Positions 1-64,000 of a stretch of DNA of 64,000 bases are shown piece by piece (position 1 is the stretch's first letter; every line of letters begins with the position of its first letter). Below the pieces are notes generated by a model, which did no database searches, had not been told where the DNA came from, and saw only the letters and a list, made by a program, of their open reading frames with translations. Both the position numbers and the translations under genes were made by a program. Origin of the DNA: Atopobium massiliense (GTDB lineage Bacteria > Actinomycetota > Coriobacteriia > Coriobacteriales > Atopobiaceae); NCBI GenBank assembly GCA_900343135.1, contig OPYK01000004.1:62001-126000 (forward strand), written 5' to 3'.

Positions 1-468
1 CACCACACAATCGCAGTGCGCACGGGCAAACATCACGCAGGCACCCGTGGTGATAAGGTCAAACTCAGTAATACTATATGGGTCTTTACCTGCTTTTTTG
101 CGCGCAGCGTTCACACGGGCGCCCGCTTCTTGTGCAGCAGCAATCCCAAGCGCAAACTCCTCTTGCGACACGCACACACCAGCTATTTCTACCCTATCAG
201 TGTATGCAACAAGCCCCGGCGATGTATATAAGCCGCAGCGCAACCCACATGCGCCAAGCAGCGCTGCCGTATAGCGCGCGGTGGAAGTTTTACCGTTCGT
301 ACCTGCAATTTGTACGCTTGTAAACTGCGCATCGGGCCTATCCAGCACGTCAAGCATTTCTTCTACCGACTCGAGCTTGGGATCGATCCCAAAGCGGAGC
401 GCAGATCTCAGCTCATTAATTGTTTGCTTATAACTACATACGTCTACAGAAAACGGAATAGTATACAC
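1..468 (-). CDS. folC: Folylpolyglutamate synthase / dihydrofolate synthase, N-terminal part (runs off left edge)
   Basis: This is the first 156 codons of a Mur-ligase-family enzyme that adds glutamate to folates (or to dihydropteroate). It is cut by the window edge, so the C-terminal ligase domain is not visible. The P-loop reads VQIAGTNGKTST at about residues 51-62, followed by the FolC signature YTSPGL and DRVEI. The likely start is a GTG at 468-466, with a GAGGA ribosome site six bases upstream. No closer ATG explains the conserved N-terminal helix region. It is the last visible gene of the minus-strand folate block, 92 bases after folD. Polyglutamylation retains the folates used by FolD, FchA and Fhs. 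The family call rests on the motifs; the split between dihydrofolate synthase and polyglutamate synthase activity cannot be judged from this part. Confidence 0.9.
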   Translation of the reverse strand, partial: MYTIPFSVDVCSYKQTINELRSALRFGIDPKLESVEEMLDVLDRPDAQFTSVQIAGTNGKTSTARYTAALLGACGLRCGLYTSPGLVAYTDRVEIAGVCVSQEEFALGIAAAQEAGARVNAARKKAGKDPYSITEFDLITTGACVMFARAHCDCVV

Positions 469-560
469 AGCTTATCCTCGAATTTGATGGTTTGCAGCTG
501 GTTTGCAGCTGGTTTTAAACGTGCTTTTGGCGCGAGCGCTGATGGCGCCTTGCGAGATGG

Positions 561-1412
561 TTACTGGCCTGCTCTACGTTTCGCGGCAAGCACAACATGG
601 TGCATAAGCATCGACGTAGTAAGGGAGCCCACACCCCTTGGTACCGGGCTAATAGCACGAACGATGGGCTCTACCTCGGCAAAGTTTACATCGCCCACAA
701 TTTTTTGTGCACGCTCGTCCCAATTTATGCCAACATCGATAATGGTTTGATTGGGAGAAACCATGTCTGCACCAATAAAGCCTGCACGGCCAACAGCAGC
801 AACAATAATATCCGCACTGCGCGTAAGCTGCGCAAGCTTAGATGTTTTTGAATGGCACATAGTAACAGTAGCGTTTTTGTGCTGAAGCAGCATGCTTACC
901 GGACGACCAATTACAAGCGATCGTCCCACCACACACACATGCGCACCTTCGAGAGGAACTTCGTAATGCTCAAGCATGTGCACCACAGCCTCGGCAGTGC
1001 ACGGTGCAAAGCCAATTGCCTCGCCCGTAAATACACCAGAGAGTGACAACGACGTAATACCGTCAACATCCTTGGTGCTATCAAGGGTTTCACACACCGC
1101 ACGCTCATCAATACCGCGCGGAAGTGGACGAAACAGCAAGCACGCATGAATTGTAGGATCGGCATTAATCGATTTGATGGTATCAATAAGCGAGGACGTT
1201 GTTGCGTCGCTTTCCTCAAACACGAAACTTCGCACCGAACAGCCGCACATATCAGCGCGTTTATAAAGCGCACGCTCATAAGAGAGCGCCGATGGATTAT
1301 CGCCAACGCGAATGCACGCAAGTGTAGGCGCAACAGAAAGCGTGCGCGCGGACGCTGCAGTTATGTCGTCAAGCGCGTGAGCAGCCGGCGCACCAAGCAA
1401 TAATTGAGCCAT
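561..1412 (-). CDS. folD: Methylene-THF dehydrogenase / methenyl-THF cyclohydrolase (FolD), variant active site
   Basis: A 283-residue FolD-family protein that interconverts 5,10-methylene-, 5,10-methenyl- and 10-formyl-THF in the cytoplasm. Recognisable elements are KDVDGI (114-119), the NAD(P)-binding VVGRSLVIGRP (161-171) and the C-terminal SPVPRGVGSLT. Two active-site regions differ from the E. coli pattern. The usual Y-x-x-x-K becomes SYERALYKR (44-52), with Tyr45 and Lys51 six apart, and VQLPLP becomes LFRPLP (93-98), so the usual Gln is Phe. This resembles a FolD subtype I recall from clostridia and Coriobacteriia (established knowledge, not searched). Its ATG overlaps the stop of the upstream cyclodeaminase gene (TAATG), so the two are probably translationally coupled. 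The family is certain; whether both activities are retained is not. Confidence 0.93.
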   Translation of the reverse strand: MAQLLLGAPAAHALDDITAASARTLSVAPTLACIRVGDNPSALSYERALYKRADMCGCSVRSFVFEESDATTSSLIDTIKSINADPTIHACLLFRPLPRGIDERAVCETLDSTKDVDGITSLSLSGVFTGEAIGFAPCTAEAVVHMLEHYEVPLEGAHVCVVGRSLVIGRPVSMLLQHKNATVTMCHSKTSKLAQLTRSADIIVAAVGRAGFIGADMVSPNQTIIDVGINWDERAQKIVGDVNFAEVEPIVRAISPVPRGVGSLTTSMLMHHVVLAAKRRAGQ

Positions 1413-2038
1413 TACGAGTTTCCCTTCATATATGCACGCACGCGCGCCGCAACATCTTCGCTGCGCGGCACATAGGTGCGCATCATTGTTTCACATTCAT
1501 CTTCTATCGATTGTGCATACGCCTTATCGTGAAATAACCGCGTATTCACAACCACGTTATACCACGCTGCTTCCAAGGCAGCACGGCACAAAAGCGCGCC
1601 GCTCGCCACATCGCTTAGCAGCATAGGCGTACATATCGATTCAAGCTCATCGAGGATATCAATTGCGCGACAAATATCATGCATCATAGCAAATGGACTT
1701 TGCATCGCCTGCGTAAGCGCAGTTTGCAAACGCTGCGAGCGCGCAGGATCGGATTTTGGCAGTTGATAGGTTTCCATTAGAATTTTGAGGTAGTGCGCAT
1801 CGTCATCGATAAGTGTAAGCAAGTGTTCACGCAGGTTATCGGTTTGTGCAATGAGGATGACAAGACGCGGCTCGTGCTGCGTATACGCAGGCTTACCACA
1901 AGTAAAGCCAGCCGACATTGCTGCAAGAGCACAGCCAAGTGCACCCGCAAGCGCAGCTGCACTACCGCCACCCGGATTTGAAACGCGCGCAGCGAGCGTT
2001 TGCGCAAATGCGCGACAACTCATATTGGATACGTGCAC
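1412..2038 (-). CDS. fchA: Formimidoyl-THF cyclodeaminase (FTCD_C family)
   Basis: A 208-residue single-domain cyclodeaminase that converts 5-formimino-THF to 5,10-methenyl-THF and ammonia. The family signature is the N-terminal NPGGGSAAALAGALG stretch (residues 21-35), followed by alpha-helical sequence containing LLSDVASGALLCRAALEAA. The length matches the free-standing bacterial enzyme rather than the bifunctional FTCD. The start is a GTG at 2038 with GGGGAG five bases upstream; an internal ATG at 2023 lacks such a site. The stop codon overlaps the folD ATG. Its place between fhs and folD puts it in one-carbon folate interconversion. No formiminotransferase or histidine-degradation gene is visible in the window, so the source of the formimino group is unknown here. 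Confidence 0.92.
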   Translation of the reverse strand: MHVSNMSCRAFAQTLAARVSNPGGGSAAALAGALGCALAAMSAGFTCGKPAYTQHEPRLVILIAQTDNLREHLLTLIDDDAHYLKILMETYQLPKSDPARSQRLQTALTQAMQSPFAMMHDICRAIDILDELESICTPMLLSDVASGALLCRAALEAAWYNVVVNTRLFHDKAYAQSIEDECETMMRTYVPRSEDVAARVRAYMKGNS

Positions 2039-2106
2039 TTAAACTCCCCTTTTACGTACGTGTATACGCGGGCGCAGGCCGTGCAGATTAAGCATGCGTG
2101 CTCGCG

Positions 2107-3804
2107 CTAAAATATGCCGCGAATAGTGTTACTCTCGTCTACATAAATCGATTCAAATGCAGGATGCTTGCCCAAACCAGGCATTGTCATCGTGCGCGCA
2201 CACGCAACCACAACAAAGCCTGCACCAGCAGAAACGCGCACTTCGCGCACATGGAGTACCGCATGCGACGCCGCGCCTAGTTTGTGCGGATCATCACTTA
2301 TCGAGTACTGCGTTTTTGCAATGCACACACCAAGTGGACGTGAAATAGCAGCTTCGATGTCCTTAATCTGGGTGCGCGCGGCGGGCGTATACTCAACCGC
2401 ATCGGCACCATACCAGGCAGTTGCGATGCGTTCAATTTTTGCGCAAATCGAGTCGGTTTGGTTGTACAGCGTGTGTGCAGCTACATCGCTCCCCACGTTT
2501 TTGGCGTCTACCAGCTGTTGTACGGCAGAAGCAAGCGCACGTGCACCCTTAGGACCATCTGCCCACGACGTAACAGGAACCGCCCGTACGCCAAGCTCCT
2601 TGCAAGCTTCTTCAACCCACGCAAGCTCGTCTTCTTTGTCGGTAGCATACACATTAAGTGCAACAACACATGGTAGCGTTGCCTTGGTAGTAATAGTTTC
2701 AATATGATGCTTAAGGTTGGCAAAACCGGCCTTAAGCGCATCCATATTTGGCTCATTCCAGCTCGATGTATCACATCCACCATGGTATTTGAGAGCTTTT
2801 AGTGTAGCTACAAGCACCACGCACGAGGGCATACGCCCAAGCTGAGGAGCTACGATATCGATAAACTTTTCGCAACCAAGATCGGCACCAAATCCAGCTT
2901 CGGTAATGGCTATATCTGCGCAGGTAAGAGCGGCGCGCGTTGCAATAAGCGTATTGCAGCCATGCGCAATATTCGCAAAAGGTCCGCCGTGCACAAATGC
3001 AGGCGTATGGAATAGCGTTTGCACCAAATTTGGACGCAATGCATCGCGCAAAAGAGCACACATGGCACCTGTTACCTGCAAGTCTTTAGCAAATACCGGC
3101 TTTTTAGTGTAGGTATATGCAACAAGCATATTGTCTAAACGCGCGCGGAGGTCTCTCATATCCGTAGCCAAACAGAACACTGCCATTACTTCAGAGGCAG
3201 CAGTAATGTCAAAACCCTCTTCACGAGGCGTGCCCGATGTAGCGCCGCCCAAACCGGTTATGATGTGACGCAGCTGACGATCGTTTACGTCCATGCAGCG
3301 ACGCCACACAACACGCCTTGGGTCGATACCAAGGGAATTACCTTGGTGAATGTGATTATCAATCGCAGCACTTAAGAGATTGTTGGCACTTTCGATGGCA
3401 TGAAAATCGCCCGTAAAGTGCAGGTTAATGTCGTCCATAGGTGCAATTTGCGCGTGACCACCACCAGCGGCGCCACCCTTCATACCAAACACCGGACCCA
3501 ACGATGGCTCACGCAAGGCAAGCGCAACGCGGGTGTGTTGCTCGTGCAAGGCATCTGCCAGCGCAATTGACACCGTTGTTTTGCCTTCACCTGCAGGCGT
3601 TGGATTAATGGCACTCACCAATACAAGCGCGCCATTGCGTGCATCTTTGGGCGAAAGCGCAGCAGTATCAATCTTTGCTTTGTAGCTACCATACGGCATA
3701 AGTGCACAGGAAGGAATATCAAGCTGCGCTGCTATGTCGCTTATAGGATAGAGCGTGGTGGCTCTGGCAATATCTTCATCAGATACAAACGGTGCTGTTG
3801 TCAT
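2107..3804 (-). CDS. fhs: Formate-tetrahydrofolate ligase
   Basis: About 565 residues. It performs ATP-dependent formylation of THF with formate to give 10-formyl-THF, feeding purine and formyl-Met synthesis. The N10-formyl-THF synthetase P-loop NPTPAGEGKTT lies near residue 55, followed by EPSLGPVFGMKGGAAGGG and later motifs such as AFVHGGPFANIAHGC and ITEAGFGADLGCEKF. The open frame extends 18 codons further upstream, but the ATG at 3804 is preceded by AAAGAGAT and gives the usual family length. It lies 76 bases after valS and 68 bases before the cyclodeaminase gene, all on one strand, which suggests a single transcription unit with folD and folC. Confidence 0.95.
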   Translation of the reverse strand: MTTAPFVSDEDIARATTLYPISDIAAQLDIPSCALMPYGSYKAKIDTAALSPKDARNGALVLVSAINPTPAGEGKTTVSIALADALHEQHTRVALALREPSLGPVFGMKGGAAGGGHAQIAPMDDINLHFTGDFHAIESANNLLSAAIDNHIHQGNSLGIDPRRVVWRRCMDVNDRQLRHIITGLGGATSGTPREEGFDITAASEVMAVFCLATDMRDLRARLDNMLVAYTYTKKPVFAKDLQVTGAMCALLRDALRPNLVQTLFHTPAFVHGGPFANIAHGCNTLIATRAALTCADIAITEAGFGADLGCEKFIDIVAPQLGRMPSCVVLVATLKALKYHGGCDTSSWNEPNMDALKAGFANLKHHIETITTKATLPCVVALNVYATDKEDELAWVEEACKELGVRAVPVTSWADGPKGARALASAVQQLVDAKNVGSDVAAHTLYNQTDSICAKIERIATAWYGADAVEYTPAARTQIKDIEAAISRPLGVCIAKTQYSISDDPHKLGAASHAVLHVREVRVSAGAGFVVVACARTMTMPGLGKHPAFESIYVDESNTIRGIF

Positions 3805-3880
3805 GAGCAAATCTCTTTCTGTTGTAGCTTTGTTGTAGCTCTGTTGCTGCGTAAGCACAAAAGAGGACTTTACGTGCGTG

Positions 3881-6565
3881 TTACTGAAGTTGAACTAACG
3901 CAGCACGCATCTTTTCTATTGTGCTCATTAGCTCGTGCATACGAGCTTTCTTTTGTTCAATAATCTCCGGCTTTGCCTTGTTCAAAAATGCTGGCTGTTC
4001 AACAAGCGCAGCAATTTTATCAAGCTCTACCTGTTTTTGTTCAATATCCTGCTGCAAACGTTTTGCTTCAGCTGCCAAATCAACCAAATTGCCCACATGA
4101 ACATACAGCTCAAGCAAACCTTCAACGTAGGCAACACAACCTGCCGGTTTTTCTAAGTGCTCTTCAACCGTAAGCGACTTAATAAAACCAACGCTTTGGA
4201 TAAAGCTTCGACGCTCGTTTAACACCTGCAGCTGCGCGGCATCACATTTCACATATACGTCAAGCTGCTCTTTTGGCGATAAGCGGTAACGTGCACGAGT
4301 AGAACGCGCAGTTGAAATAACAGTGCGAGCAAGTTCAAAATCGCGTTCGGCATCATCATTGATGAATTGTTCAAATTGTTCAGATTTTGGCCATGGAGCC
4401 ACCATCAAAAATGAACTTAAATGATCATCAAGTGCTGATGCGGGCAGCGATTGCCAAATCTTTTCGGTAACATGAGGCATCACAGGATGCATCAGTCGCA
4501 GTGATGTATCAAGTACAAATACCAAATTACGCTGAACTTCAAGCGTTTCTTCTGCACTGCCATGCAGCAAGCGTGACTTGCAAAGTTCAATGTACCAGTC
4601 GCATACCTCATTTCTAAAGAACGTTTGAATATCACGTGCATAATCGCCAAACTCATAGTGTTCAAGCTGCGACGTTGCACGTACAACCATGCGCGCAAGA
4701 CGTGAAAGCATCCATGCATCCTCAGCCGTGCGCACCTTAGGGTCTCCTGGAATATACCCATTTAGGTTCATTTGAACAAAACGGCTCGCATTCCAAATTT
4801 TAGTCACAAATGCGCGCGCCTGTTCTGTACGTGGGCTTTCTTTGAGCTTCTTTGTTTTCTTATCGATAACGGCATCAAACTTTACATCCTGGTTGCCGGT
4901 AATAAGCGTAAGTAGGTTATAGCGCATGGCATCGGCGCCATATTTTTGTATAAGCTCCATAGGATCAACGCCGTTACCTTTGCTTTTCGACATGCGCGAT
5001 CCGTCTTTTGCCAAAATAGTTGCATAAATAAACACATCATGAAATGGTATGTCGCCCGTAAAATAAAGCGAGCTCATAATCATGCGAGCAACCCATAGTG
5101 CGATAATATCGCGAGCTGTTACCAACACTTTTGTTGGATGATGCTGCGAGAGTTCATCTGTTTGTAAAGGCCAGCCTTGCGTTGCGAAGGTCCATAGTTG
5201 CGAAGAAAACCACGTATCAAGAACGTTTTCATCTTGAACAACTGCAGATCCACACTGAGGGCATACATCTACATCCTGGGGCAGCGCGTCCTTCCAAGAG
5301 CATGAGGTGCAATAAAATACCGGAATGCGGTGTCCCCACCACAGCTGGCGCGAAATACACCAATCTTTAAGATTTTCCATCCAGGTGCGATACGTTTGCG
5401 TCCAACGCTGCGGGTGGAACACAACGTCGCCGTCATCTACCACCTTAAGCGCGGGCTCTTTTAGCTTGTCAACTGCAACAAACCACTGCTCACTGAGCCA
5501 CGGTTCAAGTGCCGTATCGCAGCGGTAACAGTGCATAACCGAGTGGTTCAATTCTTCAACATGGTCGAGAAGCCCGTGTTCATCAAACCAGCGAACAATT
5601 GCCGCGCGGCATTCATCTCTATCCATGCCCGAAAACTCACCATAACCAGGCTGGACATGAGCATGTTCATCAAAGATGTTGATTTGTTCAAGATTGTGCG
5701 TCATGCCCATGGCATAGTCATTAGGGTCGTGAGCAGGTGTTACCTTAACAAATCCGGTACCGAAACCTTTTTCTACATGCCAGTCGGAGAAAATTTCAAT
5801 TTCGCGGTTCACAATTGGAAGCATCACGCGTGCGCCAACAAGTGGTGCTTTCTCATCGTCTGAAGGAGAAACTGCAACACCCGTGTCGCCTAGCATGGTT
5901 TCGGGGCGCGTTGTAGCAACGGTAATATACGTGGTAGAACCAACCGGATTCACAAGCGGATAGCGCATATACCACAAGTGACCTTTTTCATCACGATATT
6001 CGGCTTCGTCGTCGGAAATTGCCGTGCAGCACTGTGGGCACCAATTTACAATACGTTTACCTCGATAAATAAGACCATCGTGATACCATTTTACAAATAC
6101 AGTGCGCACAGCATGCGCGTACTCATCACTCATCGTAAATTTTGGATCGGAAAAGTCAATTGAACAGCCCATGCGCTTAATTTGATTAACGATGGTACCA
6201 CCATATTCGCGTGTCCAATCCCAACATGCATCTAAAAACTTCTCGCGACCAATCGCAAGACGCGAGATACCCTCGCTTTTAAGTTTTTTATCTACTTTTG
6301 TTTGGGTTGCAATGCCTGCGTGATCGGTTCCTAAAATCCACCGCGTCGAACGTCCGCGCATGCGATTATAACGAACAAAAGTGTCTTGAATGGTGTCATC
6401 CATCGCATGACCCATATGCAGAATACCGGTAACATTAGGAGGCGGAATAACAACCGTACAATCACCAACGCCCTTATTGCGCTGGTAGACGCCGGCATTA
6501 ATCCATTCTTGAATGAGTTGTGGCTCTACTAGTTGAGGATCAAATGTTTTAGGCATGTCTTCCAC
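3881..6565 (-). CDS. valS: Valyl-tRNA synthetase
   Basis: A class I aminoacyl-tRNA synthetase of about 894 residues that charges tRNA-Val. Visible are PPPNVTGILHMGHA (HIGH motif as HMGH), the editing-domain stretch TTRPETMLGDTGVAV, the paired zinc-like CxxC elements CTSCSW and CPQCGS, and the KMSKS loop as RMSKSKGNGVDP. The C-terminus is a typical ValRS coiled coil (AEAKRLQQDIEQKQVELDKI). The frame is open far upstream. I prefer a GTG at 6565 because AAAGGTGG lies five bases before it; an ATG three codons later (6556) is the alternative. No T-box leader was recognised in the 200 bases upstream, which are shared with the divergent tcdA. Confidence 0.95.
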   Translation of the reverse strand: MEDMPKTFDPQLVEPQLIQEWINAGVYQRNKGVGDCTVVIPPPNVTGILHMGHAMDDTIQDTFVRYNRMRGRSTRWILGTDHAGIATQTKVDKKLKSEGISRLAIGREKFLDACWDWTREYGGTIVNQIKRMGCSIDFSDPKFTMSDEYAHAVRTVFVKWYHDGLIYRGKRIVNWCPQCCTAISDDEAEYRDEKGHLWYMRYPLVNPVGSTTYITVATTRPETMLGDTGVAVSPSDDEKAPLVGARVMLPIVNREIEIFSDWHVEKGFGTGFVKVTPAHDPNDYAMGMTHNLEQINIFDEHAHVQPGYGEFSGMDRDECRAAIVRWFDEHGLLDHVEELNHSVMHCYRCDTALEPWLSEQWFVAVDKLKEPALKVVDDGDVVFHPQRWTQTYRTWMENLKDWCISRQLWWGHRIPVFYCTSCSWKDALPQDVDVCPQCGSAVVQDENVLDTWFSSQLWTFATQGWPLQTDELSQHHPTKVLVTARDIIALWVARMIMSSLYFTGDIPFHDVFIYATILAKDGSRMSKSKGNGVDPMELIQKYGADAMRYNLLTLITGNQDVKFDAVIDKKTKKLKESPRTEQARAFVTKIWNASRFVQMNLNGYIPGDPKVRTAEDAWMLSRLARMVVRATSQLEHYEFGDYARDIQTFFRNEVCDWYIELCKSRLLHGSAEETLEVQRNLVFVLDTSLRLMHPVMPHVTEKIWQSLPASALDDHLSSFLMVAPWPKSEQFEQFINDDAERDFELARTVISTARSTRARYRLSPKEQLDVYVKCDAAQLQVLNERRSFIQSVGFIKSLTVEEHLEKPAGCVAYVEGLLELYVHVGNLVDLAAEAKRLQQDIEQKQVELDKIAALVEQPAFLNKAKPEIIEQKKARMHELMSTIEKMRAALVQLQ

Positions 6566-6777
6566 GATGTCCACCTTTTTCGTTGGGGTTTGTGCGCGCA
6601 CGTGATGCATGGGTGCACAAGATGGCAGGCGCCACGCGCAAGCCCACACACAACACGTTCTCTTCAGAATACCATGCATTCGGCATATCATACGCGACTC
6701 TTAATTTCTCCAGGGTGACTTGCGCGCAAGAACGCGCGGGCATGTATACTAAAGACAGCACTATCAAAAGGAGATTT

Positions 6778-7728
6778 ATGCCACAGCACAACATGCAACA
6801 CAACGAAATGCACAGCTCACAACAACACTCACAACAAAGTTCACAACAAAATTTGAATCGCTGCGCACAGGACAATACAACCGCTGCTGATGAAACAATG
6901 TTTTCTCGTCTTGAACTTATTATGGGTACACAGCGTTTGCACACACTCCAACAGGCACGGGTTATGGTGCTTGGATTAGGCGGCGTTGGTTCAAATGCAG
7001 CAATTGCGTTGGCGCGGGGTGGTGTAGGCACCCTTATCCTTGTCGATCGCGACTACGTAAGTCCATCAAACATAAATCGGCAAGCTGTTGCGTTTCAATC
7101 AACTATTGGCAAAGCAAAAACCGATGTGATGCGCGCGCTTATCAGTGATATAAATCCGCAGTGCAAGGTTATTTGTTTGCAGGCATTTCTCGATAAAGAC
7201 ACCATTGTTGCGCAGCTTGAAGCGCTGCCGCGTCCTCATTATGTTATCGACGCTATCGATACGATCGCTCAAAAATTGCGCATTGCACAGTGGTGCCAGG
7301 ATACCAACATCCCTCTTATTGCAAGTATGGGCGGCGCAAATAAATTGGACCCCGAGCGGTTTCACATTACCACTATCGAAAAAACAAAGAGCTGTCCGGT
7401 GTGTAAAGTTATGCGCAAAGAATGCAAAAAACGCAACATACGCAAGCTTGAAGTGCTCTACTCCACCGAAGTGCCCATTCCTCAACGTTGCGTTGGCGAA
7501 AGCGCCAACAATGATACACGCAAGGAAAGTGCACCTGGTGTGAACACACCAATCGCCGCACGTACCGTTGGTGCAGGTATACATACGCAGCCACAGCTTA
7601 GGCCGCAGAAAGCACAAACACTTGGCACCATGAGTTACATTCCGCCCATTATGGGATTTATGCTTGCAGGGCACGTGATTTGTAAGCTTACACAGCTTGA
7701 AAATCCCTATGCAAACTATCAGCACTAG
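6778..7728 (+). CDS. tcdA: tRNA threonylcarbamoyladenosine dehydratase (TcdA/CsdL-like, E1-like)
   Basis: A ThiF/MoeB/HesA-superfamily protein of 316 residues. The Rossmann element VLGLGGVGSNAA lies near residue 65 and the adenylation motif DRDYVSPSNINRQ follows. The CPVCKVMRKECKKRNIRKLEVLYSTE-type tail region matches TcdA, which dehydrates t6A37 of tRNA to the cyclic form ct6A. The first 45 residues are His/Gln/Ser-rich (many CAC and CAA codons) and look unstructured; E. coli TcdA lacks this. The ATG at 6778 has an AAAAGGAGATTT ribosome site, so the open frame back to 6583 is not used. The window also encodes the t6A-forming TsaE/TsaB/TsaD enzymes, about 21 kb away. It is probably co-transcribed with the TatD-like gene seven bases downstream. 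Confidence 0.87.
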   Translation: MPQHNMQHNEMHSSQQHSQQSSQQNLNRCAQDNTTAADETMFSRLELIMGTQRLHTLQQARVMVLGLGGVGSNAAIALARGGVGTLILVDRDYVSPSNINRQAVAFQSTIGKAKTDVMRALISDINPQCKVICLQAFLDKDTIVAQLEALPRPHYVIDAIDTIAQKLRIAQWCQDTNIPLIASMGGANKLDPERFHITTIEKTKSCPVCKVMRKECKKRNIRKLEVLYSTEVPIPQRCVGESANNDTRKESAPGVNTPIAARTVGAGIHTQPQLRPQKAQTLGTMSYIPPIMGFMLAGHVICKLTQLENPYANYQH

Positions 7729-7735
7729 GCATCTT

Positions 7736-8653
7736 ATGTATCCAACGCTCCAACCCACACGCGCTCCCTACCCCATGTTCGATACCCACTTTCACCTCGA
7801 TTTTTGTAGTGAATGTGAGGCGTTTATGCGTGCATGGCAACGCTATAGCTATACCGATGATAGCGGGTGCACTATGCCCGCACGCATGGTTGCTGTAGGC
7901 GTACGTCCGCGCAGCTATAAGCAAACGTGTGATGCTATCGCAGCGCTGTCATGCGCCGACAGGATAATTCCGGGTGTTGGGTTTCATCCCTGGCTTATTT
8001 CAGATAACACCATAGATGCGCTTGAATTTGAAGCAGGGTTGCGCAGCATTGCCCATGCACGCGTCATAGGAGAAATTGGCATTGACGCCACTGTGCGCTG
8101 CATAGGGCGTGATCCTGAACAAGCACAGCTCATCCTTGAAAAACAGCATGAGCGCTTTGAGCGCATTTGCTATGCAGTGCGTGATGCGGTTCAGAATGGT
8201 TCAGTTCAACATGACGGAGTTCAACATAATCTTCAACGTACTGCGCCTTACGCAAACAAGATACTGTCGATTCATGCAGTTAACTATCGCGAGAATATTG
8301 TTGATATCCTCAAAGCAACAGGCGTACTTGAGTGCGCTACCTGCATTTTTCACTGGTTTTCCCTCGATAGTATGCAGCTTAACGATGCACGTTCGCAGGG
8401 TTGTATGTTTTCGGTTAACAAAAGGATGCTCGCTACGCACAAAGGGAAAAACTATGCCGCGCAGCTTCCACTAACTCAGCTGTTACTCGAAACCGATATG
8501 CCCGAGTGTGTACAAAGCGCGTACAACATAACCGATCACATGCTTGAAGCAGCACAAACTATTGAGCTGCTGGCACAGCTTAAACACATGGATGCGCACA
8601 CTGTTGCACAAACACTCTACGAAAATGCATGCACGCTACTCACAACCAAATAA
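7736..8653 (+). CDS. TatD-family metal-dependent hydrolase (divergent)
   Basis: About 305 residues with a TIM-barrel amidohydrolase pattern of the TatD DNase family. The metal-binding FDTHFHLD is near the N-terminus, followed by GVGFHPW, GEIGIDATVR (metal-bridging Glu), LSIHAVN, IFHWFS and LLLETDMPE (C-terminal Asp). Substitutions in the His-containing blocks (SIHAVNYRENI where most TatD proteins have an H-R-x-x element) make it more distant than housekeeping TatD. Family members act as 3'-5' exonucleases or on unknown phosphoesters. The start is uncertain: ATG 7736 (AGG eight bases upstream) or ATG 7775, just before the FDTHFH motif. It lies seven bases after tcdA on the same strand. Confidence 0.8.
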   Translation: MYPTLQPTRAPYPMFDTHFHLDFCSECEAFMRAWQRYSYTDDSGCTMPARMVAVGVRPRSYKQTCDAIAALSCADRIIPGVGFHPWLISDNTIDALEFEAGLRSIAHARVIGEIGIDATVRCIGRDPEQAQLILEKQHERFERICYAVRDAVQNGSVQHDGVQHNLQRTAPYANKILSIHAVNYRENIVDILKATGVLECATCIFHWFSLDSMQLNDARSQGCMFSVNKRMLATHKGKNYAAQLPLTQLLLETDMPECVQSAYNITDHMLEAAQTIELLAQLKHMDAHTVAQTLYENACTLLTTK

Positions 8654-8699
8654 CGCTGCATGCCAGCACACACGGAAGTACGCAAGCTGGCATGCAGCG
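8654..8699. terminator. 14-bp perfect inverted repeat between convergent genes
   Basis: CGCTGCATGCCAGC (8654-8667) pairs perfectly with GCTGGCATGCAGCG (8686-8699) around an 18-base loop. It begins immediately after the TAA of the TatD-like gene and lies about 70 bases past the clpX stop on the other strand. There is no U-tract on either side, so it is either a factor-assisted bidirectional terminator or an mRNA 3'-end stabiliser. Confidence 0.6.
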
Positions 8700-8771
8700 C
8701 CTGGTAAGTAATGGTGCGCGAGTTAATGGCGCTCGTACAATACGTATGACAAAACGGTTAGCACAATTGCG

Positions 8772-10433
8772 TTACTTAGTATCCTTTGCACGAATAATAG
8801 TGGGCTCAGCAGCACCAGCCGCAGCATCTTTGGTAATGATAACTTTTACAATGCTCAAATCACTTGGAATGTCAAACATAACATTCTCAAGGGTTTTTTC
8901 GCACATAGCGCGCAAACCACGAGCACCCGTATTGCGCTCAAGCGCCAACTTAGCAATCTCTTCAAGCGCATCGTCTTCAAACTCAAGTTCAACGCCTTCA
9001 ATGTCGAAAATACGCTTGTACTGCTTAATGATGGCGTTTTTGGGCGTTGTAAGAATGGAAACAAGATCGCGCGCGGTAAGTTCTTTGGTTGACGTAATAA
9101 CAGGAATACGGCCAACAAACTCGGGAATCATACCAAACTTATGTAAATCTTGAGGCATAACCTGCGCTAAAAGTTCATCTTGTGCGTCGTCAACTTTACG
9201 CACGAGCTCACCGGTAAAACCAACACCCTGCTTGCCAATACGGTCGGCAACAATTTTGTCAAGACCAGCAAATGCACCGCCGCAGATAAAGAGGATATTT
9301 TCGGTATTAATGTGAATAAGCTCTTGAGAAGGATGTTTGCGACCACCCTGAGGAGGAACACTCGCATTAGTTCCTTCCAAAATTTTAAGCAGCGCCTGCT
9401 GAACACCTTCACCCGACACATCGCGCGTAATGGACAAATTCTCTGCTTTACGTGCGATTTTGTCAATCTCATCAATGTACACAATACCAAGTTCAGCACG
9501 ATCTACATCACCATCGGCAGCGTTAATAAGTTTAAGCAAAATGTTTTCAACATCTTCGCCCACGTAACCTGCTTCTGTAAGTGTAGTTGCATCGGCTATA
9601 GCAAACGGAACTTCCAAAAAGCGCGCCAGCGTTTGCGCAAGAAGCGTTTTACCCGTACCGGTAGGACCAAGCAGCAAAATGTTGCTTTTTGCAAGTTCAA
9701 CTGTTGCTAAATCGTCTGCATCAGCGTTGGCTGAATCAGCATCTTCTGTTTTGAGTTCATTTAGTTTACGACGCGACAGCCACCCTTTTGGTGTGTTTAC
9801 CTGGGCTTGTTCAAGTTTATGTTTGCCACTGGCGGCATCAGCTGCAGCATCACCGTGTTCATCTTCACTTTGTGCCTCATCGTTCATATTGGTCATAATG
9901 CGGCGATAGTGATTATACACAGCAACACTGAGCGCACGTTTTGCCTGCTCTTGACCCATTACGTACTGAGAAAGTTCATCGTAAATCTCATGCGGCGTAG
10001 GCAAATAGTCAAAAATAGGCTGAGGTGCGTCATCATCGTCAGAATCGTCAGTATCATCTTCATCGTCGTCATACGGCGTAATCCTACTTAAGAAGTCTTT
10101 CAATGATTCATGTGGCGCAGGTAGAGAGTTTGCTTTCGATTGTGCGTCAGCATCATCGCCGTTGTCGACATCTTTCGCCGTGCCATTCGCCACCGATTTG
10201 GCAATCATTTCTTTCATGGTAGTAAATGGAGGATTATCTGCAGCTTTAGCACCATGGCGTTTCGTTGCTGCAACAGCTGCAAACGGGTTTTTTTGCGCAT
10301 CGTTCTCAAGAATCTCGGTACACAACGCAATGCAATCATCGCAGATATAGATGTTATTTGGCCCTTGAATAATGCGGGTAACCATGGAGCGCGTTCTATT
10401 GCAAAACGAGCATACAATGGGTTTATCTTGCAT
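8772..10433 (-). CDS. clpX: ATP-dependent Clp protease ATP-binding subunit ClpX, with two long acidic inserts
   Basis: An AAA+ unfoldase that feeds ClpP. The N-terminal zinc-binding domain has Cys8, Cys11, Cys31 and Cys34. Walker A is GPTGTGKT (256-263). The pore loop [11 protein letters not shown], the sensor region [21 protein letters not shown] and the C-terminal NTGARGLRA box are all present. The ClpP-docking IGF loop reads GVGF. At 553 residues it is about 125 longer than usual (about 420-430). The extra sequence is in two low-complexity blocks: about 45-140, ending in an Asp run ([15 protein letters not shown]), and about 183-245, rich in Asp, Ala and Glu. The ATG at 10433 has GAGGGG six bases upstream. 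It is the last gene of a tig-clpP-clpX set, 67 bases after clpP. Confidence 0.95.
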
Positions 10434-10500
10434 AAAAGCCCCTCAAATCAAATAAAACTCCTGCAACACACTAGTCTTGCAGCCTCATATAATCGTGCAC

Positions 10501-11118
10501 TTAGTTATTCTGCAGCGCGGCACGCGTAGTGATTACCTTATCAACCAGGCCATATTCAAGCGCATCTTGTGCGCGCAAGTAATTATCGCGCTCGGTGTCT
10601 TCATTAATCCGCTCTTTCGTTTGACCGGTATATGATGCGAGCAGCTCGTTTAAGTGTTCACGAATCCACTTAGTTTCGTCGGCAACAATTTGAATATCAG
10701 TTTGTTGACCTTGTGCACCACTCGAAGGCTGGTGAATCATCACCATCGAATTGGGCAAACACATACGCTTACCCTTTGCACCAGCAGCCAAAAGCACTGA
10801 TGCCATCGAGCAGGCCATACCCACACAAATGGTAGAAACATCAGGCTTAATAAAGTTCATCGTGTCCAAAATGCCCAAACCGGCATACACCTCGCCACCA
10901 GGCGAATCGATGTAAAGTGAAATGTCTTTATCGGGATCTTGGCTTTCAAGATGAAGCAGCTGAGCTATTACAAGGTTTGCAGAATCGCGCGTTACCTCTT
11001 CGCCCAGAAACACAATACGGTCGTTTAACAGGCGCGAGTAAATATCGTAACTGCGCTCGCCACGCGGCGTTTGCTCAATAACATAGGGGATGAGCGGCGT
11101 TGCAACGGGAGTATGCAT
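10501..11118 (-). CDS. clpP: ATP-dependent Clp protease proteolytic subunit
   Basis: A 205-residue serine peptidase that forms the ClpP tetradecamer. The catalytic Ser is in GMACSMAS, the His in [10 protein letters not shown] and the Asp in the ERDNYLRA region. The N-terminal axial-loop region begins [23 protein letters not shown], which is typical of bacterial ClpP. The ATG at 11118 has AAAGG seven bases upstream. It sits between trigger factor and ClpX, matching the common tig-clpP-clpX arrangement, with a terminator-like hairpin between it and tig. Only one clpP is seen in the window, although many actinobacteria have two. Confidence 0.96.
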
Positions 11119-11142
11119 GAGGTGCCTTTCTATTTGTACAAA

Positions 11143-11171
11143 GTGCGCTCCGGAGAAAGCCCGAAGCGCAC
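11143..11171 (-). terminator. Hairpin between tig and clpP (possible attenuator)
   Basis: GTGCGCTCCGG (11143-11153) pairs with CCGAAGCGCAC (11161-11171), 10 of 11 pairs around a seven-base loop. On the minus strand it is followed by TTTG. It lies in the 113-base gap between trigger factor and clpP and could partly terminate tig transcription or mark an RNA processing site. Confidence 0.45.
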
Positions 11172-11231
11172 ATGAAAACGCGAATTGCTACATGAGGTCG
11201 TACAAACTCACCAACGAGCCACGTACAAACC

Positions 11232-12710
11232 TTATTGTTCGTCTTTGCTTGCTTCAGCCTTTTTCTCAGAAGCAGACTTGGTCTTCTTTGCAGCAGCTTT
11301 TTTAGTGGTGCTCTTAGTACTGCGAGTCGACTTTGTTTCATCTTTCTTGGTTGATTTCTTCGTAGCCTTTTTGTCGCTCTTCTTGCTTTCTTTTGCAGCA
11401 GCAGCGCGAGCTTCAGCTATTTCGTCAACAATTTCTACCTTTGCATTGTCAACAAGCCATTTCACCGCTTTTGCACGACGAATTGACTCGCGGATAGCAG
11501 GCAGCTGACCTGCAGCCTTAAACTCGTTTATTGCTGCATCAACGTCGTCTTTACCAGCATTTTTGAACTCTTCGATAACGTCGTCCTGCGTTGCTTCAAG
11601 GTTAAAGTGACGGGCAATAGCATTAAGAGCAAGTGACTGACGCGCGCGATCGTTTGCCTGACTGTGAAGGTCGCTTAAGAATTGGTCGAATTGAAGCCCA
11701 CGCGATGCCAAGAACTGGTCGAGGGAAGTACCCTGACGCTGAAGCTGGTTGAGGAACTCGTTTCCGATTTCTTGGAATACCTGGTTTTCGTATACTTCGG
11801 GAACCTTATCAATGGTAAGGTGCTTACCTACTTCGATAACCAGTCTATCTTCCTTAAGCGAAGGAAGTGAAGTTTGTTTATCTTTTTCGATTTCATCTTT
11901 AAGAGCAGCTTTAAGCTCAGCTACCGTGTCGTAACCCATTGAGTTCTTTGCAAACTCGTCGTTGAGCTCGGGCACAACTTCTTTTTGGATTTTGTTAAGC
12001 GTTGCGTTTAGTTTAACGGTGATAGCATCGTCGCCCTCGCCCATTGTCCATGAAATCTCTTTGGTGTCGCCCACCTTCATGCCAACAAAGCCTTGTACCA
12101 ATCCTTGTGGCAGATAGCCAATACCAAGGTTAAAGTGACGATCGGTGCCAACGTATGGAGTAGCGTTTTCAACATCCTCAACGTTGCATACTACGCCGCT
12201 TTTCTCGTCTACAACAGCTTTTGGATCGTCTACATCAACAAGGCGCGTTGAGTAAGTAATGAACTGTTCAATTTGTTGTTCAATTTCGGCGTCAGTTGCC
12301 GTTTCAGGAGGCATGGTAATAGATGGCGCGTCGTAGGTGTCGAGTTCGCATACAGGAGGAATGCTTATCTCAGCACTCACGGTATAATCTTTGTGCTCTT
12401 CTACAGGATTGGCATCTTCTGCGAATTTTGGCTTATCAATGGCTACAATGTCGAGCTCATCAAGCATAAAGGGTTGAGCTTGTTCAAGAAGCTCTTCGGT
12501 AGCTTGTGCCAAAACAGCATCTTTACCAACGATACCGTTAATAACGGGACGTGGTGCACGTCCACGACGGAACCCCTGAAATGCATATTTCTTTGCAATT
12601 TCTTTGTATGCAGAATCGATAGCCGCATCAACATCGGCTGCAGCAACCGTAAGTGTTACGGAAACTTTATCATTGCTGGTCTTATCAGCGGTGGCAGTAA
12701 TGTTCAACAT
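11232..12710 (-). CDS. tig: Trigger factor with long Lys/Ser/Thr-rich tail
   Basis: A ribosome-associated chaperone and peptidyl-prolyl isomerase of 492 residues. The ribosome-binding signature is visible as FQGFRRGRAPRPVI near residue 44. An FKBP-like domain follows (about 155-240: EKSGVVCNVEDVEN ... LPQGLVQGFVGMKVGDTKEI), then the helical C-terminal domain. The last 50 or so residues are a low-complexity basic tail (KKATKKSTKKDETKSTRSTK). The ATG at 12710 has GGAGGA only one base upstream, which is too close; the adjacent TTG would have better spacing, so the exact start is uncertain by one codon. It heads the tig-clpP-clpX set. Confidence 0.94.
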   Translation of the reverse strand: MLNITATADKTSNDKVSVTLTVAAADVDAAIDSAYKEIAKKYAFQGFRRGRAPRPVINGIVGKDAVLAQATEELLEQAQPFMLDELDIVAIDKPKFAEDANPVEEHKDYTVSAEISIPPVCELDTYDAPSITMPPETATDAEIEQQIEQFITYSTRLVDVDDPKAVVDEKSGVVCNVEDVENATPYVGTDRHFNLGIGYLPQGLVQGFVGMKVGDTKEISWTMGEGDDAITVKLNATLNKIQKEVVPELNDEFAKNSMGYDTVAELKAALKDEIEKDKQTSLPSLKEDRLVIEVGKHLTIDKVPEVYENQVFQEIGNEFLNQLQRQGTSLDQFLASRGLQFDQFLSDLHSQANDRARQSLALNAIARHFNLEATQDDVIEEFKNAGKDDVDAAINEFKAAGQLPAIRESIRRAKAVKWLVDNAKVEIVDEIAEARAAAAKESKKSDKKATKKSTKKDETKSTRSTKSTTKKAAAKKTKSASEKKAEASKDEQ

Positions 12711-12814
12711 TCCTCCAGTGTTCTCATGCGTGCTCGATCGTAGTACAAAGTCAAGGCGTAGACAGCCGCTTGATTATGTGAGCATGCAACTTTTTAGTAC
12801 ATACGCGTAGTACA

Positions 12815-12901
12815 TGGTGCGAGCGAAAGGACTTGAACCTTCACGAGATTTCTCCCACCAGATCCTAAGTCTGGCGCGTCTGCCTATTCCGCCACGCTCG
12901 C
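12815..12901 (-). tRNA. tRNA-Leu (anticodon UAG)
   Basis: Read on the minus strand, the acceptor stem GCGAGCG pairs with CGCTCGC, then discriminator A and an encoded CCA (12815-12817). The anticodon stem-loop is CCAGACTTAGGATCTGG with anticodon TAG. A long variable arm (GTGGGAGAAATCTCGT) marks it as class II, and the T-loop carries GGTTCAAGTCC. The span is 87 bases with CCA. It lies between trigger factor and the acyltransferase gene, transcribed with them on the minus strand. Confidence 0.96.
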
Positions 12902-12929
12902 AAAGTAACATACAACTTAGAAATAATAG

Positions 12930-12981
12930 CAAAGCTCAAGCTTTGTTTACCTGAGAATTGTTGGAATTATTATTCCTTCTC
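12930..12981. terminator. Two small hairpins between the acyltransferase gene and tRNA-Leu
   Basis: CAAAGCT/AGCTTTG (12930-12945) is followed on the minus strand by a T-rich stretch, compatible with termination of the upstream acyltransferase transcript. A second imperfect hairpin pairs GAGAA/TTCTC (12953-12957/12977-12981) and GGAAT/ATTCC (12963-12967/12972-12976). Both are weak and AT-rich. The rest of the gap between tig and the acyltransferase gene (12711-13038) holds only the tRNA. Confidence 0.4.
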
Positions 12982-13038
12982 AAAAACTATAAAATACTTG
13001 CAGCTCACCCGCGAAAAAACCACGAGCATTCACACAGA

Positions 13039-14388
13039 CTACAGCAGTTTGCGACATATCGGAGCCAATCGCAGCAGGCGTGTTAACGCAACCGATCCGC
13101 AAAGACATATCGCAATACACGCAAGCTCAAATGCGCCATATACCACAAGCTCAGGTACGCCAAAGCCGTGCAGCATAGTTACTATGCTTGAAAATGCAAC
13201 ATTACACGAGGCAAGAAAACCTGCATCGGCTGCATATGCGCTGGCAGATGCCAACGGGTGTGCGCTGCCATACGCCATAACGATGCTGCCTGCGGTATAC
13301 ATGCATATATGTAAAAAAAGAACATGAAACAGATATATGCCAAATGAATCACGCAAAAGTGCATGTTGAAGTACCCCTAAGCAGCGCGAAGAAGCCGACG
13401 CTGTGCCATCGGCTGCAGACATGCTAGAAGAAACGGCCGTTGCAGCAAACCTTCGCTCGTCGAGAATGCGCACGATACCAAATAACGAGCAGCTCATAAT
13501 GCACATCCATATGCTTTCAGGCATAAAAGAAGCAGGGATGATCTGTGTTTGTTCAAGAAATATCATACAAAGCGCGCTTGCACTAAACCCGACTACACAC
13601 AAAGGAAGATTGATACGTGCGCGCAAAAGGTAATACCCAAGCACAAAATAAACGAGTTCGTAGGAGATGGGAAGGTACTGTTCAAATGTTGTGTGGAACA
13701 GATTATTTACAAACGGAATAACAAACATACTTACAACGCCAATACATAAGGAAACACGCAGCCGCGTTATTGAACTATGTTCAAGAACAATGCGAAGCGG
13801 AAGCACGATTGCGTACAGACCAATGAGCCTATATAAAAACCATAGGTGATCCCATGTTTTTGCTTGGAGTACAGAAAGTATTGCCTGGTAAACAAGTTCA
13901 AATCCACTAAGGTGTTTGGTAAACCAAAGTTCAATACATGAAAACACGGTGCCCACTACCGCAAGACACACGGCAATGCGCACAATATGATAACCCATTT
14001 TACGTGGCGTTATATGGCGCGCAGGATCGAGTAAAAGTGCGCCAGAAATCATAAAGAACACAGGTACAGCCCAGCGAAAAAGCCAAATTGATATAAGTGT
14101 TTGAACATGAAGAAATTCCTGCGCAGATGCACTAAGATACGGCTGGCGCTCAGCCGATACAAGCACATGAATGCATACAACAGCTAGAGTAGCGCAGATG
14201 CGTAGCCAGTCTATATATGCACGATGCACAGGCTGCAGAAAAGGCGGCTGAACCTTAGATGTCTGCATGTTTGTTGAGCACGCATCAATTGGCTTGTTGG
14301 CAAGCTGAGCACAAGCAGGCGTAGCTGCGCATGATTGTGTACAAGAGCAGGTATCGGCGGTGTGCGAATGCGAAGGTGCAATGCTCAT
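13039..14388 (-). CDS. Membrane acyltransferase (acyltransferase-3 / OatA-WecH-like family)
   Basis: A polytopic membrane protein of 449 residues. After a soluble, Cys/Thr/Ala-rich N-terminus of about 50 residues, the family pattern begins with RAYIDWLRICATLAVVCIHVLVS, with the conserved His in the first membrane helix. RWAVPVFFMISGALLL, typical of acyltransferase-3 proteins, follows, and then about eight more hydrophobic segments, including WFLYRLIGLYAIVLPL. Family members O-acylate sugars of peptidoglycan, polysaccharide or lipids. The ATG lies four bases after the gatD stop with AAGGTAG as ribosome site. It is therefore the third gene of a murT-gatD transcription unit and may act on cell-wall or cell-surface glycans. 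The substrate is not known. Confidence 0.82.
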   Translation of the reverse strand: MSIAPSHSHTADTCSCTQSCAATPACAQLANKPIDACSTNMQTSKVQPPFLQPVHRAYIDWLRICATLAVVCIHVLVSAERQPYLSASAQEFLHVQTLISIWLFRWAVPVFFMISGALLLDPARHITPRKMGYHIVRIAVCLAVVGTVFSCIELWFTKHLSGFELVYQAILSVLQAKTWDHLWFLYRLIGLYAIVLPLRIVLEHSSITRLRVSLCIGVVSMFVIPFVNNLFHTTFEQYLPISYELVYFVLGYYLLRARINLPLCVVGFSASALCMIFLEQTQIIPASFMPESIWMCIMSCSLFGIVRILDERRFAATAVSSSMSAADGTASASSRCLGVLQHALLRDSFGIYLFHVLFLHICMYTAGSIVMAYGSAHPLASASAYAADAGFLASCNVAFSSIVTMLHGFGVPELVVYGAFELACIAICLCGSVALTRLLRLAPICRKLL

Positions 14389-14392
14389 AGCA

Positions 14393-15133
14393 CTACCTTG
14401 CTGCCTTCATGCGGTTTAACATAACGCGATTTGCCTCAAGTTCATATTCATCATCCAAAGGTTCAAGTTCATAATTACCTTTACGTGCAAGCGCGCGCTG
14501 CATAAGATAATCAATAACGCCAGGATTTTTTGGGAAGATAGGCCCGTGAATGTATGTCCCTACCACATTTTTGTATAAACAACCCTCAAAGCCACTTTCG
14601 CCGTCGTTACCATAACCGCACAGCACGCGTCCTAACGGCTGCACGCCAGCCCCTAAGTGCGTGCGTCCCGCGTGGTTTTCATATCCAACAATGGGAGTTG
14701 AACTTATGCTGCTTTGAATAGCAATATTGCCAATAAGACGCGGCTGTCCCCTATCGGTATATAAATCTACGAGCGACAGCCCCTGCAGCTTTTCATCTTG
14801 CATCATATACGAATGTCCCAAGAGCTGATATCCACCACAAACAGCCGCAAGTACCCCGCCATCTTCAACATAAGCGGAAAGTTCAGATTTATAATTTTGC
14901 AGGGTTTCACATACGATTTTTTGCTCGCGATCTGAACCGCCACCAATAAATACAATATCGGCTAACGTCAAATCGAGGGTATCGCCAACATGTATTTCGC
15001 GCACGGTGCAGGCAATGTTGCGCCAAGCACAACGCTTTTGAAACACGAGCATGTTTCCCGAGTCGCCATACAAGTTGAGTAGTTCAGGGTATAAATGAAA
15101 CATCGTAAGTTCATGAGTATGCGTATGGTTCAT
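14393..15133 (-). CDS. gatD: Lipid II isoglutaminyl synthase, glutamine amidotransferase subunit GatD
   Basis: A CobB/CobQ-like class I glutaminase of 246 residues that supplies ammonia to MurT for amidating the alpha-carboxyl of D-Glu in lipid II. The N-terminal block HLYPELLNLYGDSGN is characteristic. The nucleophile is Cys99 in AAVCGGYQLLG and the catalytic His is His196 in GTYIHGP. The ATG at 15133 is preceded by GGGAG and gives the normal length; the frame is open 17 codons further upstream, into the end of murT. murT ends 10 bases before this start, so the two subunits are co-transcribed, as in Gram-positive bacteria generally. Confidence 0.95.
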   Translation of the reverse strand: MNHTHTHELTMFHLYPELLNLYGDSGNMLVFQKRCAWRNIACTVREIHVGDTLDLTLADIVFIGGGSDREQKIVCETLQNYKSELSAYVEDGGVLAAVCGGYQLLGHSYMMQDEKLQGLSLVDLYTDRGQPRLIGNIAIQSSISSTPIVGYENHAGRTHLGAGVQPLGRVLCGYGNDGESGFEGCLYKNVVGTYIHGPIFPKNPGVIDYLMQRALARKGNYELEPLDDEYELEANRVMLNRMKAAR

Positions 15134-15143
15134 AATTCTCCCG

Positions 15144-16589
15144 TTACGCCGTTTTGCTATCAGAATTTGAACATAGCTGTTCAAGACGAGCTTTAACTGG
15201 CCATAATGCCGAGTAATTCGTAAGCACGTACAGCGGGTACGAACTCAAATCTGCGGATGCTGCTGTACAAGCAGCAAGCGCTTCATCAATATCTGAAGCA
15301 AGACTACTATCAAACCCAGCATATTTTAACCGTACACGCATATCACATGCACGAGTGCCGCCACACATAAGATGTGGTTTGTCTTCGCTAGTCAACCGTT
15401 CAAAATCAACGTCCCAAAGCCACGACACATCGCAGCCGTCGTTATCGTTGTCGTTAATGCAAATATAAATATGTTTGCGGCGCGAATCTTGCTGCAAAAG
15501 CGATATGTTTTGATTAAAACCGGTTGGGTTTTTTGCAAGGTTCAAAATAATCGGCATTCCCTTATAAACAAAATGTTGCAGGCGACCGTTTTGAGGGTGA
15601 AATTGCTGAAGCGTTTCCGCAAAATATTGAACTTGAACTCCCACCTCAGATAACGCACTCCATGCACAAACGATGTTGTACACCATATACATACCGGAAA
15701 ACGCTGCGTGTATCTGCACCGATGATGCAGAAGACGCGACGTCATGACTCTGCGATTGCACGGGGCTTTCGTCACGTGCATCAACATGCTGAGCTGTGTG
15801 CGGCGCGGTGTGTTCAATAATGCACGAAAGACCAGCTTCACTAATGGAAATATCGCGTGCGGCATAATCGAGCTGCGGGCGCTTAAACTCACAGGAAGGA
15901 CAATAAAAATTGCCAAGCTGCGCATACGTACGCGAGTGATACAGCAGCTTTGCTCCACACAACTGGCAAAATCGCGCTTCGGGTACACGGTCGATGAGAG
16001 CGGGCAATGTTTGAGATACGCCCACATAACGCACGGGATTTCCTGCCTTTTTCACCCTATGTGCAACAGCCATACTGAGCGGATCATCGGCACACACGAT
16101 AAGCATGGTTGCGGGTGACGCTATAAGAGCAGTTGCAATTGTATCTTGAACTCTATCCATTTCGCCTACCCTATCGAGCTGGTCGCGAAAGAGATTAAGC
16201 AATACAAAATACCGGGGTTTAAGTGCAGGAATAACAGTTGCGCACGAAAGTTCATCAACCTCTAAACTTGCCCAATCGCTTGCCGAATGTTGAACAAGCG
16301 CAGCTGCGACGCCTGCCGGCATGTTTGCACCAACACTGTTACACGCCACACGAAAACCTGCGCGCTCAAGCGTTTGTGCAATGAGGTTGTTTGTTGTTGT
16401 TTTACCGTTTGTGCCGCATACAACAATTGAGCCATCACGTAAGTGAGCGGCTGCATGCTCGATATAGTTGCTGTCAACATGTAACGCAATAACACCTGGC
16501 AGCTGCGATGCCGAGCGCTTGCATACATCGCGAAGCAGCCATGTACACATGCTGGCAAGTATATGTGCGATATGCTCTTGTAAAGCCAT
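15144..16589 (-). CDS. murT: Lipid II isoglutaminyl synthase, Mur-ligase-like subunit MurT
   Basis: 481 residues. The Mur ligase P-loop GTNGKTTT is at 59-66, and the central domain has EVDELSCATVIPALKPRYFVLLNLFRDQLDR. MurT is distinguished from other Mur ligases by a zinc-ribbon insertion, seen here as CQLCGAKLLY ... FYCPSCEFKRP at about residues 208-235, and by the C-terminal DUF1727-type domain (NPTGFNQNISLL, and near the end YVLTNYSALWPVKARLE). With GatD it amidates D-iso-glutamate of lipid II, which favours cross-linking. An Ala/Ser/His-rich linker at about 260-285 is poorly conserved. The ATG at 16589 has GAAGGA five bases upstream. Confidence 0.95.
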   Translation of the reverse strand: MALQEHIAHILASMCTWLLRDVCKRSASQLPGVIALHVDSNYIEHAAAHLRDGSIVVCGTNGKTTTNNLIAQTLERAGFRVACNSVGANMPAGVAAALVQHSASDWASLEVDELSCATVIPALKPRYFVLLNLFRDQLDRVGEMDRVQDTIATALIASPATMLIVCADDPLSMAVAHRVKKAGNPVRYVGVSQTLPALIDRVPEARFCQLCGAKLLYHSRTYAQLGNFYCPSCEFKRPQLDYAARDISISEAGLSCIIEHTAPHTAQHVDARDESPVQSQSHDVASSASSVQIHAAFSGMYMVYNIVCAWSALSEVGVQVQYFAETLQQFHPQNGRLQHFVYKGMPIILNLAKNPTGFNQNISLLQQDSRRKHIYICINDNDNDGCDVSWLWDVDFERLTSEDKPHLMCGGTRACDMRVRLKYAGFDSSLASDIDEALAACTAASADLSSYPLYVLTNYSALWPVKARLEQLCSNSDSKTA

Positions 16590-16640
16590 AAAATTCCTTC
16601 GTACTAATCACGCGCTGACTAACATACGCCTTCGTACGTG

Positions 16641-17309
16641 CTAGTTTGCTTCACTATCGGTTGTTGCATGCTCACCATCATCGCTGAGTGAAAGCGCAGT
16701 CATATCTTGCGCTGCATATTCTTCGGGTGTAAGAACATCTTCGATACGCAAATTAACAGCAGATACAACAAGTCCGGTCATACCCATTACCTGGTGAACA
16801 ACCACACGTTTTACGTCCTCAAACACCTGCGGCGCATACGCACCATATTTGATGAGCACCGAAATATTTACTCGCACAGAAGCATCGTTGCCAACCTCAA
16901 CCGTTACGCCTTTACGCGAATCCGAAGCGCCAAGCACATCTTGTACACGGTTAAACCAGCTACCTTTCATGCCAACAACATCGGGCACATCGCGCATTGC
17001 AAGAGCGACAATTTTTTCTATAACGCCATTAGAAAACGTGAGTGAATCTTCGCTATCTTCGGTGTCGATGTCGATATCCGTCGCATCTTCAGCTGTATCT
17101 TCGCGAGCCGCTGCAGCTGCACCTTCAGCGGCTTCGGCAGTAGTGTTTGCACGATCGTTGGCATCCGATACAGATTTTTGTGTATATTCATCTGCTACAT
17201 CGGCAGCCGAAGGTGCACAGTCAGGTGCACTGTCGTTTTGGTTTGCATCAGGCGTAATGAGAGTTTGGTGCTGTTCACCAAGGTTTTTTACATGTGATGA
17301 TGTATTCAT
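16641..17309 (-). CDS. Asp23/Gls24 family envelope stress protein
   Basis: The C-terminal 110 residues match Asp23/Gls24: FSNGVIEKIVALAMRDVPDVVGMKG, then VTVEVGNDASVRVNISVLIKYG and the VFEDVKRVVVHQVMGMTGLVVSAVNLRIEDV-type tail. The first 90 residues are acidic and low-complexity (TAEDATDIDIDTEDSED-like). In staphylococci Asp23 is a membrane-associated protein tethered by AmaP and involved in cell-envelope homeostasis. Here it is the third gene after amaP and DUF2273 on the same strand, the usual set. Start: ATG 17309, or GTG 17318 three codons earlier; AAGGG lies 11 bases before the ATG, and neither spacing is ideal. Confidence 0.9.
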   Translation of the reverse strand: MNTSSHVKNLGEQHQTLITPDANQNDSAPDCAPSAADVADEYTQKSVSDANDRANTTAEAAEGAAAAAREDTAEDATDIDIDTEDSEDSLTFSNGVIEKIVALAMRDVPDVVGMKGSWFNRVQDVLGASDSRKGVTVEVGNDASVRVNISVLIKYGAYAPQVFEDVKRVVVHQVMGMTGLVVSAVNLRIEDVLTPEEYAAQDMTALSLSDDGEHATTDSEAN

Positions 17310-17357
17310 CCTTCGCACATCCCTTCGTTTTGAATATGAATATGGCTGCCGCGCATG

Positions 17358-17855
17358 TTAGATTCGCTTATCGCGAAACATGTCTTTTATGAGTTTAAGC
17401 AACCGTGGTTTTCCATCAAATAGCTGGCCAAACGCAACACCTACGGCAACACAAACCACAATGAGCAGCACGCGCCACACACCAATCCAAAAGATAAGCA
17501 GCGCGGCAATGAGTCCGCACACACCACCTATTACCGCATGTTCGCGACCAGGGAACGTGGCGTGTAGCCATGCGCCCGAAAGGATACATTGGAGTATATG
17601 AAAAGATGAACTCTGCGAACATGAGATATTCTCCGAGGCATCGGTCTTAGCGTGCGTATGTACACATGGAGCATGTTCATTCTGAGCATGTGATTCAACT
17701 TGAACTTTTTGTTCAGATACACCGTGCATATCACGTTTTTGTGCTGCACCACGTGCTGAAGCCGCGCAAACGTCACATACCTGCGAGGACTGTTCAGCGC
17801 TCGATTGAACCTTCAATCCGGGTTGCAGCTGCGTATCAATGATCGTTTGTGCCAT
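17358..17855 (-). CDS. DUF2273 small membrane protein with extended N-terminus
   Basis: 165 residues. Only the last 65 residues are conserved. They hold two adjacent membrane helices (AVIGGVCGLIAALLIFWIGV, then WRVLLIVVCVAVGVAFGQLF) followed by a short basic tail, the DUF2273 pattern found between amaP and asp23 genes. The first 100 residues are Gln/Ser/His/Cys-rich and look disordered, with several single Cys residues; typical DUF2273 proteins are only 60-70 residues. It is spaced two bases from amaP and about 50 bases from asp23. The function is probably structural, in the Asp23 membrane anchor complex; this is inferred from context. Confidence 0.8.
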   Translation of the reverse strand: MAQTIIDTQLQPGLKVQSSAEQSSQVCDVCAASARGAAQKRDMHGVSEQKVQVESHAQNEHAPCVHTHAKTDASENISCSQSSSFHILQCILSGAWLHATFPGREHAVIGGVCGLIAALLIFWIGVWRVLLIVVCVAVGVAFGQLFDGKPRLLKLIKDMFRDKRI

Positions 17856-17857
17856 AA

Positions 17858-18646
17858 CTACTCCTTGCTGCTATGTACATTCGGCGATGCATCGTAATGC
17901 GTCATAGACACGGTAATTTCTGATGTTTCCTGCACGCTTTTTGGCTGCGATGGCACATCAGGCGTATCGGCTCCTCCGTGGGGCATAGCAGACGCTGCCT
18001 TACTCTCTTCATATTGAACGTTAGAGCGATCTTCAGCCGTATGCACAGCCGCGCTGTCTAGGGCAAAAGATGCGTCATATTCACTATCGTAGGTGTCATC
18101 TAAATACTCATCTTGCATATCATCTGCCGTGTTATACGCCTGCGCGCGAGAAAACTCAAGCTTAATGCCATCTACATGTTCACCAACAATTGCCTGCAAG
18201 CTTTGGGCGAGTGCATCATGAAGCTGCTTTGCTGCTTGAATTAAATCGCAGGAAACACGCGGTTGAACCCGTGCGCTTACACGAACATGACCATACTTTC
18301 CCGATTTTACAAGCATGTTTGTTACCACAAACAGGCCATCTTCTTCGATAGTATGTTTTGCCTGAGATGCAATTGCCGCGCGAGAAACACTTACTTGACT
18401 TGATTTATCCTTATGAATAATTACAACTTTGCGATTGCGAACAAAAAGCGCGCGTACCAGCATAAGAAAGCAACCAAAGGCAAGAATACAACCTGCGACT
18501 ACCATCGATATACGCATTTCGCGTGACGTTAATGCATAACTAATGTACGGCTGCGTTGCGGTGCAGCATGCCAGTGCAAGGACGCCAAAAAAGTACATCC
18601 CAACAAGGCCATACACCAAAAAACATATGCGCTTAAAGAGCCCCAT
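17858..18646 (-). CDS. amaP: Alkaline shock response membrane anchor protein AmaP
   Basis: 262 residues with two N-terminal membrane helices (about 8-32 and 45-68), then a conserved soluble domain (VVTNMLVKSGKYGHVRVSARVQP) and an acidic, disordered C-terminal third. This is the AmaP arrangement, in which two helices anchor Asp23-family proteins to the membrane. The start ATG at 18646 has GAAGGGA six bases upstream. It is the first gene of amaP-DUF2273-asp23, and the murT-gatD-acyltransferase genes follow in the same direction after a 51-base gap. The whole 5.6 kb may therefore be one envelope-related unit. Sequence identity to named AmaP proteins is probably low; the call rests on topology, the conserved core and synteny. 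Confidence 0.85.
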   Translation of the reverse strand: MGLFKRICFLVYGLVGMYFFGVLALACCTATQPYISYALTSREMRISMVVAGCILAFGCFLMLVRALFVRNRKVVIIHKDKSSQVSVSRAAIASQAKHTIEEDGLFVVTNMLVKSGKYGHVRVSARVQPRVSCDLIQAAKQLHDALAQSLQAIVGEHVDGIKLEFSRAQAYNTADDMQDEYLDDTYDSEYDASFALDSAAVHTAEDRSNVQYEESKAASAMPHGGADTPDVPSQPKSVQETSEITVSMTHYDASPNVHSSKE

Positions 18647-18925
18647 AGGTGTTCCCTTCGATAAACAAATGATTGGTTTCTATAATACTAGCAAAAGCGG
18701 ACAAATAATTGTGCTACAGGAGCGTCAAGCTAAAAACATGACGCAATAAGCCTTCGCTAACACTCTGCATAATGCCTGGTAAATGCTACAATAGTTGTAA
18801 TCCTATTCATTGGGCAAAAAGTGTAACACGATAGAAACGAAATTTTCATGTTGCTTATAGAACAACGTGGTAGGATAAACAACCATGTTCGATAGATATT
18901 CGTTCTAATGTATAAAGGAGTGCCT

Positions 18926-19927
18926 ATGAGAAGTAACTCACATGCTGAGCAATTTAATCTCAAAGAGACGCAAATTGCTATCAAATGTCTAAAAGACTAT
19001 TTTGAACGTGAACTTTCTTCAACGCTCAATTTGCTACGTGTAACTGCACCGCTGTTTGTGCAACCACAAACCGGTTTGAACGATAATCTTTCGGGTACAG
19101 AAAAAGCTGTTGATTTTTACATTACTAAACCGCAGCTACACTGTGAAATCGTACATTCTCTTGCCAAATGGAAACGTATGGCACTGTACCGCTACGGTTT
19201 TATGCCCTATGAAGGTTTGTACACCGATATGAATGCTATACGTGCAGATGAAGACCTCGATGCGCTGCATTCTGCATACGTTGACCAGTGGGACTGGGAA
19301 AAAATTATTTTGCGCGAAGATCGCACGAATCTTTTTCTTCAAACCATTGTACGCGAAATATACCAGGTATTGCTGCGTACAGAAAGCTATATCAACGGCG
19401 TATATCCCTTAATTTTGAACAAGAAATTACCCGACACTATTACGTTTTTGAACTCCCAGGATATGGAAACTGAACTTCCTTCTGCAACGCCGAAGGAACG
19501 CGAGGATTTCTTTGCCAAAAAGTATGGTGCAATTTTTGTTCAAGGCATTGGTTGGCCGCTTGAGCACAGCAATAAACCTCACGACGATCGCAGCCCCGAC
19601 TACGACGACTGGAAACTCAATGGCGACATCATTGTATGGAACCCCGTGTTGAATTCTTCTTTTGAAATTTCGAGCATGGGTATTCGTGTTGATGCAAAAT
19701 CAATGAAAAAGCAGCTTGAATTTGCACACGCTACCGACCGCTTAGAGCTTGATTTCCATAAAGCTATTATGGAAGAAAAATTGCCACTTACCATTGGTGG
19801 CGGTATTGGTCAATCACGTTTGTGCCAATTTTTCCTGGAGAAACGTCATATCGGAGAAGTTCAATGCAGCGTTTGGGACAACGCTACACTTGAACACGCT
19901 AAGGCAGATAATGCATGCATTTTGTAA
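18926..19927 (+). CDS. asnA: Aspartate-ammonia ligase (asparagine synthetase A)
   Basis: A class II aaRS-like enzyme of 333 residues that makes Asn from Asp, ammonia and ATP. Characteristic stretches are LLRVTAPLFVQPQTGLNDNLSGTEKAV (N-terminal), KWKRMALYRYGF, GLYTDMNAIRADE and the C-terminal LPLTIGGGIGQSRLCQFFLE, the class II motif 3 region. The ATG at 18926 follows AAAGGAGTGCCT. The 279 bases upstream, shared with the divergent amaP, contain TACAAT at about 18787 but no clear matching -35 box and no T-box. Base composition is slightly more AT-rich than the neighbours. A strong hairpin terminator follows. Confidence 0.96.
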   Translation: MRSNSHAEQFNLKETQIAIKCLKDYFERELSSTLNLLRVTAPLFVQPQTGLNDNLSGTEKAVDFYITKPQLHCEIVHSLAKWKRMALYRYGFMPYEGLYTDMNAIRADEDLDALHSAYVDQWDWEKIILREDRTNLFLQTIVREIYQVLLRTESYINGVYPLILNKKLPDTITFLNSQDMETELPSATPKEREDFFAKKYGAIFVQGIGWPLEHSNKPHDDRSPDYDDWKLNGDIIVWNPVLNSSFEISSMGIRVDAKSMKKQLEFAHATDRLELDFHKAIMEEKLPLTIGGGIGQSRLCQFFLEKRHIGEVQCSVWDNATLEHAKADNACIL

Positions 19928-19997
19928 TTGCAACGTTACCACAGCTAAGCAATCCGTTTGACATAATGTGTGCATAACCCATACGTACACAGTAGCA

Positions 19998-20046
19998 CGC
20001 ATATGCGCGAAAAGGGCACATGCTCTTCTCGCGCATATGCGATTTT
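19998..20046 (+). terminator. Rho-independent terminator after asnA
   Basis: CGCATATGCGCGA (19998-20010) pairs perfectly over 13 bp with TCGCGCATATGCG (20029-20041) and is followed by ATTTTTG. It lies 70 bases downstream of the asnA stop and in front of the minus-strand initiator tRNA. Confidence 0.85.
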
Positions 20047-20118
20047 TGTAAGTTTTCCACAATGCCGCGCAGGTTGCAGGACACGGAAAAGAATGTATGT
20101 AAAAGGGAAAATAAAAAA

Positions 20119-20195
20119 TGGTCGCGGGGGCCGGATTTGAACCAACGACCTCCGGGTTATGAGCCCGGCGAGCTACCAGACTGCTCCACCCCGCA
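20119..20195 (-). tRNA. Initiator tRNA-Met (anticodon CAU)
   Basis: A 77-base gene with encoded CCA (20119-20121 on the minus strand). The anticodon arm is CCGGGCTCATAACCCGG, with the three consecutive G-C pairs (GGG/CCC) diagnostic of the initiator. The T-arm carries GGTTCAAATCC. The acceptor is TGCGGGG opposite CCCCGCG plus discriminator A, so the first pair is U1-G72. Initiator tRNAs normally have an unpaired or weak 1:72 position (C-A in E. coli); a U-G wobble is an unusual but still weak pair. Confidence 0.96.
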
Positions 20196-20524
20196 CCGTA
20201 ATAAACGAGCTATCGCTCAAATGCAAAAAGTAATTTTACGCGCCCGCACACACAGGCGCAAGCCTCGATTACATATAAACAAAAATTGAGACTAAACAAC
20301 ACAAGCCCTCCATGAATCTGGCTTGAACGAGCAACGAATGGTTACATTTTGTAAACATTGGGAGATATGAACCCTGCGCGCGTGTAGAACCTTTTATACT
20401 TACACAATCGAAACGTGCATCAAAAGCACGGATGCACGCTCGATACGTAAGCTGCAAAGACAGCACACACGCGACATACGCGCGCGTGTACACCACGTGT
20501 TTTAAGCAATAGAAAGTGAATGTT
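20196..20524. other. Intergenic region upstream of the PuuD-like gene, with two inverted repeats
   Basis: No gene is seen in these 329 bases. Two symmetrical elements stand out: TTACA-TTT-TGTAA at 20342-20354, an operator-like palindrome, and a hairpin CGTGCATC/GATGCACG (20414-20421/20431-20438) enclosed by ATCG/CGAT. Either could regulate the downstream amidotransferase gene. No riboswitch class was recognised. Confidence 0.4.
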
Positions 20525-21313
20525 ATGACACAACCAGCTACCCATACCGCGGCATTACATAAACGTAATAACGACGAAGTTCAAGAAGGAGCGGCTTCAC
20601 GTCCGCTTATTGGTATCTGCACTCGCACGCTTCAAGGCACCGACGAATGTGCATGCGTACAAACGTATATCAATGCAGTTATTGCATGCAATGCTACACC
20701 ACTGTTGTTGCCTGGCACCACCAACACGCAGGTTATTCAATCGTACGTTCAAGCTGTTGACGGCATTATCATACCTGGTGGTGGCGATGTAAATCCTGCG
20801 TTCTACAATGAGCCCCACGAAGATGTGACGCAAATTCCGGATATTGAACTTGACAAATTTGAACTTGAACTTATCCGTGAGATAATACGCTGCGATAAGC
20901 CCCTTTTTGGTATTTGTCGCGGCTATCAAATTATTAACGTTGCATTAGGCGGAACCTTATACCAAGATATACAAACACAGCTGCCCCATGCGCATAACCA
21001 CAGCATGGAGCCACCATATAACGGCGTTGCACACCCGGTGCGCGTACTTAACCATACACCGCTCTTTTCCACATTAGAGCGTTACCTCGACAATGAGGCA
21101 TGCATTGGCGTAAATAGCCGCCATCACCAAGCATCAAAAGCGCTTGGAGAAGGTCTTATGCCAATGGCATACTCAGATGACGGCATTTGCGAAGCGTTTT
21201 ACCTACCTTCAGCACGCTTTGTTCAAGCTGTTCAATGGCATCCTGAACTCATGTTCTCAACGCATGACGCACAAGCTGAACTTATTCAATCATTTGTTGA
21301 TGCATGCAACTAA
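20525..21313 (+). CDS. Class I glutamine amidotransferase-like hydrolase (gamma-glutamyl-GABA hydrolase / PuuD family)
   Basis: A 262-residue peptidase C26 protein. PLIGIC near residue 25 starts the domain, with GGGDVNPAFYNE, the nucleophile Cys in FGICRGYQIINVALGG and the catalytic His in VQWHPE following. Family members hydrolyse gamma-glutamyl amides, for example gamma-Glu-GABA in putrescine breakdown. No other putrescine gene is in the window, so the substrate is uncertain. The ATG at 20525 is preferred over a GTG three codons upstream (20516), because AGAAAG lies nine bases before it. The coding sequence contains the TTGAAC hexamer three times within 40 bases (encoding IELDKFELEL). Confidence 0.85.
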   Translation: MTQPATHTAALHKRNNDEVQEGAASRPLIGICTRTLQGTDECACVQTYINAVIACNATPLLLPGTTNTQVIQSYVQAVDGIIIPGGGDVNPAFYNEPHEDVTQIPDIELDKFELELIREIIRCDKPLFGICRGYQIINVALGGTLYQDIQTQLPHAHNHSMEPPYNGVAHPVRVLNHTPLFSTLERYLDNEACIGVNSRHHQASKALGEGLMPMAYSDDGICEAFYLPSARFVQAVQWHPELMFSTHDAQAELIQSFVDACN

Positions 21314-21333
21314 GCTACATGCGGAGCACTCGA

Positions 21334-21371
21334 CCTACTGTGCGCACAGGTAAATCTGCACGCACAGTAGG
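21334..21371. terminator. Bidirectional hairpin between convergent genes
   Basis: CCTACTGTGCG (21334-21344) pairs perfectly with CGCACAGTAGG (21361-21371), with further pairing possible in the loop (CAG/CTG). It sits between the ends of the PuuD-like gene (plus) and the HTH-aminotransferase gene (minus). A short AAAACG follows on the plus strand; there is no classical U-tract. Confidence 0.6.
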
Positions 21372-21394
21372 CAAAACGTTCACCGACGTGTGCG

Positions 21395-23092
21395 TTACTG
21401 GTGATAATACGATAAAAATGTTGTGAGCTTATCCATTGCTGTTTGGAGCGTTTGCAAACGCGGCAGATACACAATGCGGAAGTAGCCCGGTGTTTGCCAG
21501 TTAAAGCCCTTACCATGCACAATAAGCACCTTTTGTTGACGCAGCAAGTCGAGGGCGAATTTTTCGTCGTCACTAATATTGAACCGTGCAGGATCGAGTT
21601 TGACAAACATATAAAATGCCGCATGCGGCTTTACCACCGATACGCCTTCTATCTGCTGCAGAGCGTTATAGCAAAATTCGCGCTGTTCAAAAACACGTCC
21701 TTTCGGCACCAAATATTTCTCAACACTTTGATAGCCGCCCAGCGCTGTTTGCACAATTGATTGTGCTGGCACATTGGAGCATAAGCGCATGTTGGAGAGC
21801 ATATTAATGCCCATCATGTAATCTTGCGCACGGCTTTTATCACCCGATAAACTCATCCAACCAATACGAAAACCAGCAATCATATGCGACTTTGAAAGGC
21901 CGCTAAACGTTACGCAAAACACATCGGGAGCAAGCGACGCAATGGACGTATGCGTTTTGCCGTCCATCACTAAACGATCGTAAATTTCGTCCGAAAAGAT
22001 AATTAAATTGAACTCACGCGCAATTTGAACAATTTGTTCAAGTAACTCTTTGCTGTACACCGCACCTGTTGGATTGTTTGGGTTGATGATAACAATTGCT
22101 TTGGTACGAGGGGTAATCTTTGAGCGGATATCGGCAATATCAGGGAACCAATCTTGCTGTTCATCGCACAGATAGTGCACCGCAGTGCCACCTGCAAGCG
22201 TTGCACACGCCGTCCATAATGGGTAATCGGGGCTCGGGATAAGTATTTCATCTCCCGCATCAAGAAGTGCTTGCATACATAAATTAATAAGTTCAGATAC
22301 GCCATTACCCGTGTAAATATCTTCCATTTGAACATTTGGAATACCCCGGAGCTGGTCGTACTGCATGATTGCTTTGCGTGCAGCAAAAAGACCCCTGCTA
22401 TCTGAATAGCCTTCACATTCTTTGAGCTGCTGTTGCATATCAAAGATAACCTCGTCAGGAGCACGAAAACCAAAAGGAGCGGGGTTACCAATGTTCAATT
22501 TGTACACGTGATTTCCCTGCGCTTCCATGCGATAGGCTTCATCAACAACAGGACCGCGCACATCGTACAAAACATCGTTGAGCTTCGTTGATTTAGTAAA
22601 CACACGAGAAGCACGCGCAAAAGATGGTGCTTGAGGAGTGCCGTCTGTCACATTACTGCTCGTTTCACAAGACGTGTCCGCAGGCTCAGATCCACCAGAA
22701 GACTGCTGCGATACATGACTGAAAGCGTCATCCGTAATACCATCATCCTTAGCTGCGTCTTGTACTGCAGATACTGTTCCTTCATAAGAACCGTCCACAT
22801 GATTGGGCATACTCACAGCTGTCATATCCGCTTCATGGGAGGCAGGTTTATCATGCTGCACAGATGCGTGCATATCACACAACGTATCTGTGTCACTACC
22901 AGATAACCCCAGCATATCGCACAGCACGTCATACGTTTCACGCCGCGGCTGACTTTTCCCATTCATATACTGACTTAGTTTGCTTTTTCCCAGCTTAATA
23001 CCACGTTCTGCAGCCATATCTATAACGTCAACTTGTCGATAATTCATGCGACGCATAGCATCCCTAAGCTGTTTGGCAAATGTTTGTTTCAT
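21395..23092 (-). CDS. XRE-type HTH domain fused to AlaA-like alanine transaminase
   Basis: A 565-residue fusion. Residues 1-65 form a Cro/C1-type helix-turn-helix (KQLRDAMRRMNYRQVDVI ... KLSQYMNGKSQPRRETYDVL). Residues 66-160 are a Ser/Asp/Thr-rich linker. From about residue 164 the sequence follows E. coli AlaA closely: KLNDVLYDVRGPVVDEA, LNIGNPAPFGF, INPNNPTGAVYSKE, FSDEIYDRLV, and the PLP lysine Lys401 in FSGLSKSHMIAGFR. AlaA makes alanine from pyruvate and glutamate. The fold-type I aminotransferase part resembles that of MocR regulators, but the HTH here is of the lambda-repressor type rather than GntR. The protein may be enzyme, regulator or both. The ATG at 23092 has GAGG five bases upstream. 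Confidence 0.9.
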   Translation of the reverse strand: MKQTFAKQLRDAMRRMNYRQVDVIDMAAERGIKLGKSKLSQYMNGKSQPRRETYDVLCDMLGLSGSDTDTLCDMHASVQHDKPASHEADMTAVSMPNHVDGSYEGTVSAVQDAAKDDGITDDAFSHVSQQSSGGSEPADTSCETSSNVTDGTPQAPSFARASRVFTKSTKLNDVLYDVRGPVVDEAYRMEAQGNHVYKLNIGNPAPFGFRAPDEVIFDMQQQLKECEGYSDSRGLFAARKAIMQYDQLRGIPNVQMEDIYTGNGVSELINLCMQALLDAGDEILIPSPDYPLWTACATLAGGTAVHYLCDEQQDWFPDIADIRSKITPRTKAIVIINPNNPTGAVYSKELLEQIVQIAREFNLIIFSDEIYDRLVMDGKTHTSIASLAPDVFCVTFSGLSKSHMIAGFRIGWMSLSGDKSRAQDYMMGINMLSNMRLCSNVPAQSIVQTALGGYQSVEKYLVPKGRVFEQREFCYNALQQIEGVSVVKPHAAFYMFVKLDPARFNISDDEKFALDLLRQQKVLIVHGKGFNWQTPGYFRIVYLPRLQTLQTAMDKLTTFLSYYHQ

Positions 23093-23525
23093 AGCGCCTC
23101 ATTTCTGTTGGTTACCCAACATCGCTACCAATACTGCATAAGGTTCAATTTCCCTCAAGTTCAATTTTTCGTTGAGTTCAATTTTGTGGTAAGTTCATTT
23201 TACGCCAAGTTCAATTAAAAGTTCAAAATAACAACGAACCCAAGGTTCATCCAGCCTTGGGTTCAGTATAGAGAGTTCAATTTTGAATATCACGCACGCC
23301 ATACAAACAATAAAAATAATCGCAAAAAACACACGTTTACCTGCTTGTTTTGCACATCGAACCTGTGCTAGTTTGATGCAAGTTTACTGCACGCGTGGCA
23401 CGCTAAACGATGTTAAAAGTTCAACTTTTTTTGCAGATTATGTGTAAAAGATGTTCATAAAGTTCAATTTCCGTGCAGATTTTATGCATGCTGCACGTTT
23501 GCTGCAAGAAAAGTTCAATGTAACC
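23093..23525. other. 433-base intergenic region with nine same-direction GTTCAA copies and a hairpin
   Basis: No gene is seen. Nine GTTCAA hexamers (nine on the plus strand, none reversed) occur between about 23142 and 23519, many as AAGTTCAA. By chance about 0.1 per orientation would be expected. A perfect hairpin GAACCCAAGG/CCTTGGGTTC (23236-23245/23255-23264) probably ends the flavodiiron transcript coming from 23526. The rest is AT-rich, with no recognisable RNA. Confidence 0.75.
23236..23264 (-). terminator. Hairpin downstream of the flavodiiron gene
   Basis: A perfect 10-bp stem GAACCCAAGG/CCTTGGGTTC with a nine-base loop. On the minus strand it is followed by GTTGTTATTTTG, a T-rich tract. 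It lies 260 bases after the fprA stop. Confidence 0.6.
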
Positions 23526-24803
23526 TTAATGAAGCTTGCACGACACATCATCGCAAGGATCGTTGTGCACCGTATGGGGATCTGGCTCAAAGAACGGATT
23601 ATCACGCACCGCTTGTGCTAACGCGTGGGCAAGTGTATCAAGCTGCTGAGCCGTCTCCTCTTTTACACCCGAATTAATGGTGATTTCCGGTTCAAGGTAG
23701 GTAATGTCCTTAAGCCCATCAAGCTCCTTTTTCATGAGCGAATTTGCAAGCGGACCCCAGGTACCGTTCTCGATAAGACCAACCCAACGGTTACGCAAAT
23801 TGTGACTGTGAATGTCATGTAGTAAGAACTGCATACGGTCAAATATGCCCATATTATAGGTAGCAGCCGCAAACACCCAGGTAGAATATTCAAATGCGCG
23901 CGACAGCATTTCTGACAGGCTTGTTTTCGACACATCAAACACACGAACATTGCGCACGCCAAGCTCTGCCAATTTAACGGATAGAATGTCGGCAGCATTT
24001 TCGGTGCCACTATACACCGAACCATAAAAAATAGCGACCGAGTTAATTTCGGGAGTATACGTTGCCCATTTCTTATAGCGATCCAAAATGAGGTGGAAAT
24101 CTTTTCGCCAAATTACCCCATGAAGCGGACATATGTAGTTAATCTCGAGCTTTCCTGCCTTCTTTAACAGCGCATTTGTTTGCGGACCATACTTGCCCAC
24201 AATATTGGTGTAGTAGCGACGGGTTTCATCTGGCCAATCGCGCTCCCATTCAACTTCATCAGCAAAAATACCACCCGAAAGTGCACCGTAGGCTCCAAAG
24301 GCATCGGCAGCAAACAAAATCTTAGACGTGGTTTCGTAGCTCACCATTACTTCCGGCCAGTGAACCATCGGCGCCATAATAAACTGCAGCGTATGTGCAC
24401 CTAAGCACAGGGTGTCGCCCTCTTTTACAACAATTTTCCTGCTATCAACATCAAAATCGTAAAACTGCTCCATCATGCGAAACGCCTTTGCTGTGGCAAC
24501 AATTTTCATAGCAGGATATTTTTCAACGAGCGCAGGAATTGCCGCACAGTGATCAGGTTCCATATGATCGACCACCATATAATCGAGCGGACGCCCCGCA
24601 AGCACGTGTGCCAAATTTTCGTGGAATTGTTGTTCAACTGCAGCGTCAATACCGTCCATTAAACAGGTTTTTTCATCAACAATAACGTAATTGTTATATG
24701 ACATACCTGCTGGCACCTCATAGGTGTTTTCAAAAAGTGCAAGTCGCCTATCCTGCGCACCTGTCCACCAAACACCATCAAGCACCTTACGTACGTTATA
24801 CAT
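23526..24803 (-). CDS. Flavodiiron protein (FprA-type oxygen/NO reductase)
   Basis: 425 residues in the two-domain form. The metallo-beta-lactamase-like diiron domain carries HMEPDH (His80, Glu82, Asp84, His85), then MVHWPEVM, ADAFGAYG and CPLHGVIWR as further ligand regions. A flavodoxin-like FMN domain starts at about residue 258 (VAIFYGSVYSGTENAAD). These enzymes reduce O2 to water or NO to N2O in the cytoplasm of anaerobes. There is no C-terminal rubredoxin or flavin reductase extension, so an external electron donor is needed. The last 25 residues are His/Asp/Cys-rich. The ATG at 24803 has GGGGGAG four bases upstream. Confidence 0.94.
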   Translation of the reverse strand: MYNVRKVLDGVWWTGAQDRRLALFENTYEVPAGMSYNNYVIVDEKTCLMDGIDAAVEQQFHENLAHVLAGRPLDYMVVDHMEPDHCAAIPALVEKYPAMKIVATAKAFRMMEQFYDFDVDSRKIVVKEGDTLCLGAHTLQFIMAPMVHWPEVMVSYETTSKILFAADAFGAYGALSGGIFADEVEWERDWPDETRRYYTNIVGKYGPQTNALLKKAGKLEINYICPLHGVIWRKDFHLILDRYKKWATYTPEINSVAIFYGSVYSGTENAADILSVKLAELGVRNVRVFDVSKTSLSEMLSRAFEYSTWVFAAATYNMGIFDRMQFLLHDIHSHNLRNRWVGLIENGTWGPLANSLMKKELDGLKDITYLEPEITINSGVKEETAQQLDTLAHALAQAVRDNPFFEPDPHTVHNDPCDDVSCKLH

Positions 24804-24894
24804 ACGCTCCCCCTTCTCTTTACCCGTTGTGAACCTGCGTTACGCCCGAAGCTCTCTGCACTATATCGGGTTATGCATATTTCACCTAATCAAC

Positions 24895-24963
24895 TATAAT
24901 ACTCCTAGGTACAACAACACATGGTGTGTATACCCAAACACTGCGCCATTTAACAGGAGTATT
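24895..24963 (+). promoter_or_regulatory. Candidate promoter and long-range inverted repeat upstream of the EEP-fold gene
   Basis: TATAAT at 24895-24900 is a consensus -10 box, with only a weak -35 (TTATGC). It overlaps the first half of a 9-bp inverted repeat AATACTCCT (24898-24906) / AGGAGTATT (24955-24963). The second half lies 20 bases before the ATG. The pair could be two operator half-sites or a leader hairpin. Confidence 0.4.
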
Positions 24964-24983
24964 GGCAAGTACGAGGAGCCGAT

Positions 24984-26729
24984 ATGGACGACCAAAAAGC
25001 AGCACCAATGCAACCTACTCATGAGACTCCAGCGGATATAACGGCTGACGTGTGCACTACAGATGCGCACGTTAATAAGCCGGCTGATACTCAAGCTGAT
25101 GTACAGGTTAATGCGCCAACTGATGCTCAAACTGATGTACAGGTTGCTGATCCGACTGATGCTCAAGCTGATGCAGACACCCAGGACGTTCACGCGGATG
25201 AACCAGACACAGATGCTCATACTCATGCTGATGAAGCTCCAGATATGTGCGAAGCGGACGCTCCTCACACGAGCGACAATGATTCACAGGCTCAAGATGC
25301 ACTACTGGATGACGAAGCCGCTCAAGTTCAAGACGAAGTTCAAACTCAAGCTGAAGTTCAAGACGAAGTTCAAAATCAAGACGAAGTTCAAGCTGAAGTT
25401 CAAGATGAACCCCATGATACCTCACGCGCAGCTCATCACAAACATGCTGCAGACGATCCCATATCAAAAAGCACCTCTACGCTGCAAACACTTAATCGAA
25501 TTCCCTTTGTAAACCTCACCGACCACACACGGGCACAAGCGCGGAAAGAAAGACGAGCTCGTAAAAAAGTTCAAAAACACAAGTTTTCGGTACTTATAAC
25601 CATTCTTAAATGCGTCATAGCTGCCTGCGTGCTATTTGGTATTGCATTTACTGGCTATGCTGCATACCTTGAGAGCTACTACAAACGTATCGTCGATCCT
25701 TACATTTGCAAAATCGATGACCCAACAAGTGGCGATACTACAACGCAGCCCAAACAAGTTGAGTGGAACACAACCTATACCGCTACTACGTATAACGTGG
25801 GATTTGGTGCCTACACGCCTTCATACACGTTCTTTATGGACAAAGGTGCAATGAACGATGGGACGCAAACCCAGGGTACCTATGGTAAAGCCCGCAGTAA
25901 GCAGGCAGTTATCGATGCGACAAACACATCACTTGAAACTATCCGCACGGCAAACAACGGCAAGACACCCGATTTTTTACTCTTCCAAGAAATTGACGTA
26001 CAATCCGATCGTAGCTATCAGATAAATCAGGTTGAAGAAGCAAAAAAGATGTTTAGCAGCTACAATTCAACCTTTGCATCCAATTTTCACTCAGGATTTC
26101 TTATCTATCCTTTGCACGATATGCATGGCGCTGTGCAGTCGGGCTTGCTTTCCATGTCGGCAATTGACATCACCAATGCAACTCGTTATAGCTATCCCGT
26201 TTCTACCAAGTTCCCTGATAAATTCTTCGATCTCGATCGTTGTTTTCAGGTAACTCGCTATCGCACGCCCGACAACCATGAACTGGTTATGATTAATTCG
26301 CATATGTCGGCATACGACGTAAACGGTGAATACCGTGCAAAACAGCTCAAAGTATTGAACAATTTCCTTACCGAAGAACGTGCGAAGGGTAATTACGTTA
26401 TAGCAGGTGGCGACTGGAATCATGCGCTGGGAGGCTCAATTTCTGCGTATCCGTCTCAGCAACAAATTCCATCATGGGTAGCAGAGCTTAACGACAGCGA
26501 TCTCGCAGAAGGTTTTCGCTACGTTGCTCCCGACAACCTAAGCGACACGCCTACCTGCCGTGGTGATGATATCCCTTATCAAAAAGGTGTTACGTACACA
26601 ACAACTGTTGATGGCTTTATGGTTTCGGACAACATAGATGCGCACGCAACAAACATCGATACCGAATTTGCGTCGAGCGATCATAACCCCGTACTCCTGC
26701 GTTTTACCCTTATCCACCAGGGAAAATAA
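24984..26729 (+). CDS. Membrane-anchored endonuclease/exonuclease/phosphatase (EEP) fold protein with repetitive acidic N-terminus
   Basis: 581 residues. Residues 1-150 are Asp/Ala/Gln/Val/Glu-rich, with a VQDEVQ-type repeat at about 115-141, and look disordered. A basic stretch (RAQARKERRARKKVQ) precedes a single membrane helix at about 201-228. The C-terminal 320 residues are an EEP domain: TYNVGFGAYTP, DFLLFQEID (metal-binding Glu), MINSHMSAYD, IAGGDWNHAL and ASSDHNPVLL. The positive-inside rule puts the acidic tail in the cytoplasm and the EEP domain outside. Substrates of the family range from nucleic acids to phospholipids; none can be named here. The ATG at 24984 has GAGGAG upstream. 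The repeat region carries six GTTCAA copies, encoding Val-Gln. Confidence 0.85.
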   Translation: MDDQKAAPMQPTHETPADITADVCTTDAHVNKPADTQADVQVNAPTDAQTDVQVADPTDAQADADTQDVHADEPDTDAHTHADEAPDMCEADAPHTSDNDSQAQDALLDDEAAQVQDEVQTQAEVQDEVQNQDEVQAEVQDEPHDTSRAAHHKHAADDPISKSTSTLQTLNRIPFVNLTDHTRAQARKERRARKKVQKHKFSVLITILKCVIAACVLFGIAFTGYAAYLESYYKRIVDPYICKIDDPTSGDTTTQPKQVEWNTTYTATTYNVGFGAYTPSYTFFMDKGAMNDGTQTQGTYGKARSKQAVIDATNTSLETIRTANNGKTPDFLLFQEIDVQSDRSYQINQVEEAKKMFSSYNSTFASNFHSGFLIYPLHDMHGAVQSGLLSMSAIDITNATRYSYPVSTKFPDKFFDLDRCFQVTRYRTPDNHELVMINSHMSAYDVNGEYRAKQLKVLNNFLTEERAKGNYVIAGGDWNHALGGSISAYPSQQQIPSWVAELNDSDLAEGFRYVAPDNLSDTPTCRGDDIPYQKGVTYTTTVDGFMVSDNIDAHATNIDTEFASSDHNPVLLRFTLIHQGK

Positions 26730-26740
26730 ACATTAAACTT

Positions 26741-26807
26741 AATTTGAACTAAACTTGAACTTTATTTGAACGCGCTGCGCGTACCAGGCAAACACCAGGT
26801 ACGCGCA
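26741..26807. terminator. Hairpin and three TTGAAC copies between convergent genes
   Basis: TGCGCGTACC (26776-26785) pairs perfectly with GGTACGCGCA (26798-26807) between the EEP-fold gene (plus) and nadE (minus). Just before it, at about 26741-26771, TTGAAC occurs three times in the same direction. There is no U-tract. Confidence 0.55.
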
Positions 26808-26867
26808 TTACAACAGGGAGCTAAACGAAAAGCCTAAACACAACAAACAGCAACGTACCGCACGGGT

Positions 26868-28820
26868 TTATGCCGTGAGATGTTCAAGATCGGCCAGCCA
26901 AAGTTGAACATGGGCGTCTGACGGCATGCGCAAATCACCACGAGGCGACAGAGCAACCGTACCCACTTTAGGACCATCACACATACAACTACGCTTAAAT
27001 TGCTGGCTAAAAAAGCGCCGGTAAAACGTTCGAAGCCACATCAAAATGGTTGCATCATCGTAGCTTCCTTCAAACGCATGCCGCGCAAGCCGATAAATGA
27101 CGTGAGGCGCAGCAGCTTTACGCAGCACGTAGTACAAAAAGAAGTCATGCAGCTCATATGGACCTACTAAATCTTCAGTTTTTTGAGCAATAGTGCCATC
27201 ACTTTGTGCAGGCAACAGCTCGGGCGACACTGGTGTATCAAGAATATCAAGCAGCACATCATATACGCCATTGGTGTCCGCACCTGCCGCTGCCCTATCC
27301 GCCTCATATTGAACCACGTAGCGTACCAGCGTTTTTGGCACGCCAACATTAACGGCGTACATCGACATGTGATCGGCATTATAGGTAGCCCACCCAAGCG
27401 CGAATTCGCTTAAATCGCCCGTGCCAACAACCAAACCCGATTCCTGATTCGCAATATCCATAAGAATTTGGGTGCGCTCGCGCGCCTGCGCGTTTTCGTA
27501 GGTTACATCCTTATCTTCTTCACTATGACCAATATCTGCAAAATGTTGACGCACGGCAGCAACGATAGAAATTTCGCGCAAGGTTGCACCAAGCGCATCG
27601 GCAAGCACAGCAGCATTACCGTGCGTACGTTGCGTTGTGCCAAAACCGGGCATAGTAACAGCAATAATTGCCGAGGGACTCAAATCGATACAGGCACAGG
27701 CACGCACGCATACAAGCAGCGCAAGCGTGGAATCAAGACCGCCAGAAAGCCCCAATACCAGCGTTTGTGCATGCGTATGCAACATGCGCTTTGCCAAACC
27801 ATGTGCCTGAATAGACAAAATTTCTTCGCAGCGATGCGCGCGCTCAGAAGGGTCATGCGGAACAAACGGATGCGGGTCGATATAACGTGTAAGGTGACAA
27901 GGTTCAAGTTCAAGTTCAAATTGCTGATAGACATATTGAGGAGCGTTTGGCATGTGTGGATCGAATACTTCAAAGGTAGATGTTCTGCGACGCTGCACGT
28001 CAAGTGAGGTAAGATCGATTTGTGTGGTAATAGGCGTTTCGCTAAAACCTGAACTTTCGGCAAGAATGGTGCCATTTTCTGCAACCATGTTGTGCGCAGC
28101 AAACACAACATCCTGCGTAGATTCGCTCCACGGCGCACACGCATACACATACCCACAGATACAACGTGCACTTTGCTGCGCAATAAGACTGCGGCGATAG
28201 CGTGATTTATTTATTTGAGCAGGTGTTGCACTTAAGTTCAAGATAAGCGTTGCACCTGCACGCACATGATCGGATGAAGGCGGATTTGCAACCCATACGT
28301 CCTCGCAAATCTCAACAGCAACACGCAATAAAGGCATAGATGTGCAACTAAAAATCTGACGTATACCAAACGGAATATGAGTTTTACCTGCAAAATCAAT
28401 GTATACAGGCGTATCAAACCCGCGCGAAAAATGGCGTAACTCGTAAAATTCGTCATAGGTAGGAATCGCACGCTTGGGAACAATACCAAGAATTGAACCT
28501 TTATGCGCAACGATAGCGCAATTATACAGTTTTGAGTGATACGAAACAGGACAACCCAATGCAATAAGTGCATCAATATGCGCAGTTTGCTCAAGGAAGT
28601 GCTGCAGCCCCTCCTCACAGCTCCCCAGAAGTGCAGCTTGCAAGAACATATCGCCGCAGGAATATCCGCTTACGCATAATTCGGGAAGCACAATAATACG
28701 CGCGCTGTCGTACTCATATGCTTGCGTAACATCGGCAATAATGGCGTCGATATTTGCTGTTACATCGCACGGCTCAATATGTGGGCTGCGCGGTGACACG
28801 GTAATAAATCCGTCTTTCAT
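26868..28820 (-). CDS. nadE: NAD+ synthase, glutamine-hydrolysing
   Basis: 650 residues in two domains. The N-terminal nitrilase-type glutaminase shows the catalytic Glu in IVLPELCVSGYSCGDMF, the Lys in PKRAIPTYDEFYE and the Cys in EICEDVWV. The C-terminal synthetase has the PP-loop LGLSGGLDSTLALLV and the ATP-binding GTGDLSEFALGWATYNAD. It converts deamido-NAD to NAD using ammonia channelled from glutamine. The ATG at 28820 has AAAGGG about five bases upstream; a GTG two codons earlier is too close to the ribosome site. It is the last gene of the acpS-nnr-alr-tsa unit, 29 bases after the Tsa fusion gene. The stretch encoding QFELELEP contains three tandem TTGAAC copies. Confidence 0.95.
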   Translation of the reverse strand: MKDGFITVSPRSPHIEPCDVTANIDAIIADVTQAYEYDSARIIVLPELCVSGYSCGDMFLQAALLGSCEEGLQHFLEQTAHIDALIALGCPVSYHSKLYNCAIVAHKGSILGIVPKRAIPTYDEFYELRHFSRGFDTPVYIDFAGKTHIPFGIRQIFSCTSMPLLRVAVEICEDVWVANPPSSDHVRAGATLILNLSATPAQINKSRYRRSLIAQQSARCICGYVYACAPWSESTQDVVFAAHNMVAENGTILAESSGFSETPITTQIDLTSLDVQRRRTSTFEVFDPHMPNAPQYVYQQFELELEPCHLTRYIDPHPFVPHDPSERAHRCEEILSIQAHGLAKRMLHTHAQTLVLGLSGGLDSTLALLVCVRACACIDLSPSAIIAVTMPGFGTTQRTHGNAAVLADALGATLREISIVAAVRQHFADIGHSEEDKDVTYENAQARERTQILMDIANQESGLVVGTGDLSEFALGWATYNADHMSMYAVNVGVPKTLVRYVVQYEADRAAAGADTNGVYDVLLDILDTPVSPELLPAQSDGTIAQKTEDLVGPYELHDFFLYYVLRKAAAPHVIYRLARHAFEGSYDDATILMWLRTFYRRFFSQQFKRSCMCDGPKVGTVALSPRGDLRMPSDAHVQLWLADLEHLTA

Positions 28821-28849
28821 AATCACCCTTTGTTAGTAACTACCTGCAC

Positions 28850-31800
28850 TTATGCATGCGCACCATGAGGGAAGCGCTTAGGCGGCCAATTGGGGCTTAC
28901 AACGGGCTCGGCTGCACACGACCAGTCGCCAAATTTTGAATTTGGATTTGCATCAAGCGTAAAGTCTGAAAGAATACCCGCACGCCAGTTGCGCAAAGCC
29001 ACTAATGCAATCATCGCGCCATTATCGCCGCACACCACCATGGGCGGCACAGTAACACGAATGCCGCGCTTGGTAAATTCTTCGATGTATGCGTTGCGAA
29101 GTTCGGTATTTGCCGCAACGCCACCGCCCACGCAAAATTCTCGTGCACCCGTTTCTTCAAGTGCACATAAGGCTTTCGAAACTTGAACATCGATAATCGC
29201 TTGTTCAAATGACGCCGCTAAATCGGGAAGATTGATGGGGCGACCAGCCTTGTTCTCACGTTCAATATATGTAATCACGGCAGTTTTTAAGCCTGATAGC
29301 GAGAATCGATAGTCGTGCGAGTACATCATGGCACGCGGGAACGAAATTGCATGTTTGTTGCCCTTAGCAGCAAGTTTAGAGATGATAGGACCTCCCGGGT
29401 ATCCCAGACCAAGCGCCTTTGAAACTTTATCGAACGCTTCACCCACCGCATCATCGATAGTTGCACCTAAAATTTCGTATTGACCCCACGCTTTTACGTG
29501 TACAAGCAGGGTGTTGCCACCTGAAACAAGCGACGCGATAAAAGGCGGCTTTAAGTCGTTTGTTTCGTAGAGGTTTGCAAGCATGTGCCCTTCAAGGTGA
29601 TTAACTGCAATAACGGCAAGATGCGCCGTTGCACATAAGCCCTTCGCAAAGGCAATCCCCACCACAAGTGCACCAACAAGGCCAGGACCTGCGGTAACGC
29701 CAACGGCAGAAAGATCGGTGGGATAGAGCGCTGCACAGTGTAGGTGCTTTGCCGCTTGCTGCATAACTTCTTCGTACACACCAACAATTGCTTCAACATG
29801 CTTACGTGATGCAATTTCGGGAACAACGCCACCAAACCGAGCATGAAAATCGAGCGAGGTTGCCACCGCATGAGCAATAACTTCACCGTGTGAATCGATA
29901 ATTGCCAAACCCGTTTCGTCACATGACGACTCAATAGCAAGAATTAAATCGCCCGCAGCAGCAAGATGCTCACGCTCTTGTGGTGTATGTGGCGTGCAAA
30001 CGGGCGGCCAAGGACGAATTGACGCTGCCGGTTGCGCAGTTTCTGCTGGTTGTTGGTGGTGGCTTGAGTTATCCTCACAGCTATGTTTAAGCGGTAATTG
30101 AACCGAAAGAATATCGGCATCAGAGCCATCTGCATAATAGTGAGGACGCGTTGCAACACGTGTGGCACCCATAGCACTATACAAGGCTTGAGCTGCAGTA
30201 TTATGCGTATCAACTTCGAGCGTGAGTGTTTTGGCACCATACATTTGCCCGTCATAGGCAATGCGTTCAAACAAGCGCGATGCAATGTGTTCATGGCGGC
30301 GATCCTGTTTAACACATATGTCGTACAGCTGAATTTCGCTTCCCGCCATAACGCCACCGGCAAAACCGATAATCGAAGCTTCGTCGTGAGCAACCCACCA
30401 GGTTCTTCCCTGCTGCGTAAGTTCATCATAAAATTGCTGCTTATTCCAGGGTGTATGCGACGAGTCTGCATACACGTCTTGTTCAAGGGCAGCGACTTGT
30501 TCAATATCGTTAATCGACATAGGTCGAAGTTGCAAATGCAAACCGGCAAGTTCATCATGCACGCCCGTTGTAAGAATACTTGAACTTTCTTTCATACCAA
30601 GACGCAAGCGCTCATGTTCTTCGGCATCTGAAAGACGTGTGTAAATAGGAAGTACCAGCGCAGGATCGCCAGATTGAACATTTCCGGTGTCCACATCGTG
30701 CAAATAAGCACGGATAAGGCCTACACCCGTTGGGTGCCACAGCTCTTCAGGTGCGATTGAACAAAGACCTGCTTGTTCAAATTGCTCACGATACTTAACA
30801 AGCGCATCGCCCGAAAAAAGCATCGTATCTTTATCTTTGTGAGCAACAAGTGCATCGATAACATCTTGAACTTTATGAACGGTTTCGATAGCAAATTGTC
30901 GTTGAACTCCGCTATCAGAAAGTGTATATATACCTGGATAAATTTCGTGACGCATAGCATCAGCAACAACGCACACACAGCCGCGAATGCCCGCATCCCA
31001 CATGTGCCAGGCAACAGCGTCAAGTGTGGACACGCCATACAGCGGAATGGTACCACCGCACGCCATACCTTTTGCGGTTGCAATACCAATACGTACACCC
31101 GTAAATGAACCAGGACCTCTACCAACGACAATGCACGAAAGGTCGCCAGTAGCGCAGTGTGCTTCATCCAAACAGGTTAAACTCGTGGTTACAAGTTCAA
31201 CATTTGCTTTTCTGCGGCACATATGGTCATGGGAAACTACCTGCGTAAGTTCAGAAGTTGCATATGACGCTGGCTGCTGTTCATGGTTTTGGGATGCAGG
31301 CATACTCAGCGTTGCTGCACAACACGCAAGCATATCCGACGACGTATCAAACGCCAACACATGCGTAAGACGCTCCTTAATGCGCGTTGCACATGGCGCA
31401 CTTGCAGCTGCAACGTCATGACGTGCGTCATACGCCTGCTTAAAGCGACGCAGCAGCTCATTTGAACGCGGTGAGTGCGCTGTAAACACCAATGTACGCT
31501 CAGGTTCATCTTGAGTGGTAGCATCCACTTCATTACGCGTAATTGTTACATCAACTCTATTTGAACCAATTTCATCACTAAACTGCTCGCCCCACTCAAT
31601 AATGCACGGACCATCACTATCAAGCACGTCATAGAGCCCGGTGTCTTCAAGCTGCAGCGGATCGGATAGGCGGTATAAATCAAAGTGGTACAGAGGCATA
31701 TCGCCACCTTCATATACCATCTCAATGGTAAAGGTGGGGCTTGTGACATCGTCCTGGATATACATACCTTGAGCGATACCTTTGGTAAATTGGGTTTTAC

Positions 31801-31960
31801 CTGCTCCTAAATCGCCGGTAAGAACCACAATATCGCCTGCTGTTAAACAGCCACCAAATATGCTACCAAGGTTGATGGTTTCTTGTGTAGAAGCCGAGCT
31901 AAACGTAAGCGCTTCATACTGCGCGTCATCTGCGCCAGCATGCATATCAGCTGCACTCAT
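28850..31960 (-). CDS. Four-domain fusion TsaE-TsaB-RimI-TsaD (tRNA t6A synthesis plus GNAT acetyltransferase)
   Basis: A single 1036-residue frame with four recognisable domains in order. TsaE ATPase (about 20-165) has Walker A GDLGAGKT at 49-56 and the SPTFT and HFDLYRL blocks. TsaB (about 200-440) has AFDTSS and GRGPGSFTGVRIG. RimI/GNAT (about 475-625) has YDICVKQDRRHEHIASRLF and LEVDTHNTAAQALYSAMGA. TsaD (about 670-1030) has IESSCDET, TAGPGLVGAL, metal-binding NHLEGHM and SGGNT. TsaB, TsaD and TsaE together transfer threonylcarbamoyl to A37 of ANN-reading tRNAs; RimI acetylates N-termini (S18 in E. coli). The TsaC/Sua5 step is not in the window. The ATG at 31960 has GGAGG eight bases upstream. 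The RimI acetyl-CoA loop has His where Gly is usual. No frameshift or internal stop separates the domains. Confidence 0.95.
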   Translation of the reverse strand: MSAADMHAGADDAQYEALTFSSASTQETINLGSIFGGCLTAGDIVVLTGDLGAGKTQFTKGIAQGMYIQDDVTSPTFTIEMVYEGGDMPLYHFDLYRLSDPLQLEDTGLYDVLDSDGPCIIEWGEQFSDEIGSNRVDVTITRNEVDATTQDEPERTLVFTAHSPRSNELLRRFKQAYDARHDVAAASAPCATRIKERLTHVLAFDTSSDMLACCAATLSMPASQNHEQQPASYATSELTQVVSHDHMCRRKANVELVTTSLTCLDEAHCATGDLSCIVVGRGPGSFTGVRIGIATAKGMACGGTIPLYGVSTLDAVAWHMWDAGIRGCVCVVADAMRHEIYPGIYTLSDSGVQRQFAIETVHKVQDVIDALVAHKDKDTMLFSGDALVKYREQFEQAGLCSIAPEELWHPTGVGLIRAYLHDVDTGNVQSGDPALVLPIYTRLSDAEEHERLRLGMKESSSILTTGVHDELAGLHLQLRPMSINDIEQVAALEQDVYADSSHTPWNKQQFYDELTQQGRTWWVAHDEASIIGFAGGVMAGSEIQLYDICVKQDRRHEHIASRLFERIAYDGQMYGAKTLTLEVDTHNTAAQALYSAMGATRVATRPHYYADGSDADILSVQLPLKHSCEDNSSHHQQPAETAQPAASIRPWPPVCTPHTPQEREHLAAAGDLILAIESSCDETGLAIIDSHGEVIAHAVATSLDFHARFGGVVPEIASRKHVEAIVGVYEEVMQQAAKHLHCAALYPTDLSAVGVTAGPGLVGALVVGIAFAKGLCATAHLAVIAVNHLEGHMLANLYETNDLKPPFIASLVSGGNTLLVHVKAWGQYEILGATIDDAVGEAFDKVSKALGLGYPGGPIISKLAAKGNKHAISFPRAMMYSHDYRFSLSGLKTAVITYIERENKAGRPINLPDLAASFEQAIIDVQVSKALCALEETGAREFCVGGGVAANTELRNAYIEEFTKRGIRVTVPPMVVCGDNGAMIALVALRNWRAGILSDFTLDANPNSKFGDWSCAAEPVVSPNWPPKRFPHGAHA

Positions 31961-32027
31961 TAAACGCCTCCATATCACTGCTGCGCATTGGCACAAACCT
32001 TGCAGCTCATGCCATGCGCGCCATTAG

Positions 32028-33188
32028 TTACGAAACATATACACGCTCTAAGCGAGCGGAAAAATTACACAGAACTTCGTATGCTATTGTATGACGAAGT
32101 TGACCAATCTCATCTGCAGAAATATATTCGTCCTCATCTGAACCCATAATGGTAACTACATCGCCTACCGCAAGCTCAGGTGCCATGGTAGAAGAAGTCA
32201 TTGAACGCAACGGATAGGCGAACATGCACTGATCCATACAAATACGACCCACTTGACGTGCGCGCCTACCATGAACCAGAACGTCCATTTCACCCGATAA
32301 ACTGCGCGATAAACCATCGGCATATCCAATTGGAATTGTAGCGATTTGCATGTAGGGCGTATTTACCCGATATGTCATCCCGTAGCTTACGCCGTCACCA
32401 ATGCGCGGATTAGCAACGCGCGTAATCCGGGCGCGGATGCTCATAGCAGGTTCAAGTTCAGCAAGTTCAACGGTACTTTCTGCTGGGTGAATACCATATA
32501 ACGCAATGCCAACGCGGCACATATCAAACTGAATATCAGGATATAGCATAGTAGCTGCGGTATTGTCACAATGAACAATACCAGGATAGAGCTTTGCTTC
32601 GTGCAAGGCACGAATAGCGTCGGTAAAACGTTGAACTTGCCGGCGAAAATCCCAATCGCCAATGGTGTCCGCCGTTGCAAAATGCGTGTATGTACCAGCG
32701 CAAGCAATACCGCGATGAAAATCTACCAGACGGCGAAATTCAACTGCATCTTCTGCTGGAATACCAATACGCGTCATGCCCGTATCAAGCGCGAGGTGGT
32801 ATTTCCCCACCATATCGTGGGCAATTGCGCGCTCACCATATGCGAGAACAAATTCTGAACTTGTAACACCCGGCATAATGTCGTTTTCAAGCAGCAAATC
32901 GATGGTTTCAACAGGAGGTTCACTTAGGAGCACAATAGGTTGAGCAATACCCGACTGCCGAAGTTCAAGTGCTTCTTGAACTGTAGCTACACCAAATTGT
33001 TGTGCACCTGCAGAAGCCATCGCACGCGCACACACGCCGGCACCATGACCATACGCGTCAGCCTTAACAATGGCCATAAGCTTGCACGTAGGCGCCATGA
33101 GCGACTTTATCGTGCGTACATTATGTCGTATTGCAGCGAGGTTTACTTCCATCCAAGCGTTGCGTTTGAGCGAGGATATATCCTGCAT
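32028..33188 (-). CDS. alr: Alanine racemase
   Basis: 386 residues, fold-type III PLP enzyme making D-Ala for peptidoglycan. The PLP lysine is in MAIVKADAYGHG (about residue 43). The second catalytic residue, Tyr, is in the GVSYGMTYR block of the C-terminal beta domain. GYADGLSRSLSG and GRICMDQCM are standard. The ATG at 33188 has AAAGGAAG five bases upstream. It sits between nnr and the Tsa fusion gene, an order common in Gram-positive bacteria, where acpS, nnr, alr and tsaE are often clustered. Confidence 0.97.
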   Translation of the reverse strand: MQDISSLKRNAWMEVNLAAIRHNVRTIKSLMAPTCKLMAIVKADAYGHGAGVCARAMASAGAQQFGVATVQEALELRQSGIAQPIVLLSEPPVETIDLLLENDIMPGVTSSEFVLAYGERAIAHDMVGKYHLALDTGMTRIGIPAEDAVEFRRLVDFHRGIACAGTYTHFATADTIGDWDFRRQVQRFTDAIRALHEAKLYPGIVHCDNTAATMLYPDIQFDMCRVGIALYGIHPAESTVELAELEPAMSIRARITRVANPRIGDGVSYGMTYRVNTPYMQIATIPIGYADGLSRSLSGEMDVLVHGRRARQVGRICMDQCMFAYPLRSMTSSTMAPELAVGDVVTIMGSDEDEYISADEIGQLRHTIAYEVLCNFSARLERVYVS

Positions 33189-33227
33189 GTGGCTTCCTTT
33201 CGGCGTTGTGACCTGCGTCGTTATGCC

Positions 33228-34868
33228 TTAATTGTTTACTTTTGCCTCATTAGTGGTGGTACTACCTGCAGCCATCCCGTCGCATTCATGCTCCTGATAA
33301 AAACTTTGAGCTGCAAGACCAATCTCATCTATTAAATCGTGAGCCATAATACCGCGCATACCATAGCGCTGCTGAGATAGTTGTGCAGCTTTACCATGAA
33401 TTTCGCAAGCAAGCGCGCACACGCGCACCAAATCGTCGAATGCAATAGGCGCCTGAGACAAAAGCGAGGTGATAATACCAGCAAGCACATCACCCGATCC
33501 AGCTGTTGCAAGCGCAGCAGGGCCGGGTTTTGGCAACAATGCAACATCGGCACTTACGCACGCTGTTGCCGATGATTTAGCCATAACAACAAGTTCACTT
33601 CCGCCATCAGTCCAAACAATTTTACGTGCAGCATCCAGTGTTGCGCTCAGCGTTGAACAGGCCTCATCACTGCCCGTGAGCCGTGCCAGTTCTTTTTGGT
33701 GCGGCGTTAAAATAAGTGGCTGATTGCGACGAATAAGCTCGGGAAAGCGATGGAGTGCATTATCGGTAAGTCGTGCAATGCAATTAAGACCATCGGCATC
33801 AACAACAAGCGGCACGGCAGCTTCAAGCAAACTCGCAACGATTGCTATTGTATGTGCATTTACGCGCATACCTGGTCCTACCAGGACACACGATGCTTTT
33901 TTAGCAAGCGATGAGATGAGCTGCGTAGCAGGCGCATCAAACATGCCATCATCACCCGAAGGCAGCCCTAGCACAGGGATATCACATACCTGAGATTGAA
34001 CAAGTCCAGCTATACAGTGTGGAACCGCAAGCGTTACATAGCCAGCACCACTGCGCGCAGCAGCGCGGGCAGCAAGCACGCAGGCTCCAGGATAGCGTGC
34101 CGATCCACCCACAACAAGGACACTACCACGGGTAAATTTATTACACGCGCTTGATAGCTCGGGATATACACCATCATAATCTTCAATGTCGCAGCGCCAA
34201 GCCACCGGATCGGCCTCTTGAACTAAATATTCTGTTTGCTCGGCAAGCGGCGCTACAACAATAGCACCACATACGTCACGACCTTCGTCAGCAATAAGCC
34301 CGGGCTTTAATGCAAGCATAGTAACAGTAAGCCGCGCGTGCACGCACGCACCTTCGGTATGTCCCGTTTGCGCAGATAAACCACTTGGTACATCGATAGA
34401 AACTACGACAGCAGAAGATGCATTAATGCATTCAATCCATAATGAAAACGGTTCGCGAACCCTTCCGTGAAAACCTGTGCCAAATATAGCATCGATGATA
34501 ACGTCCTGCTGACACAGCAATTGTTCAAGTTCATCTTTTGGTGGAGCAACATACACCGTTACGCCATGAGCTTCTGCCGATTTAGCACACACACGTAGCA
34601 AATCACCTTGAAGTTCATCTTGGCCTACCGGCGTTACAACGGTAACGTCAACGCCTTTTGAGACAAGATATTCAGCAGCAACCCACCCGTCACCTGCGTT
34701 GTTACCAAAACCACAGAGGACACAGGCATGATGGATAGAGCCAAGCTGCAGCACTTCGCGCGCAGCGGCAACACCGGCACGGTGCATAAGTTCAGAAATA
34801 CTTACACCAACATTGGAAAGACTGTGTTCAACTTTTTTTATATCTTCTACATTAAGAACTGGTTGCAT
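33228..34868 (-). CDS. nnr: Bifunctional NAD(P)HX epimerase / ADP-dependent NAD(P)HX dehydratase
   Basis: 546 residues. The N-terminal YjeF_N epimerase domain has GFGNNAGDGWVAAEYL and IIDAIFGTGFHGRV with SIDVPSGLSAQTG. The C-terminal ribokinase-like dehydratase (from about 230) has GSVLVVGGSARYPGAC, VLVGPGM, VVDADGLN, LTPHQKELARLTG and the ADP-binding AGSGDVLAGIITSLL. It repairs hydrated NADH and NADPH. The ATG at 34868 has GAGGAG five bases upstream. It lies 36 bases after acpS and 39 bases before alr. Confidence 0.96.
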   Translation of the reverse strand: MQPVLNVEDIKKVEHSLSNVGVSISELMHRAGVAAAREVLQLGSIHHACVLCGFGNNAGDGWVAAEYLVSKGVDVTVVTPVGQDELQGDLLRVCAKSAEAHGVTVYVAPPKDELEQLLCQQDVIIDAIFGTGFHGRVREPFSLWIECINASSAVVVSIDVPSGLSAQTGHTEGACVHARLTVTMLALKPGLIADEGRDVCGAIVVAPLAEQTEYLVQEADPVAWRCDIEDYDGVYPELSSACNKFTRGSVLVVGGSARYPGACVLAARAAARSGAGYVTLAVPHCIAGLVQSQVCDIPVLGLPSGDDGMFDAPATQLISSLAKKASCVLVGPGMRVNAHTIAIVASLLEAAVPLVVDADGLNCIARLTDNALHRFPELIRRNQPLILTPHQKELARLTGSDEACSTLSATLDAARKIVWTDGGSELVVMAKSSATACVSADVALLPKPGPAALATAGSGDVLAGIITSLLSQAPIAFDDLVRVCALACEIHGKAAQLSQQRYGMRGIMAHDLIDEIGLAAQSFYQEHECDGMAAGSTTTNEAKVNN

Positions 34869-34904
34869 ATAAACTCCTCATATGGCATACGCGCATGACG
34901 CGTA

Positions 34905-35498
34905 TTACAGCCCAATAGCCGTATCTGTGCTGCCATCAATATCTGTACTGCTATCAAGATATGTATGCATAGATGTGTTAAGCTGCGTTACAATTGAACG
35001 CGCATCGCGAAATGACACGCGTAGCTGCTCTTGCACATCTTCTTGCGAAAATTTTTGAGGTACATCAGTATGCACAAGCGCAAGTGCATTTGCTACTGCA
35101 GTTGTATGTGTGTGTGACAGGGAAAGTTCAATTGCAATAATATGTTTTTCATCAACGTGAACCTTTGCCCTACCACAAAGAACAACAATGGGCTTTCCGT
35201 ACGCATCATGAGAAACACTTACATCCTTAAACCCAATTCCATTGCTAAAGCCGGTACCAATCGCTTTGAGCACTGCTTCGCGCGCTGCAAAAAACGCAGC
35301 AAAATGTTCCTCGGGACGAGCTTTTCCTGTTGCGTAGAGAATTTCTTCGGCAGTAAACACCCGCTGTGCAAGGCGTGGATGCGCAGCTAGAGCATGCTTC
35401 ATGCGCGCAATTTCAAACATATCAACACCAATACCCGTACATGTGCCATCAAAAAGCGCACGCGCATCGGAAGATTGAACTTGAACTTTGCTTGCCAT
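34905..35498 (-). CDS. acpS: Holo-acyl-carrier-protein synthase with C-terminal extension
   Basis: A phosphopantetheinyl transferase that activates acyl carrier protein. Core motifs are GIGVDMFEIARM (metal-binding Asp), the FAAFFAAREAVLKAIGTGF helix with its Glu, and LSLSHTHTTAVANALA. The usual length is 120-130 residues. Here there are 197, because of a 15-residue N-terminal extension and about 60 extra C-terminal residues (from about KFSQEDVQEQLRVSFRDA) of unknown role, ending in an Asp/Ser/Thr stretch. It is the first gene of acpS-nnr-alr-tsa-nadE. The ATG at 35498 has AAGGA about 11 bases upstream, so the spacing is long. Confidence 0.93.
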   Translation of the reverse strand: MASKVQVQSSDARALFDGTCTGIGVDMFEIARMKHALAAHPRLAQRVFTAEEILYATGKARPEEHFAAFFAAREAVLKAIGTGFSNGIGFKDVSVSHDAYGKPIVVLCGRAKVHVDEKHIIAIELSLSHTHTTAVANALALVHTDVPQKFSQEDVQEQLRVSFRDARSIVTQLNTSMHTYLDSSTDIDGSTDTAIGL

Positions 35499-35619
35499 GA
35501 TGTCTCATTTTCCTTGTACACTGCTTATACGTGCACAACCATGCACATACCAGTACGCATTACCACACCATTTGTGCAATTACAACACGTACACATAAGT
35601 ATACCTAATGAGCTCTTGC

Positions 35620-35633
35620 ACAATATATATTGT
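35620..35633. promoter_or_regulatory. 14-bp palindrome between lysR and acpS
   Basis: ACAATATATATTGT is a perfect palindrome flanked by TTGC and GCAA, extending the symmetry with a one-base bulge. Read on the minus strand, TACAAT within it could be a -10 box for acpS, about 120 bases upstream of its start. The lysR gene ends 18 bases away. Confidence 0.35.
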
Positions 35634-35650
35634 AGCAAGTATCGAGCAGC

Positions 35651-36529
35651 TTACATGCTAAGACCATGTTTCATATAGCTCAGCATACATTCTGCAGGCA
35701 GCGAAAGCGCAGTATCTGAGCGATATACCACGTGAATGCTTCGGTATGCTCTATCTTTTAAGTGGCGAATTGCAACCTGATGAGGAGATTGACGCACGGC
35801 GAGCTCGGGCAAAAGCGAAACACCTAAATTGCGCTGCACCAAGGCTAAAATGGCACTTACATCGCTGGTGTTAAACGTAATGCGCAAATTTTTAAGCTGC
35901 GACTGGAGCAGGGGTGCACATTCCTTATCGGCAATAAACGACTCGTTAATAAATTCGTTAATATCGATATTTTCCATGTAGGCAAACCGATGGTCGAGGG
36001 AACTTACCACTACGAGCTCATCGTGTTCAAATGGGATGGAAACAATACCAGCAAGCGAGCACGCCACAGGCATGATGCCCATATCAACCTTTTTTTCGAC
36101 AACAAGACGTTCAATTTCGGCATATGTGCCCTGGTAGATTTGGAGATTTACGTTGGGATAATCTTTATATAAATTTTCGAGCAAACTTGGAAAATACGCC
36201 GCAATAATACTTGACGGAGCAGCAATACGAATAATGGTACGCTCGGCCGAAGATAACGGATCCATCCCCTGCTGTTTGAGCTTTAGCAGCAAATGATTAT
36301 TGCCCTGGCAAATTTGTTCAACAATGGGCAAAAGCTCTTTTCCCTGGCTGGTAAGAGTTACCGTATCCTTACCGCGCTCGAATAGCGTTACGTTCCACTG
36401 CGATTCGAGCGCCATAACCATACGGCTTACAGCAGATTGCGAGTACGACAGGCTTTTTGCCGCCTTCGTAAAGCTCCCGCGCTTTGCCGTTTCGATAAAC
36501 GCATAATATTTGCTGATAGTAGATGCCAT
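35651..36529 (-). CDS. LysR-family transcriptional regulator, divergent from ahpC
   Basis: 292 residues. An N-terminal winged HTH (FIETAKRGSFTKAAKSLSYSQSAVSRMVMALE) is followed by a LysR substrate-binding domain from about residue 95 (IIRIAAPSSIIAAYFPSLL). The ATG at 36529 has GGGGAGG five bases upstream; the frame is open 41 codons further but those residues do not belong to the fold. It is transcribed away from the peroxiredoxin gene, so an OxyR-like role is tempting. However, the Cys residues visible (in PVACSLAG, DKECAPLL and ECMLSY) do not clearly match the OxyR redox pair. Overall it looks more like the CysL/CbbR group. The target is inferred from position only. Confidence 0.87.
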   Translation of the reverse strand: MASTISKYYAFIETAKRGSFTKAAKSLSYSQSAVSRMVMALESQWNVTLFERGKDTVTLTSQGKELLPIVEQICQGNNHLLLKLKQQGMDPLSSAERTIIRIAAPSSIIAAYFPSLLENLYKDYPNVNLQIYQGTYAEIERLVVEKKVDMGIMPVACSLAGIVSIPFEHDELVVVSSLDHRFAYMENIDINEFINESFIADKECAPLLQSQLKNLRITFNTSDVSAILALVQRNLGVSLLPELAVRQSPHQVAIRHLKDRAYRSIHVVYRSDTALSLPAECMLSYMKHGLSM

Positions 36530-36663
36530 GGCCGCCTCCCCAGGTATAAAAGGACATGTGCACATACATTGCATATAGATAAGAGGCATGCATCCGCAGC
36601 GCAGGTTGAAGCGCGGACGGCACAAAAGCCCTCTCCATATGTCAAGTGACACGTCTTTATCTT

Positions 36664-36683
36664 ATATGAACAGCGGCTCATAT
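36664..36683. promoter_or_regulatory. Inverted repeat in the lysR-ahpC intergenic region (candidate LysR site)
   Basis: ATATGA (36664-36669) and TCATAT (36678-36683) form a perfect 6-bp inverted repeat with an eight-base spacer, 135 bases upstream of lysR and about 200 bases upstream of ahpC. LysR-type operators are dyads of this size, although the exact T-N11-A core is not present. Confidence 0.4.
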
Positions 36684-36790
36684 ATCGATGTAATACACAT
36701 GCAGACAATTAAATATGCAGGTAAACGAGGAGTTTATATATGATGTTCACAAACCAAACAGATTTGCGAGCCTTCGTATAGAACCAAGGC

Positions 36791-36838
36791 GGGCGGGTAC
36801 ACTCAAAGCATGATGGAATTGCATGAGTAAACCCGCCC
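36791..36838 (+). other. Stem-loop in the ahpC leader
   Basis: GGGCGGGT (36791-36798) pairs with ACCCGCCC (36831-36838), extended inside by ACTCA/TGAGT (36801-36805/36824-36828). It ends 48 bases before the ahpC ATG, so it is probably transcribed. It could be a leader structure or a terminator for a short upstream RNA. The remaining intergenic sequence (36530-36886) shows no gene. Confidence 0.5.
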
Positions 36839-36886
36839 ATGCGTTTCGTTGTTCGACATATCAAAACTGAACGTATAGGAGGATCA

Positions 36887-37471
36887 ATGTCGCTCATCGG
36901 AAAAGAAATTGGTGAATTTTCAGTTCAATCGTATCAACATGATTCATTTTCAGTGGTAACAAAACAAGACGTTATTGGCACCGACGCAAACGGCAATGAA
37001 AAATGGTCGCTATTCTTCTTCTACCCTGCCGACTTTTCATTTGTATGCCCTACTGAGCTCGAAGAACTCGCTGAAGAGTACAACAACTTCAAAAAGCATA
37101 ACTGCGAAATTTATGCAGTATCCTGCGACTCGCACTTTGTTCACAAGGCATGGCACGACAGCTCCGAGCGTGTTGCTAAAGTTCAATATCCGATGCTTGC
37201 CGATCCTGCGCACGTACTTGCCCGTGATTTCGATGTTCTTATTGAAGAATCTGGTTTGGCTGAGCGCGGCGCATTTATTGTTGACCCAGATGGTAAAATC
37301 CAAGTATACGAGGTAACGTCTGGTAGCATTGGTCGCGAAGCAAAAGAACTGCTACGCTTGCTTGAGGCTGCACAATTCGTACGCGCTCATGGTGACCAGG
37401 TGTGCCCTGCTAAATGGCAGCCAGGTGAAGAAACCTTAAAGCCAAGCCTTGATTTGGTAGGTCAGCTCTAA
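36887..37471 (+). CDS. ahpC: Alkyl hydroperoxide reductase C (typical 2-Cys peroxiredoxin)
   Basis: 194 residues. The peroxidatic Cys54 is in FYPADFSFVCPTELEELAE, the resolving Cys in HGDQVCPAKWQPG (about residue 173), and AVSCDSHFVHKAWH is typical of AhpC. It reduces H2O2, organic peroxides and peroxynitrite in the cytoplasm, then is re-reduced by an AhpF-type disulfide reductase, which here is the next gene. The ATG at 36887 follows AGGAGGATCA; an open frame continuing upstream to 36839 lacks a ribosome site. It is divergent from the LysR gene. Confidence 0.97.
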   Translation: MSLIGKEIGEFSVQSYQHDSFSVVTKQDVIGTDANGNEKWSLFFFYPADFSFVCPTELEELAEEYNNFKKHNCEIYAVSCDSHFVHKAWHDSSERVAKVQYPMLADPAHVLARDFDVLIEESGLAERGAFIVDPDGKIQVYEVTSGSIGREAKELLRLLEAAQFVRAHGDQVCPAKWQPGEETLKPSLDLVGQL

Positions 37472-37553
37472 CAAAAGCAGGTACATGCACGTTCCTTCTG
37501 TGTAAAGGCGTAACACTACGCGCAACCAGGGAATATGCAGAGTACGTAACGAA

Positions 37554-37583
37554 AACAGGCTCGGTTATACACCGGGCCTTGTT
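37554..37583 (+). terminator. Hairpin after ahpC
   Basis: AACAGGCTCGG (37554-37564) pairs with CCGGGCCTTGTT (37572-37583) with one bulge and a seven-base loop. It lies about 85 bases after the ahpC stop. There is only a weak T-tract, so it may allow read-through to the reductase gene. Confidence 0.5.
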
Positions 37584-37589
37584 GTATGC

Positions 37590-37702
37590 ATACATGTGTT
37601 GAACAATATGTTTGTTGAACACACGCACATCATATGAACGTTTAATTTTGTACTTGAACTTCTGTACTCAAACTTGAACTTTTTTGGTCGAAATTGAACT
37701 TT
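37590..37702. repeat. Cluster of five same-direction TTGAAC hexamers
   Basis: Five TTGAAC copies lie between 37590 and 37702, between ahpC and the reductase gene; most continue as TTGAACTT. All read in the direction of the flanking genes. The rest of the 312-base gap has no gene. Confidence 0.75.
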
Positions 37703-37783
37703 TTCACGCGTTTAACCTTGTGCGTGCATGCGTGAACTCTTTTGCGCCACTGAACTCTACCAGCTTTATTGAAAGGACGCCTT

Positions 37784-39469
37784 ATGACAGAACAACTAAC
37801 ACAACCACATATCACTGATGACTCCACCATGTATGACGCCATCGTTGTTGGCGGAGGTCCTGCAGGTCTTACGGCGGGTATATATCTTGCACGCGCACGG
37901 TATCGTGTGCTTATTCTTGAGAAAAAAGAATTTGGTGGACGCATTACCATTACTAACGAAGTAGTTAACTACCCTGGTGTTGAGCGGGTAAGCGGGCGCG
38001 AACTTACCGAAACCATGCGCAAACAGGCAGAAAGCTTTGGCGCTGAACTTATGCTTGCACAGGTAACTAACATCGAAGCTGATGGCGACATAAAAGTTGT
38101 TCACACTTCAAAAGGCGATTTTAAATGCTTTGGCATTTTGCTTGCCATAGGCTCAGCCCCCCGTCAACTTGGTTTCCCAGGAGAAAAAAAGTTCCAGGGT
38201 CACGGCGTAGCATACTGCGCTACCTGCGACGGTGAATTTTTCACCGGCAAAGATATCTTCGTTGTTGGCGGAGGCTATGCCGCTGCAGAAGAGAGTGTGT
38301 TTTTGACAAAATATGCAAAACACGTGCACATTCTTATACGCGAAGACGATTTTACCTGCGCACCCGCTTCAAGTGAAGCTGCACGTCACAACGATAAAAT
38401 TACCATTCATACGCATACCGAAGTTCAAAAACTCGAAGGCGACACCACGCCGCGTGTGCTGGTTACCAAAAACAATAAAACAGACGAGCTCACCCGTTAC
38501 ACGGCCGATGAAGGCGACACTTTTGGTGTATTTGTGCTGGCAGGATATGCGCCTGAAACTGAACTTGTTAAAAACATTGTTGAACTTGACAGCCGCGGCA
38601 ACATTATTACCGACGCTTATCAAAAAACGTCGACGGACGGTATTTATGCAGCAGGAGATGTGTGTGTTAAAAATCTTCGCCAAGTAGTAACAGCAACGGG
38701 TGATGCTGCCTGCGCATCCACCGCAATGGAGCGTCATTTAGCCGCCATGCAAAAAAAGACGGGCATTATTCCTCCTCGTCCAACATCACGTGTTGCAAGT
38801 GCGCAAAAAGAGCGCGAGGTACAGGGTACAGCGGCTCAACATACCACTGCCCCCACAAGTGAACTTTTTACAGAAACCATGATTGAGCAGCTCAAACCCC
38901 TATTTGACCGGATGGAAAACAAGGTTGTACTTAAGCTGTACACAGATAGCTCAAATCTTTCAAATGAACTTACGGGCTATATTTCTGAACTTGTTAGCTT
39001 AAGCGATAAACTGTCGCTTGTGCACGCAACCAATGACGAATGCGCAGCGCTTGATGCGCTTCCTTGCGTACGCGTGTGTAAAGCAGATGGAACACCAACA
39101 ACACTTGCATTCCATGGCGTGCCAGCTGGGCATGAATTTACCTCGTTTATGCTGGGCATATACAATGTAGCAGGCCCGGGACAAGCATTGTCTCGCGAGC
39201 AACAAGCTGCAATAGCTGCACTTTCTTCGCACGATATTAAGCTCCTTGTATCGCTTTCATGCACGATGTGCCCCGAAACAGTTACGGCAACGCAGCGCAT
39301 TGCCGCAGCTAATCCTGCTATTCGTGCCGAGGTATACGACATTACACATTATCCTGAACTCAAAAACAAGTACAACGTGATGAGCGTTCCTTGCATTGTT
39401 ATTGATGATGGAGCTCACATTGACTTTGGTCGAAAAAATATTGACGCCATGCTTGAACTTATTTCCTAA
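37784..39469 (+). CDS. AhpF-like disulfide reductase: thioredoxin reductase domain followed by a thioredoxin-fold domain
   Basis: 561 residues. The N-terminal part (15-325) is a low-molecular-weight thioredoxin reductase: FAD-binding VVGGGPAGLTAGIYLA (22-37), the redox pair CATC in VAYCATCDGEFF (about 150), NADPH-binding IFVVGGGYAAAEE and DGIYAAGDVC. After a linker, the C-terminal 200 residues resemble the AhpF N-terminal tandem thioredoxin fold, with Cys493-Thr-Met-Cys496 and a cis-Pro in VMSVPCIVI. AhpF has these domains in the opposite order. It most likely reduces AhpC encoded just upstream, using NAD(P)H. The ATG at 37784 follows GAAAGGACGCCTT. Domain-swapped AhpF versions are known from anaerobic Gram-positive bacteria (recalled, not searched). 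Confidence 0.92.
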   Translation: MTEQLTQPHITDDSTMYDAIVVGGGPAGLTAGIYLARARYRVLILEKKEFGGRITITNEVVNYPGVERVSGRELTETMRKQAESFGAELMLAQVTNIEADGDIKVVHTSKGDFKCFGILLAIGSAPRQLGFPGEKKFQGHGVAYCATCDGEFFTGKDIFVVGGGYAAAEESVFLTKYAKHVHILIREDDFTCAPASSEAARHNDKITIHTHTEVQKLEGDTTPRVLVTKNNKTDELTRYTADEGDTFGVFVLAGYAPETELVKNIVELDSRGNIITDAYQKTSTDGIYAAGDVCVKNLRQVVTATGDAACASTAMERHLAAMQKKTGIIPPRPTSRVASAQKEREVQGTAAQHTTAPTSELFTETMIEQLKPLFDRMENKVVLKLYTDSSNLSNELTGYISELVSLSDKLSLVHATNDECAALDALPCVRVCKADGTPTTLAFHGVPAGHEFTSFMLGIYNVAGPGQALSREQQAAIAALSSHDIKLLVSLSCTMCPETVTATQRIAAANPAIRAEVYDITHYPELKNKYNVMSVPCIVIDDGAHIDFGRKNIDAMLELIS

Positions 39470-39582
39470 TGGAATGGGTATGCATGTAGGTATGCACGTC
39501 TCGCCATCGCGCGCTCGTACATTGAACTCAACTACGAGCCCCTAACGCGCGCTGTAGTTCACACATTGAACATCACTCAGCT

Positions 39583-39635
39583 TCAGTCGCCTTTTTCGTT
39601 TGGTATACGTTTGCTATACTACGAAAGGCGGCTGA
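39583..39635 (+). other. Extended stem-loop between the reductase and HAD genes
   Basis: TCAGTCGCCTTT (from 39583) pairs with AAAGGCGGCTGA (39624-39635). It is continued by CGT/ACG and an inner GTATA/TATAC, giving a stem of nearly 20 bp with small bulges. TATACT at about 39616 within the loop arm could also be a -10 box. The gap 39470-39776 otherwise holds three TTGAAC copies, a 13-base direct repeat (CGCAGCACTATAC twice, near 39676) and no gene. Confidence 0.5.
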
Positions 39636-39776
39636 TTGCTATGTCGCACGTGTTAGCATGCTTGCATCTTGAACATACGCAGCACTATACCGCAGCACTA
39701 TACCGCATAACCAACGTATAAGCACACCGTAAATGCCATATATTCCAGCAAACGTACTGTGCATCAAAGGAGTACC

Positions 39777-40583
39777 ATGTCTCAAACTGAACCAATTTAT
39801 GTAGTAGCCAGCGATATGGACGGCACATTTTTGCGCGACGACAAAACATTTGACGAGCCGCGCTTTCGTTCAATTTTGCAACGCATGCACGCTAAGGGAT
39901 ACAAATTTGTTGTAGCAAGCGGAAACCAATATATCCAGCTCAAGCAGTCGTTTGATGGATATGCCGATACCATTTCATATGTTGCCGAAAATGGTTCATA
40001 TGTTGTAGATAATGGAAAAACCATCTATACGGCGCATATTGAACCTTCCGTTGCTCAAACGGTGTATACCCAGCTTATCTCCAATAAAAAGATGTTTACG
40101 CTGCTATGCGGCCTTAAAGCTACCTACATTCAAAAAAACCAAGCAACCGATGAGCTCATTTCTCTCATTAGTTACTATTTTCCTTCACTTGAAGTGGTTA
40201 ATAATTTACTTGATGTGGACGACGTTGTCCTCAAGTTTTGTGCCGTTATGAAACCGCAAGACATGCTCGAAATATATCAAACGCTCGATGAAACACTTCC
40301 AAGTGACGTTCAACCCATGATGAGCGGGTATGGCTCAATTGATATTGTATGCGCACACGTAAATAAAGCACGCGGACTTGATATGCTGGTAAAGCGTTGG
40401 GGCTATGACGCGCGCAATTGTATTGCCTTTGGCGACGCGGCAAACGATATCGAAATGCTTAAATATGCGCAGGTAGGCTATGCAATGGCAAATGCAATGG
40501 AAGGCGTTGCCGAAATTGCTAACAAGCAAGCTCCATCAAATAACGATGATGGTGTGCTCGAAGTGCTCGACACGCTCTTTTAA
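39777..40583 (+). CDS. HAD-superfamily (Cof-type) sugar phosphatase-like hydrolase
   Basis: 268 residues, HAD type IIB. Motif I is VVASDMDGTFLRDD (the nucleophile and general acid Asp in DMD), motif II is FVVASGNQY, motif III is the Lys in HVNKARGLDML, and motif IV is IAFGDAANDIEML. The C2-type cap in the middle matches the YbjI/SupH/YidA relatives, which dephosphorylate small sugar phosphates and flavin precursors. The ATG at 39777 follows AAAGGAGTACC. The exact substrate cannot be told from sequence. Confidence 0.92.
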   Translation: MSQTEPIYVVASDMDGTFLRDDKTFDEPRFRSILQRMHAKGYKFVVASGNQYIQLKQSFDGYADTISYVAENGSYVVDNGKTIYTAHIEPSVAQTVYTQLISNKKMFTLLCGLKATYIQKNQATDELISLISYYFPSLEVVNNLLDVDDVVLKFCAVMKPQDMLEIYQTLDETLPSDVQPMMSGYGSIDIVCAHVNKARGLDMLVKRWGYDARNCIAFGDAANDIEMLKYAQVGYAMANAMEGVAEIANKQAPSNNDDGVLEVLDTLF

Positions 40584-40762
40584 CACATAAGGCACCATAT
40601 GCGCACCATATGCGCACAATAGGCGCATTTGTTGAATACCAACACGCATACATATACATGAGCGCACGTTCATAATACACAGTGAACCAAAATTAGTACT
40701 TGCGCGTTGTGCATAAACTGATATCATATCGATATGAAAGTAATACCTATAAAGGAGTTGTC

Positions 40763-41764
40763 ATGTCACACGAGATTAAGGCAAAATCGCTCAATGGATG
40801 GATTATCCTTCCTGTGTTGCTTATAGGCTATTTGGCAAGCGTTTATTGCATTGCGTGCGCAATAATTGAACTTATTCAAACTGAACATCTTGGCAGTCCT
40901 GTCATGCTCACAGCTGGCGTTGTTATACTTGTTGCCACGATTTTCGTTAATAACGGTCTCTTTTCGCTGCAGCCAGGACAAGCACGTGTGTGCGTACTTT
41001 TTGGTAGCTACATTGGTACCATTCGCAGCGACGGTCTGCACTTTATAAATCCTCTTTGTGCAAACGAACTTAGCCACGCAAGCGAAGACATAGCTGCTGG
41101 CGCTGCGAATACAAGCGGCGAAACATCAACGCTCGCTGAAGTACGCGCGACAAAAAACACGTCGGTAATTTCGGTGCGGGCGCGTACGCTTACCGGCGAC
41201 AAGCTTAAAGTAAACGACAAAATGGGTAATCCAATTGAAATTGCAACCGTTATTGTATGGCGTGTTGAAGACACAGCAAAAGCAGTGTTTGATGTTGATA
41301 ATTACGAAAAATACGTACGCATGCAAGCCGAAACTGCACTGCGCCATGTAGCAAGCTTATACGCCTACGATCATATGGAAGATGACGACAGTTCAAATAC
41401 GGCTATTACACTTCGTTCAAATATCGAAGAGGTATCAAACAAACTCAAAGAAGAACTTTCGCGCAAATTTGAACCTGCTGGTGTATGCGTAGAAGACGCA
41501 CGTCTTACGCATCTTGCCTACGCGCCCGAAATTGCACAAGCAATGCTGCGTCGTCAGCAGGCGGAAGCTGTTATTTCAGCTCGTAAAAAGATTGTTGAAG
41601 GTGCCGTGTCAATGGTAGATATGGCGCTTGAACAACTCGACGAACGTAATATAGTAGAATTTGATAATGAACGGAAAGCTGCGATGGCCTCAAACTTAAT
41701 GGTTGTTCTTTGTGGCGATTCTGAAACACAGCCGGTAATTAATACTGGTAGCCTGTACCAATAA
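40763..41764 (+). CDS. SPFH/band-7 domain membrane protein
   Basis: 333 residues. Two membrane helices (about 13-37 and 46-66) are followed by an SPFH domain: GLFSLQPGQARVCVLFGSYIGTIRSDGLHFINPL, VRARTLTGDKLKVNDKMGNPIEIATVIVWRVED, and the late block LTHLAYAPEIAQAMLRRQQAEAVISARK. Flotillin/stomatin-like proteins form membrane microdomain scaffolds, often with proteases or other partners. The ATG at 40763 has AAAGGAG upstream. The next gene, 18 bases on, encodes a ribbon-helix-helix protein. I recall the same SPFH-RHH pairing from other actinobacteria, where the function is unknown. Confidence 0.92.
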   Translation: MSHEIKAKSLNGWIILPVLLIGYLASVYCIACAIIELIQTEHLGSPVMLTAGVVILVATIFVNNGLFSLQPGQARVCVLFGSYIGTIRSDGLHFINPLCANELSHASEDIAAGAANTSGETSTLAEVRATKNTSVISVRARTLTGDKLKVNDKMGNPIEIATVIVWRVEDTAKAVFDVDNYEKYVRMQAETALRHVASLYAYDHMEDDDSSNTAITLRSNIEEVSNKLKEELSRKFEPAGVCVEDARLTHLAYAPEIAQAMLRRQQAEAVISARKKIVEGAVSMVDMALEQLDERNIVEFDNERKAAMASNLMVVLCGDSETQPVINTGSLYQ

Positions 41765-41782
41765 TAAAAGCTAAGGTGTAGT

Positions 41783-42046
41783 ATGGCGTCACGAAAACAG
41801 TACCCATTGCGCATCCCGAGTGATATATGGCTGGCTATAGAAGCATGGGCAGCAGATGAGATGCGTAGTGCAAATGGACAAATTGAATGGATGCTGCGCG
41901 AGTCACTGCGCAAGGCAGGGCGCCTACCCGCGCGTACGGCAGCAGCACCACGTACAAATGCGCGTTCAAAGGCACGTTTAAAAACAAATCGTGATACTAC
42001 ACCACACACGAGCGCCACACATGAAAGCTCCCCAGACGAAAGCTAA
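41783..42046 (+). CDS. Arc-type ribbon-helix-helix DNA-binding protein
   Basis: 87 residues. QYPLRIPSDIWLAIEAWAADEMRSANGQIEWMLRESLRKAGR (split here as residues 6-47) is a canonical Arc/MetJ-like RHH: a beta strand (YPLRI), then two helices with NGQIEWMLRE. The last 40 residues are Arg/Ala/Thr-rich and basic, so probably disordered. The ATG at 41783 has AAGGTG upstream. It follows the SPFH gene by 18 bases in the same operon. It could regulate this pair; no toxin gene is adjacent. A terminator follows. Confidence 0.88.
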   Translation: MASRKQYPLRIPSDIWLAIEAWAADEMRSANGQIEWMLRESLRKAGRLPARTAAAPRTNARSKARLKTNRDTTPHTSATHESSPDES

Positions 42047-42145
42047 CATGCCATAATGCGCCGTTACAGAGTCCAAGTTGTAGCTCGCGTGCAAGTTGTA
42101 TGTCACGTATAGTTCAATAGTTCAAAACGTAAGCCATCAAACAAG

Positions 42146-42182
42146 AAACACCCTCTTCTCAGATGAAAAGAGGGTGTTTTGT
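42146..42182. terminator. Rho-independent terminator (bidirectional)
   Basis: AACACCCTCTT (42147-42157) pairs with AAGAGGGTGTT (42169-42179), followed by TTTG on the plus strand and by TTTCTTG on the minus strand. It ends the SPFH-RHH unit and the zinc permease unit coming from the other side. GTTCAA occurs three times around it. Confidence 0.9.
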
Positions 42183-42250
42183 TCAAACCACACACTGCGT
42201 TTTAGTACAAACGCTACGCACGCGTGCAAGGGACGCAGGGTACAATACTG

Positions 42251-43075
42251 CTATTTTTTAACCTTAAGCACACGAAAATGCTTGTAGATAAGGAAAAGAA
42301 CAATGCCCAAGCAAGACGCTACAACAATGGATCCACCAGGACGAACATCTTCAAAGTAGGAGAAAATAAGTCCGGCCATGGTAAATATAACACCAAGAAT
42401 AACTGCAATGATGCAGGTTTGCAGGTAGGAGCGGCTCACGATAAGCGCGCAGGCGACAGGAAGCGCAATAAGCGACACAACCAACAGAGCTCCAACAACC
42501 TTGCATGCAAGTGCAATGGCAATAGCACTAAGCAGGGTAAATATGCTGTTGATAAGGCGAACTTGAACTCCGGCCAAACGCGCGAGCGTAAGATCGATAG
42601 CTAAGTCCATAAGCGCTGAATAACATATAATGCTTATGCCAATAACAAGCACGCTTACAATAATAATGGCAATAAGGTCAACCACCGTAACAGCAGAAAC
42701 CGAACCAAACAAATACGACTCAAAGGTGTTACCACCAGGTGCAAAGTCGGCAAGCAAAACGGCAAGACCTAAGCCGGCGCTCATGATAACGGCAACTGAC
42801 ATATCACCAAATTGAGGCATTTTTTCGCGAATGATCTCAATAAAGAATCCGGCAACAATGCAGCTAAATATTGCGCCAATAACGGGGTCAAACCCCATAA
42901 TGAGTCCCAAGCCAACACCGGTAAGCGATACGTGCGAAAGCGCGTCGGATACCATTGACGTTTTGCGGTTAATCATCACGATGCCAATTAATGGCAAGGA
43001 AATAGCAAGCAACAGACCCGCAAGGAGCGTTCTGCGCATGAATTCAAATTGGAAAATGGAAAGTATATCAAACAT
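42251..43075 (-). CDS. znuB: Metal ABC transporter permease (ZnuB-like)
   Basis: 274 residues with about eight hydrophobic helices, cluster 9/ABC-3 family. The N-terminal FEFMRRTLLAGLLLAISLPLIGIVMINRKTSMVSDALSHVSLTGV (residues 10-54) carries the conserved loop that contacts the ATPase. AGVQVRLINSIF and ALLVVSLIALPVACAL are typical. It imports zinc (or manganese) with ZnuC and the lipoprotein ZnuA encoded nearby. The start overlaps the end of znuC by eight bases, so the two are coupled. Confidence 0.92.
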   Translation of the reverse strand: MFDILSIFQFEFMRRTLLAGLLLAISLPLIGIVMINRKTSMVSDALSHVSLTGVGLGLIMGFDPVIGAIFSCIVAGFFIEIIREKMPQFGDMSVAVIMSAGLGLAVLLADFAPGGNTFESYLFGSVSAVTVVDLIAIIIVSVLVIGISIICYSALMDLAIDLTLARLAGVQVRLINSIFTLLSAIAIALACKVVGALLVVSLIALPVACALIVSRSYLQTCIIAVILGVIFTMAGLIFSYFEDVRPGGSIVVASCLGIVLFLIYKHFRVLKVKK

Positions 43076-43739
43076 GCGAAATCCTTCCGTTATCGAGCCT
43101 GTACGTTGCTGAAAACTTAATGTGATGTGTTACAAGTTCAAGTTCATGACTTACAAGCAACGCGGTAATTGTGCGTTTAGATGTAACTTCTTCAAGCATG
43201 TTCAAAAAGCGAATTTTGCTTTCGCGGTCAACGCCCGCTGTTGGCTCATCCAATACAAGCAATTTTGGATTGCGAATAAGAGCGCGCGTAATCATAACAC
43301 GTTGCTGCGTACCACCACTCAGCTCGTTAAATGGCGTGTTGATATACTTTTCAAGACCCATATCACACAGCGCCGCGGCAGCTTGCTGTACATACTTTTT
43401 ACCGGGGATTTTTACAAAACCAAAATCTCGATACAAATTACTTGCAACAAGTTCACAACAGGTTGTTGGAAACGCAACTTTGTTCATAACGGTATTTTGT
43501 GGTACATATCCAATGTGCTGAAAGTCGCGCATGGTATTAACAGGTGTGCCAAACAGCTCAACTGTTCCACGATAGTGCGTAAGTTCACCAAGCAGCACCT
43601 TAAGCAAGGTAGATTTACCCGAACCGTTTTCACCTGTGATACAAATAAAATCGCCTTCAGGTACAGAAAACGAAATGTCATGCAAGACATCCTCTGCGGT
43701 GTAACCAAACCGCAGATTTTTAACCTCTAGTGCGACCAT
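43068..43739 (-). CDS. znuC: Metal ABC transporter ATP-binding protein (ZnuC-like)
   Basis: 223 residues. Walker A GENGSGKST near residue 38, Q-loop YVPQN, signature LSGGTQQRVMI, Walker B LLVLDEPTAGVD and the switch His in LLVSHE are all intact. MVALEVKNLRFGYTAEDVL is the typical beginning of metal-uptake ABC ATPases. The ATG at 43739 follows GAGGAGATGAC. A 151-base gap containing three GTTCAA copies separates it from znuA, which is on the same strand. Confidence 0.93.
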   Translation of the reverse strand: MVALEVKNLRFGYTAEDVLHDISFSVPEGDFICITGENGSGKSTLLKVLLGELTHYRGTVELFGTPVNTMRDFQHIGYVPQNTVMNKVAFPTTCCELVASNLYRDFGFVKIPGKKYVQQAAAALCDMGLEKYINTPFNELSGGTQQRVMITRALIRNPKLLVLDEPTAGVDRESKIRFLNMLEEVTSKRTITALLVSHELELVTHHIKFSATYRLDNGRISHV

Positions 43740-43843
43740 GTCATCTCCTCGATGTCTCGTGTGGTCTATAGTTCACGTACCGCATTTGTTATACGCGTAG
43801 TTCACGCACACGCTCACGTGCACGCGCACATTTACGTGCGCAA

Positions 43844-43871
43844 GTTCAAAAGTTCAATTACATAAGTTCAA
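43844..43871. repeat. Cluster of three GTTCAA hexamers between znuC and znuA
   Basis: GTTCAA at 43844, 43852 and 43866, all on the plus strand (TTGAAC in the direction of the flanking minus-strand genes). The first two are separated by only two bases. Confidence 0.75.
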
Positions 43872-43890
43872 ATTCGGTACTCTCACGGTA

Positions 43891-45204
43891 TTACACAAGC
43901 GATTGATAGATTTTCTCAACATTATCTTTCATAATGCCGATATAACCACCATACTGAGCACCTGTATCGGTACTTACGTACTCCATTGATGCTAACGGCA
44001 CGGCGGTGCCACCAATTTCACCCGCAACGGTATCAGCGCCTTTAGACGAAGCGCCAAGCTCGTAAAATACCGTTGTTACGTTGTGTCGACGACAAAAATC
44101 AACCGCTTTACGTACGGTTTTAAGTGCAGGCGCCTCGGTAGACGTAAGCCCTTGCAAGGGGAAGTGTTTAATGTTAAGGTCACGACACAAGTAGGCATAC
44201 GCATTGTGCGTTACCACAAACTCGCGGCGGGTAAGCGGTTTGAACTTTTGCTTATATTCGGCACCAAGACCGGTAAGTTGCGCAACCGTATTGAGTTTAC
44301 CTTCACGATACAGCTCTTTATTAGCAGGAAATAGCTCACAGAGTTTATCGTGAATCGCAGCGCAATACGCTTTTGCATTAATAAACGAAATCCACGAGTG
44401 CGGGTCATAGGTAATTTTGTCCTGACCAGAAGAACTACCTTCCATCAGCGACTTAACGGGAATTTCGTCCTGGTTTTCGCCCTTTACCAACCGGTAGCTC
44501 AGCAAATCTTGCGAAATACGGTCGCTTAGCAGCACCCATGGTCCATCATCGGGCAGCGTAAAGCCAATGTAGCCACTCTCATGCCCCATTTCCAGGGCAT
44601 ATACCTTGCTATCTTCAACAGATATAGTTGAGTGTTGTGCAACAACCTCACCTTTCTGCTGCATAATTTTACGACCCTGTTTTACCATATCGCCAAGTGG
44701 CTTTTTCTCTTCGGCTTTAAAGAAGGCAACACGCATAATATCTTGGTGCGTGTGCCCAAACTCAAACCCGTAGGTTCCGCTCCCAACACCAAGACGCGCC
44801 ATGTATTGGAACTCGCCCATAGCAGCTGCGCCGTGGTAGGTAATGAGGTCGATACTATCGGACAAGGTAAGCACAGGTAAATTAGGCAGATTGTCGCGCA
44901 CCTGATCGACCCAGTGCTCCATGTTGGCACCATTAACCACCAGCAAATCGGCAGTACTCAAGTCGCGTAATCCACGCGGCGTTGGCTCCCACACGTGCGG
45001 GTCTTTATTAGGCGGCATGAACGAATGGACTTCGGCGCTGTCTTGCGCAACTTGTTTTACCAAATCGTATACCGGGAAGAATGATGTATAAATGACCGGT
45101 TTGTCGTGATGTCGAGCAGCGCACCCCGCAAGCGATGGACCTGCGGCAGCTGCCAACATACCTTCAACTGCTAATTGAATAAATTGTTTTCTTGAATATC
45201 TCAC
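43891..45204 (-). CDS. znuA: Zinc-binding ABC transporter lipoprotein (ZnuA/TroA family) with large insertion
   Basis: About 437 residues, against about 300 for the family. The leader (RYSRKQFIQLAVEG ... LAGC) has a KR-type twin-arginine-like motif and a lipobox with Cys28. The cluster 9 fold shows metal ligands His70 (DPHVWEP), His269 (DPHSW), a third His in VVTHNAYAYL and a Glu in FYELGASSKGADTVAGEIG. Between the first two ligands, at about 130-265, lies an extra block of about 135 residues with GHTHQ, replacing the usual short His-rich loop. The start is probably GTG 45204, with GGAG seven bases upstream; ATG 45219 is possible. Its neighbours are znuCB and zinT. Confidence 0.9.
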   Translation of the reverse strand: MRYSRKQFIQLAVEGMLAAAAGPSLAGCAARHHDKPVIYTSFFPVYDLVKQVAQDSAEVHSFMPPNKDPHVWEPTPRGLRDLSTADLLVVNGANMEHWVDQVRDNLPNLPVLTLSDSIDLITYHGAAAMGEFQYMARLGVGSGTYGFEFGHTHQDIMRVAFFKAEEKKPLGDMVKQGRKIMQQKGEVVAQHSTISVEDSKVYALEMGHESGYIGFTLPDDGPWVLLSDRISQDLLSYRLVKGENQDEIPVKSLMEGSSSGQDKITYDPHSWISFINAKAYCAAIHDKLCELFPANKELYREGKLNTVAQLTGLGAEYKQKFKPLTRREFVVTHNAYAYLCRDLNIKHFPLQGLTSTEAPALKTVRKAVDFCRRHNVTTVFYELGASSKGADTVAGEIGGTAVPLASMEYVSTDTGAQYGGYIGIMKDNVEKIYQSLV

Positions 45205-45337
45205 TTTGATACTCCACATACGATGTAATGCATGCGCTGTGGTAATACGCAAATGCATATTACTGCCCTACCGTACACAACCTTACGCTTGAGCCATGCA
45301 CGGTAGTAGCACATACGCCGGGCACATGCATATAAAG

Positions 45338-45364
45338 AAAGTCCCCACGCAAGGTGAGGACTTT
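45338..45364 (-). terminator. Terminator after zinT
   Basis: AAAGTCCCCAC (45338-45348) pairs with GTGAGGACTTT (45354-45364) with one mismatch; T-rich sequence follows on the minus strand (TTTCTTTAT). It lies 20 bases past the zinT stop, so zinT and znuA are probably separate transcripts. Confidence 0.75.
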
Positions 45365-45383
45365 TTCTTCTTACAAGAGTTGG

Positions 45384-46031
45384 TTACTCTTTAACCTCAT
45401 CTGCAATCTGATCCATTGTGGATTCAGGTTTAACAAATGTTGGGTACCATTTATCCTGCTTCTCAAGCTCGTCGAGGCTCTTGCCGTAACGCATGTGGAA
45501 GTGAACAAGCTCTTCCTCACCGTGAACTGGCATTAACATAAGCACAGGATATTTAGCGTCTTTTTCTTGAGCTTCAAAGACATCCCATTCAAGTTCCTTA
45601 CCACCATGTTGAACTTTCTTGGCAGATTTGAACTTGTAGGTAGCCTTAGTGATTTCTTTGCCGCCCTTGTCCTTAAAGCCATCAAGGAAGGTAATGGTGT
45701 CACCATGAATTTCAAGACCACCAAACTCTGCCTTACGGCGCTCTTTAAGTTCTTTCTTAATGTCTTCAGGCTTCTTGTTATCAGCCTTTGCTTTTTCTGC
45801 ATATGCAGGATCGAGCTCTTTGTCGTCGAGGTAATTAACGAAGTTGTTCCAGGTACCTTCCCAGCCCTTAAGAGTTTTTACTTCCTCTTTAGTTTCTGCA
45901 GGCTGCGACTGAGTTGCAGCTGGCTGCGACTGAGACTCCGGTTTTTTGGGCTGCTGTGAGCTGCAACCAACGATTGTTGCTGCAAGAGCAATAGAAAGGC
46001 CTGAAGCGGCGAGAGCGCTAAACCTATTCAT
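45384..46031 (-). CDS. zinT: ZinT-family metal-binding lipoprotein
   Basis: 215 residues. A type II signal peptide (ALAATIVGC, lipid Cys at about 23) is followed by a Gln/Ser/Pro-rich linker and a ZinT/YodA domain from about residue 55: GWEGTWNNFVNYLDDKELDPAYAEKA, FGGLEIHGDTITFLDG, and the His-rich VHFHMRYG with the final WYPTFVKPEST. ZinT captures zinc outside the membrane and passes it to ZnuA. In Firmicutes AdcA the domain is fused to the binding protein; here it is separate but next to znuA. The ATG has TGGAGGTTATGT upstream. Family identity is clear from the block order; numbers are by eye. Confidence 0.9.
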   Translation of the reverse strand: MNRFSALAASGLSIALAATIVGCSSQQPKKPESQSQPAATQSQPAETKEEVKTLKGWEGTWNNFVNYLDDKELDPAYAEKAKADNKKPEDIKKELKERRKAEFGGLEIHGDTITFLDGFKDKGGKEITKATYKFKSAKKVQHGGKELEWDVFEAQEKDAKYPVLMLMPVHGEEELVHFHMRYGKSLDELEKQDKWYPTFVKPESTMDQIADEVKE

Positions 46032-46521
46032 ACATAACCTCCAAAAGTTTGGGAAACGCTATTAACGTACCCTTGAACAATATGTAGTGCACGCGTGCAT
46101 GACCTTTGAACAGACGGATACTAACACATGGACGGTTGAATGCTTGGTGTTACGAAATTGCAACTGTGAGCATACGGTTTATCAAAAAAGCATTACATAC
46201 CTGTGCCAAAAGGTTCACACATCACATCACCTTGTTAAGCTCCACCATTGTAAGCTAAAGTTAGCTTAAGCTAATTTTCAGGTTCATGAAATTTTTTGCT
46301 CCGCTGTTTCACTCTTCCATTTCGCTATGCCTGTAACCTGGACATATGTGTAATATCAACTACAAATTGAACTACTGGCGCACTGGTATAACCCAAGCTT
46401 TATGAAAATGACGTGTGAGTTCTGAATACAAGCTGAAAGTTTTTTTGTGCGGTGCATGCATGCTATGTGATCTTGCGCCGCTGCTCACACAGGTGCACGG
46501 TGAGAGAGCATACGTTGATAC
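46032..46521. other. 490-base intergenic region with nested palindromes upstream of zinT
   Basis: No gene is seen. At 46251-46274, TAAGCTAA-AG-TTAGCTTA overlaps TTAGCTTAAGCTAA, two nested perfect palindromes sharing an eight-base half-site. They lie about 220 bases upstream of the zinT start and could be a dimeric regulator site, with Zur as a candidate by context. An imperfect dyad ATTTTCA/TGAAAT follows at about 46274-46292. TTGAAC occurs three times in the region. Confidence 0.45.
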
Positions 46522-47541
46522 CTACTCTTGCATGGCACAATCGTGGTTTATCGGCGTATAAAAAAGTTCATGAACTTTTGCAGGGTCGTGCGTTTGCCCA
46601 AGCACCCACATCGTTTTTGCAAGCAGCGCTTCCGTTGTCATATCTGAACCACGCAGCACCGCAGGTGTGTGAGCAAATGCCTGCCCTACCTCATACACCG
46701 CCAAATCGAGACCTTCTTCGGCAACTTGTGTAGTTAGCACCAATGTTTTGTGTGCGTCTATCCATGCCTGCAATGCAGGTGCAAACGACCACGACGCCGC
46801 ATTAGGAATGCCGCCAATACCAAAGGTTTCGAGGATTATCGCATCGTAATCTCGTTGCAGCTGATAAAAAATAGAAGGCTGCAAGCCGGGTGCAAGTTTT
46901 AAACACATCACACGCTCACAGAGACTGTGATAAAACACCGGTTTTTGCGCATGTACGCGTACGGGTGCACCATGCACCACGTCGGTATTTCTAATTATTT
47001 TGTTGTTACGAATATAGGCTAACACAGGGTAATTTATGCTGGTAAACGCGTTAAAACTCATCGTCTTTTGCTTGTATGCGCGCGTACCGCAAATTGCTTG
47101 CGATCCAAACACAATACTTACGTCGTGGCTTCTGCTATCGAGCGCATACAACACCGCCTGATACAAGTTCAATTTTGCATCAGTAAAAGCGCTCGTCATG
47201 GGCTGTTGTGAACCGGTGAGCACGATTGGTTTTGAACTATGTTGAATAAGGTACGAAAGGGCAGCTGCTGTATAGGCCATAGTATCGGTGCCATGCAAAA
47301 TAACAAACGCATCATAATCGTCATAGGCATGTTCAATTGCCGCAGCAATTTGTTGCCAGTGGCATGGCTGCATATTTGTTGAATCGATATTCATAAGTTG
47401 CTGCACGTCAAAGGTACAAATATCATTAAGCTGAGGAACATATTCGGCAAGTTCAACACCGCACAATGTAGGCGTAAGCCCGCGGGCAAACGGCGCCGAT
47501 GCAATAGTGCCGCCTGTTGCAAGAAGAAGAATGTGGTTCAT
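46522..47541 (-). CDS. L-asparaginase (type I/II asparaginase family)
   Basis: 339 residues. The first catalytic Thr is in LLLATGGTIAS near the N-terminus and the second in VILHGTDTMAYTAAALSY; PIVLTGSQQPMTSAFTDAKLNL is also typical. There is no signal peptide, so it is cytoplasmic, which fits the type I form. It hydrolyses Asn to Asp and ammonia, the reverse of the asnA reaction encoded 27 kb away. The ATG at 47541 has GAAGGGA six bases upstream; the frame is open seven codons further. Confidence 0.93.
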   Translation of the reverse strand: MNHILLLATGGTIASAPFARGLTPTLCGVELAEYVPQLNDICTFDVQQLMNIDSTNMQPCHWQQIAAAIEHAYDDYDAFVILHGTDTMAYTAAALSYLIQHSSKPIVLTGSQQPMTSAFTDAKLNLYQAVLYALDSRSHDVSIVFGSQAICGTRAYKQKTMSFNAFTSINYPVLAYIRNNKIIRNTDVVHGAPVRVHAQKPVFYHSLCERVMCLKLAPGLQPSIFYQLQRDYDAIILETFGIGGIPNAASWSFAPALQAWIDAHKTLVLTTQVAEEGLDLAVYEVGQAFAHTPAVLRGSDMTTEALLAKTMWVLGQTHDPAKVHELFYTPINHDCAMQE

Positions 47542-47864
47542 GCTTGTATCCCTTCGCCTCAAGCTGTTATATTGAACTTGCTTGCTTGAACTGTACCTTA
47601 TGTATTATACGATGCTGCACGTACATATAACAGAAACAACAAGGCATACACGAAACCGCAGGCAAAAGGCAGCGATGCGCATACAGCCAGCAAACACCAC
47701 ACGCATCATGTAAACGCAGAAGATAGCACCGTAACTAGAGAGTTTGTGCAAATATGCCATAGCGCACTAGACATGCACAGATATAAGTACAATCAAAGTA
47801 TTAACGAGGCACTACATCGAGCTCATGCACACACATTGCACGCGCTCGCATAAAGGAGATGAAC
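47542..47864. other. Intergenic region between divergent asparaginase and pyrophosphatase genes
   Basis: 323 bases without a gene. Two TTGAAC copies (47572, 47586) lie close to the asparaginase start. TACAAT at 47788-47793 is a possible -10 box for ppaC, without a clear -35 box. No hairpin or riboswitch was recognised. Confidence 0.35.
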
Positions 47865-49544
47865 ATGGCACAAGCTATTCGTAAAGTGAACGTTATCGGG
47901 CATCTGCATCCAGATTCCGATAGTATTTGTTCTGCAATGGCATATGCATACCTTAAAAATCAAACGGGTAACACTCAATACCAGGCACGTCGTGCAGGAA
48001 CCGTAAGTCGTGAAACGGCGTTTGTACTCAAACACTTTGGTTTTGATGAACCTGAACTTATTACATCGGTTGCACCTCAAATAAAAGATACAGATATCAC
48101 CAAACAACCAGGCATCTCGCGCAACACGTCGCTACTGGATGCGTGGAACCTTATGGGTGAGTTGGGCTCTGCTACCTTGTGCGTACTCGACGATGCGCAT
48201 AAGCTGCTGGGACTTATTGCCGTAAAAGACATTGCTCATGCAAATATGAACATTCTCGACGATGAACTTCTTTCGAAGGCATCAACGCCTATTAGCAACG
48301 TTATGTCAACATTGAACGCTGAACTTTTGTGCGGCAAACAGGACGACAACATTACCAAAGGTCACGTACGTGTAGGAACGTCGCCTGAAATGATGGACGG
48401 CGTTATTGAACCGGGTGACATTGTGCTGGTAACCAACCGCTACGAAACGCAAAGCTTTGCAGTAAGCGCAAAAGCAAGTTGCATCATCATTTGCAACGGC
48501 GCACATGCATCTGAAGTTGTACTAAACGCTGCAAAAGAAAATAACTGCTGCGTGCTTACCACGCCGTATAACACGTATGCTGCAGCACGCCTGGTATCGA
48601 TGGCTATTCCTGTTCATGCATACATGCTGCCCTTCGACAAAACAATGCGTTTTTCGGTAAATACCACGGTTGACGAAGCCAAAAAAGTTATGGCAAAATC
48701 TCCGCACCGCTACTTCCCTGTTCTCGATGAAGAGGGCATTTACCAGGGCGTTGTAAGTTCATCAAACCTTTTGAATGCCAAGAAAAAGCATGTTATTTTG
48801 GTAGACCACAATGAGCGTTCACAAGCGGTAGACGGTCTTGAACAAGCCGAAATTATGGAAATTATCGACCACCACCGTATTGGTTCAATTGAAACGTCGA
48901 GCCCGGCGCTGTTCCGCAACATGCCCGTAGGCTGCACGTCAACTATCATTTACCAAATGTATGGTGAAGCAGGTGTTGAAATTCCAAAGAACATTGCTGG
49001 TCTTATGATGAGCGCTATTCTTTCGGACACACTTGCGTTTAGATCGCCAACCTGCACCCCACTTGATGTTGCTGCAGGTAAAGCACTGGCCGAAATTTGT
49101 GGTGAAGATATCCCCAGCTACTCGGACGCTATGTTTGATGCAGGCGCCGATCTTACCGGTCGTACAGCAGAAGACGTATTCAACGGCGACTTTAAAGTGT
49201 TCTCACGTGGTAAAGCACGCTTTGGCGTTGGCCAAGCAAGCTTTATGACCGAAAGCTCACGCAAAGCTGCCGAGGCACTTGTAGGTCCCTACCTGCAGCA
49301 AGGTGCCGAATCATATGAACTGCCTATGGTATTCTACCTGTTCACCGACGTTAAAAGCAAAACAAGCGACATGATGTATTGGGGTCAGAGCAAAGAGACC
49401 ATTGAACGCATTATTGAGCAGGCATTTGACGAAAAGCCGGTTGATGGTATTGCTGTTCTTAAGGGCGTAGTAAGCCGCAAAAAGCAGATTATTCCGCCAT
49501 TAATGAACTTGCTGCAAGATACCGAAAACGACGACGAAGAGTAG
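47865..49544 (+). CDS. ppaC: Manganese-dependent inorganic pyrophosphatase with CBS and DRTGG domains
   Basis: 559 residues, family II (DHH) pyrophosphatase. The N-terminal DHH part starts VIGHLHPDSDSI (residues 10-21); the usual form is GHxNPDTDS, so Asn is replaced by His15 and Thr by Ser. A regulatory insert follows (about 72-310) with CBS motifs (VLDDAHKLLGLIAVKDI; FPVLDEEGIYQGVVSSSNLL) around a DRTGG-like domain. The catalytic half resumes with LVDHNE, EIIDHHRIG and the C-terminal DHHA2 part ending SRKKQIIPPLM (Arg-Lys-Lys). CBS domains make such enzymes respond to adenine nucleotides. The ATG at 47865 follows AAAGGAGATGAAC. Confidence 0.95.
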   Translation: MAQAIRKVNVIGHLHPDSDSICSAMAYAYLKNQTGNTQYQARRAGTVSRETAFVLKHFGFDEPELITSVAPQIKDTDITKQPGISRNTSLLDAWNLMGELGSATLCVLDDAHKLLGLIAVKDIAHANMNILDDELLSKASTPISNVMSTLNAELLCGKQDDNITKGHVRVGTSPEMMDGVIEPGDIVLVTNRYETQSFAVSAKASCIIICNGAHASEVVLNAAKENNCCVLTTPYNTYAAARLVSMAIPVHAYMLPFDKTMRFSVNTTVDEAKKVMAKSPHRYFPVLDEEGIYQGVVSSSNLLNAKKKHVILVDHNERSQAVDGLEQAEIMEIIDHHRIGSIETSSPALFRNMPVGCTSTIIYQMYGEAGVEIPKNIAGLMMSAILSDTLAFRSPTCTPLDVAAGKALAEICGEDIPSYSDAMFDAGADLTGRTAEDVFNGDFKVFSRGKARFGVGQASFMTESSRKAAEALVGPYLQQGAESYELPMVFYLFTDVKSKTSDMMYWGQSKETIERIIEQAFDEKPVDGIAVLKGVVSRKKQIIPPLMNLLQDTENDDEE

Positions 49545-49582
49545 TCGGTACCTGCACGCACTACAAGATAGAGCTACAAGAG

Positions 49583-49622
49583 CACCGTGTTTACATCTGA
49601 CGCATGTAAACACGGTGTTTGT
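49583..49622 (+). terminator. Terminator after ppaC
   Basis: CACCGTGTTTACAT (49583-49596) pairs perfectly over 14 bp with ATGTAAACACGGTG (49604-49617), followed by TTTGTTT. It lies about 40 bases after the ppaC stop. Confidence 0.92.
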
Positions 49623-49663
49623 TTATGTGCAGGGTTGTTGGTAGACTACAGGCAAGTTTAGAA

Positions 49664-49709
49664 GTTCAAGTGTAGAAGTTCAACTTCAAACGTTCACGTT
49701 CAAGTTCAA
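49664..49709. repeat. Cluster of four GTTCAA hexamers between convergent genes
   Basis: GTTCAA at 49664, 49678, 49698 and 49704, all on the plus strand, between the ppaC terminator and the end of the amidohydrolase gene. The last two are directly adjacent (six-base period), and a one-base variant (GTTCAC) lies at 49692. Confidence 0.8.
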
Positions 49710-49735
49710 TTAAGCGCGTACACGTACGGCATATC

Positions 49736-51391
49736 CTATGCTTCCCACACACACCTACCTGCTAGAAACGTTGCGCGTACACGCACATCCTGAAATGCAT
49801 ACGGATCCAAGGTAAGCAAATTCTGATTCGATACAAACAAATCGGCATACTTCCCTACATCGAGTGTGCCAAGTTCAGATTCGCGTTCCGTTACATATGC
49901 GCTACCACGCGTATACGCATCAATAGCATCAATAATACTAATCTTTTCGCTTGGAATAAAACTGCCCTGCGGCTCGCGCGTAAACGCATCGCTACGCGTT
50001 ACCGCACACGAAAGCACCTGACGTGAGTCAGAAGTTGAACACGGTGCATCGGTACCAAACGCCATGTGAACACCAAGCTTGGTATAGGTATGAAATGGCC
50101 ACATAAAGTTAGAACGCTCCTGGCCTAAGTCGCGCAAAGGCTGCGCTGCATCAATAGTTGCATGCTGCGGCTGCACCGACGCTACCACACCCAAGCGAGC
50201 AAGTTGAACTGCATCGTCGTAGTACAAATTTTCCAAATGTTCAAGAGAATTTCGCCCGTATTCGGGCAAACCATACGTACACTGCGCATCACGTATAATA
50301 CCAAGCGCAACATGAACGCTCTTATCGCCTATGGCATGAATGCGCACAGCTATGTGCTGTGATAATGCGTTGTTTACGAGCTCTTTCATGCGCTCAGGCT
50401 GAATAGTGGGGCGCCCGCAATCGCCCGGAAAATAAGGATTTGCATATGGCTTTTGCAGCCACGCAGTATGAGCGCTTGAAACACCATCAAAAAATTGCTT
50501 CATACCACATGCACGAAGGCGCGGACCATGCAGGCGCGCACGCAAGTTCAAAATACGATCCAAATTTTGAACTAATTGAGGATACAAGTGAACGCGAAGT
50601 GCAAGCTCACCTTCTTGTTCAAGAGATTCAAATATATCTTCGCGCACACAATCGGCACCTTCTAAGGGACTTAATGCCATGTCGCATACACTGGTAACGC
50701 CCTGTGCAAGCATGTGTTCAACATACGACTTGTAAATGTCTTTTAGGGTGGTAGCACTAAATGAACTAAAGATGCGCGCAGCATACATCATTGCTGCTGC
50801 CTCCCGCAGAACACCGGTTGGATTGCCATCTTCGTCGCGTTCAATAATACCGCCGGCACATGGCTGCGTATCGCGCGTAATGCCAAGTTCAGATAGAGCG
50901 CACGAGTTAAGCCATAAATTGTGGCAATCACCTGCATACATTGCAACAGGGCGATGAGGAATCGCTTCGTCAAGCGTAGCTTTTGTAGGAACATCCGAAG
51001 GATGCCAAAGCCAGTTGCGATACCCCTGCCCTAACACCCAATGCTGATTGGGAATAGTTGCGGCAAATTCACGCAGATGCCGTGCACAATCGAGTTCATT
51101 TTTACCACAATAGCTGGTAGCAATACGTGACGGAAATACTGCCGTATGAAACACATGCTGATGTGCATCGTGAAAGCCGGGACACACGAAGGCGTCACCA
51201 ACATCGATATACTGACGTGCTTCGTTTTTATAAAGCGCAGCCTGCGCATAGGGTACGCGCGCAACAATTTTACCGCCACGTATGAGCAGCGCGCAGGCAT
51301 CCTGTGGCATGAATTTGTTGATGTACATATGCGTTGATGCAATTACGCTATCAAGTTGAACTGAAGCATTCATGTTGGAATATGCACTCAT
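49736..51391 (-). CDS. Amidohydrolase family protein (YtcJ-like)
   Basis: About 551 residues. An N-terminal beta-sandwich strand set (LLIRGGKIVARVPY) leads into a metal-dependent hydrolase barrel with FVCPGFHDAHQHVFHT (two metal His), the region MYAGDCHNLWLNS, VRIHAIGDKSVHVAL, NSLEHLENLY, and AFGTDAPC (metal-binding Asp). The C-terminus returns to the sandwich (LDVGKYADLFV). YtcJ-like enzymes act on amides or exoenzyme substrates that are mostly unassigned. The ATG at 51391 has GAGGGTG five bases upstream; the frame is open 23 codons further. It stands alone, convergent with ppaC and divergent from glmS. Confidence 0.87.
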   Translation of the reverse strand: MSAYSNMNASVQLDSVIASTHMYINKFMPQDACALLIRGGKIVARVPYAQAALYKNEARQYIDVGDAFVCPGFHDAHQHVFHTAVFPSRIATSYCGKNELDCARHLREFAATIPNQHWVLGQGYRNWLWHPSDVPTKATLDEAIPHRPVAMYAGDCHNLWLNSCALSELGITRDTQPCAGGIIERDEDGNPTGVLREAAAMMYAARIFSSFSATTLKDIYKSYVEHMLAQGVTSVCDMALSPLEGADCVREDIFESLEQEGELALRVHLYPQLVQNLDRILNLRARLHGPRLRACGMKQFFDGVSSAHTAWLQKPYANPYFPGDCGRPTIQPERMKELVNNALSQHIAVRIHAIGDKSVHVALGIIRDAQCTYGLPEYGRNSLEHLENLYYDDAVQLARLGVVASVQPQHATIDAAQPLRDLGQERSNFMWPFHTYTKLGVHMAFGTDAPCSTSDSRQVLSCAVTRSDAFTREPQGSFIPSEKISIIDAIDAYTRGSAYVTERESELGTLDVGKYADLFVSNQNLLTLDPYAFQDVRVRATFLAGRCVWEA

Positions 51392-51699
51392 AACACCCTC
51401 GATTCTTGGAGTCTGCGTTAAGCTCATTGTAACGCTCCGCACAAAACTCACAAGCGTCACGTACCGATGTGTGCAAGATAGGCTACAATACCGTTAGCGA
51501 ATTGGGCTTTGAAAATAAGACCAGTTGCAAACCACTGCTGTCAATGTGCGCGAAAATGCACAAAAGGCAGGCAACATACCGTCCATTAATGAACTCAACT
51601 ACGTGAAACTCAATTGAACTTGAACCATACGTGGTATGAAACCCCAGCCTTTGTGCTGAAGTTCATAATTGTGGTTGATGACTACGCGAAAGGAACTAT
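51392..51699. other. Intergenic region between the divergent amidohydrolase and glmS genes
   Basis: 308 bases without a gene. A small hairpin TGTGC/GCACA (51545-51549/51558-51562), a dyad CATAC-GTG-GTATG near 51628 and two adjacent TTGAAC copies near 51616 are present. No glmS ribozyme core was recognised. TACAAT near 51484 may be a -10 box. Confidence 0.4.
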
Positions 51700-53547
51700 A
51701 TGTGCGGCATTGTAGGTTATACAGGACGCAAGCAGGCGCAACCCTTTTTATTAGAGGGTTTAGCTGCACTTGAGTACCGTGGGTACGACTCAGCGGGTAT
51801 TGAACTGCAAGCACCAAACGGCAATCTTGTAGGCACAAAATGTGCAGGACGCGTTCAAACACTCATCGATCGTTGCAAACAAACGCCGCTCTTAGGCACC
51901 TGCGGTATTGCGCACACACGCTGGGCAACGCACGGCGCACCTACCGATGCCAACTCACATCCTCACCTCGATGAAACTGGCCGCATCGCAATTGTACACA
52001 ACGGCATTATCGAAAACTATCAGGCGATTAAAAATGAACTTTTGAACAAACACCACCATCTTAAGAGCCAAACCGACTCCGAAGTAATTGCCCACCTCAT
52101 TGGCGTTGAGCTCTACGAAAACGGTGCTGCAAACGTGCTTGAAGCAACGCGCCGTGCATGCCGCGCGCTTGAAGGAACCTGGGCTCTGGCAGTTATATGC
52201 AGCGACGCGCCCGGTGAACTAGTTGTTGCACGAAAAGGTTCACCGTTGGTAATTGCACCAACAGAAGACGGCGTATACGTTGCTTCGGATACAACGCCGC
52301 TGGCACACGCAAGCTCGCAGGTACTCCAGCTCGAAGATAACCAGTTTGCGCGTCTTACCAGCGCAGGCGAAGCTACCATCTACGATGACGAAGGATGCGT
52401 GGTTGCTCATCCCACGCAGCTTACCATTGACTGGGACGCATCCGCAGCTACATTGGGTGGCTTTGACGACTTTATGGAAAAAGAAATTGCTGAGCAACCC
52501 GAAGCAATAGAGCGCTTGCTTGCAAGTTACATAGAAGGACGTACCCTCAAACTCGACACAATGGCACTTGCAAAAGAAGATATTTTGGTCGCCGACCGCA
52601 TGTATCTAGTTGCGTGCGGAACTTCGTATCATGTGGGGCTTATCGCCAAACAGTATATTGAACAATGGGCGCATATCCCCGTGTTTTGCGAGGTCGCAAG
52701 TGAGTTCAATTATCATGAGGCGCTCATAACGCCGCACACGTTGTGCTGTGTTATTACACAATCGGGAGAAACGGCCGATACGTTATGCGCACAGCGACGC
52801 ATGCGTGCGCGTGGCTGCAAAGTAATTGCCATTACCAATGTACTCGGATCGAGCGCAGCGCGCGAGGCAGACGGCGTGCTTTACGTGAAGGCAGGTCCAG
52901 AAATTTGCGTGGCATCAACCAAAGCATACACCGCACAACTTGTTGCCTGCGAGCTTTTAGCACTGTGGCTTGCACACATGCGTGAAGAAATGACACAGGC
53001 AGAGCTTGCAGAACATATTGATGCACTCAAAATGCTGCCTTCGCTTATGCGCGATGCAATAAGCCGCACGCAGCAAATAGATGATGTGGCACCCCTCTTT
53101 GTGAACGTTCATTCGTCGCTCTTTTTGGGACGCGGGCTTAACGCAACAACAGCGTATGAAGGAGCGCTTAAGCTCAAAGAGCTCAGCTATCTTCATGCCG
53201 AAGGCTATGCCGCGGGCGAAATGAAACACGGACCTATTGCCCTGCTTGAGAAGGGTTTTGTTGTTGTGGGCATTGTGGCACATGACAATGTGCACACAAA
53301 GATGATTTCAAATATTCAAGAAGTAATTGCACGGGGCGCAACCTGCATTGCCGTGGCGCCCGACGGTGATAGAGACGTAGCAGCCGTATGCACGCACACA
53401 TTGTGGATTCCGCGCGTACCAAAAGCGGAGCTTTCGTGCCTGGTGAGCATTATTCCGCTCCAGATGCTTGCGCGCAAAGTAGCACGCCTGCGCGGGTGCG
53501 ATGTAGACAAGCCAAGAAACCTTGCAAAATCGGTAACAGTTGAATAA
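51700..53547 (+). CDS. glmS: Glutamine-fructose-6-phosphate aminotransferase (isomerizing)
   Basis: 615 residues. MCGIVGYTG puts the N-terminal nucleophile Cys directly after the initiator Met. The glutaminase domain has LAALEYRGYDSAG, HTRWATHGAP and HNGIIENY. Two SIS domains follow (ACGTSYHVGLIAK, ITQSGETADTL; FLGRGLNATTAYEGALKLKELSYLHAEGYAAGEMKHGP as residues about 475-512). The C-terminus ends DKPRNLAKSVTVE, the family signature. It makes glucosamine-6-phosphate for peptidoglycan. The ATG at 51700 follows AAAGGAACTAT. Confidence 0.97.
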   Translation: MCGIVGYTGRKQAQPFLLEGLAALEYRGYDSAGIELQAPNGNLVGTKCAGRVQTLIDRCKQTPLLGTCGIAHTRWATHGAPTDANSHPHLDETGRIAIVHNGIIENYQAIKNELLNKHHHLKSQTDSEVIAHLIGVELYENGAANVLEATRRACRALEGTWALAVICSDAPGELVVARKGSPLVIAPTEDGVYVASDTTPLAHASSQVLQLEDNQFARLTSAGEATIYDDEGCVVAHPTQLTIDWDASAATLGGFDDFMEKEIAEQPEAIERLLASYIEGRTLKLDTMALAKEDILVADRMYLVACGTSYHVGLIAKQYIEQWAHIPVFCEVASEFNYHEALITPHTLCCVITQSGETADTLCAQRRMRARGCKVIAITNVLGSSAAREADGVLYVKAGPEICVASTKAYTAQLVACELLALWLAHMREEMTQAELAEHIDALKMLPSLMRDAISRTQQIDDVAPLFVNVHSSLFLGRGLNATTAYEGALKLKELSYLHAEGYAAGEMKHGPIALLEKGFVVVGIVAHDNVHTKMISNIQEVIARGATCIAVAPDGDRDVAAVCTHTLWIPRVPKAELSCLVSIIPLQMLARKVARLRGCDVDKPRNLAKSVTVE

Positions 53548-53588
53548 GTTCAATATTCCGTTAGAGGTATGTACGAGCAGCTAACCAG

Positions 53589-53617
53589 TACGGGCGGCAC
53601 TTGTGGTGTCGCCCGTA
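53589..53617 (+). terminator. Hairpin after glmS
   Basis: TACGGGCGGCAC (53589-53600) pairs over 12 bp (one G-T) with GTGTCGCCCGTA (53606-53617), loop TTGTG. It lies 40 bases past the glmS stop. There is no T-tract. Confidence 0.6.
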
Positions 53618-53656
53618 TCGTAAGCATGACCATGTAATATGCTGTTCATGGTATAA

Positions 53657-53748
53657 GTTCAAGTTCACTTCACGTGCACGCGCAAGTTCAAGTTCAAGTT
53701 CACTTCACGTGGTCACAGTTCAATTCGCTATGCGCTAAAACTGTTCAA
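53657..53748. repeat. Cluster of five GTTCAA hexamers between glmS and pepT
   Basis: GTTCAA at 53657, 53686, 53692, 53718 and 53743, all on the plus strand. Two are directly adjacent. The surrounding sequence contains a longer direct repeat, AAGTTCAAGTTCACTTCACGTG-like, at about 53655-53676 and 53690-53711, so part of the cluster arose by local duplication. Confidence 0.8.
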
Positions 53749-53753
53749 CAGGG

Positions 53754-55028
53754 TTATTCAACAGGTTTAGCATAAATTGCAACAAGGTGTTGAAGCATGT
53801 CAACCATCGTTTCGAGCTCGGGTACAGGCACAAATTCACGCACGCCATGGCCGTTATAATAGCAGGCAGACAAGTTGGGTGCGGCGAATCCGCGATAGGA
53901 CAGTTGCGCACCATCGGTACCGCCACGCATAGCCGTGTAAAACATGTCTACACCAACTTCCTTATACGCACGGCGCGCATTTTCAATGAGATGCTTATTT
54001 TCTGGCTTCAAAATAACATCCGCCATATTAAAGTACTGGTCTTGAATGTCGAGGGTAATAACCTCGCTCCCATATTGCTTGTTCACAAATGCAGCCGCAT
54101 CAATGCAGGTTTGCTTGCGCTTGTTCATAATTTCCTTTGAATGATCACGCAAAATATACCCCGCCTTGGCTTCTTCGCAATTGCCGTTTATGTAGCTTAA
54201 ATAATAAAACCCGTCGCGACCTTCGGTGTATTCAGGCCGCTCTTGCGCAGGCAGCAGTGCATTGAACTTCATAAGTGCTTCGGACGCATTGATAAGTGCG
54301 CCTTTTGCTGTACCGGTGTGCACGCTTAAGCCTTTTGCCTGTACGGTTACCTCAGCAGCGTTGAACGTTTCGTAACAAAACTCACCCAAAGGGCCACCGT
54401 CAATGGTGTAACCAAACGTTGCACCAAATTTGTTCAAGTTCAAAAGACTTGCACCATGGCCAATTTCCTCGTCGGGTACAAATGAAAGCGCAAGACGCGG
54501 ATGAGGAAGTTCAGGATGCTGCTTTAAGCGATACAACAGCGACATAATCATCGCATCGGCAGCCTTATCATCGCCACCTAACAGCGACGTACCATCACTG
54601 GTAATAAGATCCCAGCCAACCATGTGCTTAAGCTGCGGGTTTGTTGTTTCATCAACATATACTTCTCTACCGTGCCGGTCGGTACCGATTATGAGCTTGC
54701 CGCCTTCATACTGCTTAATTTGCGGATGCACCTCATCGCCATACGACTGCCACGCGGTGTCGATGTGTGTACAAAAACCAAGCACAGGCAAATCTTCTGC
54801 GCCTGCACTTGCAGGCCAAAATGCAGTTACGTAGGCATGTTCATCGAGCGTAACATCCTGCGCACCGAGTTCGATAAGCTCTTGTTGAATTTGTCGTGCC
54901 ATGTTAAATTGCGACTGCGACGACGGCACCTGCTGCGCATTAAACGGATCGGATTGCGACGGAATTGAACAATAGCGTATAAAACGCGCTACTACGTCGC
55001 TTACCGGTTTAGTTGTTTGTTGAGTCAT
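53754..55028 (-). CDS. pepT: Peptidase T (tripeptide aminopeptidase)
   Basis: 424 residues, M20 zinc peptidase. Metal ligands are in FCTHIDTA (His, Asp), LLGGDDKAADA (bridging Asp), VPDEEIGHG (the Glu pair), YTIDGGPLGE (Asp) and the C-terminal CYYNGHGVREFVPV (His). It removes N-terminal residues from tripeptides in the cytoplasm. The ATG at 55028 has AAAGGA six bases upstream. It lies directly downstream of the opp operon on the same strand (47-base gap), giving a coupled peptide import and cleavage unit. Confidence 0.95.
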   Translation of the reverse strand: MTQQTTKPVSDVVARFIRYCSIPSQSDPFNAQQVPSSQSQFNMARQIQQELIELGAQDVTLDEHAYVTAFWPASAGAEDLPVLGFCTHIDTAWQSYGDEVHPQIKQYEGGKLIIGTDRHGREVYVDETTNPQLKHMVGWDLITSDGTSLLGGDDKAADAMIMSLLYRLKQHPELPHPRLALSFVPDEEIGHGASLLNLNKFGATFGYTIDGGPLGEFCYETFNAAEVTVQAKGLSVHTGTAKGALINASEALMKFNALLPAQERPEYTEGRDGFYYLSYINGNCEEAKAGYILRDHSKEIMNKRKQTCIDAAAFVNKQYGSEVITLDIQDQYFNMADVILKPENKHLIENARRAYKEVGVDMFYTAMRGGTDGAQLSYRGFAAPNLSACYYNGHGVREFVPVPELETMVDMLQHLVAIYAKPVE

Positions 55029-55075
55029 AGCTATCCTTTCGTTTGTGTATCATGCTATCACTAACGAAGCTCGTG

Positions 55076-56149
55076 TTATATGGCAGCTTGATGTGCAAGC
55101 TTACGTGAAGCGGCGCGCAATCTATCTTTGAACTTTTCTTGAACTACATGACACGCACACAGGTGCCCCGGTTCAATTTCTACCAGCTCCGGCACCTGCT
55201 TTGCACATATCGGCTGTGCATGCGGACAGCGCGTATGAAACACGCAGCCCGACGGCAACGACACCGGACTAGGCACATCACCTTGCAAAATCTGCTTATC
55301 AACAATGCGTTCTGAACCTATTTTGGGGATGGCGCGTAAAAGCGACTGCGTATAGGGATGATAGGCGTGTTCAAATAACGTTGCTTTGTCTGCTCGCTCC
55401 ATAACATGCCCAAGATACATAACCATAACCGTATCGGCAATATGATGGACAACCGACAAGTCGTGACTAATAAAAATGTAGGCCAGCCCCAGCTGTTTCT
55501 GCAGCTCTTTTAGCAAATTGATAATTTTTGCCTGGACGGAAACATCAAGCGCGCTTACCGGTTCATCGCACACGATAAGCTTGGGCAGAAGAATAATTGC
55601 CCGTGCAATACCAATGCGCTGGCGCTGTCCACCAGAAAACTCATGCGGATAGCGTGATGCATATGAACTATCGAGGCCTACCTGCTCCATTACTTCAAGA
55701 ACACGTGCCATTCGCTCCTGGGGTGTATGATAGCTGCGCGCAATATCGATAGGTTCAGCAATAATATCGGCAACACTCATACGCGGATTAAGCGAGCTAT
55801 ACGGATCTTGAAAAATAAGTTTTAGGGCTCTACGTGCACGAATAAGATCCTTACCGGCAAGCGTTGTAACATCGCTTCCCTGCAGCAAAACAGAACCACT
55901 TGTCGGTTCACAAAGCCGCAAAATGCATTTCCCCGTGGTAGATTTTCCACAGCCGCTCTCGCCTACAATCGCAAACGTTTCGCCACGATGAACATCAAAC
56001 GACACATCTTCAAGCGCATGAACAACGCTCTGCGTGCGCGAGAATAATGAACGCCGAATTGGATAGTGCTTCGTGAGATTGCGCACACTAAGTATTACGT
56101 CAGACGTGGTATGTGCGCTGGTTGTAGCTGCTTGCGCATTAGTTTTCAT
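55076..56149 (-). CDS. oppF: Oligopeptide ABC transporter ATP-binding protein OppF
   Basis: About 357 residues. Walker [10 protein letters not shown], signature FSGGQRQRIGIARA, Walker B LIVCDEPVSALD and switch His FISHDLSVV. The leader NLTKHYPIRRSLFSRTQ and the C-terminal FHTRCPHAQPICAKQVPELV, with the Cys pattern that binds an iron-sulfur cluster in some Opp/Dpp ATPases, are OppF-typical. The ATG at 56149 has AAGGAG six bases upstream and overlaps the end of oppD by about ten bases. Confidence 0.94.
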   Translation of the reverse strand: MKTNAQAATTSAHTTSDVILSVRNLTKHYPIRRSLFSRTQSVVHALEDVSFDVHRGETFAIVGESGCGKSTTGKCILRLCEPTSGSVLLQGSDVTTLAGKDLIRARRALKLIFQDPYSSLNPRMSVADIIAEPIDIARSYHTPQERMARVLEVMEQVGLDSSYASRYPHEFSGGQRQRIGIARAIILLPKLIVCDEPVSALDVSVQAKIINLLKELQKQLGLAYIFISHDLSVVHHIADTVMVMYLGHVMERADKATLFEHAYHPYTQSLLRAIPKIGSERIVDKQILQGDVPSPVSLPSGCVFHTRCPHAQPICAKQVPELVEIEPGHLCACHVVQEKFKDRLRAASRKLAHQAAI

Positions 56150-57308
56150 GGCTATCTCCTTCCCAAACGTCTGAATACTTCCAGCAGCGCACTTCATGAT
56201 GAGTCTGCTGTCCTACCTGTTGCATCTGCGGTTTTTTGGTTTTACAAATCTCACGCGCAAACGGACACCGTGGATGAAATGGACAGCCTTCTGGCATTGC
56301 GTTTAGCATGGGCACCGAGCCTGGTATGGCGTAGAGCTCCTCCTGCTTAGATTCAAACGTTGGAATTGAATCGATAAGACCCTGCGTGTACGGATGAAGC
56401 GGTTTTGCAAACAAATCGGCTGCGCGCGTATATTCAACGGTGTGACCTGCATACATAACGAGCACCCAATCGGCCATTTCACTTACCACACCCATATCGT
56501 GCGTAATAAGCATAATGGCTGTACCATGCGTTGTTTTAAGACGGTCAAGCAACTGTAAAATTTGCGCCTGAATGGTAACGTCGAGTGCGGTTGTTGGTTC
56601 ATCGCAAATGAGAAGTTCAGGTTCACATGCAAGTGCCATGGCAATCATAATGCGCTGCCGCATACCACCGGAAAGCTCGTGTGGATAACTTGCGTACACC
56701 TTTTCGGGTGCAGGAATACCTACCTGCGACAACATATCAAGCGCACGCAGGCGCGCCGCGCGTTTGTCCATACGTGGATTATGCGCAAGGATTGCCTCAC
56801 GTATTTGATTGCCTGCACTCATCACAGGATTAAGTGACGTCATCGGCTCCTGAAAAATCATGCCAATGCGCTTGCCACGGTAGGATTGCCGCTCTTTTGC
56901 AGTTTTATGAGTGATGTCCTCGCCCTGAAAGCGTATAGAACCGCAGGTAAGCTTAGCTGGCGGTGTGGGCAACAAGCCCATAATAGCAAGCGCACTCATC
57001 GACTTTCCGCAACCGCTCTCACCTACCACGGCAAGGGTTTCACCGGCACGCATGCGTACGTGTACCTGCTGTAGAGCAGGGAGCTGTTGCTTATCTGAAA
57101 ACAATGTAACGTTCACATTATCAAGTTCAAGAAGCGGCACATCTGCAGATGCGCATGATGCCCCCGAAGATTGAACTTGAACCTGCTTTTCCACCGAAGA
57201 AGCACTCGAAGTGGCATGTGTGCCATCAGACGCGTTAGGGGCACAGCTATCCTGAACTTGTGCAGGTAAATGCTTGTGTTCATGCAATATGCGAAGTAAT
57301 GAAGCCAT
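56139..57308 (-). CDS. oppD: Oligopeptide ABC transporter ATP-binding protein OppD
   Basis: About 389 residues. Walker [10 protein letters not shown], signature [16 protein letters not shown], Walker [13 protein letters not shown] and LITHDMGVV; the C-terminus has [20 protein letters not shown] non-conserved N-terminal stretch of about 45 residues ([13 protein letters not shown] ... [11 protein letters not shown]) precedes the ABC domain and contains several Val-Gln pairs encoded by GTTCAA. The ATG at 57308 follows AGGAGG by five bases; a GTG two codons earlier is less likely. Confidence 0.94.
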
Positions 57309-57317
57309 ACGCACCTC

Positions 57318-58157
57318 CTATTGCTTAAGCTTGGGATCGAGCGCATCACGCAAGGCATCGCCAAGCAAATTAAAGGCCATGACCGTGATAATAATGGCAA
57401 TACCAGGGATAACGCTGTAATACGTGTGTGATTGAATATAGGGTTGTGCAGCAGAAATCATCTGCCCCCAACTTGACAAGGGCGGCTGCACACCAAGACC
57501 CAAAAACGACAAGGTTGCCTCGGACAAAATAGCACTCGGAATGCCAAGCGTAGACACCACAATAAACGTGGAAACGCAATTTGGCAGAAGGTGTTTCATA
57601 ATAATGCGCCATGATTTGCCGCCGCTTAATATGCACGACTGAATGTATTCAGCACGCTTTATGTGCATTACATCGCCGCGAATAAGACGCGCAGTTGATG
57701 TCCACATTAACAAGCCAAGCGCAATATACAAATTAACAAGACCGGGTCCCATTACAAAAATGATGAGCATGGCAAACAGCAAAAAAGGAAAGCTCGAAAA
57801 CACTTGGATGATAAATGAAATAATCGCGTCAACACGGCCACCCATATAACCAGCAAAAACACCAGCAAAAAAGCCAATCACCAAAGCGATACCTTGTGCG
57901 ACAACGCCGCACGACAAAGAAATACGGCAGCCATAGATAATGCGCGAACAAATGTCACGCCCAAACTCGTCCGTACCAAAAATATGCTGAGCGCTTGGAG
58001 CCTGTAGCTTGGATGAAAGTTGCTGCACATCAGGGTTATACGGTGCCAGCACGTCAGCAAAGACGGCAATAAACACGAGAAATACGATAATGCCCAGGCA
58101 GCACACTCCCAGTTTGTTTGTAAGAAAACGCTTTCGCGAAGATGCCCAATACCCCAT
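57318..58157 (-). CDS. oppC: Oligopeptide ABC transporter permease OppC
   Basis: 279 residues with five to six membrane helices. The EAA loop reads EYIQSCILSGGKSWRIIMKHLLPN, which docks the ATPases, and HIFGTDEFGRDICSRIIYGCRISL is the DppC/OppC signature. The ATG at 58157 has AGGAGG seven bases upstream. It begins two bases after the oppB stop and ends nine bases before the oppD start. Confidence 0.94.
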   Translation of the reverse strand: MGYWASSRKRFLTNKLGVCCLGIIVFLVFIAVFADVLAPYNPDVQQLSSKLQAPSAQHIFGTDEFGRDICSRIIYGCRISLSCGVVAQGIALVIGFFAGVFAGYMGGRVDAIISFIIQVFSSFPFLLFAMLIIFVMGPGLVNLYIALGLLMWTSTARLIRGDVMHIKRAEYIQSCILSGGKSWRIIMKHLLPNCVSTFIVVSTLGIPSAILSEATLSFLGLGVQPPLSSWGQMISAAQPYIQSHTYYSVIPGIAIIITVMAFNLLGDALRDALDPKLKQ

Positions 58158-58159
58158 CG

Positions 58160-59095
58160 TCACTCCTCCTTGTCTTTAGCTAACCGAATGCGTGGATCAA
58201 CCACGGTATACAACACATCTACCAGCAGATATACAAACACACATAGGATTGAAATATACATAACAACGCCCTCAATAAGCGGCAAATCGCGCGCAGTGAT
58301 CGCATCGAGAATGAGCTTGCCCATGCCTGGCATCGCGAATACCGATTCGGTAATAAGCGATCCACATAAAATGTCGCCAAGCTGAGCTCCCGCGATGGTG
58401 ATAATAGGAATGAGCGCGCAGCGAAGACCGTGGCAGATAATGATACGCACGCCGCTTAGACCCTTCGCCGCAGCAGTGCGCATAAAGTCTTGCCCTAACT
58501 GATCTACCATGGCTGTGCGGGTAACACGCGCAATACTGGCAGCATAGCGACACGACAATGCGCAGGTAGGAAGCACAAAACTAAGAGCGGTTTTTACGCC
58601 CGACAAAGGAAACCACCGCAAGTTGAGCGCAAAAATAATTTGAATAACAATTGCCACCCAAAATGACGGAGCGGAAATACCAAACACCGCAAGTGACATA
58701 AGCGCTCGGTCGATGGCTTTGCCGTGATATACCGCAGCGCACACGCCAACTCCAATGCCAACAACAAGGGCAACTATATACGAAGAAAGCGCTAACGTAA
58801 GGGTTACAACCAGCGCTTTTGCAATGAGCGCCGACACAGGTTTATGCTGCGTGTACGACTCACCAAAATCGCCGTGCACAAGCTTGGCAAACCACTGCGT
58901 GTACTGCTCAAGCACGGGTTTATCGAGCCCCATAGAATGGCGCACCTGCTCAACGGTGGCATCGTCGGCATTATCGCCCATCATAATACGCACGGGATCC
59001 CCGGGCACGATGTTCAAAACAAAAAATGTAATGGCAGAGATACACAGCACAACCGCAAACGCTTGAAGAATGCGTTTAACGAGGTAATCTCTCAT
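58160..59095 (-). CDS. oppB: Oligopeptide ABC transporter permease OppB
   Basis: 311 residues. YLVKRILQAFAVVLCISAITFFVLNIVPGDP is the OppB/DppB N-terminus (residues 3-33), GLDKPVLEQYTQWFAKLVHGDFGESYTQ follows, and the EAA-type loop is QDFMRTAAAKGLSGVRIIICHGLRCALIP. The ATG at 59095 has GGAGG seven bases upstream. It is the first permease gene after oppA, with a hairpin in the 214-base gap. Confidence 0.94.
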   Translation of the reverse strand: MRDYLVKRILQAFAVVLCISAITFFVLNIVPGDPVRIMMGDNADDATVEQVRHSMGLDKPVLEQYTQWFAKLVHGDFGESYTQHKPVSALIAKALVVTLTLALSSYIVALVVGIGVGVCAAVYHGKAIDRALMSLAVFGISAPSFWVAIVIQIIFALNLRWFPLSGVKTALSFVLPTCALSCRYAASIARVTRTAMVDQLGQDFMRTAAAKGLSGVRIIICHGLRCALIPIITIAGAQLGDILCGSLITESVFAMPGMGKLILDAITARDLPLIEGVVMYISILCVFVYLLVDVLYTVVDPRIRLAKDKEE

Positions 59096-59186
59096 GTTGA
59101 CCTCCCCTCCATACAACGTACGTTGTACATGTCAACTGATATTGAACTTTGTGTATGAAATTGAACTTTGCGAAATATTGAACAAA

Positions 59187-59214
59187 AGCCAGGAAGCTCC
59201 ATCACCTCCTGGCT
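59187..59214 (-). terminator. Hairpin between oppA and oppB (partial terminator)
   Basis: AGCCAGGA (59187-59194) pairs with TCCTGGCT (59207-59214); on the minus strand it is followed by TTTTGTT. It is placed where partial termination would give excess binding protein over transporter, as in many opp operons. Three TTGAAC copies (plus strand) lie just beside it at about 59146-59182. Confidence 0.65.
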
Positions 59215-59309
59215 TGCGTTTTTGCATATCTATGATTGAGAACTTACACTCGAAGCTCATGGGAGCGCATGACACGCACGGCACGCGCGTGTTACATGCA
59301 CATGTTCAA

Positions 59310-60941
59310 TTAGCCTTCTGTAGTGTAGTTTGGATCGGTTGTATCAATATCCACTTCAAACGTGTGATAAATCAAGTTACCAACCCGCGCATTCTTTACA
59401 TACGATTTAGCAGCAAAAACGCCCTTTGTCCAAAATAGTGGCAGTGTTGCAACATCTTGACGCGTAAGAAGTTCATCTGCCCTACGATACAAACTCTCAC
59501 GCTCGTGTTCATCACGAGAAACACGCGCTTTATCAAGAAGCTTGTCAAACTCAGGATTGTTGTAGAACGATGATTTCTTTGCAGAAGCGCTACTGTGGAA
59601 GTACGAATACATGTGGTTGTCACCATCGGCATACAACGGGTACCATTGCAGCAATGTAACCTGCAAGTTGCCCTGGGTCCAGTCTTGACTCCAAGCACCG
59701 TTGTCCTCAATTTGAACATCAAGTTCAACGCCAATCTTTGACCAGTAGCCCTGAATTGCAACAAGTTCTTTTTGGCTAAGACCCTGGCGCGTCTTTGCCG
59801 AAAGTTTAAGATGCGACACGCCCGCTTGTTCAAGCAGCGCTTTTGCCTTTTCAGGATTATATTCAAACGGCGGCTGATCTTTAAGTGAACCCGGCGTTTG
59901 CGGTGCCAGCCAACCAGATGCAACAGTTCCAGAACCGTTATACAGAGTATCGAGCATTTCTTGACGATTGATAGCAAGCGAAAGTGCCTGGCGTACACGC
60001 TGGTCGGTAAGACCAAAGCCCTCTTTAAGGTTGAGGTTTACAAAGTCAACACCCAACTGATCGTAGTAGTGAATATCGTCTTTCACTGCCGGATCTTCTA
60101 GCAGCTGCGTAAGGCTGTTAGCAGGCACGTTACAAAAGTCAATATCGCCATTTTTGTATGCAAGAATACAGGTATTTGGGTCGTCGTAATACTTGTAGTG
60201 AATTTCATCAAGCAGGGGCTTGTCGCCGTAATAATCTTCAAACGCAGCCAAAACAACTTCGGTTGAATCGTCGTTTGAAACCAACTTATAGCGACCGGTA
60301 CCAATAAGGTTGGTACCCTGACCCCATGTTTGACCAGCCTTTTCGCACGCATCCTTTGGGAAGATTTCTGCATACGAAATACCAAGGTTTTTAACAAACG
60401 TTACGCCGGGCTCTTTAAGGATGAACGTAAAGTGCGTATCATCCTGAATTTGAATACCCTTAAGCTCCTTTGTTTTGCCTGCTAGCATGTCGTCTGCACC
60501 AAGGATTTGAGCATACAGTGATGTAGATTTACCTGCAGTTTCGGGAAGGAACATGCGCTCGAAGGTGTACTTAACATCGGCTGATGTAAGTTTTGAACCA
60601 TCGTGAAACACAACACCGCTACGAAGTTCGCATGGCAGTGTTACGCAGTCGTCATTAAACGTCGGTATAGAAACCAACAGCTGGGGCACAAGTTCATTAT
60701 CTTCTGTCCAGCGCAACAGCGGTTCAGTTACCGAGTCGGCAATTGATGCGGATGCAGATGTGTTACTGCGCTGCATGTCCAAACCCTGCTTTGCATTTGC
60801 TTGGCCAAAACGCAGGATTTTCTTCTTTGCAGTGCTGCCGCCTTCAGCCTCGCCACAAGCAGTAAGCATAGCTGAAGCGGCAAAGCCGCCTAGAGTGACA
60901 GCTGATGCCTTGAGGAAACTTCGACGAGAAACTGATTCCAT
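59310..60941 (-). CDS. oppA: Oligopeptide-binding lipoprotein OppA (SBP family 5)
   Basis: 543 residues. The leader SRRSFLKASAVTLGGFAASA ends in the lipobox LTAC. It has a full twin-arginine motif, so export is probably by Tat followed by lipidation. The SBP_bac_5 fold shows LRSGVVFHDGSKLTSADVKYTFERM, FAINRQEM-like LAINRQEMLDTLYNG, and late LYRRADELL. It binds peptides outside the membrane for OppBCDF. The ATG at 60941 has AAAGGTGG seven bases upstream. It is the promoter-proximal gene of oppABCDF-pepT. Confidence 0.94.
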   Translation of the reverse strand: MESVSRRSFLKASAVTLGGFAASAMLTACGEAEGGSTAKKKILRFGQANAKQGLDMQRSNTSASASIADSVTEPLLRWTEDNELVPQLLVSIPTFNDDCVTLPCELRSGVVFHDGSKLTSADVKYTFERMFLPETAGKSTSLYAQILGADDMLAGKTKELKGIQIQDDTHFTFILKEPGVTFVKNLGISYAEIFPKDACEKAGQTWGQGTNLIGTGRYKLVSNDDSTEVVLAAFEDYYGDKPLLDEIHYKYYDDPNTCILAYKNGDIDFCNVPANSLTQLLEDPAVKDDIHYYDQLGVDFVNLNLKEGFGLTDQRVRQALSLAINRQEMLDTLYNGSGTVASGWLAPQTPGSLKDQPPFEYNPEKAKALLEQAGVSHLKLSAKTRQGLSQKELVAIQGYWSKIGVELDVQIEDNGAWSQDWTQGNLQVTLLQWYPLYADGDNHMYSYFHSSASAKKSSFYNNPEFDKLLDKARVSRDEHERESLYRRADELLTRQDVATLPLFWTKGVFAAKSYVKNARVGNLIYHTFEVDIDTTDPNYTTEG

Positions 60942-61470
60942 CTTAGTCCACCTTTCGAACGAGTTACATATACAATAAAGCACGGGATCGTGCGTTAGTT
61001 CATAAAGCTTAACATCTATTCAGCTTTGTGTAACGTAGCATTTGAAAAATAAGAGTCCTTGAAATAATTGATTAATATTTGAAACCATTCTGAAACAGTT
61101 TGCACAAAGAATTCCGACGTATATGCAGGTTTAATGGTTAACAACGTGTATTATATGAAACCATTATGTAAAACTGAACATGATAATTGAACTTATGGTA
61201 TAGGGGCTCAATTATCAGCTACGTGCTACTCGCAGTGCAAAACCGGATACCTACGAACTTATAATTTCGCACTTTTATTGGATATAAAAGTTTGAACATA
61301 CCGCAGCGCCACATGCACTGCTGATGGATGTAACTCTGCATACGTCGCACTCATCTTTGAGCTTTTTGCGCGCGCGGCTACATCCATACTATACTAAACA
61401 GCGAACGTTGCAGGTATCCAACGCATATTCCTGCACGCACACACGCACGCGCCTACACGAAGGATTTTCT
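60942..61470. other. 529-base intergenic region with a repeated TGAAACCATT element
   Basis: No gene is seen. TGAAACCATT occurs at 61080-61089 and 61156-61165 in the same direction, and its core is inverted as AATGGTT at 61133-61139. They are 140-225 bases upstream of oppA, suggesting a multi-site operator. The region is AT-rich. The frame of the downstream trmB-like gene is open from 61324, but its ribosome site points to 61471. Confidence 0.45.
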
Positions 61471-62307
61471 ATGCACGGCTTACACGCTCGACTTGGGAAA
61501 AATTTTAACCTCTATGATCGTCTTGTCCGCTATAACAAGGCAATCGTTGAAAATCCGAAACACATCCGTGGTCATTGGCGCCAGTGGTGTGCTCCGTGTA
61601 CCTACGATGAGAAGCGCCAACGGTTCGTTCAATCGGCATTTCGTGAAGTTCATCTCGATCTTGGCTGCGGTAAGGGCAATTTTTGTGTTGATGCTGCATG
61701 CCGGCGCCCTGATGTCTTGTTTGTTGGCGTTGATGTTGAGCCGCTCTGCATAGCATATGCCGCGCAAAAAATTTGTGAAGGTAAGCTTTCTAATGCACTG
61801 GTATTTGGCGCACATTCGTCTCATATCAGCGATTTTTTTGCTCCTCAAGAAATCGATTACGTGTATCTCAACTTTCCCACACCGTTTCCGCGCAAAAAGC
61901 AGGCGCGCGAACGGCTCGTGTACCTCGATAATCTCTTGCTGCTACGTAGCGTGTTATCACAGCAGGCGCGCGTAATGTTCAAAACAGACTCCTACCCACT
62001 CATGCAATTTGCCATTACGCAATTTGAACGTGCGGGCTATCGCTGCATATGGTCGTCAAGCGATGCGCGAGCTGATAGACCACACGATCCATCGAGTTTA
62101 TACGAGGAAAAACTCACCGCAAAGGGTGCACGTGTCCTTGCACGCGAATATGAACTTTGCGACATTCCCAAAGACCTACCGCAAGTTGAACAACTAAGCC
62201 TGGTAGACTACCTACCACAGGATTTGGCAAACGTTTCATACGTTCCTCATGGTATGGAGGGCACGTTTGTTAACCTTATAAACTATGAGGCACATCGCAC
62301 CCAGTAA
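61471..62307 (+). CDS. TrmB-like tRNA (guanine-N7) methyltransferase
   Basis: 278 residues. SAM-binding motif I is VHLDLGCGKGNF (about residue 67), the acidic loop is FVGVDVEPLC, and YLNFPTPFPRKKQARERL is the position of the TrmB FPDPWPKKRHxKRR block. Here Asp becomes Thr and Trp becomes Phe. The late SLYEEKLTAKGARV matches the TrmB tail T-x-Y-E-x-K-F-x-x-x-G. It probably makes m7G46 in tRNA. The ATG at 61471 follows GAAGGATTTTCT. The C-terminal 60 residues extend past the family core. The substitutions make the call slightly less certain than for a standard TrmB. Confidence 0.82.
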   Translation: MHGLHARLGKNFNLYDRLVRYNKAIVENPKHIRGHWRQWCAPCTYDEKRQRFVQSAFREVHLDLGCGKGNFCVDAACRRPDVLFVGVDVEPLCIAYAAQKICEGKLSNALVFGAHSSHISDFFAPQEIDYVYLNFPTPFPRKKQARERLVYLDNLLLLRSVLSQQARVMFKTDSYPLMQFAITQFERAGYRCIWSSSDARADRPHDPSSLYEEKLTAKGARVLAREYELCDIPKDLPQVEQLSLVDYLPQDLANVSYVPHGMEGTFVNLINYEAHRTQ

Positions 62308-62499
62308 GGCATTGCGCACAGGCACGCAAGGTGCGTAAATGAACAGGTAGTACTAGTCATTTACTCTCTTGTATACCGTTTTGATAGGCAATCTACCTGC
62401 GATTAAGCTCAGTTTGTGCATCTTGTTGATACATCATTACGCAAATGCGTTTTTGACCTATACTTTAGAAAGATATGAACAAATACATACACATGTTGA

Positions 62500-63801
<1,302 letters not shown>

Positions 63802-63883
63802 TTGAACTAAGTTCAATTGTGAATTCATACGCGTAAAAGTTCATGTATTGAACGTAACGATTACGCGCGCTTGCATTGCATGA

Positions 63884-63922
63884 TAAACCCCGCACATGGA
63901 AACACCACGTGCGGGGTTTTCT
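63884..63922 (+). terminator. Terminator after eno
   Basis: AACCCCGCAC (63886-63895) pairs perfectly with GTGCGGGGTT (63909-63918), followed by TTCTT. It lies about 85 bases after the eno stop. TTGAAC, GTTCAA and a further TTGAAC lie between stop and hairpin. Nothing is seen from 63923 to the window end. Confidence 0.9.
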
Positions 63923-64000
63923 TATACAACACACGCACCACCAACACAGACACGTGCATGAACAGCGCATCCATATGCATCAACTGTGATTGCTACGCTG

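Follow-up and report, generated by a model that had tools for sequence, protein, structure and literature searches.

The window (the whole stretch of 64,000 nucleotides analysed here) lies at C11:62001-126000 in an assembly of 1.548 Mb, whose 16 contigs were all joined for counts. Its minus strand carries the gene for HTH-AlaA, a protein of 565 amino acids, and the gap directly upstream of this gene holds an array of the hexamer GTTCAA (Table 1). The closest solved structure for the aminotransferase part of HTH-AlaA is AlaA (4cvq, E=1.6e-168). The match of its HTH to PF13560 is barely above the cut-off. When the first 80 residues were searched against all PDB chains (phmmer), the four matches with E<0.1 were all to TP901-1 CI (E 1e-5 to 1e-3; best 1.1e-5). 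The N-terminal domains of the same repressor took Foldseek ranks 1-4, with weak E values (5e-3 to 3e-2) for a single-sequence model of pLDDT 73. The linker between HTH and aminotransferase measures approximately 24-94 residues among orthologs, with HTH-AlaA at the top end. No paper on HTH-alanine aminotransferase fusions was found in the literature.

The neighbouring fprA-like protein has its best named match in Atopobium sp. oral taxon 810 (64%; Atopobiaceae, Coriobacteriales), which makes a bacterium like the Atopobiaceae likely. Two tRNAs are the only RNA families in the window. The protein at 24984-26729 (581 amino acids) has no Pfam match; its low-complexity N-terminus consists of EVQ/VQ repeats, for which AAGTTCAA units code.

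Table 1. Positions of genes, domains and site clusters in the window
Feature	Position	Strand	Basis
HTH-AlaA: cI/XRE-type HTH, long linker and alanine aminotransferase; proposed site reader	21395..23092	-	Pfam and structure matches
HTH domain (aa 6-71), with recognition-helix segment KLGKSKLSQYMNGKSQPR	22880..23077	-	PF13560 HTH_31; sole such HTH found in assembly
Aminotransferase class I/II domain (aa 196-553)	21434..22507	-	PF00155
Proposed operator array upstream of HTH-alaA	23093..23525	.	Word counts; arrays in 28 orthologs
Site-dense domain	3801..64000 (C11:65800-126200, ending ~200 bp beyond the window)	.	Two-state HMM, segmentation, density map
Cluster of repeated AAGTTCAA in coding sequence (EVQ/VQ codons), low-complexity N-terminus of the protein at 24984-26729	25324..25403	+	Word counts, ORF
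Same-direction cluster (5), tandem gap	37599..37699	-	Word counts
Same-direction cluster (3), between two minus-strand genes	43842..43871	+	Word counts
Same-direction cluster (4), convergent gap	49662..49709	+	Word counts
Same-direction cluster, convergent gap (the full gap, 53548-53753, has 8 plus-strand cores)	53655..53748	+	Word counts

Our recount of the 433-bp gap agrees with the sequence-only reading, which had reported nine GTTCAA and no TTGAAC. The copies start on the plus strand at 23143, 23159, 23176, 23209, 23221, 23275, 23419, 23462 and 23513, with unequal spacers between sites, and a tenth core, AAGTTCATT, lies at 23191. As read from HTH-alaA, the sites are TTGAAC(TT). Under a first-order Markov model built on the AT-rich sequence of the gap itself, 0.45 GTTCAA are expected per orientation, with a maximum of 5 in 20,000 draws. 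The earlier expectation of about 0.1 was thus too low, yet the excess is real. The gap shows no clear -10 element. The four further same-direction clusters reported earlier, with five, three, four and five copies, are also present with these counts, the five at 37590-37702 lying on the minus strand.

Arrays upstream of orthologous genes and their probable reader

The association between array and HTH extends across the family. We took 30 orthologous loci, and the counts cover the 28 others with a placeable HTH, from 12 other genera. All 28 of these HTH-containing orthologs have at least four matches in the last 300 bp upstream of the start codon. Together, the ortholog upstream regions contain 211 pattern matches against 7.5 expected (overlapping patterns may count one site twice), divided 181 to 30 by direction in gene orientation. 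The family operator consensus, written on the opposite strand, is AAGTTCAATTT. In the relatives G080 and G062, AAGTTCAA clusters sit directly upstream of the HTH-AlaA ortholog. G010, from the same genus, has a stand-alone AlaA without HTH, and the region upstream of it is without an array. A tRNA gene immediately precedes this AlaA gene (C33:90391-91632).

Of 29 upstream regions, 14 have a TGCTAY-type -10 amid the sites. Spacings between neighbouring sites in ortholog arrays peak at about 12-13, 16-17, 21-23, 31 and 42-43 bp, and hint weakly at helical phasing (R = 0.34 at 10.75 bp, a value inflated by the kinship of the genomes). The recognition segment LGKSQLSQYxSGKT is almost invariant across the family. 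Fusion-length open frames are also present in other families of the order (probably Coriobacteriales).

The gap array is very probably HTH-AlaA's own operator, because array and HTH co-occur in orthologs and because the HTH resembles a CI repressor with AGTTCAYR half-sites. This half-site is that of TP901-1 CI, and a TTCA-to-TTGA change weakens DNA binding by the related phage 13 CI (PMC8516035). The TP901-1 OL oligonucleotide, AGTTCATGAAACGTGAACT, contains AGTTCA...TGAACT (PMC4941734). The AGTTCA core is common to the CI half-site and the HTH-AlaA array; the YR end of AGTTCAYR is unmatched in the HTH-AlaA sites, which have A then T instead.

The site-dense domain around the gene (Table 1) shows a graded preference. 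The closer a pattern is to the family operator, the more enriched it is there: 7.9-fold for AGTTCA, 10.7-fold for AAGTTCA, 12.6-fold for AAGTTCAA, 16.6-fold for AAGTTCAANWT and 20.5-fold for AAGTTCAATTT, although this last value rests on just 5 versus 6 sites. No second HTH like that of HTH-AlaA was found in the assembly. Considered together, the CI homology, the shared AGTTCA core, the almost invariant recognition segment, the unique HTH and the graded enrichment point to HTH-AlaA as the protein that probably reads the gap array. For the sites of the domain, it is a reasonable candidate.

We propose that the HTH of HTH-AlaA reads AAGTTCAA(TTT). Through the array, HTH-AlaA would regulate its own gene, and the simplest way to do so would be to bind DNA around that gene's promoter. 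Aminotransferases of class I form dimers. As the HTH is attached to such an enzyme by a long linker, an HTH-AlaA dimer might use two HTHs on flexible linkers to grip two single same-direction sites of variable spacing; alternatively, it might bridge distant sites, as proposed for EspR. In the studied species, this site has spread across 60 kb around HTH-alaA.

A bounded domain dense in the same site

We find that 302 of the assembly's 1424 sites fall within 60.4 kb of C11, at a density of 5.0/kb against a background of 0.61/kb (two-state HMM). Segmentation gives this domain sharp edges and a near-uniform density within. Per 60.4-kb interval, GTTCAA reaches 238 copies in the domain and 60 at best away from it (median 38.5), so that, small clusters elsewhere aside, the sites are confined to a single domain in the manner of MatP/matS. 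In the window, GTTCAA occurs 243 times on both strands against ~43 expected from dinucleotide shuffles, and AAGTTCA 134 times against 9 expected, an excess that covers genes as well as gaps.

Of 140 genomes from 35 genera of the family, none but this one reaches similar AAGTTCAANWT counts, and no comparable site density was seen in the parts read of G080, G062 and G064. Comparison lends no support to a function of the domain, as none of these relatives shows one like it. No strains of the studied species were found among viral contigs.

The site excess in the domain is a DNA-level property. Gene calls for the coding and intergenic tests came from a simple codon-score script and not from a standard gene finder. 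AAGTTCA density is 3.07/kb in intergenic DNA of the domain versus 0.19 elsewhere, and 1.86/kb in its coding DNA versus 0.22 elsewhere. Reshuffling synonymous codons by genome usage, with the proteins fixed, leaves 20.8 coding AAGTTCA expected in the domain where 96 are present. Outside the domain, coding AAGTTCA does not exceed such shuffles. Codon or amino-acid bias is ruled out as the cause by this synonymous shuffling, and a DNA uptake sequence or a HIP1-like genome-wide word is ruled out by the regional nature of the enrichment (0.6/kb outside blocks versus 5.0/kb).

Coding sites in the domain were probably made mostly by substitution, since residue identity at sites is lower without more insertions. 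Compared with relatives, 316 of 589 site-encoded residues are identical, where 370 are expected from residues of the same type elsewhere, and insertions affect 1.3% of site-encoded residues versus 1.7%, which is no excess. The outer flanks of the sites are unconserved. This, together with the lack of an insertion excess, speaks against a repeat element, whether tandem or interspersed. Variants that differ from the invariant core by one base stay close to background and show no clear excess. Some tandem 6-bp repeats, such as those at C9:139461-139529, do resemble local duplication.

Orientation is not random within the domain. Forty pairs of adjacent intergenic sites share a direction and 8 differ, which, alongside the bias upstream of all 28 orthologs, bears out the earlier suggestion of a directional signal. 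The HMM also finds 17 further site-dense blocks of 0.1-4.5 kb elsewhere in the assembly, so that clusters do occur beyond this locus. The other earlier suggestion, recent local duplication, would be a minor contributor at most, given the unequal spacers, the lack of insertion enrichment relative to orthologs and the shift of synonymous codons toward the site. Helical phasing of sites within the domain gave no clear signal.

Site density in the domain varies with gap type and is highest in convergent gaps (7.7/kb) and lowest in divergent ones (1.8/kb). Furthermore, the HTH-AlaA gene lies at C11:83.4-85.1 kb, and the domain, at 65.8-126.2 kb, is not centred on it. This combination argues against ordinary promoter control in the domain.

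The domain contains core genes, namely valS, clpX, tig, alr, glmS and eno, by recognisable sequence. On the left it begins in valS, either within the gene or at its end, amid a group of genes that relatives also keep together. Its masked tetranucleotide make-up and its GC3 fall inside the genome's range or close to it, GC3 being slightly low. We reject a foreign island in view of the core genes and the unremarkable masked tetranucleotide composition. In G080, the genes of the domain are scattered over several separate places, and the domain thus follows present position, not gene identity. This scatter, with the low density in the parts read of G080, G062 and G064, also speaks against an ancestral domain inherited with its genes. 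An alanine racemase-like gene (window 32028-33098) lies inside the same domain as HTH-AlaA, and a metabolic link is possible.

With respect to replication landmarks, dnaA is at C9:180 kb. The dif site, GATAATATATCTTATGTAAA, lies on a different contig from the domain (C7:2198-2217, minus strand) and has a perfect-pattern copy in relatives, where valS and dif are 90-430 kb apart. A matS-like domain centred on dif would depend on the order of the contigs. A small site-dense block (C7:1-2100), ~0.1 kb from dif, runs to the contig end.

Competing readings of the domain

Taken as a whole, the account in which the gap is a multi-site operator of HTH-AlaA, and the domain may be bound by the same protein, appears likely. 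For the domain itself, the reading we prefer is that HTH-AlaA binds throughout, as a regional bridging protein or a titration platform. This claim is weaker than that for the operator, and we would give it slightly less than an even chance. A more specific version, in which the enzyme-HTH fusion has turned into a regional chromosome organiser, its dimers bridging ~300 point-substitution sites over 60 kb and tying the domain to alanine/glutamate metabolism, is conceivable but rather unlikely.

The domain sites might be read by another protein with an AGTTCA core, such as a nucleoid or chromosome-segregation factor, while HTH-AlaA uses its own array only. Such a reader would suit sites that are densest in convergent gaps and not at promoters, and a domain that is not centred on HTH-alaA; MatP and SlmA use domain-restricted sites in both coding and intergenic DNA (PMC3116907). 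However, flank preferences in the domain match the family alaA operator, with enrichment rising with likeness to it, and HTH-alaA lies inside the domain. The assembly also lacks a second such HTH, although a reader of unrelated fold is possible. We consider a separate reader improbable, if a serious competitor.

Equally improbable, in our estimation, is that the sites are decoys that titrate the autoregulator, setting or buffering the HTH-AlaA level without any role in chromosome structure. There are ~300 sites of graded operator likeness close to HTH-alaA, and modelling papers such as PMC9725139 deal with how competing sites affect autoregulated factors. Titration, however, has no need of a contiguous, sharply bounded block.

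Import is less probable still. Here, the block would have been acquired through homologous recombination with a sister species, so far unsampled, whose whole genome is dense in the word, perhaps because it serves there as an uptake-type signal. Sharp edges, near-uniform density inside the block, its slightly low GC3 and the smaller site-dense genes elsewhere in the assembly would all fit. Yet none of the 140 family genomes shows comparable enrichment, the block's masked tetranucleotides and GC3 lie in the genome range or close to it, and the left edge falls inside valS, in a synteny block kept by relatives.

Functionless multiplication of the hexamer by local tandem duplication or slippage, to which some 6-bp tandem runs, duplicated stretches (C9:139461-139529) and the shared direction of neighbouring sites might point, is highly improbable: the array is kept family-wide upstream of one gene, isolated coding sites exceed synonymous shuffles, insertion frequency and lower residue identity at site-encoded residues fit substitution, and one-base core variants form no clear halo.

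Known systems and wider significance

MocR/GabR regulators, of which EnuR is an example, fuse a GntR-type HTH to an aminotransferase-like domain and often bind direct repeats. HTH-AlaA is similarly a fusion of a DNA-binding domain and a PLP-enzyme fold. Unlike them, it has a cI/XRE-type HTH in place of a winged GntR one, and a full-length AlaA-like enzyme. Among solved structures, the HTH has its closest relative in TP901-1 CI, whose half-site core is identical and whose HTH is likewise tethered through a flexible linker to a C-terminal part that oligomerises. In HTH-AlaA, however, the C-terminal part is an aminotransferase. Its sites are mostly single and in the same direction, whereas CI half-sites are paired as inverted repeats. 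Furthermore, CI is a phage protein, whereas HTH-AlaA is encoded by a chromosomal gene conserved in the family.

EspR of M. tuberculosis is also a cI/XRE-like HTH protein (Foldseek matches 3r1f/3qf3). Its sites are clustered in and between genes, and DNA bridging has been proposed for it (PMC3315491). In contrast to HTH-AlaA, EspR is without an enzyme domain, and its sites are genome-wide rather than in one 60-kb block. The MatP/matS, SlmA and Noc systems resemble the present case in that their sequence-specific sites occupy only part of the chromosome, and do so in both coding and intergenic DNA. There are 23 matS sites across the whole Ter region (PMC3116907), whereas here ~300 sites lie in 60 kb, with dif on another contig.

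The operator part of this account predicts, from sequence alone, which DNA word an enzyme-regulator fusion reads. Fusions of the HTH-AlaA type probably reach other families of the order (probably Coriobacteriales, an order common among gut and oral bacteria). The domain would be a rare natural case in which substitution has placed a regulator's sites within a single delimited part of the chromosome, synonymous positions in core genes among them. It offers a test between site-dense domains that shape chromosome structure, those that buffer regulator levels and those of recombination origin.

Several smaller features lie outside the domain. An smc-like gene (C7:109956-113567) has 31 site matches versus 9.7 expected from codons, and single genes at C8:216640-219063, C11:144707-148378 and C12:50692-52044 are also above codon expectation. 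Contig ends on C3, C5, C6, C7 and C8 are site-dense, and therefore more dense stretches may hide in assembly gaps. C14 has low GC, strong skew and enriched words of its own (GACGGAAA and ACTCCAG), and is possibly a mobile or repeat-rich region.
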